In this document: positions 1 to 64,000 of the stretch, one piece after another
Position numbering within the stretch: position 1 is the stretch's first letter
Layout of the letters: every line of letters begins with the position of its first letter
From: Hirudinaria manillensis
Lineage: Eukaryota; Annelida; Clitellata; Hirudinida; Hirudinidae
Direction: 5' to 3'
Assembly: GCA_034509925.1 (NCBI GenBank)
Contig: CM067536.1
Coordinates: 9,528,501 to 9,592,500 of the forward strand
DNA length: 64,000 nucleotides
Notes under the pieces: generated by a model
The model's database searches: none
What the model saw: the letters and a program-made list of their open reading frames with translations, nothing else
What the model was told of the DNA's origin: nothing
Program-made: the position numbers and the translations under genes

Positions 1-127
1 GAGGCTGAGACATGACAGTCCTTCCTGACTCAATTTACTATATTTCATCCCATTACTGTAACACTGAAGAAAGTATTCAATCAATACCAATATGTTCCTA
101 TTTATACATTGGTATAAAATCACCTAC

Positions 128-169
128 AATTTCCTTGAGAATTTCTTCTGAAATATCGACTTTCTCCAT
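128..169 (-). CDS. Possible first coding exon of a divergent gene (very tentative)
   Basis: On the minus strand an ATG at 169-167 opens a 14-codon frame (M-E-K-V-D-I-S-E-E-I-L-K-E-I) that meets a donor-like GTAGGTG at 127-121. If real, it is exon 1 of a gene leaving the window to the left, and 170-434 would be a promoter shared head-to-head with the TBC1D25-like gene. No protein family is recognised, and the window edge removes any further exon. The stretch from 170 to 434 shows no other coding signal. Confidence 0.2.
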
Positions 170-434
170 TATTATGAGCCAAAGCAGTTTTGGTAGCCCG
201 ATACCTAGTAACCAAATGTAATCGGAGTTACCAAGTAAACTTAATAAGTAAAATTAATATTAAAATGCACAACTAAGATCTTGTTTAAACATTAAAAAAA
301 TTACAAAATATAATTTGACAATTCTATTGGAAAGAATTTGATTATAGTGTCACCCATTAATACCACTATGTTTACATTGAGTGAGTTTACCGAATATGAC
401 TAGCTCGGTGTGTATCAGCTGGTGATTTTAAGAC

Positions 435-3400
435 ATGAAGTACATCGTGAACAACATGGAAGAAGAAAAGACTGTTGTGCGAATTAGGGTGAAGGTGAAA
501 TAGAATTTGTTGCTTGTTTCTTGATTTAATGCATGAATGCGGAAATTAAGATTCGTTATCCTTAGCAATTAGTTATAATGATGATTGATTTTTCTGACAA
601 TGAAACTGATGTATTATGATATAATATGACAATTTTTAATGACAATTTTTAATATTTCTTCAAACATTTACAATGTTGTATTTATGTTTATTTACGCTTA
701 TATCAAACTTCCATGATTCCTGATAACCTTCTTACAATCTAGAAATGTAATGGTGCTTCAAAACCCGAATACAAGAAGATGTCTGTTGATCCCAGTTTAA
801 CTTCCTTTGATGTTCTTCGAAATCTCCTTATTCGAGCCTTTGACATTAAGAGGTTGTGTCAAATTCTGAACATTAACTTGTAAACATTCTATAATTTTCA
901 TTGATTTTTAAACTTTCCTGACAATGTATCTTGCAGCAGTTTCTCAATAAGTTATCTATCAACTGACGATAGGGGGGTAGATATCTATTTGTCCATGCTG
1001 TCAGATTGGGATTTAGAGGCAGCTATCTCTACTTCTTGCAAACCATACTTGTGTTTGAAAGTAGAATTGAGGAACACAGACAGAGGTATCTTGATTCAGT
1101 CTATGATTCATGTTATGCCACAAATTGACAACTCGTTCACTTAAATACATGTCATGTATTTATTTTTCGCTGTTATAATAACTCTTACATCTCCTAGCTC
1201 TAGAAGAATGGGATGTCATACAAAAATCTGATTCAATCAATAAGGCCATCACAAAAACAATAGCAGGAGGGACAGTTTTTAACAATTTCTTCAAATCAAT
1301 TTCTAAAGTTCTTGGTAAGCTTTTTAATAATAAATTGATTTTGAATAACAGATATAAAGAACCTAATGTGTAATAATGTTCAAGAATTCTTATTTTTTAT
1401 TTTAAAGGAATTTTGGGAGATTGTCCTTAATGAGACTTCCCTTAGATGTTTAAAGCCTTTATTTGATGTATTATTGTTTTTTTTCTTAATTTTAATAATT
1501 GTATCTTAATTCTGATTAGAATTGCACTAGAACAAAAATATCAGTAAGGAAATGATCTTTTAAAGGTATCAATGTTAAAATGTTGTTGAAGAAAAGCAGA
1601 AATGTTTTTAGATATGTAACAGAATTTACTTAAATCTCAAATGAGCACTTTGTTTCTGATATGCAATAAATTCTTTTTAAGGACTAAAAAATGAGGATGT
1701 CTCTACTCCATCTCATAACCCTATCACTCCAATGTCAGATGTTCAGTTCAGAATGTTTCAGAACAAGGTTGGGTGTCTCATACATAGAGATCAGTTCAAG
1801 TTGGCTGTATTTCAGTCTGGAGTAGAGGAGTCTCTGAGGAAGGTAGTGTGGAGGCATTTGTTGGACGTATATCCTGAACACCTCAATGGACAAGAGAGAA
1901 TGGAGCACCTGAAGGTATGGCCTTTTTATGAGCATCAATCATAAACAATAAATTATAATATTGATCTATAAATAAATGAAAAGTCGTACAGGACTCACAA
2001 GCTGCTAGAAGATTGCCATGAAAAATATTAGTAATAGAAATATTTGTTTGATTTGGATACTTAACTGTGTTATTTCAATAAATAAATAATCAAACGAAAC
2101 TAAAGTATACCAAGGAAGGAAAGAAGAAGTGATAAAAGAATGAAATTTTAATATAAAATGCCTGAGTGTAGAATACATGTAATTTGTAGATTCAAATAAT
2201 CCTATTGAGTTAGATAAATGGCTTTTCTTAGACAAGCACAAATGATACTAACTTTATACTTTATTTTCAGAGAAAATCCTACGAGTATTATGAGCTGAGG
2301 GAAAGTTGGAGATCAAGAATGATCTGCAAAAGCATGACTCCTGATGAGAAGCAAGTCATGAATACTGTCAAAAAGGACGTGTTGAGGACCGACAGGCACC
2401 ACAGGTCCGTCGCGTTAGACTTAACGATTAATGTTTTTATCGCAATTCGCGAAACGAATTATCTCGAAATTATGAAAAGCTTATCGAGTCATTGCTCGAA
2501 TGCTTGGAAATATAATATTAATTATAAAGTCTTGTAGAGTTCCTTATATGTTTAAAAGTCATGTACTTGATAAGAGTATTTTTTTTAATTTTGTAATATA
2601 TAAAACTATCCACATTTTTTGTTCAGTTTTTTTGAAGGGGCAGATGACAACCACAGTAGTTTGATGCTCTTGAATGTTCTAGTCACTTATGCCTTCACTC
2701 ACCCTGAGGTATCCTATTGCCAAGGCATGAGTGATCTTGCTTCTCCTTTGCTGGTTATTCAAAAAGATGAAGCATCAGCCTACATCTGCTTTTGCTCACT
2801 CATGCTTCGACTAAGAAACAACTTTCTTCCTGATGGAATTATGATGACTTCCAAGTTCAGACATCTATCCCTATTGCTAGAACACCACGACCCTCGATTT
2901 GCCGAGCGACTCAAGAACCACCGATTGGAAGCGGATCTTTTTTTCTGCTATCGATGGATCCTGTTGGAGATGAAGCGCGAGTTCCCGTTGGACGAAGCAG
3001 CTTACGTCCTGGAAGTCATGTGGAGCACGCTGCCGACCAAGCTTCCGGGGAGAGATGGAATTTTACTCGTGGATCCGCAGTTTGTTTCCTCCACTCATTT
3101 GTCCAATCATCCAAAGTCTTCTCTGGGTTATATTAACCTGAAGAAGAAATTCTCCATCGCGGGCGATGGAATAGAATATGATCGAAACGTAGCCCAAAAC
3201 ACTCCTGCGAGTAGCATTTTAGAAAGCCCTTTAGATGAGACGTCAGCTGCCATGGAATTGGTTGATGTCAACATGGAGGAATACCTGGAATTAGAAAGAA
3301 AATCACAGGAGATAGAGCGCTCGCTTGAATCCTCGCTCCGTGATGTCATTCCATCTGTTTTAGAACATCGGGGTGAATATATTTTGATTCAATTGATTTG

Positions 3401-4048
3401 ATTTCATTAAAAATTTGATTATATTTATGATGTTTGTCATCTGTTAGGTTCATCCCTAACCATAACCCAAAAATCCATTGCTTTATCATAATAATAAAGT
3501 AATTTTGTTTCTTTAATCAAGCATCCGGCCAAGCAGTGCAAAATGTTCAGAAATCAGAACCAGATAAGATGAAAATTGAATCTCTCCAGCATTCCACTCC
3601 ATGTGATGAAAAGCACTCAGAGATGCATTGCCAAAATAAATCCTGTCAACCACAACTCTCCAATATCGACATGAAATCCATTAAAAGAAAAATGAAATTA
3701 GATTTGTCTGTATCAAATAGAAACAATACTGTAGATTCTAAAACTGATGTAGATGAAACTAATGAGGAATCATGTCTGCTGGAGAGTAACCAGAAATTGC
3801 CCTCTTTGCTTCCTCCTCCTCAAGAATTTGGCTGTGGCAATCCTTTCCTGATGTTCCTCTGTTTGTCTCTCCTTCTTCAATACAGAGATCGGATCATGAC
3901 GCACAAGATGGATTATAATGACACGGCCATGTTTTTTGACAGGATGGTTAGAAGACATAATGCAAAGAGCGTAGTTGCACAGGCAAGAATTCTATATTGT
4001 GCTTACATGAAGTGTCAAAAGGAACTTTTGGAATCTAAGACTTCATGA
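435..4048 (+). CDS. TBC1D25: TBC1 domain family member 25-like Rab GTPase-activating protein
   Basis: Eight exons: 435-494, 743-852, 937-1085, 1198-1314, 1682-1914, 2271-2404, 2627-3372, 3522-4048. Together they give 691 residues, close to the 688 of human TBC1D25/OATL1, and all seven introns are GT-AG. The N-terminus holds the family's ubiquitin-like fold (V-V-R-I-R-V-K start, then L-S-D-W-D-L near residue 90). A W-D-V-I at 111-114 sits where the human protein has its LC3-interacting W-D-I-I. The TBC domain carries the arginine finger in K-D-V-L-R-T-D-R and the glutamine finger in Y-C-Q-G-M-S-D-L. The C-terminal P-P-P-Q-E-F-G-x-G-N-P-F block is also diagnostic. Known family role: Rab GAP recruited to autophagosomes, affecting fusion with lysosomes. 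The start could also be the in-frame ATG at 456. The acidic/lysine-rich linker (residues about 430-590) is not conserved by eye. Confidence 0.93.
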
Positions 4049-4615
4049 ATTTTATTTCTGGTCATTCACTTTGTTTAGTGTTATGTTCTTGGGTCCTGGA
4101 AAGTTATTTTAATTTTGCATACCATGGTTCTTATTGGCCATTAATAATCTTAACCTGTACACACCACTACCATGTAAAGATAGCAGATTTGACATGTTTT
4201 TTTTGTGTGGTATTTATTGTGACAGTGTACTTTCTGATGTTTCTCTTAATCATTGTGCTATAAATAATGAAACTGATAATGGGATTAATTGGTTTACTTT
4301 TTAGGAATAATTTATTTCCTTTGGGTTGTGGTGAATGTGCCAATTAATCGAAAATTTATATTGCTGCTTACTAAGCGATTTCTGTTGAATGGTCATCTCT
4401 ACAAATCTGGAAGATCAATAAACCTTAGGAGCAGGCACCATTAGCTAAGCTGGCTTATCCTACTGAGTTGTTTCTTTTGTTTCCATGGAGTTTGGAGTGC
4501 CATCAAAAGTTATTGATTGCAACGATCAAAATAATTAGAGTGCCTGGGAGTTGTTTTCGAGTTTCATAATTCGGAATGATTGTCTAAGGGAAGAGTGAAT
4601 AGACATAATCTGGTA
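4049..4615 (+). other. Intergenic spacer between tandem genes
   Basis: This is the 3' untranslated and intergenic stretch between the TBC1D25-like stop and the dynein ATG. An AATAAA lies at about 4417 in the order expected for the upstream gene's polyadenylation signal. I see no coding exon; the short frame at 4045-4263 is hydrophobic and reads out of the stop region, so it is treated as noise. The dynein promoter should lie in the right half. Confidence 0.5.
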
Positions 4616-7600
4616 ATGGCGTTTCGCAAAAGCTATGCCAAAAAGGAGTCTAAACGTCTATCCGTGAGACCTGATGAGACTTTGCGTTTGCCTCCCATCA
4701 ATTTTCCGAATGTTGATGGGATGCGAACGAACACCAACTTATTGAATTTCAGGTTATCTAAAGAAAAGCGGGAGCTTAACAATAAAATGCTGTAAGTAAT
4801 ACCTACATAAATCGTAGTTAACTGTTATAGAAAACTGTATTTACAGCTTAAAGGAGGCCACCCAGCGATACGAAAAGGCGAAACAGCTTTTTGATTCCCG
4901 GCCCAGACATCCGGAGCCACAATATCCAAGAGAAGTTAGAGATCATCAAAGTTTAACTGGTGTAAAACATTTTTTAAATTCAAGAACATGTTTAGATGAT
5001 GACTGAAGCTCGTCTTCAGAGGATGAATTATCAATTGTTAAGAGAATGTGTCCAGAAAGCGCCAGTTCCGGAACTTCAGCAACACTGGATCGACGGAATA
5101 TTTAAAAGGATACCAAAATCATTAAAAGCCCAAAATACGATGCAAACGATTATTAACTGCTTGATCGAAGAAATGAGAAATGACTTCATTGATGCAATGA
5201 AGGAATTATCGGGTAAGTTCTTAAGAATTATACTAAACCATAAAAAGCGCCTTTAATAAAGCAAAATCAATTTGCTCCTAGTTTCTAGGATATTACTTTC
5301 TCCTGAACAGTTTGGACAGGGACGTAACACTGCACATAACAAAAGATGTTTAAATAAATCATTGGATTTGAGGAAGCTTGATGGTCCTTCTCGATCTGAA
5401 AATTTCTTGGAATCCAAAAGAAAAATAAGCTTAAATCTTCATCTTTATCGCCAGAGCATCACAAAAATATTTGACTTCGGAAGGCTTTTTCTGGATACCC
5501 GTGATGTCTGCGATTTCCACGGAATATGGTAATTGTTGCTTGTATTCCTAAGATCTAAAGTTCTGTAAAGTAGAAGTTCTGCTAGGCATTATTTTGTAGC
5601 AAAAAATCACCACTTTCTCTGGCAAATTTGGACGCCATCATTTCGAAAGAATGTGACACATTCGAAGAGGATGTCATGTCAAAGTATGTAATAAAAATGT
5701 GTTGGGTTGAACATGGGTAATCAATTCGTTCTTTTTCAAGATGGTTTCCGGAGATTGTAAAGATAGTGAAATTTTATAAAAAGATGGAAGGGCTAAAAAA
5801 GAATCAAATAAGGGGTTACCATAGATGCTTAAATAATGTCATATCTGTACAAGTTAGTTCTATTTATAGTATGTGTAATTCTTGAAGGATGATCTAAATA
5901 ACTATACTTTATAATATATTGAAATAGTTGCAAAGTGTCCTCCAAAGATCGGTAGATTCATGGATGAAGCTAATATCATCCAACGCTAATGTCCAGTTTG
6001 ATTACCAATTGTACTTCAAGGCTGCGCTGACATTTGAAGATGGAGTCATACAATTTTATCCATCGTTCGAAGATTTTGAAGTAACCCTATGCGAAGTTGT
6101 CGACAAGATATTAGCAACTTTGCAATTGGTTGGTTAAGTTACCTATTAAATTGTAAATAAAATTTATAAATTAGTTTTTAATATCAAGTAAATACCTTCT
6201 TGTTAGGATAGTTAGTGACTTCTCCAACCTTATCCCCTCAATTAGTACTCCGTACACCGTATTACTTGTGTTATTTCTCGACGAGATCTTTCGGAAACTT
6301 GCCTTTTTCGAAAAACCAATAAGTAGAAACAAAGCAATAAGAATCTACGATATTCCCTTCCAACTAGTAAGCTAGTTAATATTTATTTTAATAATATAAT
6401 CGCGTAAATAATATCTGTCTTAATTTATGTACACTTACCGAGCATAAGACAAGTTGGCTTTGTAATAGCAAAAATGATAATGGTATATCAACCAGAAATT
6501 GGTTGGACAGATACCCCAAATTTCCAAAAATTTCTAGCGATACATTTCTCCAAATGAATAATTATTTGGTTCCAATAGGTTTTTGATTCTTGAAATATTA
6601 TTCAATAGACAGTAGCTCGGAAGTTTAAATTTGTTGCGCGCCAAGAGGTATCATTTGGGGACATAGTCGCAGGATTATAGAAACAATTAAATAGCTGGGT
6701 TCCCTTCGACATCTGTTTCTCTTCAGATTTGCTCATTTTTATTTTTGACTTTTTGATTTTTTCGATTACATCTATGGGATTGAGAGGCCATCAGCAATCT
6801 TACTTTATTAAGTGTTGACACACCTTCCCTAAAACCGTGAAATAACTGAAATGGCGCCGTTGAGGTTGTTGTTTATTCAAGAGTAAATATAAGTAGAATA
6901 AAAACAGGTATTCGATAACTATTTGCATTAAGCCTTGTTTGGTATGGAAATAGACCACTTTTTTGGTGTCATGGATATTTACTAAGATGAGCCTTGTTCC
7001 AATACATCTCAATAGGCATGTCAATTTTTATGAGAATGTTTTGGAGAGGTCGACATGTTATAATAGCCGTCTGCAACAGACTTAAAAGGTGATTTCACTT
7101 GAATCAGCCTATTTTTTCTGGCTATCAAAGAGGCGGAGGTTGTTTTGGAAATGATGAATCGTACGAGAATGGATGTCGACGAAAATGGGAGTTTTTTGAT
7201 TAGCTTAGGAACCTTTTCATTTTATTTTCATTAGGAGCATAAGTTATTTGTCTCTTGAACCTTCGGCACTTCTTGTACTCAAAAGTTTAGGTGTGCTTCC
7301 AAGTCGTTCTAATTTCTTCCAATTCGTTTTTAAACTCTCAGCTTTCAGTTATAAAATAACTCTAGCTTTGTTGAGAAACGTTGGTTCATAAATATTCTCA
7401 AATCAATAACTGAATGATTATCTCTTGTTGCACCAGGTTCCCTCTCTCAGTTCATATTTGTCAGAAGATCAGAGTTTTTATGATTACCAGTATATTGCAT
7501 GTAAACTTCCTCGAGAGAATGTTGAAAAGATTTATTGTTTAACAAAGAACATTTTGAAAATCCGGTTTGCAGAAGCTGAAGAGCACATGAAATGGTTCAG

Positions 7601-10600
7601 TGAGTTGAATATATATTTGAATTGTTATTCAATGTGAATTTAAGCAACAATTGCAACTTCCTGTTTGGGACTCAGAAAGTTAGATTAAACATGATGTTTT
7701 TAATAAATATTTCAATTAGGAGAGGAATTTCTTAAGATAATGGATGGCAGTGCTCTGCTGGAAGTTGAAAATACTTTTGTCAAGCCTGATAAGTCATTCA
7801 ATGACTATTTGGAAGTATGACAAAATAAATTTTTGAATTTATGTCATTTAAAAAATGCTTAATATGATATAACATTTGAATCCAATGGTCTTAAGGCTAT
7901 TGAGATGTTAATATTATTTATGATTTGAGTGAAATATAGTATTTTCTAGTAGTATTATTGTTTTGTCATTGGTGTTTTCTATTGAAGCTTTCAAATTCAT
8001 ATAAGAAAATGGCTGAAGAGATCTGTCTACTTCCCAAGGAATTGACTCTTGATCTTTTGATTGTTGACTGCGATGACCTTAAACGAGATCTCATAAAAGC
8101 TGCAAGATCACTTTCTCAGCATATTCTCAGCAAGATGGCTTCTGAACTGGTTTTTGAGGGTGAAAGGTAGCCTTTGCTGATGTTTTATAGTTATTCTTTA
8201 GGAATATTTTATTAGTTGATTTTCATAACAAATGCCATTAAAGATAATTAACTATTTGATTAGTTGTTAGTATTACCTAATGATTGCTTGGTCATGTCTG
8301 CATGATGAGGTGCCAAATTTGTTTTAAACAGAATAAGAAACGATTATAATGACATCTTTGTCAAAGCCAGTGCCACCCCTCTCACTAGTGAGCAACTCAT
8401 CAATCTAATAGAATTCATAGAATCTGCCAGAGTGAAAGAGCTTATCCACTTGGAAAAAAGAGTTGAAACTTATGGCATTCGTCTGCTTCAAGTGGCAGAA
8501 TTTTATCTTTTTCCAGTTGATCAACTATTACTCAATGTGGAAGTTTTCCAGTGGAGGGAAAAAATCAAGCCTGTTTTTGAGCAGTCAGGGGAGGTAAGGG
8601 GATTTAAAATTACAATGTTACCATTTTGAACTATGTTTACAATTACAGTAATAAAAAGATCACTATCATCACCGACTACGACTACAGGACGATATTAAAT
8701 TTTTGTAACTATGAGGAATAATTTTGTTTGCCAGAGGACAGAGTCCATGAAGAGCTTAGCTCAAAAGATGCTCAAGTCGTCGAGTTTGAATGTATTTGAT
8801 GAAATAAGTCAAATTAGGAAAAAGGCAGATGAATTTAGTGATTATGCAGATATCGAGCAAATGGGTTTCTACGCTAGAGTCGTCAAAGAGGTTCAGGTGC
8901 GATATATTTTTGTTTTACTTTTATTAGTTTTAATTGTCATTGATGTTTCAATGAATATTTGGTCATCAATTAGATCAAATTATTGTATCTGTTATTTAAT
9001 TAGCTTATTTAACTAAGTTTGTTTGTGCAAGTTGATACTCCTGTTCAAGGTGGTTGCAATAGTTATGATGTACATTCCAAACCTTGCTATTAGTGCCTTT
9101 GGGGAAGAGAGCTGCAATGTACATCCATGTTTGCAATGCTGCTGAATAGCCTTAATCATCTAAATAGAGCAGGATATAATGTCATCAATTTATTTTATTT
9201 ATTTATTAATTGAAGTCTGGTGCACCTAAAACTCAGTGTCTTTCATTTATGACTTATTATCCATTTATAAATGAATGAGTTTTCCAAATTTAATAAAGAT
9301 TATGGATTAAATATTTAAAGATTCTTCAAGATTTTGAGGTGAAAATCAAAATCAAAAATTTATATGGGATTTTAAGATGAGGCTGGCAGAATCAGTTGAA
9401 AGAGGAAAGTGGATCAACAGGGAAGAGATGATGTACAAAATCGACGTAACGAGTTTTCAAGAAGCCGACGACGTTGCTGCAGTCCTCGATCTTTACTACA
9501 GACTCTTTATGGTGGTATCGAAGTGGACAAGGGCTGAAAAGAGGCAAAGACAATCATTGAAGTTTAATTTAACCAAATTACAAATTAAAACTCTCCTAGT
9601 TATATACTTTCTTGGAATGTTTGGATGTTGTTTTAAGTTTTTGTTTTCCTTGTCTTCAGTTGATGGCTGCTGCAATGGTGGATGTGAAAGGTCAATAATT
9701 AACATCAGATTTATCTGATAGATACTAATTTCAGAAATAGGCCATTTTTGAAAATGGGTTTTGTAATTGCTAAAATGGTAATGATATTAATAGCAATGAG
9801 TGCCCTTTCTTTGCATCAGGTGGATGGATGGCACTTTTCTAGAACTCTCAGCTAGTCAGATAGAAGCAGACTTAGAAGACTATACTCAAGAATTGTACAA
9901 GGTCAACAAACAACTTTCAAATAGATTCAGGAAAATGCTAAAGATTTCAGATGGAGAATCACATCAGTGTAATTTTCCACCAGTCTTATCTGTGATTTCC
10001 AAAGTACTGGAAGCCATGAAAAAGTTTAGGGTATGTTTTGCTAAAGTGCCAATGTGAGTCCAATGTGTCATAACACTTAATCACTTTTTAACTATAAAGT
10101 ATTTTTAAGTGTCTGGAAAATTCATTTCTTTTTCTAGGGTCACATTCCTGTCATCTTGGTTCTATGCAACCTTGGATTGAGGACTCGACACTGGCTAAAA
10201 ATGAGTGAAATAGCAATGTTCGATCTAACGCCTGACTCTAGTACTACTCTCAGGAGGATGCTGGCACTTAACTTGGGTCCATTCATGGAACAATTTGAGG
10301 CAATCAGTACATCTGCTTCTAAGGTTTGAGTTTAAATAATTTGTTATTATAAGTTTATTATTTAGATTGTTTGAGATAAACAAACTTTTGGAGAAAACAA
10401 AAATAAATCAATTCAATGACAGAAATGCTAAGTACTTAGCCTTAGAAATGAGCAGCTGTGATTTGAAATCCTCTCACAGTGGCAGAAAAGCAAGAGCTGT
10501 AACCAATATAAACACAACAATGTCAATAATAATGACTAATAATAATGATATCACCAAGAATTTAACCTGCTACTGAGCTAAACAAGTACCTAAGTGAAAT

Positions 10601-13046
10601 TTATCCTATGCATTGCACATTGTTAACAAGTGCTATTGTAATGATCAGGAATTCTCACTTGAAAAGGCCATGAACAAGATGAAAGAAGATTGGAAGGATA
10701 TGGCTTTTAGTATTGTACAGTACAGGGACACAGGTTTGACTTTCTGTTTATAAATAATTAAGTAAATAGGACAATAAAATATTTAAATCAAACTAATAAA
10801 ACACTCAAATTGGTTTCAAATTCAAAGATTAACATATAAAGTATTCAAAACAAATCTTATATAAAAAGTGTAATCTAACCAGCCAATTTTCCACATTCAA
10901 GGGCTGTCAGTGCTGGCCTCAGTAGATGAAGTACAGATGATGCTAGAAGATCAGGTTTTCTTTGGTCAAAAAAAAACTGAAACTGATAAATTTAAGAACT
11001 AGCTAAAAAATCCTTCATTGTCAACACTTAGATTGTCAAGACTCAGACCATGCGAGGCTCCCCTTTCATTAAACCATTTGAAAAGCATGTAAAAGCTTGG
11101 GAAGACAGGATGATTTTCATACAAGATGCTATATCTGAGTGGTTGAAGGTCCAATCCCAGTGGTTGTATCTCAGTCCTATCTTCGGTTCTCAGGACATTA
11201 CTAGGCAGATGCCGAACGAGTCGAGAATGTTTAAGGCCGTCGACGAGAAATGGCGAAATCTCATGAGTTATCTTTCCTCTCATCCGATGGTTTGAATCGT
11301 TTGTTATTTTTGTTTGGTTTGATGAGATGCCATTTACATGCATCTTATTTAAAAAATCTTGAAACAGTTCTTTTTGGATGAATTCTTAGGAAAATATTCA
11401 GATATTTCTAAATCTCCAGGTTCTTTCTGCTACAAATTATCCAAATCTGATGGAAGTATTAAAAGAATGCATGATGCTTTTAGACTCGATTTTGAAGGGT
11501 CTCAACATCTATCTTGAAGACAAGAGACTCTATTTTCCTAGGTGAGGAAAAGATATAAGTTTTTTAACATTTCCATAATTTGAAGCTTGGTGAAATAATA
11601 AACATTTTTTTGCAATGATAGTTATAATTTTAAGATTCTTTTTCCTGTCAAATGATGAAATGCTGGAAATCTTATCTGAGACAAAAGATCCCACAAGGGT
11701 CGAGAGCCACCTAAAAAAATGCTTTGAGGGCATCAGCAAACTTCAGTTTGACGAGGAACTCAACATTTCTGCCATGTTTAGCACTGAAATGGAAAAGGTT
11801 CAAATTTTGGTTGCAGATCTGAAAGATACACTTTATTCTACATCAGACTATCAGATGCGTAGTCTGCATGTATTTTCTATGTTATGGAAATAGAGCTTAA
11901 TTTGATCATATAAATGAATAACATTTTTTTATGGCCAATTTTGTTCACTTGTTGAGTGGTAATAATGTTATCGGTTTAATTAATTTCTTGTTGGCAATCA
12001 TTTCTTTTATTTTTATTACTGATGCAGAACTCAACACAGTTGAATCTTATTATGCATATAAATAGGTTGATTTCTTTGAGATGGTCTCCACCAAAGAGGC
12101 CAAGGGGGCTGTAGAAAGGTGGCTTCTTAGAGTTCAAGAAGTCATGTTTATTTCCATAAAGGAAGTAATTTTAAAGTCCCATAAGGTGAATTGTCTTTCT
12201 AAAGAAAAAGATTCATCAAAGCAATTAAAAATAGTATTTTAAGATAAAAATATTTTATTTGATTTCTTTATAAATATTTGCATTGAAATGTGACTTGAAA
12301 TTCAACTAAAGTTTGGATCTCTGCTAAATATTTCAGGCTTACATGTGCACGGATAGGGTTCGTTGGGTTAGGGGATGGCCCGGCCAGGTGGTCCTGTGCG
12401 TCTCCCAGATGCGGTGGACTTCCGACGTGCACGACGCGATCCGAACTTCTGCCGTCAGAAGCTTTTGGCTTCGGCTCGACGAACAACTATCCGAGATAGT
12501 GGAGCTGGTCTGCATTTGAATTTTATTCTTGACTTTGTTCAATGAATGATAATATTAGAAATTTCCTATGATGACGTGTTTAATCGTTCTACGGTAAATT
12601 AGTTTAGAAATTTTCTAGTTCAATTATGGCTACTTCTGGTTGCTTCTTTGTTGAAAACCTTCAAACTCACATATAATTGAAGGTACATTTGCCGAGTAGA
12701 TAGTTATTGGACTTTATTACTTTCGTTTGTGCGATTAAATTTGTTAACGAACGAAGACGAGAACTTTCTCATTTATAAAGGTTCGTGGTAACTTAACTCA
12801 ACATGAGAGAATAACTATGGGAGCCCTGGTAGTCTTGGATGTGCATGCCAGAGATGTCGTTCACGACATGGTTTCTAAAAATGTCTCGGATGAAAAAGAC
12901 TTTGCGTGGTTGGCTCAGTTGAGGTACTATTGGGGCAATGCAGAAGATGTAGGTATAGATGTTGGTAATGATAAGGATGATGTCTACATGTCCATTATCA
13001 ATGCAAGAGCAAGATACGGTTACGAATATCTAGGCAACACCGAGAG
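4616..13046 (+). other. Dynein exons 1-23: N-terminal tail and linker
   Basis: Exons: 4616-4791, 4847-4934, 4996-5212, 5282-5528, 5600-5683, 5741-5852, 5928-6128, 7437-7599, 7720-7814, 7988-8166, 8332-8593, 8735-8896, 9377-9543, 9820-10030, 10138-10323, 10649-10733, 10902-10954, 11032-11289, 11420-11541, 11635-11797, 12066-12185, 12337-12507, 12781-13046. The tail mediates light-chain and doublet attachment; the linker (from about exon 14) is the power-stroke lever. Very conserved blocks include [11 protein letters not shown] (exon 15), [13 protein letters not shown] (exon 18) and [13 protein letters not shown] (exon 20). Exon 2 is uncertain: the stronger-looking donor at 4960 puts exon 3 out of frame, whereas GAA|GTTAGA at 4935 keeps it open. 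Exon 7 has the same choice (6128 fits phase, 6132 does not). Intron 13 starts with GC. Intron 7 (about 1.3 kb) shows nothing recognisable. Confidence 0.82.
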
Positions 13047-16000
13047 GTGAATTTTGAAGGATCGCTTTCGAATATAATTTATATCCGACCCATTTATTCG
13101 TTCTTGTTTTTTTTCAGATTGGTCATCACTCCATTGACTGATAGGTGCTACAGGACACTGATGGGAGCTTTCCATCTCAACCTCAACGGGGCCCCAGAAG
13201 GTCCGGCAGGGACCGGCAAGACGGAAACTACCAAAGATCTTGCCAAGGCCATTGCAGTTCACTGTGTCGTGTTCAACTGTTCAGATGGCCTCGATTATAT
13301 TGCTATGGGAAAGGTCAGGGTCAAACAAAAATTTTGCTTATTTAAAAAATTAGCTGCATGACAAACATTGAAAATGATATGGTGTAGATTTTATAAATTT
13401 TTTAAATATCGACAAATTCTGTTTTTTAATTGAAGTTGTCATTAATCAACTTAAGTCATTTTAAACATGATGTATTACCTCGTGCAATGAACAAAATCAA
13501 AATAAAAAAGAAATTAGATAAACCAAATAATTATATTTGCTTTAAAATTAACTACAGTTCTTCAAGGGACTAGCCTCTTCTGGAGCATGGTCATGTTTTG
13601 ATGAATTTAATAGGATCGAACTTGAGGTTCTGTCCGTGGTCGCCCAGCAGGTAATTAAGGAAGTATATAATATCAATTAATATAATGGCTATTCTATTGA
13701 ATAATTTTGCAGATCTTGTGCATCATGAATGCAATTCAGGCTCAGGAGCAGATGTTTACTTTCGAGGGCACCCGTTTATCTCTCAACCCGAATTGCTTTA
13801 TATGCGTCACCATGAATCCAGGATACGCGGGCAGATCCGAACTGCCCGACAACCTGAGGGTTTTGTTTAGGACGGTCGCCATGATGGTCCCCGATTACGC
13901 CCTGATTGCCGAGATAAGCCTTTACTCGTACGGTTTTTTGGATGCCAGGAGGTTATCCGTGAAAATCATTACGACTTATAGGCTCTGTTCGGAGCAGCTC
14001 TCTTCGCAATTTCATTACGACTATGGAATGAGAGCGGTCAAGGCCGTTTTGAGTGCAGCTGGGAACCTCAAGTTGTGTCACAAGGAGATTAATGAAGATG
14101 TTTTGGTACGTGTATTGGCATGTGTATTGGCCACATCAGTCTTTTTTGTTGAAAATTATGAACCATTTTCATTTATTACTTCATTCATATTAAATAATAA
14201 CATTAGTGTCTGAAGTAATATTATTGATAATAACAATAATTGTATTAATATATTAAAAATTTCTTCATTTCATCAAAATGAGGGATCCCTAACCCCTAAG
14301 CACTGAAACAAATTTATGTAATGAACACAACACAATAAGTGCAGAAAAGAATAGATAAATAAAAAGAGTATGTTGTTGCCTAATTATGAAATGATTGTTT
14401 AAGTTAATGAATGAAGTGCAAGATTTAAAATACGATAAAAAATACTAAAAATGCGATAATGCTGTTGATTTAACCTTCCAAGGTTTATATTTGTATCTAG
14501 CTGGTTTTTAGAGCACCCCAGCATTCCCTGGCAATGCAGACTGGGTATCTGCTGTAGTAGTGTAATAATAATAATAATAATAATAATAATATAATAATAA
14601 TAATAATAATAAACTCAAAGTGCCGCACTTTACCCGTTTAGTCGAGCCGTCTCTTCTCGGTTATTGAAGACGTGCAGCCTGCGACTAGTGGAGCTCTTGT
14701 CGTTGCGCAGGCAAAGGATAAATAAATAATAAATTCTAATTTACTTATATCACCTTTAATTGAAGGCCATATCACATATTATAACTCTACATAATTATGA
14801 AATTGTTATTTTTATAAGGTTGATTTCTTTTAAGGTAACTTCTTTCAAAATAAGATATGAAACATTTTAATATGTTTTTGGAGAAATTAAAGCATTCCCA
14901 CTTATTGTCCACTAACAATTATTTAGTTGTTTTTGTAATTTGTTTCAAAGTTGCTGAGATCCATCATGGACATAAACCTCCCAAAATTTCTTTCTCATGA
15001 CATTCCCTTGTTTGAGGGCATCATATCAGACCTGTTTCCAGGAGTCATCCTGTCCAAGATGGAACATTCTATATTTCTTGAAAGCGTAGAACGAATCTGC
15101 AAAAAAAATTGCTTTCAGATGGTACCCTTCTTGAGAGAAAAGATTGTACAGATGTTTGAAATGATGCATGTCAGACATGGGTTAGGCCATTCTAAGTAAC
15201 ATTTCTAATTGTGTTATAGGTGAATATCAGCCAAACAATGACAATTTACAATTACAGTATTGTAAATAATGTTGCATAATATTGTATGTTTGGTAATATT
15301 TTCCAAAACCATTGCAACTATGAACGACCTGTTTCATTTGATTTCAAGCCAATTTTTAAAAAAATCTAATTAAGTTCCAAATTATTCAAGTAAGAATTGA
15401 CTAGGATGGCCTTAATTAGATAATTGTTAAATAAACTTTTATCAGGTTCATGTTAGTCGGGGAACCGCTAGGAGGGAAGTCGGTGGTCATCAAGACCATG
15501 GCAGAGTCGTTGAACCTTTTAAAAAATGAAAACCATGCTAACTTTAAAGGAGCAAAATACAAGGTCATCAATCCAAAATCTATTACCATGGGACAGTTAT
15601 ACGGACAGTTTGATGCAGCTTCTCATGAGGTAGTGTGCATGTTTAATGCTAATTATGATCTAGATATTGCAAAGGTCAAACTTTTTAACATAGACTGGAA
15701 TTACTTTTTCTACAAGCATGCTCTGCATGACGTTTATGAGTTGCAGTGTTTTGTCGACTTTTTATAGTGGTCGGACGGATTGGTCGCAAACACTTTTCGT
15801 GAGTTTGCCTTTGGAAAATCTAAAGAAAGGAAGTGGGTGATATTCGACGGACCGATCGACGCTCTGTGGGTAGAGAACATGAATACCGTTCTCGACGACA
15901 ACAAGAAATTGTGCCTGGCGAGCGGGGAAGTCATCGTCATGCCCGACGCCATGAATGTCATATTCGAAACTCTCGATCTTTCTCAGGCTTCAGTAAGAAA

Positions 16001-19000
16001 TTCTTCGCTTTGGCCGTTCGTTCGATCGCAGAAAGTAATCCGTTTTCGATCGAACGCCTAAATATTACGATGCCATCATTATTTTGCCCCTTTTCAGCCT
16101 GCCACAGTCAGCAGATGTGGGATGATCTACTTTGAGTCAAAATCTTTGGGTTGGAAGTGTTTCATGGATTCGTGGCTCGATTCCTTGCCCGATCCGATTC
16201 AAAAATCTAGGAAGCAAATGGAGACCTTTTTAATGTTCGTCCTCGATCCGTCTCTTGATTTCGTGCAACTCAAGTGCAAGGTTAACGTTTGTTTTGTCTG
16301 ATGAATAACTTAAAGCAATGAAGAACAAAGCAAATGTTGGTCTTGCACATTAATATTTTTGACATATAATGTTTGATTATGGTGCTGCTGACAAACATTA
16401 TTTATATATATATATATATATGCATTTATATATATGTATTTATTTCATCTCTCTACATCAAGTATAATTTTTAATAGTGAATGCTTGAATAGAAATAATT
16501 AAACTCACTAAATTCTAACCCTAACCTTATAAGCATAGGTCCGGAAATTAAATTCTCTTTTATGCATAACAGACTGGATATTTGGCAGCCACTCCGATTA
16601 TGCTCGCTCATTCCTTTTTTGAGGTCGCTGCCTCATTAGTCTCTAATGTTTATTCATGTTTCAATGGCAAGGATTCTAGTTTTATTCTGTCCTGTTTGGT
16701 GGTGAGATATTTTTAATGGTTTTTGATTAGTGTTTGTTAAGTAATGAGATTAGAATTATATTTTTGACTTGTTACTATTGGTATTTGTAGTTATTTGTGA
16801 TCACCTGATTATGTTGTAATATAGCAATTAATAAAGATTATCTTCACAGAATGTTTGTCTATGACATCAATGTTTTGGAAAGCATTTAAATAATTTTAAT
16901 ACAATTTTTGAAAGTTTAATGCAAAACTATTATTTCCACATTTAAGTACTTCTCCAATTCAATGATGATTATAAAATAATCATTCGTTCCTTTAAGAGAC
17001 TGATGCTCTTCGGATTGGTATGGACCGTCGGGAGTCTCTTGGATGCGGACGATAGATCAAAGTTTGATTTTTTTTTGAAAGACTTTATGAACAAATCACT
17101 TCCACCAAGTGCAACAGATGCTGGAATGGCACTCACGATGCCCCGAGAATCTCTCTACGATTGCTATGCCGTTACCGACACCTCGACGCATAAAGTTAAT
17201 ACGCATTAGATGATCTTAAAATGTCATGCTTTTGATATATTTTGGTCGAGAGTAAAAAGTTGCACTTAGTAAATGTACTTTATGAATTTCTTTCATTCTT
17301 ATCTTATAACACAATCAGGTCACCCAGTGGTCCACTTGGCTCTCAAAACTGGAAGGAAAATCAGTGGAGAAAAGTGTAATGGTACAGGAGCCCTTAGTTC
17401 CAACCATAGATACTGAAAGATGCAACTTTTTCTTGGAACTCAGCATTAAATATGACAGGCTGGTTGCAAATCTCTATTAAGCACATAAATGGCAATAGTT
17501 TACATGGGGATTTTAGTATGGAGGGGACCATTATTTATTTTGTTGGAAATGCTGAGTTTGTGCTGATGAGTCTTCCCTTCAAGGATCAACTAATACTATA
17601 AGCTACATTATTTAAATGTAAAAAAACCTCACGTTTGTGTTGAGACCATTGGAAGTTGAAGCTTCCAAAATTTCTAAATTTCTGAGATGACTCATGTTCC
17701 AGTTCTAAAAATGGAATGTTGGAGAAGTGTTAAGCAAAAGCCAAGTCTCAGGCAGGGATATTTGGTAGCTAAAATTTACTGACCTTATCCTAACCCTGTC
17801 CTATGTCCTGTTTCTGGAAACTTATGGAAAAGTGATAAATCTCAGAATTTCTCCAGACCTCCAGAATTGAATTAAGCTTTGCATTTGAATTTGTGAATCT
17901 CTATTTTTAAGTTAAAATCAAATTGTCTTACGGTCTTCTAAATGAAATTTGTTTGACCACAAGTGTGCTATTGTACTGAATTCTTTCACATAATGAATTC
18001 GTATTCACTTTATTCAATAAGTCTCAAAACTTATTTATTATTTTAATTCAATTGTCTTAGGCCAATACTGTTTGTGGGTCCTACTGGAACGGGCAAATCA
18101 ATGTACGTGTGTCACAAATTGATGACGGAATCCAAGACGGGCTTCGTAGCTCCTGCCTTTATCAACTTTTCGGCTCGGTCGACTGCAAATCAAATACAGG
18201 TACTTTGATGTCTCTATTAGTAAACATGATTGCAAGCTGAAATTGTTAGTTAATTTTATCAATTTATGTGATTTTTAGTGAAATTTTGCTCTCAGAATAA
18301 GCTGTAAGAATTTTGGTTGATTGAATGATTCATTTGTTGAAGGACTTGATACTTTCAAAGTTGGAGAAAAAGAGGAAGGGTTATTATGGTGCCCCAATCA
18401 ACAAGAAATGTGTTATCTTCATTGATGACTTCAACTTGCCCCTACAAGAGAAATATGGTGCTCAGCCTCCCCTGGAGCTCCTTCGATTCAAGTTTGATCA
18501 AGGATATTGGTTGGTGGTTCTTAGCACTTTGAGCTAAACTTTGTAAATAATAAATTAGGGAATTGCTTTATTCTTTACAAAAAAAAATCTACATAATCAT
18601 GTCTTGTAGTTTACTGAAAGCTAAACTTAAAAATCAGGTATGATCTAAAGGACACCAGTGTCTTGCACCTTCAGGATCTCCAGTTCGTGGGAGCCATGGT
18701 GCCCAGGGATGGAATGCGAGCGCCTAATCCTCGCCTTTTGAGACATTTCCACATGATTTCCATCAATCCGTTCTCTGATGATACCATGATTCTCATCTTT
18801 TCCACATTAATTTCAAATTTCTTTGAGGTTTAAGTTTTTCAAAATTTTAAAATTTATTTTATTGATAATTATTGCTTAGAAAGTTACAATATTTGTGTTT
18901 GAAAATTTATCACAAAAAGGTTGGCTTACAATCATTGCATTATTTATTTACTTGTATTTATTTATTTATTTATTAATTAATTTCCTGGATGAAAATGTTA

Positions 19001-22000
19001 ATCATTTTTCAGAAATCACTTGTTATTAATTATTATGAATTTTGTTTTGATTCTTCAGAATGAGCCTGACCTTGGTTTGAAAATGATCTTAGCCACAAAG
19101 GAGGTTTACAAAAGCTCCATTGCTCGCCTGAGACCCACGCCAAGCAAGTCTCATTACCTTTTAAACCTGAGAGACTTTAGCAGAGTCGTCAACGGGCTTT
19201 TACTCGTTCCGAGGGAGAAGTGCTCGAATCGGTCCTCGATGATCAGGCGTGTTGATTAATAAAATTAATTCGTTTATATTTTATGCGGAAAGGTCTCGGT
19301 TATTTTTCGGTTCCAGGCCGGGTCGAGTGCCTTATTCTTCTCGTTCGTTTTAAAAGGCTGTGGGCACACGAGGCCACGAGGGTTTTTTCGGACAGGCTCG
19401 TCGAGGAGGAGGAGCTAGAATGGTTTACGAGGTAAACAAAAGATAATTGACGGGTAAGATTATTGACCTTTGTCGTTTATTCGTAGACTCGTTGTCGAGG
19501 TCATGCAAACAACATTTGGGGAAAATTTTTCCTTGGCAAAGGCTGGACAAATTCCATTTGAGGTTCGTTTGCGGTTGCTCCGACACCCGATTATATCGCT
19601 AAACTAATTTTAGATACTTAAATTATTTTGCCTTTTAATATTTTTAGATTATTGCCATTAATATGAGTTTAAATGCTTCATTGATATGTCTTTGATTCTG
19701 TAGGAAGAGATGAGAAATCTCATGTTTGGCAAGCACATCAATCTGGAGAAAGAAGTGGATGAAAGGGTTTATGAGGAGATAACTGATTTGTTGGAACTGC
19801 AAAGAGTTGTTGAGCAATGTTTGGAAGAGTACAACTCTGTGAACAAAATGAAAATGAATCTTGTTATATTCAAGCAAGAATATGTTTTTTCATGTTGTTG
19901 ATTGGTGAATGTTTATCAATATGTGATTAACTTTACAAATGCAAAATATTTGTTTTGAAAAATGTTGAATGATGATCATGTCCTGAGAAAAGTAGGACTT
20001 GTGGTGATATTCCACACTAAAAAAAGTTTTATGTGCTTTATGAGGCTAACATGTAAGCCATATAATAAAATAATAAATCTGGCTTTTCATCTAGGTATGT
20101 CTTGGAGCACCTTTCTAGGATTGCTAGAGTCTTGTTGATGCCAGGGGGCAATGCCCTCCTGGTCGGTGTCGGAGGAAGCGGTCGACAATCCATCACCCGA
20201 TTGGCCGCATATATTTCAAACGTGTCCGTTCTTCAGCCCGAAGTGTCGAAGAGTTATGGGGTCAATGAATGGCACGAGGATATTAAGGTATATGAATGCA
20301 TCCAATGTGGGATCAAACTTAAGGATCAAAATGGAACATAAGTATATGTTTACTTTGAATTGGTGGGTGCAATGTAGTTCAGATGATTGCAAATTAATAA
20401 GCAATGCATCATATTCACAACCTGGCTTGCATTAATGCATAATGCCTCTGGGAGGCTGCAGTGTACAAAAGTATCCAAGCATCCCTCGATGTTGGCGTTT
20501 CATGGCACCAGACAAATGCCGTCAGTGTTTTTAGTTGCACCAGGATTTTAGAGTCTGATGAGGTTGGATGGGGGACAGATTTTAAATGTGTTTTTCATGA
20601 TGACCTCTTTTTAATTATTTTGTTATTATTATCATTATCATTATTATTACGGTTTCAATACCATGCAGTAAATAAGGTTGAAACAAATGTAATCATTTTA
20701 GGTTGTGGTTTATCAGTTATTAATCTATATCAAACCAAATATATAAGCTTATGTTATTTCTTTCTCATCTTTTTGAAGGTGCTGCTTAAAAATTCTGGTG
20801 GAAACAACAAGCCATTCATCTTCCTCATTGTAGATTCTCAGATTAAGGAGCCCTGCTTCCTTGAGGAGATTGATAGTCTCTTGAATTCTGGTCAAGTTCA
20901 AAATCTTTTTTCTCCTGATGAACTAGTTCAACTTTCTGAAGTGGGTTATGTTAACATTATAGCAAAATCTCTTTATAGTGAAATTGCAATAGGCCTAAAA
21001 AAAGCTTGATTTGTTATGGCAAATTTCAATAAAAGCAGTTTTTTTTTCTTGTGACCAGTCAGGATCACGAAGTAGTTTCATTAAAATGGATATTTTATTA
21101 AAAAATGTTGTTTCATGAAGAGTTCTCATCATATGTTCTTTAAAATCCTTCAAATAAACCATTGAGCCACTGATCCAAGTTAACCTTAAAGCTTGTTAGG
21201 TCAAGCATTTCAGCCAATCAAAGAGCAGACAAGACTGTGGATCATTCCCCACTTGAGTTGTATTCTTACTTTGTCAAGCAGTGTAGGGACAACCTTCACA
21301 TTGTGCTAGCCTTCAGTCCCATAGGGAATTCATTCAGAACAAGATTGAGAGACTTTCCATCACTGGTCAACTGCTGCACGATCGATTGGTTTCATGTAAG
21401 CTGCACATACCCATAGTATTTAATAAATGAAGTTAATAAAGGTGATAATTATTTCAATGTTATTGCTCTTGCTACTTTTGAGAATTGGCCAAAAGAAGCG
21501 TTGCTGTGTGTGGCAAGCAAGTATCTGGAGAGAGCGGATATCGGAGAGGAAGAGAAGCATCAGACTTCGGTCGTCTGTGAATACTTTCATTCCTCCGCTT
21601 CTCTTCTTTCAGTTCGGTTGGCACTATTTGAAATACGAGAGTTTAGTATTGACGATCGTCATCATTTTAAACATCATGTCATCGATCAAGATTTCTGGAA
21701 GAGATGGGGCGTCGCACGTACATCACGCCTACTTCCTATTTAGATCTCATTGGCCTGCTAGTTTTTCTTCTCATGCAGAAGCAGGACTATATCACGAAAG
21801 CCAAGAAGAGATATTTCTGTGGACTCGAAAAGCTGGCATTTGCAGCATCTCAGGTAATGAAGGTTTAGAGAATGATTATTAATGTCCGACATTCCTGCAT
21901 TCGGCGATTTAGGTAACGATCGCCATGAAGTCGCGTTTGATGCCTCGTGATCGGGACTCCGGTCCAAGGATGCTTTGTGAGGGGCAATCGATTGAAGTGC

Positions 22001-25000
22001 TACTACATCATCTTAGGATACATCAGGCATTCTAAATGCAATATAATTATATTTTTAGCATCATCATGCTTCTCTCTTATCATCCTACATGGATTCTATT
22101 TCAAGCTATTCATCCCTGCAGGTGTCAGACATGCAAAAGGAGCTAGAGAGGATGAAACCTCAATTATTGCATATGGCTGAAGAAAATGCAAAGATGATGA
22201 AATTTATCAACGACGAGACTCAAGAAATGCAATACACTACGGAAATTGTAAGATCGGAAGAAGTCATTGCCAAAAGACAGGCGGCTTCTGCCCAGGCTCT
22301 CAAGGACGAATGCGAGGCGGAACTTGCCGAGGCCATTCCTGCCCTCGAGATGGCGATCGCTGCACTAGATACCCTCAAGGTCTTTTAATGCAATTGATAG
22401 AAATCGTGATGGCAAATATCCGAGCTAACCACTCGTCGTAACATTCAGCCTTCGGACATTACGATCGTCAAGTCGATGGTCAATCCTCCTTCCGGAGTGA
22501 AGCTGGTAATGGCAGCGGTTTGCGTGATAAAGGGCATTCTACCCGAGAGGGTCTCCGATCCTTCGGGGATCGGCGGAAAGGTTTTTAATCGTCTTCGTCG
22601 TTATCGTCGTCTTCGCTATTATAAAAAAAAATCGTTTTTTTGTTATTATAAATAAAATGTCGTTTTTCATAATTTTTAATTATTATGATGGTTTCCAATT
22701 TAAAATAAATAATATGTTAAATAACTGAATGAAACTAGAGTTTCTATTACCAAATTTAAGGTATTGGACTATTGGGGACCCTCCAAAAAGCTTCTTAGTG
22801 ATCTTAATTTTTTGAGGGATCTCAAGGAATTTGACAAAGACAGTTTGCAGGCAGGTTTTTTTTCTCCAATTTTCATTGAATATTGTTTTCAATTTTTAAG
22901 TTTTAACACATAAATGTATTAGTTTAAATGTCCTTGCTTTAGTTAAAGTATATAAAACAGTTGATGTTTTAGCATTCTACCTTAATGCCAATTTGCACAA
23001 AACCCCCAACAATTCTTAGAAATATGGATGAGGAACCAGATCTGATGCATAACTCTTTTTTAACGTTTTAACAAGTTTTACTTATTCTCAATGCTTGGCT
23101 CTATTCTTAGGCAGCCTTAACATTTCAAATCGTACTCTTCCAAGTTTCGTGCCTCAATTTAAAGCATCCTTTGGATATCACTTCAGACTCATAATGTAAC
23201 TTGTACATCATTTAATGCCTAAGTTATTGATTTATAAGTTTTTTTTTTGCAATGCTTGGATTGAAATCAAATCCTTGCAATTATTAATATTTATAATGTC
23301 ATGAATTATGTAATTTTCTCGATGTATTGCTATAAGAATAATCTGTAAGTAGTGTACTTATTATATTATGTATTATTCAGGTTTATGAGATGTTAAATTA
23401 ACGTTATTTATTCATTCAAGCCTTTGACGATGACAAAAATCAGAAGGGAGTTCATTACAAATCCTGATTTCGATCCCGTCAAAGTAGCCAACGCCTCGTC
23501 GGCAGCCGAAGGTCTGTGCAGATGGGTTTTAGCCATGGAAATCTATGACCGTGTGGCAAAGGTGGTAGCTCCCAAGAAAGACAAAATGCAGTGTGCAGAG
23601 GCAGAGTTAAAGAAAACCTTAGAACATTTAAAGTTAAAGAGGCAAGAGCTAAAGGGAGCTGAAGAAAGACTTGACAACCTAAAAAAACAATATCAGGTCA
23701 TGGTTGACAAGAAAGAAAAATTAGGCCTACAGGTAAAATATTTGTTAAGCCATCCAAATAAAAAAAATTACAAATAGAATGACTCAGATCTTTGCGAATA
23801 TGAGTGAATTTAATCATATTAAGAATCTTGGCCTTGATGAATTTCTTTTATTTTTAAGATGCAATGTTTATGTGTTCTACATGAAAATAGGACAATATTA
23901 TAATTAGAATTATAAATCACAATCCTTACATTTGCCATTGATGAGAAATGATTTTAGGTTGATTTGTGTGAGAAAAAATTAGATCGAGCAAAGAGGTTGA
24001 TCAGAGGTCTCGGAGGAGAGAAAAGCAGGTGGCAGCAGGCAATATGCGATCTCCAGAACATTTACGAGGGCCTACTCGGAGACGTGCTCGTCTCTTCCGG
24101 AATAATCAGTTACCTCGGACCCTTCACGTCGGCTTTTAGGGATGACGTCGTTGCCGATTGGGTAAAAGCGTGTCGGGTAAGATTTTTTTTGCTAATATCT
24201 AAATATTAATATTAAAGAATTTTATTCTTTAATGTTTTGACTTAGTTATCAAGACAATAATAAGTAAGATTTCTTTAACTTTAAGGAGGGGAACATCCCA
24301 ATTTCTAAAGAATTTTCCTTAATGACAACCCTTGGTGATCCAGTCAAGGTACAAACTTGGAACATTGCTGGATTGCCTAAAGATGCTTTCTCAATTGATA
24401 ATGCTGTAATAATTGCCAATTCTAAGAAATGGTTGGTTTAATATGGTTATCAGTTAAATTTTGAGATTTTTTGGAGACTTTATTACCTTTTAACGTGAAA
24501 TAAGGAGCATCTAAAAAAAATGGTTAAACCAAATATGAATTGCATAAGTTTTTCGGACAGTAATAGAAAAAAACCATTAGGAGCCATCACTTATTAATAT
24601 TATTCTATTATTACTTCATATAAGCAAAATATTGAACATCAACAAAAAAACTCAAACTCAAAGGGCCAATGTAAAGTACAAATTTTCTGAATGACTTTTC
24701 ACCATTAAAATATTCACTAGAACATTTGAAATGTGAATCGAGGTGATCCTTCCAGATTTCGACCGAAGAACATTCGTCGTTATAAGTCAATTTATCCTAG
24801 CTGATGAAATGAATGTAAACAAATTTCTTTCAATTAATTCTCATTTCTTACATTTTTAGGCCTTTGATGATTGATCCTCAAGGTCAAGCCAATCAATGGT
24901 TGAAAAATATGGAAAAGGAAAGTAAGCTGCACATTATCAGGTTCACAAATTCTGACTATATGAGGACCTTGGAAAACTGTATCACTTTTGGAAACCCAGT

Positions 25001-28000
25001 TCTCTTGGAAAATGTTGGAGAGGAGTTGGATCATTCCCTGGAGTCTCTATTGCTGAAGCAAACATTCAAACAAAGTCAGAGAGAATTCTTGCTTGTTTTT
25101 TAGTGTAGTATTTTGGTATAGTCGGGATGATTTAGGGACTTTTGCGGTCATTTGAGTTTACTTATTTTATATTTGTAGATGGGACTGAGATGATCAGACT
25201 GGGAGAGAACATTATTGAATATTCGAATGAGTTTAGATTTTACATAACGACTAAGATGAGGAATCCCCACTACTTTCCGAGCGTATCCACCAAGGTTCTT
25301 CTCCTAAATTTCATGATCACCTGTGAGGGGCTAGAAGATCAACTTCTTGGTCTTGTTGTCACCAAAGAGAGGTCAAGATTCTTGGTTTTACATTAATTCC
25401 TTTGCTTTCAATGTGTTTATTTATAAACATTGTTCTTAAATTAAAGACTTGCCGTACATGTTTATTTATGACTTCATACATAATGCTCCCGTCAATGATT
25501 TCTTGATACCTGAGTGCAGTTTTGAAGGCCAAAATTTTTTTCACTTTATGAGATTTCCAGAAATAATGTGGACGATGGTAAATTTCTTTTGCTAAGATCT
25601 AAAAAGATAACTTATTTCTAGGCCAGAGTTAGAAGCAGAGAGACAAGAACTCATCCTGTTAAGTGCAGATATTAGCAGGCAACTGAGGGAAATAGAAGAT
25701 CGCATCCTTTATGCTCTTCAATCTTCAGAGGGCAATATTCTTGAAGATGAAACAACCATTGATTTCTTAGATAAATCAAAAACTCTTTCAAATGATATAT
25801 TGGAAAAACAGCAAGTAATAAGCTATTTTCTACAATTATTTTATTAAATACTTTAGTTGTCTTGTTTTATATTTTTTGTGGCCTTGGATCCATTTCGGTC
25901 ATATCCTCTAATAATGCCAAAAATTATTATTGTTATCATTATTATTATTATTTATTTATTTTTTTATTTTATTTTATCAGCCTCACAAATATTAAACACA
26001 TGCAAAAACATCATTTGATGGCCTTTCCAATGGGTTTAGCATCCATGATAGGATCCAAGATCATCCTAAATTTAGAAGGGGAAATAAAAGATGGTTGCAT
26101 TCAATAATTTCAGCTGCCAATGACACTGAGAATTCATATATCACAAATCATTAAGGACTTTGTGCATAACCTAGTTATTTAATCCTGTTAGTTAGCCAAG
26201 GAGGGCAAATTTATTTTGTGGATATAGTAATAATAATAATCCTCGAGGGCATGACCTCAGACATGGAGAAACTCGAGGGTTCGCTCCTTGCTCCGTGGCA
26301 GAAAATCCAAGCCACGAACACCTTTTTGCTGCCCAGACTTAACTATATCCTTAAGTCTGGGTACGTGTACAAAAAGGACCTTAAGGCCTTCGACGAGAGG
26401 CTCACAGCAACGGCCAAGAAATGGACTTGGCTCCCTAAAAGAGGCAGCTGTGAGCCTCTCTTCATCTCCCAGAATGAGGGAGGACTCGGCCTCCTCCCTA
26501 CGAGGCAAATGGCTAACATAGCCACTGTGGTGCAAGCCCACAAATTCCTCAATAATAAAGACACAGCCATCAGGGAGTTGGCCCGTAACTCCCTCACCAC
26601 CGTCACTTCTTCGCGCGCGAGGCGACCTGCAAACAACATGGAGGTCGCCTCCTTTCTTAACGGCTCGATGGAAGGAGACCTCGGTCTGCCTTCCAACGAC
26701 CATTCCACATTCTTTGCTCGGGTTCGAGTAGCCACAGTCAAACTCCGAAAGAGGGTGCTGTTCTCCTGGTCACCAGGAGTCAACACACCCTTCTTACAAA
26801 TGGGCGAACACCCCGTCCCATTCTTCCAAGCTGAGGCCCGGCTGAAAAGAGCAGTCCGCAAGGACTTCCTGGGTAAGCTCCATGGCAAAGAGAGCCAGGG
26901 AGCTGTATCCAGGTGTGCCTCCCAGTCGGCCCTCAGCAACCACTTTATACTCAAGGGAACCTACTGTTCCTTTGCCAATTGGAGGTTCATCCACAGAGCC
27001 AGAATTAACGTTCTGAACACAAAAAGCCAGCCCTGGGTCAAGGACGATCGCAGGTGCGGCGCGGATAATGAGACCCTGGGCCACATCCTCTGTGGATGCA
27101 AGCCCAATCTGGCAATGGCCACTATCCGTCACAACGCCATCGTTGACGAGATAGTGAGGCTGATTCCGGCAACCAACCTTCGCCTGAATCAGCAGGTTCC
27201 CTTGTGCCTTTCGCCACTCCGACCCGACATAGTCTCCTTCAACCTCTCCAGCAAACAGGCGGTCATTATCGATGTCAAATGTCCTTACGACTACAACGCC
27301 GATGCGCTGGAGAGGGGGAGGCTAGAAAAATTCAACAAATACCAGGGAATAGCTCAAGAGCTAAGATCCCTGGGCTTCAATGTTCATGTGGGGGCAGTCG
27401 TCGTTGGAGCCCTCGGCTCCTTCGACGACGAAAACCTCACTTCCTTTAAAGCCTTAGGCATCCGCGGACTGCGGGCCAAAGAGCTTTCAAAAAGGGTGGT
27501 GTGTAGTAATATCACACACTCACGGCTGATTTACAACAGCCATACACACCACCAGCCCAGGCCCGCAGGGCCCGGAGAAGCCGAAAAGGAAGCTAACCAG
27601 TCTTAATAAAACCATTAACTTTCTTTGTATATTTCAGATAGGCACTAAAAGTCGCAGAATGGTACGACGTACGCAGGACACAGTTTAAGCGATTATTTGG
27701 GTCTTAGACCTTTGTTAAAAATAAAAACGATTTAATCTGTAGTAATAATAATGGTGATAGTTGATTTGTAGAGTGTCATGTGCTTATATTCATAGATGCT
27801 TTGTATGGTTATGTCAAGTTGATTACTATCATAATGAGGTGAATAACTTTATGAAAGTGTCATGCCTTTCCAATAACATAAATTTTAGCAATACCTGGTG
27901 AGAAGGCAAATATGCATCAAATTTTTTAGCCCTTTTTTTTTACAAATTTCTGATCTCGTCATTTTGTTAAGGTTGCTTTGGTGACAGAGAAGCAAATCGA

Positions 28001-31000
28001 TGAATCCAGACAATGTTATAGAGCGGTAGCTCAACATTCGGCCGTCCTGTTCTTCTGCGTGGCCGAGCTTCCTAGTCTCGATCCCATGTATCAGTTCTCT
28101 CTCAATTGGTTCATCAATCTCTATATTTCTTCTATCCTTGCCAGGTCTAATATGAATGCTCAAAACTTGTCTCAGAAATGCCAATCTTCTATGTACATTT
28201 AACAAAAAAAAATTGAACAAGTGTTTGCATAAGTGAACACTTAAGGCTATTATAAATTGTTAAATATTTTATGCTTTTCAGTAATAAAGCAAAGTCATTG
28301 GACAAAAGGCTTCAAAATCTGATGAGCTACTTTCAATTGAATTTATTTGAAAATATCTGCAGGTCTATCTCCTCGAACCACATACTCGTTTTCTCTTTCC
28401 TGATGTGCGCAAATATCCTTGTGTTGGTATTTGCTTCAACTCATTTGAACTTTATAATTTAGGTTATCCATAAATCATTTTTCAAATATGGACCAAGCCC
28501 ATCTAAGTGCTAGAACAAAATACATTATGTGATTCTTACTTTTAGATCTAATGGTGAAATGAACAGAGAAGAAATTTTATTTTTTCTGACTGGAGGAGTT
28601 GGCTTAAAGCCTGAAGTACAAAATCCGGATGAAAGTTGGATTTCAGACAAAATGTGGGGTGAACTATGCAACATGACTCAGTTGGATGCCCTTAAAGGAT
28701 TCCTGTTCGAATATAGCTACCATTTGTGATTGTTTTCGTAGACAAAAGCTTATCATTAGTCCTTCAAAAGGAACTACTAGACAATCTTTAATTTTGTTAC
28801 ATAATATAGTAATCAGTCTTACTGTTTCAGTTTGAGTTTCACAAAAGATTTGGTTCTTTGGAAGGCCTGGCATGAAACACCACTTGCTTTGGAAGATGAA
28901 ATGCCTACTCCATGGAATTCAGTGGCAGATTTTCATCGTATGATAGTCATCAGGATCATCAGACCAGACAGAGTTTTGATGCCATTTTTTTTTATTTGTG
29001 TTGATTGCAAATTAAAATGTTGATACAAACATTATATATACCTGACTTTTTAAATATCACTATTTTCCATAGCCTAGTTTAGAAATTAGATATTCTTGCT
29101 TTAGGTGGTTTGTGCAGTTCAGAAATTTATTGGTTTGAAAATGGGAAACTCATTTGTTATGTCTCCAAAGTTTGACCTGATGAAATCCTTTGAAGATTCA
29201 AACTTCTCGACCCCTCTTATTTTTATCCTCTCGCCAGGAGCCGACCCTATTCAATTGCTTCTTAAATTTTCCTTGGATAAAGGCTTTGATGCCGAGAAGT
29301 TGGATGTCGTGTCACTGGGACAGGGACAAGTAAGGTCTAAGATGAGTGCTATTAAATAGTGAAGTCATTTATTAAATAGAAAGGTCGCTTTTCAATAGTC
29401 AAGCACGTACACTTTAAACAATCAGTTTGAAAAATTTGTCACCATATTTCTGATAATTCCTATATTTAATATTTTGTTTCATTTACTCTGACAGTATTTT
29501 ATTTGATATTTATATTTGATCTTTCTAACAAATGATATAAAAATCTATAGACATATAATATAAATTACTTCTTAAGCATGCAATGGTTGACCAATTGGCC
29601 AAATGGCAATCCCTTATGGGAAAACCATAATTTATATTTTATATGGTTATATTTTAATTAATGCATACTGAATGATGATTTGCCTGTTCACTTCAGTTTC
29701 CTTGGTTTCAGTCCAATAAAAAAAAATTTCAAAATGTGAACATCTAAGGGACCTATGGCCAGCAAAGTCATAGAAAAAGCCAAACAAGGGGGCACCTGGG
29801 TTTTGTTACAAAATTGCCATCTTGCCATGTCATGGATGCCTTCATTGGAAAAAATATGTGAGAATCTCAACAGAGAAAACACTCATCCAGATTTCAGGTT
29901 GTGGCTTTCCAGCTACCCATCTGACAAGGTAGTTTTTATATCTTTCAATTTTTGATTATCCTCTGAGATAATTTTTTCAGTAAACACTCTTGTTTTTGTC
30001 CTCCTTGCAGTTTCCTGTGTCCATTCTGCAGAATGGGATAAAAGTGACAAACGAGATTCCAACAGGCATAAAGCAGAATTTGCTTCAGTCCTACACCAGT
30101 GAACCAATTTCCAATCCAAACTTTTTCTATGGATGTCCAAATAAGCAGCACGTACGTCTCAGAGTCACCAGTTAATATTAATAAATATGAAAATGAGCTA
30201 GAAAGATGGAATTTTTACTTAGAAATGTCTATTAATTTGCACTATAAAGTGTAAGTTGGTATATTTAAGATCTTTTAATCGCATCATGTAACCATTTAAC
30301 GTGCATGATTACCTTTTAGTGAAGAGATACATTTCAACCTTTTTTATTGATGTTATGCAAATAGAAGGTGATAAAAAATAGATAAAATCAAAGCTGATTT
30401 TATTTTTTCATTATTATTTCATTAGTATAATTATTTTTTAGTCTGTGGAGGTCTTATCTAATCAATCTCTTTTAAAATACAAAGTATGCTATTAGTTTAG
30501 CTTTTTTGAGGATTTTCATGATACAGTCCATGGCAGTACTTGAACACTGGATTGGGTTGGAGTGTTACAAGCTGTTGTCCAGATCTTTAGTTGTTTTATT
30601 ACTGAAAACAGCAAGATGAGCAAAAACAGAGACTATATTTTTATATTACTTTTGAATCCTAACCCTAACCCATGGATTGCTCTTTCACCAATTTGACAGT
30701 GGACTGATAACAGTATTCCTTGTAATAAAATCAACATTAATAGGTTTTTGAAAAGCTGATGTTTGGACTGTGTCTGTTCCATGGGGTGTTACAAGAAAGA
30801 AAAAAATTTGGATCAATGGGGTTCAATGTCTCATATGCATTTAGTGGATCAGATTTGAGAATATCCCTCAGACAGTTGCAGGTTGATGAAATTATATGTA
30901 TATTTGGTATTAGATACATTATGATTATTAGTGCATAAAAAGTAGATCTATCATTGCCTTATCAAACACTTTCAACAGTTATTAATCAATGATTATGAAT

Positions 31001-33766
31001 CTGTGCCTTATGATGTCATCACATACTTGGTTGGAGAATGCAACTATGGTGGCAGAGTAACAGATGATAGAGATAGGAGATGTTTGCTCACCATACTTGA
31101 AGATTTCTGCAATGGAGACGTGGTAAATGTGCCCAGATACAAGTTTTCCTCTAGTCCTTCCTATTATGCCCCTCCAAAAGGGTCACTTGAGAGTTACATT
31201 GAGTTCATTAAGGTCAGACAGACAGAGTAAATGTTAAATAAATAAATAAATAAATATGTGTTTCAAATTGCTTATTATTAATTTCAATGTATGAGTATTC
31301 ACTGCATTAATGTTTGTCATAAGATGTAATGTTATTGTAGAATCTACCTCTTTATGAAGATCATGAGCTCTTTGGCATGCATGAGAATGTGATGACAATG
31401 AAACATATACAGGATACAAGACATTTCTTCAATAATCTTCTCAGCATCTTTGGGGTTTACGCAAATGTGTCTGGAACTAAAAATGATGACCAAGTCATTT
31501 CTATAACTACTGACATTCTTGGAAAGGTATCGACTCACTGGATGATCCCTTTGCATTTATGTGATATTTGAATCATTGTCTTTGTAAGTGCACATAACTC
31601 GTTTAGGAAGAGCTTCAGAGACACTTCCATTTATATAGGGTTCCTTCCTGTGGATGCTCATGACCATATGGGCTGGGTTTTAAATGCAACTCGTTACAAT
31701 TGTTGCCAACACCTTCTGAGCTATATTTATATAGCACTAACTCACATATGCACTTTCTGGAGGTGCAGGCTGGGTATCAAACATGACAGTAACAATACTG
31801 CACTCTGCACAAAACGGGGATGGATATTGCAGTGCTATAATCATATTGCCACATGAGTGAACAGAATTTCACTATTCACCAAAAATCTTTTAACAAGCAC
31901 TGCACACTGCTACTATTTTTTAAAAGGCTGCTTTTATGTCATTCCTATACTACATTCAAAGTTTCTTAGCAGGGAAGTTTAGGGGATGAGGAGAATATTG
32001 ATGGGAACAGTCCCAGAATTGAAGTCCCTTGGCCATGAGGGCTCATCCTTGTGTGCACATAATATTCAGTGCTTACATATTCATATTGTCTCTACATGAC
32101 ATACACTTTATGCTCAATCATTTATAAAACCTTCCCATGGCCTCTCACAGACTGGGCTGTGATGCCAATGAAACAGCTAACTTTCACTCCATGTCTCACA
32201 TGAACCACTTGCAACCATTCCAAAAAAAGGAACATTAATTTTTACAGCTTCTTGGGGAATTTAATCTAGGTGATGTGAAAAAAAAGTATCCAGTCTCTTA
32301 TGGAGATGCCATGAATGCCCTCCTAACTCAGGAAATGGCCAGATTCAATAAGTACCCCATCTTTCCTTTACGTTATTAGGTGCACCAACTACGTAAAACA
32401 TAATTGATATCTGATCAAGTTCATATATATTTGAGGTTGACCTCAAACATTAAAGGAAGTCTGAGCAATCTACAAAATGCTATTCATGGTCTTAGTGTGA
32501 TGTCAACAGAACTGGAGTCCCTTGGCAACAGCATTCTCACAGGAAGAATACCACAATCTTGGATCGTCACCTCGTACCCATCCCCAAAATCTCTTGCTGG
32601 CTACATTCACGATCTTGTCCAAAGGCAGCACTTTTTCCAAGTGTGAACCTTAAAGTTATTTTTGATAATTCTAGTTTTTTAAATGATAGGTGACCAAAGG
32701 CCTGGTTTTGAACCTTTTGCCAATCAAGCACTAGTTAAAGTCAACTGCATGAATCAACACAACTTTAGCAATTTTAAACTACATTTCAATTGGATATCTG
32801 TAATAAATAATAAAATAAAAGTCGTTAATGTTTCAGTCCTGGTATGAAGAAGGACCACCCAATATTTTTTGGATTTCTGGATTCTTTTTTATACAGGCCT
32901 TCCTAACTGGAATGATGCAAAATTTTGCCAGGACTCACAAGATTCCTATTGACCAATTAGAGTATGATAGCCAGGTTAGTTATAATATTTACTTAGCACT
33001 ATAATGGTCAAGATCACGTGAAGAGGCAGAATGCTGCCTATCGAATGCTTCGTGTCTTGGTATGCCAAACTGCGAACCCGACAGAGGCACTGACCTTTGC
33101 TTTCACCTCCCATGAATGCGGCCCTCTTTGCCAACTATTCCCGACGATAGTTCGATGCATATTTCCAACGTAAGAAATTTCTAGATGATGACATCGCCGA
33201 ATAATTTGCCTGCATTGGAAATGGGAGCCTATGTGCATGGATTGTTCCTCGAAGGAGCAAAGTGGGATTCCAGGAGGTTTGTATCAAATAAAGTTGAAAA
33301 TTTCATGGCCATTATGCATCCCGATTAAGTAAAGGGTTGAGGCCCAGAAATGTCCCCAAGGAAATATTACAAAACAAATGTCATCCCACCTCAAGGAACA
33401 TTATAGTAGATGAAGATTCAAAGGTTCTACGTTACCCAGTGCCCATCATCTGGTTCAAACCACTGAAGAAGTTTGAGCTGCCACTAAGTGACCAAAGGTA
33501 CCTAAATTCAATTTTTTAATTAGCTAACAAAGAAATTGCACCTCATATCCAAATTGATAGATCAGCATCATTGTTTGTAAATGCATGTAAAAGCACTTCA
33601 CTTCAGGTATAGGTGCCCCCTCTACAATACAACCCAAAGAAGTGGCGTGCTCTCCACAACTGGACATTCGACCAACTTCGTCTGTTTCATTCCGTTGGAC
33701 ACCAAACAACCCTCTAAGCATTGGGTCAAGAGAGGAGCAGCTCTTATCTGCCAACTCGATGACTGA
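4616..33766 (+). CDS. DNAH12: Axonemal inner-arm dynein heavy chain, DNAH3/7/12 group (DNAH12 closest by eye)
   Basis: Seventy exons were chained by homology and splice phase into one open frame of 11,964 nt, about 3,987 residues plus stop. That is the usual length of single-headed inner-arm dyneins (about 4,000 aa). It is an ATP-driven motor of ciliary axonemes that walks on the B-tubule of the neighbouring doublet. Order: N-terminal tail, linker, AAA1 to AAA4, coiled-coil stalk with microtubule-binding tip, AAA5, AAA6 and C-terminal cap ending [11 protein letters not shown]-loops are G-P-A-G-T-G-K-T (AAA1), G-E-P-L-G-G-K-S (AAA2), G-P-T-G-T-G-K-S (AAA3) and G-V-G-G-S-G-R-Q-S (AAA4). Every exon needed is present and open, so the gene looks functional. 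The first ATG after an upstream TTG-initiated frame is taken as start; a 5' UTR exon is possible. Five introns have GC donors. Paralogue choice within DNAH3/7/12 is uncertain. A 1.5-kb retrotransposon sits in intron 54. Confidence 0.93.
13118..14105 (+). other. Dynein exons 24-26: AAA1, the main ATPase site
   Basis: Exons 13118-13313, 13558-13650 and 13713-14105. Walker [11 protein letters not shown] is complete in exon 24. Walker B C-F-D-E-F-N lies in exon 25. Exon 26 holds the conserved [14 protein letters not shown] sensor region. This is the hydrolysis site that drives motility in all dyneins, and no catalytic residue is missing. Exon 26 is unusually long (393 bp) and CpG-rich compared with the AT-rich exons upstream. 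Confidence 0.93.
14511..14725. repeat. TAA microsatellite with a GC-richer, possibly transposon-derived stretch
   Basis: Intron 26 of the dynein gene contains TAA-type trinucleotide repeats (about 14564-14613) followed by about 100 bp of much higher GC content. That stretch ends in a second AT-rich TAAATAAATAATAAA tail near 14717-14731. GC-rich DNA between AT repeats in an intron usually marks a short transposable-element remnant. I cannot assign a family, and no coding frame or clear target duplication is visible. Confidence 0.4.
14951..17194 (+). other. Dynein exons 27-32: AAA2
   Basis: Exons 14951-15180, 15446-15629, 15768-15992, 16098-16280, 16573-16701, 16997-17194. The P-loop V-G-E-P-L-G-G-K-S spans the start of exon 28, and [12 protein letters not shown] in exon 29 is the Walker B-like strand. 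[12 protein letters not shown] and [11 protein letters not shown] (exons 29-30) are near invariant in the family. AAA2 binds ATP without hydrolysing it in characterised dyneins. Exons 31-32 are the least conserved part: only G-L-V-W-T-V-G-S-L and the following D-F-F-L-K-D-F anchor the alignment. Confidence 0.88.
17319..19562 (+). other. Dynein exons 33-39: AAA3
   Basis: Exons 17319-17458, 18061-18199, 18343-18509, 18638-18827, 19059-19246, 19357-19431, 19487-19562. Walker A G-P-T-G-T-G-K-S is in exon 34 and Walker B V-I-F-I-D-D-F-N in exon 35. AAA3 is the main regulatory nucleotide site of dynein. Oddities: introns 33 and 37 begin with GC (17459 and 19247) if the family reading frame is kept. 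The loop after [10 protein letters not shown], normally rich in G-P-P-G-G-G-R, reads [10 protein letters not shown] here. Confidence 0.85.
19704..21853 (+). other. Dynein exons 40-45: AAA4 and the start of the stalk
   Basis: Exons 19704-19873, 20095-20287, 20779-20944, 21214-21395, 21483-21645, 21702-21853. AAA4 P-loop G-V-G-G-S-G-R-Q-S is in exon 41 and the Walker B strand [11 protein letters not shown] in exon 42. [15 protein letters not shown] and N-C-C-T-I-D-W-F (exon 43) are typical. Intron 40 starts with GCAAGA, a good GC-donor consensus. Intron 44 (21646-21701) is only 56 bp. Exon 45 ends in the T-P-T-S-Y-L-D-L helix leading into stalk helix 1. Confidence 0.87.
22122..24176 (+). other. 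Dynein exons 46-50: stalk coiled coil and microtubule-binding tip
   Basis: Exons 22122-22379, 22449-22580, 22761-22850, 23421-23732, 23958-24176. Exon 46 is the ascending heptad-rich helix ending in [13 protein letters not shown]. Exons 47-48 carry the microtubule-binding globule ([20 protein letters not shown]). Exons 49-50 give the descending helix (A-P-K-K-D-K-M then K-L-D-R-A-K-R-L-I) and G-L-G-G-E-K-S-R-W. Intron 48 begins GC at 22851 in the only phase that joins S-L-Q to P-L-T-M. Confidence 0.88.
24286..33766 (+). other. Dynein exons 51-70: AAA5, AAA6 and C-terminal domain
   Basis: Exons: 24286-24431, 24860-25074, 25179-25371, 25622-25814, 27972-28144, 28282-28422, 28546-28704, 28831-28972, 29105-29329, 29749-29928, 30011-30151, 30744-30881, 30979-31212, 31341-31526, 32248-32351, 32436-32640, 32837-32974, 33185-33276, 33330-33497, 33607-33766. 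AAA5 shows [13 protein letters not shown]6 shows [19 protein letters not shown] and R-L-W-L-S-S-Y-P. The C-terminal cap has [22 protein letters not shown] and [10 protein letters not shown]. All are intact. Exon 69 is entered at 33330 (AAG|T), the only acceptor that keeps the frame into [10 protein letters not shown]. Intron 54 is 2.16 kb because of a retrotransposon. Confidence 0.88.
26225..27750 (+). mobile_element. 5'-truncated non-LTR retrotransposon with restriction-like endonuclease (R2/R4/NeSL-type)
   Basis: An open frame of about 450 codons (first ATG 26251, stop 27604-27606) encodes the C-terminal part of a retrotransposon protein. It contains a thumb-like L-L-P-R-L-N-Y-I-L segment and then a cysteine/histidine motif [16 protein letters not shown] restriction-like nuclease core follows: R-P-D-I, then [10 protein letters not shown], with K-Y-Q-G. 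The finger's expected first Cys is Asp (D-R-R-C), so the copy may be decayed. The reverse-transcriptase palm is missing, so it is a 5'-truncated insertion, in the same orientation as the dynein gene, in intron 54. AGTAATAATAAT-like sequence flanks both ends (about 26226-26240 and 27740-27753), a likely target duplication inside a TAA repeat. R4-clade Dong is known for TAA targets, but clade placement here is by eye only. Confidence 0.85.
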
Positions 33767-33935
33767 GATTGATCAAAGCAATTTCAAACCATAAATGTCA
33801 AACTTTTCAGGAATGAAGGGACATTATAAATGGCCAGTTCAATTGGAATTGCAGATAAGAAAAACAAATACTTCCAAGTTCTTATAAAATAGAAACCAAA
33901 ATAGCAAATCATGATCAAAGACTGATCATTGCAGT
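33767..33935. other. Short spacer between convergent genes
   Basis: Only 169 bp separate the dynein stop from the stop of the minus-strand HMG-box gene. The two 3' untranslated regions almost certainly overlap. I see no clean AATAAA for either gene in this stretch. Confidence 0.6.
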
Positions 33936-36387
33936 TCATCCTTCATCCCTACAGAGATCGTTGTCATCATCTTCATCACTACTCTCCTCGTCCTTAGTGT
34001 CGCCATGCAGCTCATCCTGGTTATTTCTCAGATGTTGTCCTTGAACATTCAGAGACGCAGAGGAAGGCATGAGGTCGGAATCCTTGAACGCCTCGGAAGG
34101 GTTTCCGGGATCGACTCTGGCCCTTTTTGTCATCTGATGGTATTTATTAAGCAATCACAAACTTCTAAATTATAAACTTATCATTAAAATGTGTGCAATG
34201 GACTCACTTCTTGATATTCCTTCATCTTACATTCATATCTTTTCCTTTCCCCTTCAGCCATTTGTTCATAGGGAGCCTTCTCTTCCAGCGTCAATTTTCT
34301 CCATTCTTCGCCGGCTAAATTCAGTCCAATAAGTTAAGCAGTTGCATGAGAAATGAAACTCTTTCGATAGGTCAATGAAGCGAACAGACAAAAGCAAGTC
34401 AATACAAAAACTTGAGCAGCTCATAAACAGTCATCAACAATTTAATTACTTAGCTGATTGTTGACTTGCCTGCTCTCAGGATTTCCTTATGTTCTGAAAT
34501 CTTGTCCTTCATCTTGACTCTGAAGTCAGCTAGCCATAAGAAATAAGATGATTGTGGTCTCTTTGGTTTATTAGCATCTTTGCCAGTGTATGCAGCCATC
34601 TGGTACATACATTTAGAATGACAATTACAATAAGCCTATCAATGCTGCATATCTAGCTATCAACTTTAGCTGAAAAATATGATTTGAATTGTCGTGAAAA
34701 TGCCCAACAACCACAGCAAGATTTCAGGCCATTCATATAGCACGTCTTCCCAGCAGCATTGGAAATGTCCCTTCAGCATTGCACCCAAGATTTCTTCTAT
34801 TTAACAATTTATTGTATTCTATTTACACTTTATTATAGGTGAACCCACTTGTCCGTATCTAAGATAATGTCATCAAAAGAAAGTAAAAGTTGGGGCTGTT
34901 ATTTATCAAAACATTACTATGTTAAATGTTAAATTACGGTCAAGTAAAGTAAAACTTAACTGAAAAAATTTTGCAATCCAATAAGTAGAAACAAAAAAAC
35001 AGCAATGGGCAAAAGAAGCAGAACCCGAGTCTAAATTTCTCTTCGAATAACAATTACCTAGAAAATAGTCGTGCCGAGCCACGATTCTCCGTCGGGGTAA
35101 GTTAAAGTTGCTCTTAAACTTCATAGGTCATGAAAATAAAACATAAGAGAATGGAGATGCTAAGTAACAATTTAAATGAGGCCCTGGGGACGTTCACCCA
35201 CAACTTGTAAACAAATATTGTGCAACAATGTTTGACTAGAAAATGTATTTCCGGAATGTGACTCATGAATCTGAGTTTTTCCTAACTTTGGATTGTCAGA
35301 GATCTCTCAACTTTAGCAAGTAGAAATAATCATGAAGTACTACAAATCTAGTCTTAAGTGTACCTTGTTGCTTAATGAAAATATTGTCAAAGAAATTTCA
35401 TTTGTAAGGAGTTGTACATTTTGGCTTTATTTAGTAAAATGATGAAAAAATACACAGGTAAGGAAAATTATTAGACAGATTCTAAGTGGGGTTCCCTAAC
35501 TCATAATATCAAATAAAATGGATTAAAACCCACTTCCTGATCAAATCTTGTTTTGTCTTCAGCTGCCATGGCTCGAAACTGTGCCCTTTCTTCTTCATTG
35601 AGGTTTCTCCATTTCTCAGCTACCTGCTTAGTCCATTCAGAAACCTAGTTTATATTTAACTTTTTTTAATATATTATTCACATAATCTGGTTAACAGTTG
35701 CTACCACGTGTTCGCTAGTTTACAGAACAAGTCTCACCTTACTAATTCTTTCTCCTCTTTTAGCTGCTGATTCCCTTTCTAACTGAGCAAAGTAGAAGTA
35801 GGCAGTGGTTGGCCTTTTTGGCCTATTTGGATCCTTTTGCTTCCTCTTTGCGGCTTGTGACATAAGAATGTTTGCACCGTACTGGCCATGCATTCTAATT
35901 GTGGCGTAATTTGAATTTTTCATCATGTCACCAGTGTATGAATTCATCCTTGGGTAATATTGAGGATTAGACATTCTGTTGTCAAATGAGGTTGGTGCTT
36001 TGACAGCCGTTGGCTTCACTTCTAAACTTGTAGGGCTTGTGTTAGTCATGGGCATGCTACATGTGGGTGTATTCACTGAAAAAGCAGTGCTAGCTCCGGT
36101 CATCAAATTACACATCCTACCTTCTTTAAAAATTGATCTATCTAAAGATGAGGATGAATGTTAAATCGTTCCTCCAAAAACATCAATCCGAAAAAAAATT
36201 TAGCGCAGACATACTTCCAATGACATCTTGATTTGTAGCGTTATGCGCCTGTTGCGCAGATCTCACCACATGAGATTGTAAATGCTTGTCGATGTCTTTA
36301 TGAGCAACAACAATTAATGAGTTACGACGAATGAAAACGTTCCAAGAAATTAGTCCTACCTGTATTGATGAAATGTTGATAAGACAT
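33936..36387 (-). CDS. Two-HMG-box chromatin protein (HMGB-like) with N-terminal extension
   Basis: Seven exons in transcript order: 36387-36360, 36295-36215, 36123-35738, 35644-35534, 34599-34470, 34314-34208, 34133-33936, giving 346 residues. Residues 1-130 are a low-complexity, Q/S/T/N-rich extension. HMG box 1 (about 134-200) opens with K-D-P-N-R-P-K-R-P-T-T-A-Y. Box 2 (about 212-280) opens with K-D-A-N-K-P-K-R-P-Q-S-S-Y. The C-terminus is acidic (D-E-E-S-S-D-E-D-D-D-N-D), as in HMGB proteins. Expected role: non-sequence-specific DNA bending in the nucleus. The fifth exon ends in a strong GC donor (GCAAGT at 34469-34464). Each box is split by an intron. The start M-S-Y-Q-H-F-I-N-T is on a tiny exon and less certain than the rest. 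Human HMGB1-3 lack such a long extension; Dsp1-like invertebrate proteins have one. Confidence 0.85.
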
Positions 36388-37002
36388 AACCAAAAAAATC
36401 TGAGGTCTTCTAGAATATGTCACCGTATCGAATGCACCGCAAACCTGCTTATTGTCAAATATTAGTCTCGACAGAAACGAGGCTCAGCACAACATACTTA
36501 GGCTTGGACACGTGACAATATTCTTCTCAATTTAGTGCGGGAAGTTATTTGTAAGGTTATCAACGACTTTATTCAAAGTTTTATTAATAATGTTTTAATT
36601 TATAACAAAATTTTGTTAATGATCTATTTTTGAATTTGTTTTTGTAAACCACTAACGTTTAACTTCATACACATATTCCAATAGTTTCTCTATCCGATGT
36701 GCTACATAATAAAGTGCTATGAAAGCCATCTCAAGCTTACAACTTATTGTTCTTGTGTTGTGTATTTGGAGTAAATATTTAGTGATACAAAGTGTTACTT
36801 TTTCTTTACATATTACTTTACTAAATGTTTACATGCTTGCAAGACATTGTTCTAGCAGCCATATCAGTTGCTTTATTGTAATACAGTTTAGTCGGACTAT
36901 GTAGCAAACCAAACAGAACATCCAAGTTACAAAATCCTGGGCTTACACGCAACATTAAGTGCAATTTTCCATTATCGATGCTTGAAACCATCTCCATCCT
37001 TT

Positions 37003-37194
37003 TTAACTATTTTGTAATTGCTTTAAGATTTCAGCAGGAAACATATTTCCTCTCGGGCTCATCTTTGGTCCGAGGCTCTGGAGCTGAGAAACACTGTATT
37101 TTATCTGGTTTAATTTGTCGTGATCCATTGATTTAATTGGGACATTTTTTCCAATTGTATTTAAGTACAAGTAGAACACGGCAGCCAAGCTCAT
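37003..37194 (-). CDS. Small ORF, unknown 63-aa protein with possible membrane segment
   Basis: An ATG at 37194 opens a 63-codon frame. The N-terminus is hydrophobic (S-L-A-A-V-F-Y-L-Y-L-N) and the rest is basic and polar, ending I-L-K-Q-L-Q-N-S. Codon use looks plausible, but I do not recognise the family. The CR1/L2-like fragment begins within about 10 bp upstream of this ATG, so the frame could be the last exon of a gene whose upstream part was displaced, or chance. The rest of 36388-37002 shows only a short signal-peptide-like frame on + (36719-36904) that I do not support. Confidence 0.3.
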   Translation of the reverse strand: MSLAAVFYLYLNTIGKNVPIKSMDHDKLNQIKYSVSQLQSLGPKMSPRGNMFPAEILKQLQNS

Positions 37195-37199
37195 ATTCA

Positions 37200-37626
37200 A
37201 CAAGAGGAAGTATGATCACGTGTCACCGCTCCTCTACGAGCTCCACTGGCTGCGTATCCACCAGCGCATCGACTACAAGATCGCCACGCTGGTCTACAAA
37301 TCTCTCTTGGGCTGCTCACCGTCCTACCTGCCATTCACCCGCAGTGCGCACCTCCAGGGCAGACGCGGTCTCAGGTCCACATCCAGAGGCTCCCTCTTCC
37401 GCCCACACGCCAACCGCGCCACGCTTGACGGCAGGTCCATCGACGTCGTTGGGCCCAGGACCTGGAACAGACTAGATCCTAAGGTGACGACCTCAGACCC
37501 AGCCGGTTTCCACTCCGCCCTGAAGACCTTCCTCTTCAGGGAAAGCCACCCGCATCCCCCTCAGTGGCCTTGAAGTCCATCGGACATAACGCCACTTTAA
37601 TCAACCTGAATTATTATTATTATTAT
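37200..37626 (+). mobile_element. 3' end of a CR1/L2-like LINE (5'-truncated)
   Basis: The frame ending at 37573 carries the C-terminal signature of CR1/L2-type reverse-transcriptase proteins: P-L-L-Y-E-L-H-W-L near the start, then Y-K-I-A-T-L-V-Y-K-S-L, L-R-S-T, V-G-P-R-T-W-N-R-L and F-H-S-A-L-K-T-F-L-F. The reading frame is open back to about 37203, where similarity begins abruptly, consistent with 5' truncation. The 3' end is a (TTA)n tail at about 37611-37628. The sequence is GC-rich against an AT-rich background. No endonuclease or catalytic reverse-transcriptase motifs remain. Confidence 0.85.
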
Positions 37627-37628
37627 TA

Positions 37629-38095
37629 CAATTTCATAAAATGATAACTTAAGGAGTTTTTCCGAAAAAGTTTGATACTGTTAGTTTAAGTGGTCCATAG
37701 CGAACACATCAAGTGAGAGCTAATAATAGATTCTTCGCCATAATGTGTTACATTACATATGTGACAGTGATGACCAAATTAATCTGCATCGATATTTTTA
37801 ATATACTCGACCTATTTTATTATTATTATTTCTATGGAAATATATCGGTTAAATGGCCCGAACCGATTGTGGTACGAATTTAGTAATAAATAACAGGAAT
37901 AGTTTTTCTGAAGATGCCAGTCAAACGAACATAATCGAAACGCTTTTAGCAGCGTTTATTTGTCGATTTTACTTTTAAAGATGACGCGTAAATAAAAGCA
38001 TACTTTGCAAGATAGGCTTTCTCAGAAAAGCAAATAAATAGATATAAATATATATACATATAGGATGCTATGTGTGTTCTGTAAACTGATGTCCC
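37629..38095. other. OSBP 5' flank
   Basis: AT-rich DNA between the LINE tail and the OSBP ATG. It should contain the OSBP promoter and 5' UTR. I see no exon on either strand. Confidence 0.4.
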
Positions 38096-41000
38096 ATGGA
38101 TTCCGCTTGTATTAAAGAAGGATATCTTCTTAAATGGACCAACTACTGGAGACGATACAAAAAGCGATACGTCAAAATTGTGAGGGAACAACTACATATT
38201 TATAAGTTAGTGTAATTATGTTGAAATTTATTTAAGATGTCGTTTGACCATTCCTTAAAATTCTCCAGACGCGACAAAAATGGCATCGACATCATCCTGA
38301 AAAGTCGCTTCGACATCTGCGATCTGCTTATTCACTCTGGCGCGGGGCTTGTTTTTGCTGTGAGCGATGGTTTAACAACAGTTCGATTCAAAGCTCAGAG
38401 CGTTGACGAAAAGGAAGCTTGGCTTTCTGCTCTGAGAATTACAAAAGCAAAAGCCATCTCCCGTCACGAAACAGGTAGGCCTCTGCAAATGCTTGTAACC
38501 CTAATCCTCTTACATGTAGCCACAAAAATTGCTCACGTATAAAATAGAGGTGCGGATGTAATTCAGTTATTGATACATAGTGTATTGGAAATACAATAAT
38601 TTTGTTATTTTACAAAAATTTATGATACAATATGTACGTATGTTTGTAAACAAGATGATAGTGAAATGGCCTTCATAAACTCTGAAATTTCTGAAATGTT
38701 GGAAGAGTTTACCGCAAAACATCAAGAAATGAAGTTAATTGAATCAAATCTTGTGGTTGAAAAAACAGCTTTGGAAAACTTCTACGACAGTTTACTGAAA
38801 TCTTCGAGTCAAACGACTTTGGCGAATTTATTTAATTGCGCCGATAAATTTATGGCGTTAACCTCAAAGTCGATCTTAGTAAGTAGTTAATTTGTCATAA
38901 AGACTAATTCGGAAATGCTATTTTTCAATAAACAATGTTAAATAGCTCAACCATGAATACCTATCGCTTGCCGAGAAGTTTTCTACTTCTTTCAAATCGT
39001 TCATTAAACGTGAAGAATCGCAAGTGGAAAAACTGGAATCGGTGGTCGAAGAACTGGGAATGGATCAAATAAGGCTCGAGGAAACGTTAAGAGGTTCCAT
39101 TGAAGCTGGTAAGGTAAGGTTTAGTGAAGGATATGATAAGATAGGGTTAACATAACTGTAGGTGACTTACAATTATTATTATTAGTCATAATAACAATAG
39201 CCGTATAATAATGATTATGACCATTAAATTATTAAATAAGCTATAAATAGCTAATAAATAGATTACGTAGAAAGTTGCATTATTGGCAAACATGTCAATA
39301 ACGTGTTATGTAATACAAAAATCTTAGGAGTTACTTTTTAGGTATTGTATATATTCCAAACTTATGAATTTACATGGTGAACTGAAAGAGATTACATATT
39401 AATAAACAGAAGCGAACGAAGACGAAGTTTTCTTTGATGCCACCGATACCTATATCTTCAAGTCCAAAGCTCTGTCAGTCAATAAATATATATTTATAAT
39501 TTGAGAAATTAAATAAAATCTGAAAGCTAATCAAGTGTTCATGATCTTAGTTCGTATCGTGCATTATTGGTTTAATTGTGCTGAAAATTCATTCAAGTCA
39601 CATGACCGACTTAGTTTGATTTCACCTTTTTAGCATTGACTTGCAAAACGTGACCAGGTATTCCAGTTATATAAAGAGTGAAAAGCTTCCTGTTTGGACC
39701 GAAAAGGTTTTTCTTTATTTCAGTACAATTTTTGAAATAAAATTTCTTTCACATTCGACAACATAGGACTCTCCATCTAGGCATAGGATAGTCAGCACCA
39801 AGACGCTAAGGAGAAAAATAATTCCAGAAAGACCAAACCAAAGCTCGAATTGGTGGGAAGTATTAAAAAATGCCATCGGCAAAGACTTGACCAAAATTTC
39901 TTTACCAGTTAGTAATTCTGTTATAAAAGAAATTAAAAAAGAGTTAATTCTTAAACAAATTAATATTACATCCATGTTCGCTTGCTAGCAAGTCTAGCTT
40001 TTCACATTCGTTATATTGTTGACAAAATAACTTTATGCAAGTATGTTTGAAATGTTTTAACCCTAACCCTAACTTGTGTTAGAAAATATAAATCAGTAAC
40101 TAACCCTAACCCGAATTTTATGAAATTACATATATACCTTTCAGGTCAATTTTGTCGAGCCTTTGTCCATGCTTCAGAGATTAACTGAAGATCTTGAGTA
40201 TTCGTCCTGTCTGGATAAAGCCTCTTCATGCGACGATCATTGGGAAAGATTCGCTTTGGTTGCGGCTTTTGCCGTTTCTGGATATTCGACGACACTGACG
40301 CGCATTTACAAGCCATTCAACCCTATTTTGGGTGAAACGTTTGAGTGCGATAGGACGGATGAAATGGGTTGGAGATCGATAGCAGAACAGGTTTTCTATA
40401 ATGGCAAATAGTTTCACCAATTTTATTTTTGATTCCTGATGCATCATTATGAAGTTTAATGGATTTTAACAAAACTCGGGCCATGAAGACCTTAGACAAA
40501 AAAGTATTCATTTGAAAAATCTATCTTGTCTCGTTTTTAGGACTGCAAAGATATGTAGAAATTATTTCAAAGTTGGAATGGTTACATTGCAATCAGAAAA
40601 GACGATAGTGATTTTAATGAATTTCAAAAAATTTGATAAATTTATATTGTTTTATAACAAATGCGTTTACCAAATTAACTTGAAAGTTTAGTTTAACTAT
40701 AGCATATTCCTTCAAAGGAAAACATTGCAAAAAGTTCATAATGCTTGTTGCCTTTGCACTAGTAAAAGACGTTCTCGAGAAACTCGTTAGTTTCACATAG
40801 GTCAGTCACCATCCCCCGATAGTGGCAATGCACGCACAAAGCAACAAATGGACATTTTGGCAGGAGCAGAGCGCAACTTGTAAATTCAGAGGCAAATACT
40901 TTCAGGTTATTCCAAAAGGTTAATGCTTGAAAATGTTAATTTTTTTTTTTATTTAGTTATTCACATCTAAAATTTCTTCTGTTTTACTGTTGTACAATAA

Positions 41001-42462
41001 ATCGCCTAAAAATTAAACAGAATCAACGTTGAATGCTTTGAGCATTAGAAATTGAAACAATTTACTTCTTAACTTATTCATTTGACCAAACTTACTTAAA
41101 CACAACCATCCAACATTGCATTCAATGCCACTATGGATTTTAGGAATAGTTCATCTGGTGCTGAAAGATTACGGAAACTTTTATACGTGGAACAAAGTAT
41201 CGACTACTGTGCACAACATCATCATGGGACAGCCGTGGATTGAGAACCATGGAGAAATGGAAATGATAGACCATTCGATTGGAGCCAAATGTCTTGTGAA
41301 ATTCATTCCAACCGGCATGTTTTCCAGGGAAACTCGACGCAAAGTATTTGAGACTACGCATCAACGTTGTTTTATTCAACTTTATTTTTGGGAATGCTGC
41401 ATGGAACATTAGATTTACTTAATTAATAATTTCTGTCCATTGCAGGCCAAAACAAAAAGTAGTTTATTATTTTCAATTTTTCATCGGTGAAATAGGTGAC
41501 AGGGATGGTATATGATAAGGATGGAAACCCAAAGTACGTTATTTCCGGCACGTGGTCGGAGCAAATTGAAGGTGCGCGAGTCATTTCTCAGAAGGGCTCT
41601 GACGTCGACAAGCTTGTTTTCCAAACTGCACCTCCCAGAGTCTTGTGGAACTGTATTCAGCCACCGTTAGTGGATTCTAAAACTTTTATACGATAAAAAA
41701 GGATATTTTGCTCATGTTCTAAGGATAAGAAATATATTTGAAATAACCTACTGGGTTTTAAAGTTTCAAATATTAATGATGTTATCTACAAACGAACATC
41801 TTAAGATTTGTTTAAATTGAAAAATGTGTTCATATCTAGTTTAAGCAGCTTTATCAAACTTCCAGAGAATATTTGAGCAAGTGCTACAACTTTACTGAGT
41901 TTGCTGTAACTTTGAACGAGCCAGAAGACGGCGTTGCGCCAACAGATAGCAGGAGAAGACCCGATCAGAGGTTAATGGAAGAAGGAAATTGGGAAGAAGC
42001 AAACAAAATCAAAACGGAGCTGGAGATGATACAACGTGCTGCTAGGAAGGAACTCGAGCTTCAAGTTGAAGGTTTGAGAACTAAATAATTAATATTTGTC
42101 TTGGTTGACAATGAAATCTAACTCGTTATAAATCAATAAGACTTAAAAACAATATTATCCGTTGAATATTTGTCTGTTTAAATCTGCTACTTTGGTAGTT
42201 ATTTAACGTATCGTAGTTCCAATGAAAAATTACTCTTCTTTTATTTAATATTATTATCATTTAACATTTGATAACTATTTCAGCGGATCCGAATTTTATC
42301 GGACACTTACCAAAATGGTTTAGACAGGAGAACGACACAACCATAGATAGGCTAACTCACACCTACACAGGAGAGTATTGGGAATGTAAGGCTGTTAATG
42401 ATTTTTCAAGATGTCCTGACATATTTTCTTTGACGAATTTCAACAAAGACAAAAGGAAATGA
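38096..42462 (+). CDS. OSBP: Oxysterol-binding protein, OSBP type (PH domain + ORD)
   Basis: Twelve exons: 38096-38205, 38269-38474, 38655-38878, 38946-39108, 39410-39473, 39781-39907, 40145-40390, 40801-40918, 41144-41343, 41496-41665, 41866-42071, 42284-42462; 670 residues, all introns GT-AG. The PH domain (about 7-105) starts G-Y-L-L-K-W-T-N-Y-W, very like OSBP, and targets Golgi PI4P in characterised members. A helical middle region follows, then V-F-F-D-A-T-D at 241-247 preceded by acidic residues: a FFAT-like motif for binding the ER protein VAP. The lipid-transfer domain carries the family fingerprint E-Q-V-S-H-H-P-P (379-386, split by intron 7), K-P-F-N-P-I-L-G-E-T-F-E and D-S-R-R-R-P-D-Q-R-L-M-E. 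Known role: sterol/PI4P exchange at ER-Golgi contacts. It is shorter than human OSBP (807 aa), mainly because it lacks the Gly/Ala-rich N-terminus. Confidence 0.92.
40059..40112 (-). repeat. Short interstitial telomere repeats in an OSBP intron
   Basis: Two runs of CCCTAA type (40059-40073 and 40101-40112) lie in intron 6, in the opposite orientation to the subtelomeric TTAGGG. Similar one-to-two-unit runs occur at 16515-16526 and 30658-30671 in dynein introns. They are short and imperfect. Confidence 0.75.
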
Positions 42463-42852
42463 TCACCAAAATGAAATTATCACGGGTATTGCCTGATTGA
42501 CCGCCGTAAAAGTGACCAACATAAAAAGATGATGTTTAATATTGCCTTTTTACAATTAATTAGTTAAGTTGCTCGATGCCCATTATGTAATCTCATCGAG
42601 AAATTAATTGACTGCAATTTTGGTTATCAATGTAAAAATTGTTACCTCACTGTGTCCCAAAAGTTTAATAACTTTTTAATAACAATTAAATTTATCTTAA
42701 TTTCTTTTTTTTGTGGAAATGAAATTATTGGCTTTAATAATCCTAATAATTGATTATATTAGTTATCTTGTTTATTTAATACAATTTCAATGTTTATAAC
42801 ATGCATTTCTTTTTTAACTCTGCAAAAAGCTGAATGGAATTTGAACGTGCGA
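42463..42852. other. OSBP 3' flank, boundary to the subtelomere
   Basis: AT-rich sequence without coding signal. It ends at the first + strand TTAGGG repeats, the inner edge of the subtelomeric mosaic. Confidence 0.6.
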
Positions 42853-43284
42853 GGGTTAGGGTTAGATAAAAATAAAAATTGTCGTTCCGCTTTCGTCATA
42901 GAAAAATTCATTTGAGGCAGGAAGCAATCCTAATGGGTTAGGGTTAGGGTTAAGGATAGGAGAAATAAATGTCGTTCCGCTTTCGCAGAAGAAAACATTT
43001 GCCTTAATCGTGAGACCGCTTTTTACGACCTTTGCTCCTTAGAGTGGATCAGTAATTAGTCGAATTTTACGGCTAATATTGTTCGAAGAAGGTGACTCAG
43101 GAGTGAGTGCTATAAAATTTGTCGGAAATAGTTGATTAGTCGTTATTACGAGAATCGATACATTTTAGCGACATCTAGCGAGTATCCTTATTTGGTGGAA
43201 ACAAATTTTTCTTGGAATTCCATTGGTAAGGTTATAAGCTAGGTTGCAAAATATAATGAATTTGCATGAAGCCGTGTATAAACT
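42853..43284 (+). repeat. Two partial class A subtelomeric elements, each preceded by telomere repeats
   Basis: GGGTTAGGGTTA at 42853-42864 precedes a short copy of the class A head (GTCGTTCCGCTTTCG near 42882). GGGTTA repeats at 42935-42952 precede a longer copy (42953-43284). The longer copy runs through the GAGAATCGATA and AGCGACATCTAGCG motifs and stops at 43284, directly abutting the next telomere repeats. Both are diverged relatives of the fuller copies at 43315 and 48990. Confidence 0.85.
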
Positions 43285-43314
43285 GGGTTAGGGTTAGGGT
43301 TAGGGTTAGGGTTA
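43285..43314 (+). repeat. Interstitial telomere repeats (TTAGGG)n
   Basis: Five GGGTTA units immediately left of the third class A head. Confidence 0.95.
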
Positions 43315-43552
43315 AGATAGGAGAAAAAAATGTCGTTCCGCTTTCGCAGAAGAAAACATTTTCTTTAATCGTGAGACCGCTTTTTACGACCTACGCTCCT
43401 TATAGCGGATCCGTAATTAGTCGAATTTTACGGCTAATATTGTTCGAAGAAGGTGACCAGGAGTGAGTGCTATAATTTGTCGCAAATAGTTGATTAGTCG
43501 TTATCACGAGAATCGATATATTTTAGCGACATCTAACGAGTATCCTTATTTG

Positions 43553-43980
43553 GTGGCTTCTTCTTCTTCTTCTTATTCTTATTATTATTAATATTACTGT
43601 TATTACATTTACATTTACATTTATTTGTCCAATATTTTACGTGCGCAATTGTTATCCCAAGGGGATGTAAAGGCACGGCGGCAGGGTTCACAAGTCCACA
43701 GTCTATGAAATGTAAGATAATTATTATTATTATCGTTATTTTTATTATTATTAATGTTATTATTATTATAATTATTATTACTATTATTATTATTGCTATT
43801 ATTATTGTTATTGTTATCACCATTACTATTACTATTGTTATTATTATTACTATTATTATTATTATTATTATTATTGTTATTATTATTACCATTATTATTA
43901 TTATTATTATTATTAGGGTTAGGTTTAGGAGGGTTAGGGTTTATTAACGTTATTGTTATTATTATTATTATTATTATTAC

Positions 43981-44053
<73 letters not shown>

Positions 44054-44104
44054 GTTATTATTAGGGTTAGGGTTAGGAGTTAGGGTTAGGGTTTATTAAC
44101 GTTA

Positions 44105-44175
<71 letters not shown>

Positions 44176-44178
44176 GTT
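43553..44178. repeat. TTA/TTC trinucleotide microsatellite with embedded telomere repeats
   Basis: A TTC run at about 43557-43575 passes into imperfect (TTA)n up to 44178. Two islands of TTAGGG-type repeats (43915-43941 and 44061-44093) sit inside, each followed by the same TTTATTAACG sequence. A homologous block lies at 49235-49525 with one such island (about 49435-49460). Confidence 0.95.
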
Positions 44179-44185
44179 GTTGTTA

Positions 44186-44561
44186 AGTCTTGCAATCCTT
44201 TGAGCGACATCTAGCGGGTATTCTTATGCTATGGAAAAAGCTATTGTAATTCCAATTAGCAAGAATATGAGCCAGAATGCAAGATATGGCATTCGTATGT
44301 AGTCGTGTATAATATCGGATTATTTTAATCCCGATTTATAACGACCTTGATGCAAATCTTGCAATCATTAAAGCGACATCTAGCGGGTATTCTTATGCGA
44401 TGTAAAAAAGCTATTGTAATTCCAGTAGTAAGAATATGAGCCAGAGTGCAAGATATAACATTTGTATGTAGCCGTGTATAATATCGGATTAGATTAATCT
44501 TGATTTATAACGACCCTGATGTAAATCTTGAAATCATTACAAGTTTCTGCGCCATCTAGCG
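44186..44561 (+). repeat. Tandem 170-177-bp repeats, each with a CTCF-like core
   Basis: Two full units and part of a third start near TCTTGCAAT, with the AGCGACATCTAGCG or GCGCCATCTAGCG motif at 44203, 44372 and 44549. The copy at 49530-50070 has one more unit (motifs near 49542, 49711, 49882 and 50059). Copy-number difference between the two blocks points to unequal exchange. Confidence 0.85.
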
Positions 44562-44831
44562 TGTATTCATATCGTAGCGAATGTTGTTTAAACCGAGCTA
44601 CTTTTGCCTTATAATGCAAACCCAATGGAAAACAATTGCAATTCCATTGGAAAGAATAATACTAGAATACAGGATATAAATTTTTTGCAGAGAGTTATGT
44701 GCAGCGTCGGATTAGATTAATCGTAACTCACCAAAACTCAGATGCTAACCTTGTGGCAGAAACAAGACGAACATTGATAAGATAATCCGTTTAATACATT
44801 TTAAAAAACATTTATTTAAAACATTTTTATA

Positions 44832-44912
44832 CCACTAGGCCCTCGGTTGTCGTACAACCCTCGAAGGTGGAAAATGTAGATCAAAACGGAAAAACGTGGC
44901 TATTTAACCACG
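44832..44912. other. Hairpin module shared with class B units
   Basis: Outer stem CCAC/GTGG (44832-44835 with 44867-44870), inner stem GGTTGT/ACAACC (44845-44850 with 44854-44859, loop CGT) and an internal loop TAGGCCCTC/CTCGAAG. About 25 bp further, CGTGG/CCACG (44895-44899 with 44908-44912) brackets CTATTTAA. The same module is at about 50342 in the second class A copy, and a variant with different stems lies in every class B unit (see 53766). Confidence 0.7.
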
Positions 44913-45010
44913 ATCGAAATAGTCATTAGTCAGTCGTTCTAATGACGTGTCTCGATGAGCAGTTCCTACTGGATACTGGCGGTGTAGACAGGCAACCACG
45001 GGGGGTGTCT

Positions 45011-46860
45011 CGTCAGCACGGCTGCTCGTCTTGGAAATGTTCGTGTCAGGTCGCTTGTAGGCTCGTTGGGGGTCCGTGACGAAGATTAATTGCCTTTTAA
45101 ACGATCTTCGCAAATATTTATTCGAGTTGATCGAAGAGAGATTTTTTATTAGGAGAGAGTCAGTTTTTAGACTCATAACATAGTGCCAAACACATTTCTG
45201 TCAAATGAGATATTGCCAGAGGAATTATAGGCAACACGGTTTTCCGGATAACCATGAAGTCAATTAAATTCTGGTTTCCGTCGACAGATGGCAGGTTCAC
45301 TCTCGGTTTCCGATGAATTTCTGATCGTATTCCGAGGGGTTTTGGTCCTTTGGACTGAGCCCTGGAGTCCATGAAACTTCCGTCGATAGATGGCGGGTTC
45401 GGGTTTTAATATTTGGAGGATTTTTGCCCGGTTTTCGGTGAATTTTTCACCGTATTCCGAGAAGCTTTGGTCCAATGGACTGAGCCCTGAAATCCATTAA
45501 ACAATGACAGATAACAGATTCCCGACCCGTATTTGATGAGTTTTCATTTCCGGGAATCAGCTATCTGAAATGTTTACTATCCGTCGACAGGTGGCAGGTT
45601 CTCCCCTGGTTTTCAATGAGGTTTTCATCTTAATCGGGGGCTTTTCAAAAAAGCTCTGGAGACTGCAAATCGAGTCGATTTAAATCCATTCGGATTTATT
45701 GCAAATAAGAGATTAAGCATTGAGAAATAGCCGTTTGACGGTTAAAACTCGTAGTGAATCTCGGCACATTGGAACGCTTCCTTGTGGGAGGCGCTCGGTA
45801 CGAAATTAGAATCGACAGATCGTGTTGACGAGAATCGATACATTTCAGCGGTCTCTGGTGGGTTGAGAAGAAAGAAAGAAAGAAAAGCAAAATGAATGAA
45901 TTGTAAGAACTAGCGTAGAAGTTTACAATATGTGAGATTAAAATTCGACAAATTGGATTATCGAAAGTTTAATTTCAGCGACCTCTAGCGAAAGTTCTTG
46001 TCGAAAGTAATAAGAAGAAGTCTAAGAACAATAGTTAACGTAGGATGGACTTAAATTATTTTTCAATTTAAGGGTCCTCCTACATTTTAATTTATACATT
46101 TATAAATTATAGCCTAGACGCAGGATCAAAAAATCGATAAGTCTGTTTGTTGAGAATCGATTAATTTCCGCGACATCTAGCGAGCGTTCTTATTTGGGAC
46201 CAAAGGAATTTCCAGAGTGTAGGATAAGTTTAAATTATTCGTTAATTTAAAATGAGTCCCACGAATAAATGCCTTAATTTATATAAATTTATATAATATA
46301 AATTCATAAAATAGGCGCTCGGTACGAAATTAGTATCGATAGATCGAGTTGACGAGAATCGATAAATTTCAACGATCTCTGGTGGGTTAAGAAGAAAGAA
46401 AAGAAGAATGACTTGTAAGAACTAGCGTAGAAGTTTACAATATGTGAGATTAAAAATTTGACAAATTGGATTATCGAAAGTTTAATTTCAGCGACCTCTC
46501 GCGAAAGTTCTTGTTGAAAGTATTAAGAAGAAGTCTAAGAACCATGGTTAATGTAGGGTGGACTTAAATTATTTTTCAATTCAAGGGTCGTCCTACATAT
46601 TAATTTATACATTTATAAATTATAGCCTAGACGTAGGATCAAAAAATCGATAAGTCGATTAACTTCTAGTTTCTCTCGACAGATGGCGGGTTCACTCTCG
46701 GTTTCCGATGAATTTTTGATCGTATTCCGAGGGGTTCTGGTCCTTTGGACTGAGCCCTGGAGCCCATGAAACTTCCGTCGATAGATGGCGGGTTCGGGTT
46801 TTAATATTTGGCGGATTTTTGCCCGGTTTTCGGTGAGTTTTTCGCCGTATTCCGAGGAGC
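45011..46860. repeat. Diverged tandem and duplicated subtelomeric repeats
   Basis: No gene is seen. 45260-45620 holds three diverged copies of a roughly 100-125-bp unit with GACAGATGGC or GATAGATGGC, GTATTCCGAG and TGGACTGAGCCCTG; part of it recurs at 46663-46860. A second block at 45770-46135 (CGCTCGGTACGAAATTAG through GATCAAAAAATCGATAAG) recurs at about 46313-46650. The right-hand copy of the first block ends at 46860 in telomere repeats. Single-codon-wide frames here are not supported as genes. Confidence 0.75.
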
Positions 46861-46876
46861 TTAGGGTTAGGGTTAG
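46861..46876 (+). repeat. Interstitial telomere repeats
   Basis: Two TTAGGG units and a partial third, joining the truncated repeat on the left to a class B head on the right. Confidence 0.9.
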
Positions 46877-47830
46877 AAACGAGAATAAATAAAACTGCAC
46901 TTCCACTTTCTTTGTCAATAGATTATCAAGCAAATTATGTACCGTAATCGTCAAAAACACAATATAAACATAACTAAATTCACAATGCATCAAGAGACAA
47001 TAAATCGGCAATTGATGATTGTAATAAGACTAGTTAGATATCTGGCATTTAAAGATATTGGGAACCCATTAAAATTAAAAGCAGATTAGAACAAGAAATG
47101 TTAACTGCAATACCAAGAATTGCAACGCAAGAGTTGAAATAATGCAGTAACAGAGAGTCATATGTTCCCAAAAAAAATCTTCAGACGTATTTATCGTGAA
47201 AAGAAATTTTGGAAAAAATGACGTACAAATTGCATATTCACTTATTAAAAACTCGTCAAAGCACATTAAAAATTATTAAGACAGCAAGAGATGATAAATC
47301 ATCACTAACAAATTACCCTAGTAGTTTTATCACAAATTCGTCAAGGAGCGATAAATCAGTGTTAAAACAAGAGATGAAAACTCAGCTCTTAAAGAAACCA
47401 AAGAATTTAGTTGTATAATTGGTAATAAAATTATTGGAAACCCAAATAAAATTAAAACCAGAATGCAATGAAATAAATTAAAATAAGCGCTTTTTATTTT
47501 TAAAAAAATCTATCAAAACGTATTAAACGTTGACGATTTCTAGTTGTATAATTGGTAATAAAATTATTGGAAACCCAAATAAAATTAAAACCAGAGTGCA
47601 ATGAAATAAATTAAAATAAGCGCTTTTTATTTTTTAAAAAAATCTATCAAAACGTATTAAACGTTGACGATTTCTAGTTGTATAATTGGTAATAAAATTA
47701 TTGGAAACCCAAATAAAATTAAAACCAGAGTGCAATGAAATAAATTAAAATAAGCGCTTTTTATTTTTAAAAAAATATATCAAAACGTATTAAACGTTGA
47801 CGATTTTTAGTTGCATAATTGGTAATAAAA
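46877..47830 (+). repeat. Diverged class B subtelomeric element, left part
   Basis: Starts with AAACGAGAATAAATAAAAC, the diverged form of the class B head, and is collinear with about 550 bp of the 3.34-kb unit at 50881. It then enters the monomer array (TAATAAAATTATTGG ... AAGCGCTT ... AACGTTGACGATTT). It breaks inside a monomer at about 47830 where the RNF113-bearing insert begins. A frame at 47209-47418 is not supported as a gene. Confidence 0.85.
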
Positions 47831-48810
<980 letters not shown>

Positions 48811-48989
48811 GGGGTTAGGGTTAGGGTTAGGGTTAGGGTTAGGGGTTAGGGTTAGGGTTAGGGGTTAGGGTTAGGGTTAGGGTTAGGGTTAGGGTTAGGG
48901 TTAGGGTTAGGGGTTAGGGTTAGGGGTTAGGGTTAGGGTTAGGGTTAGGGTTAGGGTTAGGGTTAGGGTTAGGTTAGGGTTATGGGTTA
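48811..48989 (+). repeat. Telomere-repeat array (TTAGGG)n
   Basis: About 29 units, with several TTAGGGG variants and one TTAGG. It lies between a cut class B monomer and a class A head. Confidence 0.97.
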
Positions 48990-49461
48990 AGATAGGAGAA
49001 AAAAAATGTCGTTCCGCTTTCGCAGAAGAAAACATTTGCTTTAATCGTGAGACCGCTTTTTACGACCTACGCTCCTTAGAGCGGATCCGTAATTAGTCGA
49101 ATTTTACGGCTAATATTGTTCGAGGAAGGTGACCAAGGAGTGAGTGCTATATAATTTGTCGCAAATAGTTGATTAGTCGTTATCACGAGAATCGATATAT
49201 TTTGGCGACATCTAACGAGTGTCCTTATTTGGTGGCTTCTTCTTCTTCTTCTTATTCTTATTATTATTATTATTATTATTAATATTATTATTATTATCGT
49301 TATTGTTATTATTATAATTATTATTAATGTTATTAATAATATTATTATTATTATTGCTATTATTATTGTTATTATTATCATCATTACTATTATTATTGTT
49401 ATTATTGTTACTATTATTATTATTATTATTATTATTAGGGTTAGGGTTAGGGTTTATTAAC

Positions 49462-49502
<41 letters not shown>

Positions 49503-50532
49503 CATTATTACTATTATTATTGTTAAGTCTTGCAATCCTTTGAGCGACATCTAGCGGGTATTCTTATGCTATGGAAAAAGCTATTGTAATTCCAATTAGC
49601 CAGAATATGAGCCTGAATGCAAGATATGGCATTTGTATGTAGCCGTGTATAATATCGGATTATTTTAATCCCGATTTATAACGACCTTGATGCAAATCTT
49701 GCAATCATTAAAGCGACATCTAGCGGGTATTCTTATGCGATGGAAAAAAGCTATTGTAATTCCAGTAGCAAGAATATGAGCTAGAATGCAAGATATAACA
49801 TTTGTATGTAGCCGTGTATAATGTCGGATTAGATTAATCCTGATTTATAACGACCCTGATGTAAATTTTGTAATCATTAAAGCAACGTCTAGCGGGTATT
49901 CTTATGCGATGGAAAAAAGCTATTGTAATTCCAGTAGCAAGAATATGAGCCAGAATGCAAGATATAACATTTGTAAGTAGCCGTGTATAATTTCGGATTA
50001 GATTAATCTTGATTTATAACGACCCTGATGTACAACTTGCAATTATTACAGGTTTCTGCGCCATCTAGCGTGTATTCATATCGTAGCGAATGTTGTTTAA
50101 ACCGAGCTACCTTTGCCTTATAATGCAAACACAATGGAAAACAATTGCAATTCCATTGTAAAGAATAATGCTAGAATGCAAGATATAAATTTTTGCAGAG
50201 AGTTATGTGCAGCGTCGGATTAGATTAATCGTAACTCACCAAAACTCGGATGCTAACCTTGTGGCAGAAACAAGACGAACATTGATAAGATAATCCGTTT
50301 AATACATTTTTAAAAAACATTTATTTAAAACATTTTTATACCACTAGGCCCTCGGTTGTCGTACAACCCTCGAAGGTGGAAAATGTAGATCAAAACGGAA
50401 AAACGTGGCTATTTAACCACGATCGAAATAGTCATTAGTCAGTCGTTCTAATGACGTGTCACGATGAGCTGTTCCTACTGGATACTGGCGGTGTAGACAG
50501 GCAACCATGGGGGGTGTCTCGTCAGCACGGCT
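48990..50532 (+). repeat. Class A subtelomeric element, second long copy
   Basis: Collinear with 43315-45010, with a shorter TTA block and one additional 170-bp unit. It ends at CAGCACGGCT and passes directly into telomere repeats, while the first copy continues with GCTCGTC at that point. Confidence 0.9.
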
Positions 50533-50889
50533 AGGGTTAGGGTTAGGGTTAGGGTTAGGGTTAGGGGTTAGGGTTAGGGTTAGGGTTAGGGTTAGGGTTA
50601 GGGTTAGGGTTAGGGTTAGGGTTAGGGTTAGGGGTTAGGGTTAGGGTTAGGGTTAGGGTTAGGGTTAGGGTTAGGGTTAGGGTTAGGGTTAGGGTTAGGG
50701 TTAGGGTTAGGGTTAGGGTTAGGGTTAGGGTTAGGGTTAGGGTTAGGGTTAGGGTTAGGGTTAGGGTTAGGGTTAGGGTTAGGGTTAGGGTTAGGGTTAG
50801 GGTTAGGGTTAGGGTTAGGGTTAGGGTTAGGGTTAGGGTTAGGGTTAGGGTTAGGGTTAGGGTTAGGGTTAGGGTTAGGGTTAGGGTTA
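50533..50889 (+). repeat. Long telomere-repeat array (TTAGGG)n
   Basis: About 59 almost perfect units over 357 bp, with two TTAGGGG variants. It is the longest telomeric tract in the window and leads straight into the first unit of the 3.34-kb array. Confidence 0.97.
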
Positions 50890-53765
50890 AAGACGAGAAT
50901 TAATAAAACTGCACTTCCACTTTCCTTGTCAATAGACTATCAAGCAAATTATGTACCGTATTCGTCAAAAACACAATATAAACATAACTAAATTCACAAT
51001 GCATCAAGAGACCATGAGTCGGCAATTGATGAATGTAATAAGACTAGTTAGATATCTGGCATTAAAGATATTGGGAACCCATTAAAGTTAAAGCAGATTA
51101 GGACAAAAAATGTTAACTGCACTACCAAGAATTGCAACGCAAGAATTGAAATAATGCAGTAACAGAGAGTCGTATGTTCCAAAAAAATTCTTCAGACGTA
51201 TTTATCGTGAAAAGAAATTTTGGAAAAAATGACACATAGATTGCATATTCACTTATTAAAAACTCGTCAAAGCACATTAAGACAGCAAGAGATGATAAAT
51301 CATCACTTATAAATTAAAGCTATACAACTAACAAATTACCCTAGTAGTTTTACCACAAATTTGTCAAGGAGCGATAAATCAGTGTTAAAACAAGAGATGA
51401 AAACTCAGCTCTTAAAGGAACCAAAGAATTTAGTTGTATAATTGGTAATAAAATTATTGGAAACCCAAATAAAATTACAACCAGAATGCAATTAAAATAA
51501 GCGCTTTTTATTTTTAAAAAAATCTATCAAAACGTATTAAACGTTGACGATTTCTGGTAGTAAAATTATTGGAAACCCAAATAAAATTAAAACCAGAGTG
51601 CAATAAAATAAATTAAAATAAGCGTTTTTTGTTTTTAAAAAATATATCAAAACGTATTAAACGTTGACGATTTTTAGTTGCAAAATTGGTAATAAAATTA
51701 TTGGAAACCCAAATAAAAATTAAAACCAGAATGCAATTAAAATAAGCGCTTTTTATTTTTAAAAAAATCTATCAGAACGTATTAAACGTTGACGATTTCT
51801 GGTAATAAAATTATTGGAAACCCAAATAAAATTAAAACCAGAATGCAATGACAAAGTTGTGAATTACAACCAGAATGCAATTAAAATAAGCGCTTTTTAT
51901 TTTTTAAAAAATCTATCAAAACGTATTAAACATTGACGATTTCTGGTAATAAAATTATTGGAAACCCAAATAAAATTAAAAACAGAATGCAATGAAATAA
52001 ATAAAAATAAAAATTAAAATAAGCGTTTTTGTTTTTAAAAAATATATCAAAACGTATTAAACGTTGACGATTTTTAGTTGCAAAATTGGTAATAAAATTA
52101 TTGGAAACCCAAATAAAATTAAAACCAGAATGCAATTAAAATAAGCGCTTTTTATTTTTAAAAAAATCTATCAGAACGTATTAAACGTTGACGATTTCTG
52201 GTAATAAAATTATTGGAAACCCAAATAAAATTAAAACCAGAATGCAATGACAAAGTTGTGAATTACAACCAGAATGCAATTAAAATAAGCGCTTTTTATT
52301 TTTTAAAAAATCTATCAAAACGTATTAAACATTGACGATTTCTGGTAATAAAATTATTGGAAACCCAAATAAAATTAAAAACAGAATGCAATGAAATAAA
52401 TAAAAATAAAAATTAAAATAAGCGTTTTTTGTTTTTAAAAAATATATCAAAACGTATTAAACGTTGACGATTTTTAGTTGCAAAATTGGTAATAAAATTA
52501 TTGGAAACCCAAAAATTAAAACCAGAATGCAATTAAAATAAGCGCTTTTTATTTTTAAAAAATCTATCAGAACGTATTAAACGTTGACGATTTCTGGTAA
52601 TAAAATTATTGGAAACCCAAATAAAATCAAAACCAGAATGCAATGACAAAGTTGTGAATTACAACCAGAATGCAATTAAAATAAGCGCTTTTTATTTTTT
52701 AAAAATCTATCAAAACGTATTAAACATTGACGATTTCTGGTAATAAAATTATTGGAAACCCAAATAAAATTAAAAACAGAATGCAATTAAAATAAGCGCT
52801 TTCTATTTTAAAAAAATCTATCAAACGTATTAAACGTTGACGATTTCTGGTAATAAAATTATTGGAAACCCAAGTAAAATTAAAACCAGAGTGTAATAAA
52901 ATAAATTAAAATAAGCGCTTTTTGTTTTTTAAAAAAATATATATCAAAACGTATTAAACGTTGACGATTTCTGGTAATAAAATTATTGGAAACCCAAATA
53001 AAATTAAAACTAGAATGCAATGAAATAAATTAAAATAAGCGCTTTTTATTTTTAAAAAAATATCAAAACGTATTAAACGTTGACGATTTTTAGTTGTATA
53101 ATTGGTAATAAAATTATTGGAAACCCAAATAAAATTAAAACCAGAATGTAAAATAAGCGCTTTTTATTTTTAAAAAATCTATCAAAACGTATTAAACGTT
53201 GACGATTTCTAGTTGTATAATTGGTAATAAAATTATTGGAAACCCAAATAAAATTAAAACCAGAGTGCAATGAAATAAATTAAAATAAGCGCTTTTTAAT
53301 TGGTAATAAAATTATTGGAAACCCAAATAAAATTAAAACCATAATGCAATAAATTAAAATATGTGCTTCTTATTTAAAAAGATCCATCAAAACGTATTAA
53401 ACGTTGACGATTTTTAAGAACGACGAGTGGGGTGTATTGGAATGCTAAAAAATACCAGAAAATGCTACGCATTACTAGTATCCAGGCTACACCAAAATAT
53501 AATCTCAGTGTTCAATGAAATTCTAAAGCGTATTAACGATAAAAGAATTTAAGAACAAAGTGAATAAAAGCAATTATAAGGTTATGCAGAGAGATACCAT
53601 AAAATTGCAACGCATGAAATGGTATCGAAGCAATATAGAAGCAAGCAAGTGTTTTTCAAACAAAACACCGATAACCACTGAGAAAATCCCAGGATTATCA
53701 AGTGAACAAAATACGGATACTTCAACAGACAAAATACAAGGCAAAATACCGTTAATACGATTAAA

Positions 53766-53803
53766 CTCACTAGGCCCTCGGCAGTTCTGCCCTCTAAGGT
53801 GAG
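53766..53803. other. Class B hairpin with conserved internal loop
   Basis: Outer stem CTCAC/GTGAG (53766-53770 with 53799-53803), internal loop TAGGCCCTC/CTCTAAG, inner stem GGCAG/CTGCC (53780-53784 with 53787-53791, loop TT). The loop is the same as in the class A module at 44832, while both stems differ yet stay paired. Copies at +3,341-bp steps: about 57107, 60448 and 63789. Confidence 0.7.
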
Positions 53804-53847
53804 CGAATAAGCGAAAAACGAGAAGATCGAAAAGCGGAAAATATTGT

Positions 53848-53857
53848 CCTTATATAG
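53848..53857 (-). promoter_or_regulatory. TATA-box candidate pointing away from the chromosome end
   Basis: Minus-strand CTATATAAGG, a strong TATA match, lies about 45 bp upstream (in minus direction) of the hairpin. It would drive transcription leftward through the monomers toward the telomere seed. The class A module has only a weak counterpart (TTAAATAG, about 44901-44908). This is a sequence match only. Confidence 0.35.
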
Positions 53858-54220
53858 CCGAGAAAGGTCCAGTGTTGACCAATAGGAGACTCCTGAGCGG
53901 CGGTGGGAGCACTGCTTCCACTGTCCTTTGAAGTGTTCATGCTGGCTAGCTTCTCTCTCCTAGAGGGGAGGTGGTGTCCTAGGAACTAGTTAATTAGTTA
54001 TGCAGGCGTGAGTCATTACATCGAGTTCAGGCCAGCCATTGTGTAATGCATCATTGGCCCAGAACTAGGCGGCAAGATGGCTACGTCCCTTAGGAAGGAG
54101 ATTACTTCCTTTTTTGAACGCCAAGATGACGGAAAGGTTCCTAGAGAATATCATCTCTAGTCCTTTCGATTGATTCATAATTGCAGATAAATCTAATAAC
54201 AAAGATGGTATTAGGCAGGG

Positions 54221-57200
54221 TTAGGGTTAAAGACGAGAATTAATAAAACTGCACTTCCACTTTCCTTGTCAATAGACTATCAAGCAAATTATGTACCGTA
54301 TTCGTCAAAAACACAATATAAACATAACTAAATTCACAATGCATCAAGAGACCATGAGTCGGCAATTGATGAATGTAATAAGACTAGTTAGATATCTGGC
54401 ATTAAAGATATTGGGAACCCATTAAAGTTAAAGCAGATTAGGACAAAAAATGTTAACTGCACTACCAAGAATTGCAACGCAAGAATTGAAATAATGCAGT
54501 AACAGAGAGTCGTATGTTCCAAAAAAATTCTTCAGACGTATTTATCGTGAAAAGAAATTTTGGAAAAAATGACACATAGATTGCATATTCACTTATTAAA
54601 AACTCGTCAAAGCACATTAAGACAGCAAGAGATGATAAATCATCACTTATAAATTAAAGCTATACAACTAACAAATTACCCTAGTAGTTTTACCACAAAT
54701 TTGTCAAGGAGCGATAAATCAGTGTTAAAACAAGAGATGAAAACTCAGCTCTTAAAGGAACCAAAGAATTTAGTTGTATAATTGGTAATAAAATTATTGG
54801 AAACCCAAATAAAATTACAACCAGAATGCAATTAAAATAAGCGCTTTTTATTTTTAAAAAAATCTATCAAAACGTATTAAACGTTGACGATTTCTGGTAA
54901 TAAAATTATTGGAAACCCAAATAAAATTAAAACCAGAGTGCAATAAAATAAATTAAAATAAGCGTTTTTTGTTTTTAAAAAATATATCAAAACGTATTAA
55001 ACGTTGACGATTTTTAGTTGCAAAATTGGTAATAAAATTATTGGAAACCCAAATAAAAATTAAAACCAGAATGCAATTAAAATAAGCGCTTTTTATTTTT
55101 AAAAAAATCTATCAGAACGTATTAAACGTTGACGATTTCTGGTAATAAAATTATTGGAAACCCAAATAAAATTAAAACCAGAATGCAATGACAAAGTTGT
55201 GAATTACAACCAGAATGCAATTAAAATAAGCGCTTTTTATTTTTTAAAAAATCTATCAAAACGTATTAAACATTGACGATTTCTGGTAATAAAATTATTG
55301 GAAACCCAAATAAAATTAAAAACAGAATGCAATGAAATAAATAAAAATAAAAATTAAAATAAGCGTTTTTTGTTTTTAAAAAATATATCAAAACGTATTA
55401 AACGTTGACGATTTTTAGTTGCAAAATTGGTAATAAAATTATTGGAAACCCAAATAAAATTAAAACCAGAATGCAATTAAAATAAGCGCTTTTTATTTTT
55501 AAAAAAATCTATCAGAACGTATTAAACGTTGACGATTTCTGGTAATAAAATTATTGGAAACCCAAATAAAATTAAAACCAGAATGCAATGACAAAGTTGT
55601 GAATTACAACCAGAATGCAATTAAAATAAGCGCTTTTTATTTTTTAAAAAATCTATCAAAACGTATTAAACATTGACGATTTCTGGTAATAAAATTATTG
55701 GAAACCCAAATAAAATTAAAAACAGAATCCAATGAAATAAATAAAAATAAAAATTAAAATAAGCGTTTTTTGTTTTTAAAAAATATATCAAAACGTATTA
55801 AACGTTGACGATTTTTAGTTGCAAAATTGGTAATAAAATTATTGGAAACCCAAAAATTAAAACCAGAATGCAATTAAAATAAGCGCTTTTTATTTTTAAA
55901 AAATCTATCAGAACGTATTAAACGTTGACGATTTCTGGTAATAAAATTATTGGAAACCCAAATAAAATCAAAACCAGAATGCAATGACAAAGTTGTGAAT
56001 TACAACCAGAATGCAATTAAAATAAGCGCTTTTTATTTTTTAAAAATCTATCAAAACGTATTAAACATTGACGATTTCTGGTAATAAAATTATTGGAAAC
56101 CCAAATAAAATTAAAAACAGAATGCAATTAAAATAAGCGCTTTCTATTTTAAAAAAATCTATCAAACGTATTAAACGTTGACGATTTCTGGTAATAAAAT
56201 TATTGGAAACCCAAGTAAAATTAAAACCAGAGTGTAATAAAATAAATTAAAATAAGCGCTTTTTGTTTTTTAAAAAAATATATATCAAAACGTATTAAAC
56301 GTTGACGATTTCTGGTAATAAAATTATTGGAAACCCAAATAAAATTAAAACTAGAATGCAATGAAATAAATTAAAATAAGCGCTTTTTATTTTTAAAAAA
56401 ATATCAAAACGTATTAAACGTTGACGATTTTTAGTTGTATAATTGGTAATAAAATTATTGGAAACCCAAATAAAATTAAAACCAGAATGTAAAATAAGCG
56501 CTTTTTATTTTTAAAAAATCTATCAAAACGTATTAAACGTTGACGATTTCTAGTTGTATAATTGGTAATAAAATTATTGGAAACCCAAATAAAATTAAAA
56601 CCAGAGTGCAATGAAATAAATTAAAATAAGCGCTTTTTAATTGGTAATAAAATTATTGGAAACCCAAATAAAATTAAAACCATAATGCAATAAATTAAAA
56701 TATGTGCTTCTTATTTAAAAAGATCCATCAAAACGTATTAAACGTTGACGATTTTTAAGAACGACGAGTGGGGTGTATTGGAATGCTAAAAAATACCAGA
56801 AAATGCTACGCATTACTAGTATCCAGGCTACACCAAAATATAATCTCAGTGTTCAATGAAATTCTAAAGCGTATTAACGATAAAAGAATTTAAGAACAAA
56901 GTGAATAAAAGCAATTATAAGGTTATGCAGAGAGATACCATAAAATTGCAACGCATGAAATGGTATCGAAGCAATATAGAAGCAAGCAAGTGTTTTTCAA
57001 ACAAAACACCGATAACCACTGAGAAAATCCCAGGATTATCAAGTGAACAAAATACGGATACTTCAACAGACAAAATACAAGGCAAAATACCGTTAATACG
57101 ATTAAACTCACTAGGCCCTCGGCAGTTCTGCCCTCTAAGGTGAGCGAATAAGCGAAAAACGAGAAGATCGAAAAGCGGAAAATATTGTCCTTATATAGCC

Positions 57201-57561
57201 GAGAAAGGTCCAGTGTTGACCAATAGGAGACTCCTGAGCGGCGGTGGGAGCACTGCTTCCACTGTCCTTTGAAGTGTTCATGCTGGCTAGCTTCTCTCTC
57301 CTAGAGGGGAGGTGGTGTCCTAGGAACTAGTTAATTAGTTATGCAGGCGTGAGTCATTACATCGAGTTCAGGCCAGCCATTGTGTAATGCATCATTGGCC
57401 CAGAACTAGGCGGCAAGATGGCTACGTCCCTTAGGAAGGAGATTACTTCCTTTTTTGAACGCCAAGATGACGGAAAGGTTCCTAGAGAATATCATCTCTA
57501 GTCCTTTCGATTGATTCATAATTGCAGATAAATCTAATAACAAAGATGGTATTAGGCAGGG
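54221..57561 (+). repeat. 3.34-kb class B tandem unit 2 (3,341 bp)
   Basis: Head-to-tail copy of unit 1, joined through GGGTTAGGGTTA (54218-54229). It has a private C at 55729 where unit 3 has G at 59070. Confidence 0.97.
54777..56756 (+). repeat. Nested monomer array inside the 3.34-kb unit
   Basis: About 16 diverged copies of a monomer of 110-150 bp, each built as GGTAATAAAATTATTGG, AAACCCAAATAAAATTAAAA, AAGCGCTTTTTATTTTT and AACGTATTAAACGTTGACG. A marker variant (ACAAAGTTGTGAATTACAAC) recurs at 55191, 55591 and 55987, so part of the array is organised in trimers of about 400 bp. The array contains palindromic AAGCGCTT and AACGTT cores. Equivalent arrays lie at 51431-53415, 58118-60097 and 61459-63438. 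Confidence 0.9.
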
Positions 57562-60500
57562 TTAGGGTTAAAGACGAGAATTAATAAAACTGCACTTCCA
57601 CTTTCCTTGTCAATAGACTATCAAGCAAATTATGTACCGTATTCGTCAAAAACACAATATAAACATAACTAAATTCACAATGCATCAAGAGACCATGAGT
57701 CGGCAATTGATGAATGTAATAAGACTAGTTAGATATCTGGCATTAAAGATATTGGGAACCCATTAAAGTTAAAGCAGATTAGGACAAAAAATGTTAACTG
57801 CACTACCAAGAATTGCAACGCAAGAATTGAAATAATGCAGTAACAGAGAGTCGTATGTTCCAAAAAAATTCTTCAGACGTATTTATCGTGAAAAGAAATT
57901 TTGGAAAAAATGACACATAGATTGCATATTCACTTATTAAAAACTCGTCAAAGCACATTAAGACAGCAAGAGATGATAAATCATCACTTATAAATTAAAG
58001 CTATACAACTAACAAATTACCCTAGTAGTTTTACCACAAATTTGTCAAGGAGCGATAAATCAGTGTTAAAACAAGAGATGAAAACTCAGCTCTTAAAGGA
58101 ACCAAAGAATTTAGTTGTATAATTGGTAATAAAATTATTGGAAACCCAAATAAAATTACAACCAGAATGCAATTAAAATAAGCGCTTTTTATTTTTAAAA
58201 AAATCTATCAAAACGTATTAAACGTTGACGATTTCTGGTAATAAAATTATTGGAAACCCAAATAAAATTAAAACCAGAGTGCAATAAAATAAATTAAAAT
58301 AAGCGTTTTTTGTTTTTAAAAAATATATCAAAACGTATTAAACGTTGACGATTTTTAGTTGCAAAATTGGTAATAAAATTATTGGAAACCCAAATAAAAA
58401 TTAAAACCAGAATGCAATTAAAATAAGCGCTTTTTATTTTTAAAAAAATCTATCAGAACGTATTAAACGTTGACGATTTCTGGTAATAAAATTATTGGAA
58501 ACCCAAATAAAATTAAAACCAGAATGCAATGACAAAGTTGTGAATTACAACCAGAATGCAATTAAAATAAGCGCTTTTTATTTTTTAAAAAATCTATCAA
58601 AACGTATTAAACATTGACGATTTCTGGTAATAAAATTATTGGAAACCCAAATAAAATTAAAAACAGAATGCAATGAAATAAATAAAAATAAAAATTAAAA
58701 TAAGCGTTTTTTGTTTTTAAAAAATATATCAAAACGTATTAAACGTTGACGATTTTTAGTTGCAAAATTGGTAATAAAATTATTGGAAACCCAAATAAAA
58801 TTAAAACCAGAATGCAATTAAAATAAGCGCTTTTTATTTTTAAAAAAATCTATCAGAACGTATTAAACGTTGACGATTTCTGGTAATAAAATTATTGGAA
58901 ACCCAAATAAAATTAAAACCAGAATGCAATGACAAAGTTGTGAATTACAACCAGAATGCAATTAAAATAAGCGCTTTTTATTTTTTAAAAAATCTATCAA
59001 AACGTATTAAACATTGACGATTTCTGGTAATAAAATTATTGGAAACCCAAATAAAATTAAAAACAGAATGCAATGAAATAAATAAAAATAAAAATTAAAA
59101 TAAGCGTTTTTTGTTTTTAAAAAATATATCAAAACGTATTAAACGTTGACGATTTTTAGTTGCAAAATTGGTAATAAAATTATTGGAAACCCAAAAATTA
59201 AAACCAGAATGCAATTAAAATAAGCGCTTTTTATTTTTAAAAAATCTATCAGAACGTATTAAACGTTGACGATTTCTGGTAATAAAATTATTGGAAACCC
59301 AAATAAAATCAAAACCAGAATGCAATGACAAAGTTGTGAATTACAACCAGAATGCAATTAAAATAAGCGCTTTTTATTTTTTAAAAATCTATCAAAACGT
59401 ATTAAACATTGACGATTTCTGGTAATAAAATTATTGGAAACCCAAATAAAATTAAAAACAGAATGCAATTAAAATAAGCGCTTTCTATTTTAAAAAAATC
59501 TATCAAACGTATTAAACGTTGACGATTTCTGGTAATAAAATTATTGGAAACCCAAGTAAAATTAAAACCAGAGTGTAATAAAATAAATTAAAATAAGCGC
59601 TTTTTGTTTTTTAAAAAAATATATATCAAAACGTATTAAACGTTGACGATTTCTGGTAATAAAATTATTGGAAACCCAAATAAAATTAAAACTAGAATGC
59701 AATGAAATAAATTAAAATAAGCGCTTTTTATTTTTAAAAAAATATCAAAACGTATTAAACGTTGACGATTTTTAGTTGTATAATTGGTAATAAAATTATT
59801 GGAAACCCAAATAAAATTAAAACCAGAATGTAAAATAAGCGCTTTTTATTTTTAAAAAATCTATCAAAACGTATTAAACGTTGACGATTTCTAGTTGTAT
59901 AATTGGTAATAAAATTATTGGAAACCCAAATAAAATTAAAACCAGAGTGCAATGAAATAAATTAAAATAAGCGCTTTTTAATTGGTAATAAAATTATTGG
60001 AAACCCAAATAAAATTAAAACCATAATGCAATAAATTAAAATATGTGCTTCTTATTTAAAAAGATCCATCAAAACGTATTAAACGTTGACGATTTTTAAG
60101 AACGACGAGTGGGGTGTATTGGAATGCTAAAAAATACCAGAAAATGCTACGCATTACTAGTATCCAGGCTACACCAAAATATAATCTCAGTGTTCAATGA
60201 AATTCTAAAGCGTATTAACGATAAAAGAATTTAAGAACAAAGTGAATAAAAGCAATTATAAGGTTATGCAGAGAGATACCATAAAATTGCAACGCATGAA
60301 ATGGTATCGAAGCAATATAGAAGCAAGCAAGTGTTTTTCAAACAAAACACCGATAACCACTGAGAAAATCCCAGGATTATCAAGTGAACAAAATACGGAT
60401 ACTTCAACAGACAAAATACAAGGCAAAATACCGTTAATACGATTAAACTCACTAGGCCCTCGGCAGTTCTGCCCTCTAAGGTGAGCGAATAAGCGAAAAA

Positions 60501-60902
60501 CGAGAAGATCGAAAAGCGGAAAATATTGTCCTTATATAGCCGAGAAAGGTCCAGTGTTGACCAATAGGAGACTCCTGAGCGGCGGTGGGAGCACTGCTTC
60601 CACTGTCCTTTGAAGTGTTCATGCTGGCTAGCTTCTCTCTCCTAGAGGGGAGGTGGTGTCCTAGGAACTAGTTAATTAGTTATGCAGGCGTGAGTCATTA
60701 CATCGAGTTCAGGCCAGCCATTGTGTAATGCATCATTGGCCCAGAACTAGGCGGCAAGATGGCTACGTCCCTTAGGAAGGAGATTACTTCCTTTTTTGAA
60801 CGCCAAGATGACGGAAAGGTTCCTAGAGAATATCATCTCTAGTCCTTTCGATTGATTCATAATTGCAGATAAATCTAATAACAAAGATGGTATTAGGCAG
60901 GG
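57562..60902 (+). repeat. 3.34-kb class B tandem unit 3 (3,341 bp)
   Basis: Same order and length as unit 2 and virtually identical in sequence, with the telomere seed at 57559-57570. Confidence 0.97.
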
Positions 60903-63900
60903 TTAGGGTTAAAGACGAGAATTAATAAAACTGCACTTCCACTTTCCTTGTCAATAGACTATCAAGCAAATTATGTACCGTATTCGTCAAAAACACAATA
61001 TAAACATAACTAAATTCACAATGCATCAAGAGACCATGAGTCGGCAATTGATGAATGTAATAAGACTAGTTAGATATCTGGCATTAAAGATATTGGGAAC
61101 CCATTAAAGTTAAAGCAGATTAGGACAAAAAATGTTAACTGCACTACCAAGAATTGCAACGCAAGAATTGAAATAATGCAGTAACAGAGAGTCGTATGTT
61201 CCAAAAAAATTCTTCAGACGTATTTATCGTGAAAAGAAATTTTGGAAAAAATGACACATAGATTGCATATTCACTTATTAAAAACTCGTCAAAGCACATT
61301 AAGACAGCAAGAGATGATAAATCATCACTTATAAATTAAAGCTATACAACTAACAAATTACCCTAGTAGTTTTACCACAAATTTGTCAAGGAGCGATAAA
61401 TCAGTGTTAAAACAAGAGATGAAAACTCAGCTCTTAAAGGAACCAAAGAATTTAGTTGTATAATTGGTAATAAAATTATTGGAAACCCAAATAAAATTAC
61501 AACCAGAATGCAATTAAAATAAGCGCTTTTTATTTTTAAAAAAATCTATCAAAACGTATTAAACGTTGACGATTTCTGGTAATAAAATTATTGGAAACCC
61601 AAATAAAATTAAAACCAGAGTGCAATAAAATAAATTAAAATAAGCGTTTTTTGTTTTTAAAAAATATATCAAAACGTATTAAACGTTGACGATTTTTAGT
61701 TGCAAAATTGGTAATAAAATTATTGGAAACCCAAATAAAAATTAAAACCAGAATGCAATTAAAATAAGCGCTTTTTATTTTTAAAAAAATCTATCAGAAC
61801 GTATTAAACGTTGACGATTTCTGGTAATAAAATTATTGGAAACCCAAATAAAATTAAAACCAGAATGCAATGACAAAGTTGTGAATTACAACCAGAATGC
61901 AATTAAAATAAGCGCTTTTTATTTTTTAAAAAATCTATCAAAACGTATTAAACATTGACGATTTCTGGTAATAAAATTATTGGAAACCCAAATAAAATTA
62001 AAAACAGAATGCAATGAAATAAATAAAAATAAAAATTAAAATAAGCGTTTTTTGTTTTTAAAAAATATATCAAAACGTATTAAACGTTGACGATTTTTAG
62101 TTGCAAAATTGGTAATAAAATTATTGGAAACCCAAATAAAATTAAAACCAGAATGCAATTAAAATAAGCGCTTTTTATTTTTAAAAAAATCTATCAGAAC
62201 GTATTAAACGTTGACGATTTCTGGTAATAAAATTATTGGAAACCCAAATAAAATTAAAACCAGAATGCAATGACAAAGTTGTGAATTACAACCAGAATGC
62301 AATTAAAATAAGCGCTTTTTATTTTTTAAAAAATCTATCAAAACGTATTAAACATTGACGATTTCTGGTAATAAAATTATTGGAAACCCAAATAAAATTA
62401 AAAACAGAATGCAATGAAATAAATAAAAATAAAAATTAAAATAAGCGTTTTTTGTTTTTAAAAAATATATCAAAACGTATTAAACGTTGACGATTTTTAG
62501 TTGCAAAATTGGTAATAAAATTATTGGAAACCCAAAAATTAAAACCAGAATGCAATTAAAATAAGCGCTTTTTATTTTTAAAAAATCTATCAGAACGTAT
62601 TAAACGTTGACGATTTCTGGTAATAAAATTATTGGAAACCCAAATAAAATCAAAACCAGAATGCAATGACAAAGTTGTGAATTACAACCAGAATGCAATT
62701 AAAATAAGCGCTTTTTATTTTTTAAAAATCTATCAAAACGTATTAAACATTGACGATTTCTGGTAATAAAATTATTGGAAACCCAAATAAAATTAAAAAC
62801 AGAATGCAATTAAAATAAGCGCTTTCTATTTTAAAAAAATCTATCAAACGTATTAAACGTTGACGATTTCTGGTAATAAAATTATTGGAAACCCAAGTAA
62901 AATTAAAACCAGAGTGTAATAAAATAAATTAAAATAAGCGCTTTTTGTTTTTTAAAAAAATATATATCAAAACGTATTAAACGTTGACGATTTCTGGTAA
63001 TAAAATTATTGGAAACCCAAATAAAATTAAAACTAGAATGCAATGAAATAAATTAAAATAAGCGCTTTTTATTTTTAAAAAAATATCAAAACGTATTAAA
63101 CGTTGACGATTTTTAGTTGTATAATTGGTAATAAAATTATTGGAAACCCAAATAAAATTAAAACCAGAATGTAAAATAAGCGCTTTTTATTTTTAAAAAA
63201 TCTATCAAAACGTATTAAACGTTGACGATTTCTAGTTGTATAATTGGTAATAAAATTATTGGAAACCCAAATAAAATTAAAACCAGAGTGCAATGAAATA
63301 AATTAAAATAAGCGCTTTTTAATTGGTAATAAAATTATTGGAAACCCAAATAAAATTAAAACCATAATGCAATAAATTAAAATATGTGCTTCTTATTTAA
63401 AAAGATCCATCAAAACGTATTAAACGTTGACGATTTTTAAGAACGACGAGTGGGGTGTATTGGAATGCTAAAAAATACCAGAAAATGCTACGCATTACTA
63501 GTATCCAGGCTACACCAAAATATAATCTCAGTGTTCAATGAAATTCTAAAGCGTATTAACGATAAAAGAATTTAAGAACAAAGTGAATAAAAGCAATTAT
63601 AAGGTTATGCAGAGAGATACCATAAAATTGCAACGCATGAAATGGTATCGAAGCAATATAGAAGCAAGCAAGTGTTTTTCAAACAAAACACCGATAACCA
63701 CTGAGAAAATCCCAGGATTATCAAGTGAACAAAATACGGATACTTCAACAGACAAAATACAAGGCAAAATACCGTTAATACGATTAAACTCACTAGGCCC
63801 TCGGCAGTTCTGCCCTCTAAGGTGAGCGAATAAGCGAAAAACGAGAAGATCGAAAAGCGGAAAATATTGTCCTTATATAGCCGAGAAAGGTCCAGTGTTG

Positions 63901-64000
63901 ACCAATAGGAGACTCCTGAGCGGCGGTGGGAGCACTGCTTCCACTGTCCTTTGAAGTGTTCATGCTGGCTAGCTTCTCTCTCCTAGAGGGGAGGTGGTGT
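60903..64000 (+). repeat. 3.34-kb class B tandem unit 4 (cut by window edge)
   Basis: Starts after the telomere seed at 60900-60911. 3,098 bp are visible and match unit 3 throughout. The array very likely continues to the right. Confidence 0.97.

Follow-up and report, generated by a model that had tools for sequence, protein, structure and literature searches.

The window, a stretch of 64,000 nucleotides (C11:9528501-9592500), closes with the last base of its contig (C11, 9,592,500 bases), so that the tandem array in its distal part runs to the contig end. The array consisted of three complete units and a fourth cut by the contig end, behind a TTAGGG tract (Table 1). Units started at 50881, 54221, 57562 and 60903, with lengths of 3,340, 3,341, 3,341 and 3,098 bp, and differed from one another at three alignment columns (680, 1146 and 1509 in unit numbering). 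These results confirmed the four starts, the steps of 3,340, 3,341 and 3,341 and the near-zero divergence given in the initial annotation, as well as a telomere tract ahead of the first unit, which measured 356 bp (50534-50889) as compared to the 357 bp claimed. Reading the junctions also bore out the claim that GGGTTAGGGTTA is present at each of them: all unit-unit junctions in the window read ...GGTATTAGGCA-GGGTTAGGGTTA-AAGACGAG..., and the non-telomeric 'head' therefore begins at 50890, 54230, 57571 and 60912. Control patterns, read backwards, gave 0 matches genome-wide, which ruled out chance as an explanation of the array. Several contigs end at round coordinates, suggesting that they were cut during Hi-C curation; the true chromosome tip would then be absent on the array side.

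Table 1. Features of the array and of its proximal flank (positions within the window)
Feature	Position	Strand	Remarks
Older diverged family copy	46876..48810	-	3' end complete, 5' end truncated
Spliced host mRNA copy, N-terminally truncated, within the older copy	47831..48540	-	CCCH + RING zinc-finger protein
Feature	48812..48971	+	
(TTAGGG)n tract, 356 bp	50534..50889	+	base of first unit
Unit 1 + seam 54218-54229	50890..54229	-	RNA sense is the minus strand: 5' end 54217, 3' end 50890
'Head', 3' untranslated end of element	50890..51430	-	74% identity to autonomous element
A+T-rich body	51431..53415	-	internal repeats of 120 to 400 bp
'Tail'	53416..54212	-	mostly the region between reverse transcriptase and 3' end in the autonomous element (85%), then the element's 5' end
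Element 5' end retained in derivative	54172..54217	-	59-bp match including seam, 93%
Seam GGGTTAGGGTTA, RNA sense UAACCCUAACCC	54218..54229	.	proposed primer-binding site for telomere overhang
Unit 2 + seam 57559-57570	54230..57570	-	
Unit 3 + seam 60900-60911	57571..60911	-	
Unit 4, cut at contig end	60912..64000	-	

The unit contained a single non-telomeric open frame of at least 100 aa (125 aa), with no known domain or family. Proximal of the array lay two further telomere tracts, together with an older copy of the family that has diverged and whose 3' end is preceded by TTA and two telomere repeats (46861-46875). The host mRNA captured within this copy encodes a CCCH + RING protein that we take to be RNF113-like. 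Its open frame (47869-48552) extends 12 bases into the element, and element sequence picks up again at 48541 or 48603, depending on the alignment.

We searched the assembly for the head and for the 3' end of the unit. All 40 scored places matching the head (116 candidates) were at chromosome ends or on small contigs, as were 99 of the 100 listed 3' ends (111 in all), in agreement with a restriction to ends, and the unit was not found widespread at internal loci without telomere seeds. The exception was C11:210281, where about 20 other bases separate the head from degenerate telomere repeats. Chromosome interiors also contained reverse-transcriptase sequence of the wider family, in broken fragments. 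A total of 36 of the 111 3'-end matches sat on at least three exact telomere repeats; 33 of these lay no more than 54 kb from the end of a chromosome-size contig, and the remaining three were on C18, C19 and C22. Unit lengths differed between most ends, as predicted by local amplification, and young units were alike within an array and unlike between arrays, except on C19, where two adjacent units differed by 20 in the head.

A full-length relative of 6,473 bp was present at C7:10520947-10527419 with a telomere tract immediately ahead of its 3' end. It encodes an ORF1 of 497 aa and a reverse transcriptase of 589 aa that matched RVT_1 (E 1.1e-7, above the cut-off) and carries the motifs DKG, FLPKVHK, GRPIVS and YLDD, which we take to be Penelope-like. 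Against PDB the 589-aa protein matched group II intron and intron-like reverse transcriptases weakly (E about 0.05), and ORF1 gave CD-NTase chains alone (E 0.45). At least 10 full-length open frames of 589 aa were found with a listed identity of 100%, all near the ends of C3, C7, C9, C10 and C11 (74 of 187 candidates scored). No GIY-YIG domain was found in ORF1 or the reverse transcriptase at E up to 5, and the one match reported in the genome (C1:14669915) lay about 80 kb from the nearest reverse-transcriptase match. Judged by RVT_1 and these motifs, the reverse transcriptase looks Penelope-like. Chains of retroelement copies occur at many chromosome ends of a genome with TTAGGG telomeres.

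The window unit shares its 5' end, 3' region and seam with this autonomous element at 74-93% identity, and is by its anatomy an internally deleted, protein-less and non-autonomous relative of it. A 3.87-kb unit at the left end of C11 corresponds to the autonomous element minus 2,602 bp, and its counterpart of the A+T-rich body is only about 0.3 kb. No hammerhead was found with Rfam, either at E up to 10 (window positions 46000-57700 and locus L006) or at the gathering threshold, searches that strongly reduced motifs could escape; a scan for the core motif gave no strict match in either element and one looser match in the window unit.

Nearly every copy whose border was read had its 3' end starting on telomere repeats; at C10:34066 the attachment was to a single repeat. 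The terminal 29-mer of the element 5' end was exact in every match (58/58). About two telomere repeats, never three or more, followed each of the 58 complete 5' ends, and none of these ends lay under a long telomere, which is unexpected if full-length single insertions happen. Distal ends that were truncated and then followed by telomere repeats were observed at C12:500-800, at the left end of C4, twice on C7 with identical truncations and at window position 48810. Among the 36 tract-attached 3' ends, 19 carried no complete unit and 17 carried one or more. Adding C11:11075 as a 37th (its tract has an indel), which takes two 5' ends credited to C11:17458, changed this to 20 without and 17 with a complete unit; in some of the zero-unit cases the contig end interrupts an array. 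Of the 58 complete 5' ends, 13 could not be placed on any tract. On C18, the joins at 65610 and 67856 consisted of exactly two repeats even though the units there stop short at element position 2237, which indicates that the two-repeat seam is part of the incoming 3' end. A (UAACCC)2 at the RNA 3' end, as read from DNA alone, was found at the seams and at both C18 joins. Judged from sequence, the seed of two repeats belongs to the element as a constant part and is not a variable remnant of host telomere.

Further amplification was seen at these ends. C18:1-10000 contained a seamless array of a 1,216-bp unit (about 1.2 kb), showing that arrays can do without a seam, and C7 carried a duplicated block in which both copies had the same truncation point; both demonstrate amplification beyond plain retrotransposition. 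The left end of C13 held an array of the host U2 snRNA gene with telomere stubs. Together the seamless array, the duplicated block and the telomere-seeded U2 array suggest that DNA-level amplification is also active at these ends. A 452-bp satellite on C13 had no relatives among 16 sequences (15 loci and the window) in a BLAST comparison filtered for low complexity.

The closest known elements appear to be the endonuclease-deficient, telomere-associated Penelope-like elements Athena and the Terminons. Like Athena of bdelloid rotifers, the leech element has two ORFs without GIY-YIG in about 6 kb and occurs at chromosome ends, with its 3' end on telomere repeats and 5' truncations followed by new telomere repeats; unlike Athena it forms whole arrays of non-autonomous deletion derivatives, the likeness being one of anatomy and motifs, and it faces TTAGGG rather than the TGTGGG that PMC7943196 gives for bdelloids. 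The relevant sections of PMC6431247 set two ORFs and typically 4-6 kb as the yardstick for endonuclease-deficient elements, against which the C7 element has two ORFs in 6,473 bp, and they describe, as do those of PMC3846280, a mode of telomere attachment like the one proposed here. Coprina is a further endonuclease-deficient telomere-associated group (PMC6515669). With Terminons, giant Athena-containing retroelements, the leech elements share a short run of telomere repeats in reverse complement at the 3' end of the RNA, chains arranged head to tail and captured host genes (here one case, the spliced CCCH/RING mRNA). Terminons differ in reaching up to 40 kb, compared to 6.5 kb here, and in having hammerheads next to telomere repeats, whereas here none was found by Rfam or strict motif, nor did the C7 copy show any accessory enzyme. 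Canonical Penelope forms partial tandems with pseudo-LTRs in which a complete unit lies head to tail beside a 5'-truncated unit, as described in part of PMC11167929; here, in contrast, no endonuclease domain was found, the target is the telomere and several arrays exceed two units.

We consider it likely that the array derives, through telomere-primed copying and later expansion, from a relative of an endonuclease-deficient Penelope-like element, one that has lost internal sequence and is not autonomous. The borders, the truncations and the captured mRNA point to reverse transcription that would be primed by the telomere overhang on the (UAACCC)2 end of the element. From this anatomy, the RNA end would pair with the TTAGGG 3' overhang, and the reverse transcriptase supplied by autonomous copies would extend the chromosome's own 3' end from the 3' toward the 5' side of the element, with frequent early stops after which the truncated end would gain telomere repeats. 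If the template is linear, the RNA would start at UGCCUAAUACC and end at UAACCC. A single event may then lay down one unit, its two-repeat seam and a portion of the unit that follows, since the loci themselves are partial tandems. Expansion and homogenisation of short tandems would follow at each end, for which we lean toward DNA-level exchange over the copying of multi-unit or circular RNA.

It is possible, though we regard it as doubtful, that a whole array arises in one event from a circular or multi-unit RNA with an internal seam, the enzyme dropping off at random. Such copying would account for the uniform two-repeat ends of all 58 complete copies, for young units that are alike within arrays and different between them (C19 excepted) and for the split of tract-attached 3' ends between those with (17/37) and without (20/37) complete units, and multi-copy mRNA with internal initiation is described for Penelope loci in part of PMC11167929; however, the 22 complete 5' ends on the C18 contig would demand an RNA of tens of kb, the seamless 1,216-bp array and the block duplicated together with its truncation site speak for DNA-level copying, and a hammerhead was found neither by Rfam nor by strict motif. 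More tentative still is the fuller proposal of multi-unit jumps, in which the (UAACCC)2 seam within a circular or multi-unit RNA would receive the telomere overhang as a landing site and small non-coding deletion derivatives, reduced to the two element ends, would be copied in trans, adding kilobases per event in a telomerase-bearing host.

The initial annotation had likened the array to TALT or Y' amplification and proposed the copying of a telomere-flanked cassette. Yeast Y' elements lie in tandem in subtelomeric regions, with interstitial telomere repeats, and in this resemble the array; the helicase-type ORF of Y' was not found in the window unit, the 125-aa frame of which has no family. 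TALT of C. elegans likewise joins a non-telomeric unit to telomere repeats and is duplicated at chromosome ends, but in the portion of PMC4595603 that covers it TALT is an internal host region that spread in telomerase-deleted worms, whereas here the unit is kin to a reverse-transcriptase element and a telomerase gene is present. A passive DNA cassette amplified by break-induced replication or circles without reverse transcription is improbable: the telomere seeds, restriction to ends and homogeneity within arrays would fit it, and the U2 snRNA array at the left end of C13 points to amplification of this kind here, but the unit has its ends in common with a reverse-transcriptase element, its 3' boundary is fixed while 5' truncation varies, a spliced mRNA was captured, and no internal donor appeared among the 40 scored head places (116 candidates) or the 100 listed 3' ends (111 in all). 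It was given up as the whole story when an autonomous relative encoding a reverse transcriptase came to light. The likeness to TALT and Y' thus holds for the look of the array and perhaps its amplification, and fails for the nature of a unit that shares both ends with an element encoding ORF1 and reverse transcriptase; likewise the array is telomere-seeded, homogeneous, end-restricted and in part locally amplified, yet the cassette is not neutral and its seed belongs to the element.

HeT-A, TART, TAHRE and MoTeR have their 3' end facing the chromosome interior. They are non-LTR elements, in contrast to the reverse transcriptase here, which looks Penelope-like on its motifs; what they share with the leech elements is being retroelements at telomeres, as reviews that touch on them state. 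A takeover of end maintenance from telomerase by the elements, as with HeT-A and TART in flies, is highly improbable as the main system: they occur at many ends and form chains of element and tract, but a Telomerase_RBD (telomerase RNA-binding domain) match lies within a 1,042-aa open frame, telomere tracts of more than 1 kb are outermost at the left ends of C4 and C11, and many insertions are separated by tracts. As a telomerase gene is present, there was no sign here of telomerase loss. Least credible of all is a single copy multiplied by the assembler, for although the contig stops at a round coordinate and N-free inverted arrays at the left ends of C2 and C3 resemble misjoins, the four units carry three private variants, unit lengths vary between chromosome ends and many ends show the same anatomy.

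Telomere-attached endonuclease-free elements are reported, in the relevant part of PMC3846280, from bdelloid rotifers and sporadically from other animals, fungi, protists and plants, and endonuclease-deficient elements of the kuruma shrimp are mentioned there. Telomere-primed copying, as proposed for the leech element, would also supply a route to tandem arrays seeded by telomere repeats, which the initial annotation had ascribed to recombination alone. If arrays were indeed copied from RNA concatemers, a chromosome would gain kilobases of identical tandem sequence in one event, in a host that bears telomerase. A telomere-attached system with many identical copies, non-coding passengers of its own and TTAGGG telomeres would lend itself to studying the matching of an RNA end to the telomere overhang. 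It would also let one ask how chromosome ends are divided between an element and telomerase, and by what route copies of a retroelement become subtelomeric satellite arrays.

The array at the right-hand end of contig C11, which ends where the window ends, was borne out, with unit starts at 50881, 54221, 57562 and 60903 and unit lengths of 3,340, 3,341, 3,341 and 3,098 bp, the last unit being cut by the contig end. The claimed near-identity of the units also held, as their alignment was variable at only three columns, and a telomere tract of 356 bp lay ahead of the first unit. Proximal to the array were an older copy of the element, two further telomere tracts and several satellites. The satellites at window 43720-50048 were common to contig ends and included a 169-bp satellite; one block had kin in ~522-bp repeats at the left ends of C3, C6 and C7. 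A 478-aa open frame (window 26170-27606) had no Pfam match and is presumably akin to the C-terminal portion of non-LTR elements that carry a restriction-like endonuclease.

The initial annotation had asked whether the 550-bp head (the unit's 3' end) is confined to chromosome ends, and a genome search with it supported this. All 40 places scored from 116 candidates were at contig ends (C2, C3, C4, C7, C10, C11 and C12) or on small contigs (C19 and C22). A 3'-end motif built to fit both subfamilies gave 111 genome matches; among the matches listed, 99 of 100 were on small contigs or no more than ~54 kb from where a contig ends, and the sole exception, C11:210281, lay beside degenerate telomere repeats. 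Unit spacing varied by end, so that most ends, not all, had their own unit length, and some arrays were internally variable. At C2 ~16535 and C3 ~31712 unit arrays joined in inverted orientation with no N between, one of the joins falling at a telomere tract; each is either a misjoin or a real palindrome.

Features of the element family by contig end (left, right) or contig
Feature	Location	Strand	Detail
Complete coding copy	C7:10520947-10527419		telomere tract, 3' end, reverse transcriptase, ORF1, 5' end, seam
Distal end cut inside unit, then telomere repeats	C12		
Same	C4 left		
Same	C7		574 bp into second unit, twice
Same	older window copy, 46876-48810	minus	
Unit spacing	C11 right		~3,341
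Unit spacing	C3 left	minus	~3,381
Unit spacing	C2 right		~3,385
Unit spacing	C10 left		3,050-3,066
Unit spacing	C4 left		3,370-3,469
Unit spacing	C2 left		3,986-4,132
Unit spacing	C19		~3,554
Unit spacing	C22 and inverted part of C3 left, in common		~3,201
Within-array head differences	C11 right		0 (four heads)
Within-array head differences	C4 left; C2 left; C5 left		0-1; 1; 1
Within-array head differences	C7 right; C11 left		0; 2

A protein-coding subfamily was present at the left ends of C5 and C10, with a head ~75% identical to that of the window unit. The complete copy on C7 encoded a reverse transcriptase of 589 aa and an ORF1 protein of 497 aa on a strand running from the tip inwards, which places the 3' end on the telomere tract. 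The reverse transcriptase matched RVT_1 (E 1.1e-7) and has motifs that we take to be Penelope-like; a GIY-YIG domain was sought for the element's proteins and in the genome and was not found with the element. Near contig ends at least ten full-length 589-aa frames were 100% identical (74 of 187 candidates scored), and broken or partial matches of lower identity also occurred inside chromosomes (e.g. C8:5.09 Mb and C9:5.17 Mb). Mid-C9 (5171428-5176743) held repeated reverse-transcriptase fragments of the family at 86-90%, four of them spaced ~1.4 kb. ORF1 and reverse transcriptase shared one frame with a lone TGA between them, then CTG (C7:10525889-10525891), making stop-codon readthrough or restart possible. 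At C11 left the unit measured 3,869 bp and equalled the C7 element minus 2,602 bp; it was also found in the C18 array. Identity of the window unit to the C7 element was 74% at the 3' end, 85% in the region preceding it and 93% over 59 bp at the 5' end, and its body was A+T-rich and expanded. The retained ends and missing genes mark the window unit, on sequence comparison, as an internal-deletion relative of the coding element. Near the left end of C9 an LSU rRNA fragment adjoined a 578-aa RVT_1 frame (3901-7068, E 4.8e-33), perhaps an rDNA-inserted element.

Attachment of 3' ends to at least three exact telomere repeats was found at 36 matches, and C11:11075 was an additional tract-attached 3' end whose tract carried an indel. 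Distal ends were cut inside a unit and followed by telomere repeats at several places; at C3 left, where the assembly may be misjoined, ~33 bases of the following head came before the repeats. This attachment mode is close to that of endonuclease-deficient Penelope elements and Terminons, as far as the descriptions in PMC3846280, PMC6431247 and PMC5537684 extend. The older window copy included ~710 bp of foreign sequence (47831-48540) in the element's orientation, falling in a 227-aa frame that encodes zinc fingers of the CCCH and RING types. Its match to a parent-like locus (C3, near 13.127 Mb) was broken into six or more blocks, and the gaps of 85-201 bp between them were all missing from the captured sequence, which derives from a spliced CCCH/RING zinc-finger mRNA. 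Such a gap-free host copy within the element would arise if the reverse transcriptase switched template to the host mRNA and then back to the element. The genome had one Telomerase_RBD match (E 1.1e-27, C10:6446931-6447296), within a 1,042-aa open frame, which is long for an animal exon.

The 5'-terminal 29-mer, searched with three mismatches permitted, had 58 genome matches, all exact. It was directly followed by GGGTTAGGGTTA at 56 (55 exact, one with one mismatch), and at the other two, C2:13324 and C3:1322, the seam (the two-telomere-repeat junction between units) was one base short. Three telomere repeats followed none of the 58, even with up to two mismatches permitted. Exactly two repeats stood before the heads at C18:65610 and 67856, even though each of these heads follows a unit truncated at element position 2237. 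Non-telomeric DNA preceded two and a half repeats at window 46861-46875 and two repeats at C19:585. A single repeat was present at the C10:34066 attachment, and ~20 non-telomeric bases separated repeats from head at C11:210281. Retention of the repeats at truncated-unit and non-telomeric joins suggests that the 3' end of the element brings the two repeats with it.

Before correction, 19 of 36 tract-attached 3' ends had no complete unit and 17 had one to fourteen; with two units of C11:17458 reassigned to C11:11075 this became 20 and 17 of 37, in a tally where some arrays stop at the contig end and 13 of 58 5' ends are unassigned to any tract. Young heads, compared by mismatches plus gaps, differed by 0-2 within an array and by 2-7 across arrays of the window's subfamily. 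C19 was the exception, with adjacent heads 20 differences apart and 9-16 from other young heads; these have the appearance of uncorrected reads. Low within-array and higher between-array divergence is compatible with copying from a multi-unit RNA as well as with expansion at the DNA level. We moderately favour a retrotransposed founder copy that then expanded at the DNA level, to which point a 1,216-bp tandem array (C18:1-10000) whose repeated segment is internal to the element and lacks both its ends and the seam, two C7 blocks with a common truncation point and 593 of 593 compared bases identical, and 22 complete 5' ends on C18. Also in its favour, tandem U2 snRNA genes (22 Rfam matches in C13:1-10000) formed 452-bp units at C13 left, most with five to six CCCTAA repeats; the U2 core plus three to six telomere repeats persisted in probes at 14, 25 and 60 kb, and this contig end carries a telomere-seeded host-gene array. 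Laying down of the array from a multi-unit RNA template is the somewhat less probable route, and is favoured by the finding that none of 58 complete 5' ends was telomere-capped.

Among the open-access papers listed and the passages covered, none described arrays of this sort in an animal with TTAGGG telomeres. Endonuclease-deficient Penelope elements beyond bdelloids are already in print, PMC3846280 naming kuruma shrimp, fungi, protists and plants. A Terminon-type hammerhead was not found by Rfam in window 46000-57700 and one further locus, and the strict core motif was absent from both the window unit and the coding element, with a single looser hit in the window unit; the hammerhead is a feature of Terminons (giant Athena-containing retroelements), and Terminon identity was set aside. 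TALT (as described in PMC4595603) and Y' identity were likewise set aside: the telomere-seeded, near-identical array of the initial annotation stood, and its likeness to TALT or Y' did not extend to the nature of the unit, a gene-less relative of a reverse-transcriptase element. With endonuclease-deficient telomere Penelope elements the family shares a pair of ORFs, the lack of a GIY-YIG domain, its place at chromosome ends and truncated 5' sides that bear new telomere repeats; C-rich repeats at the 3' end and one captured host gene are shared with Terminons. On these grounds we file the element as one that would work like an endonuclease-deficient telomere Penelope element, and as neither Terminon nor TALT nor Y'.
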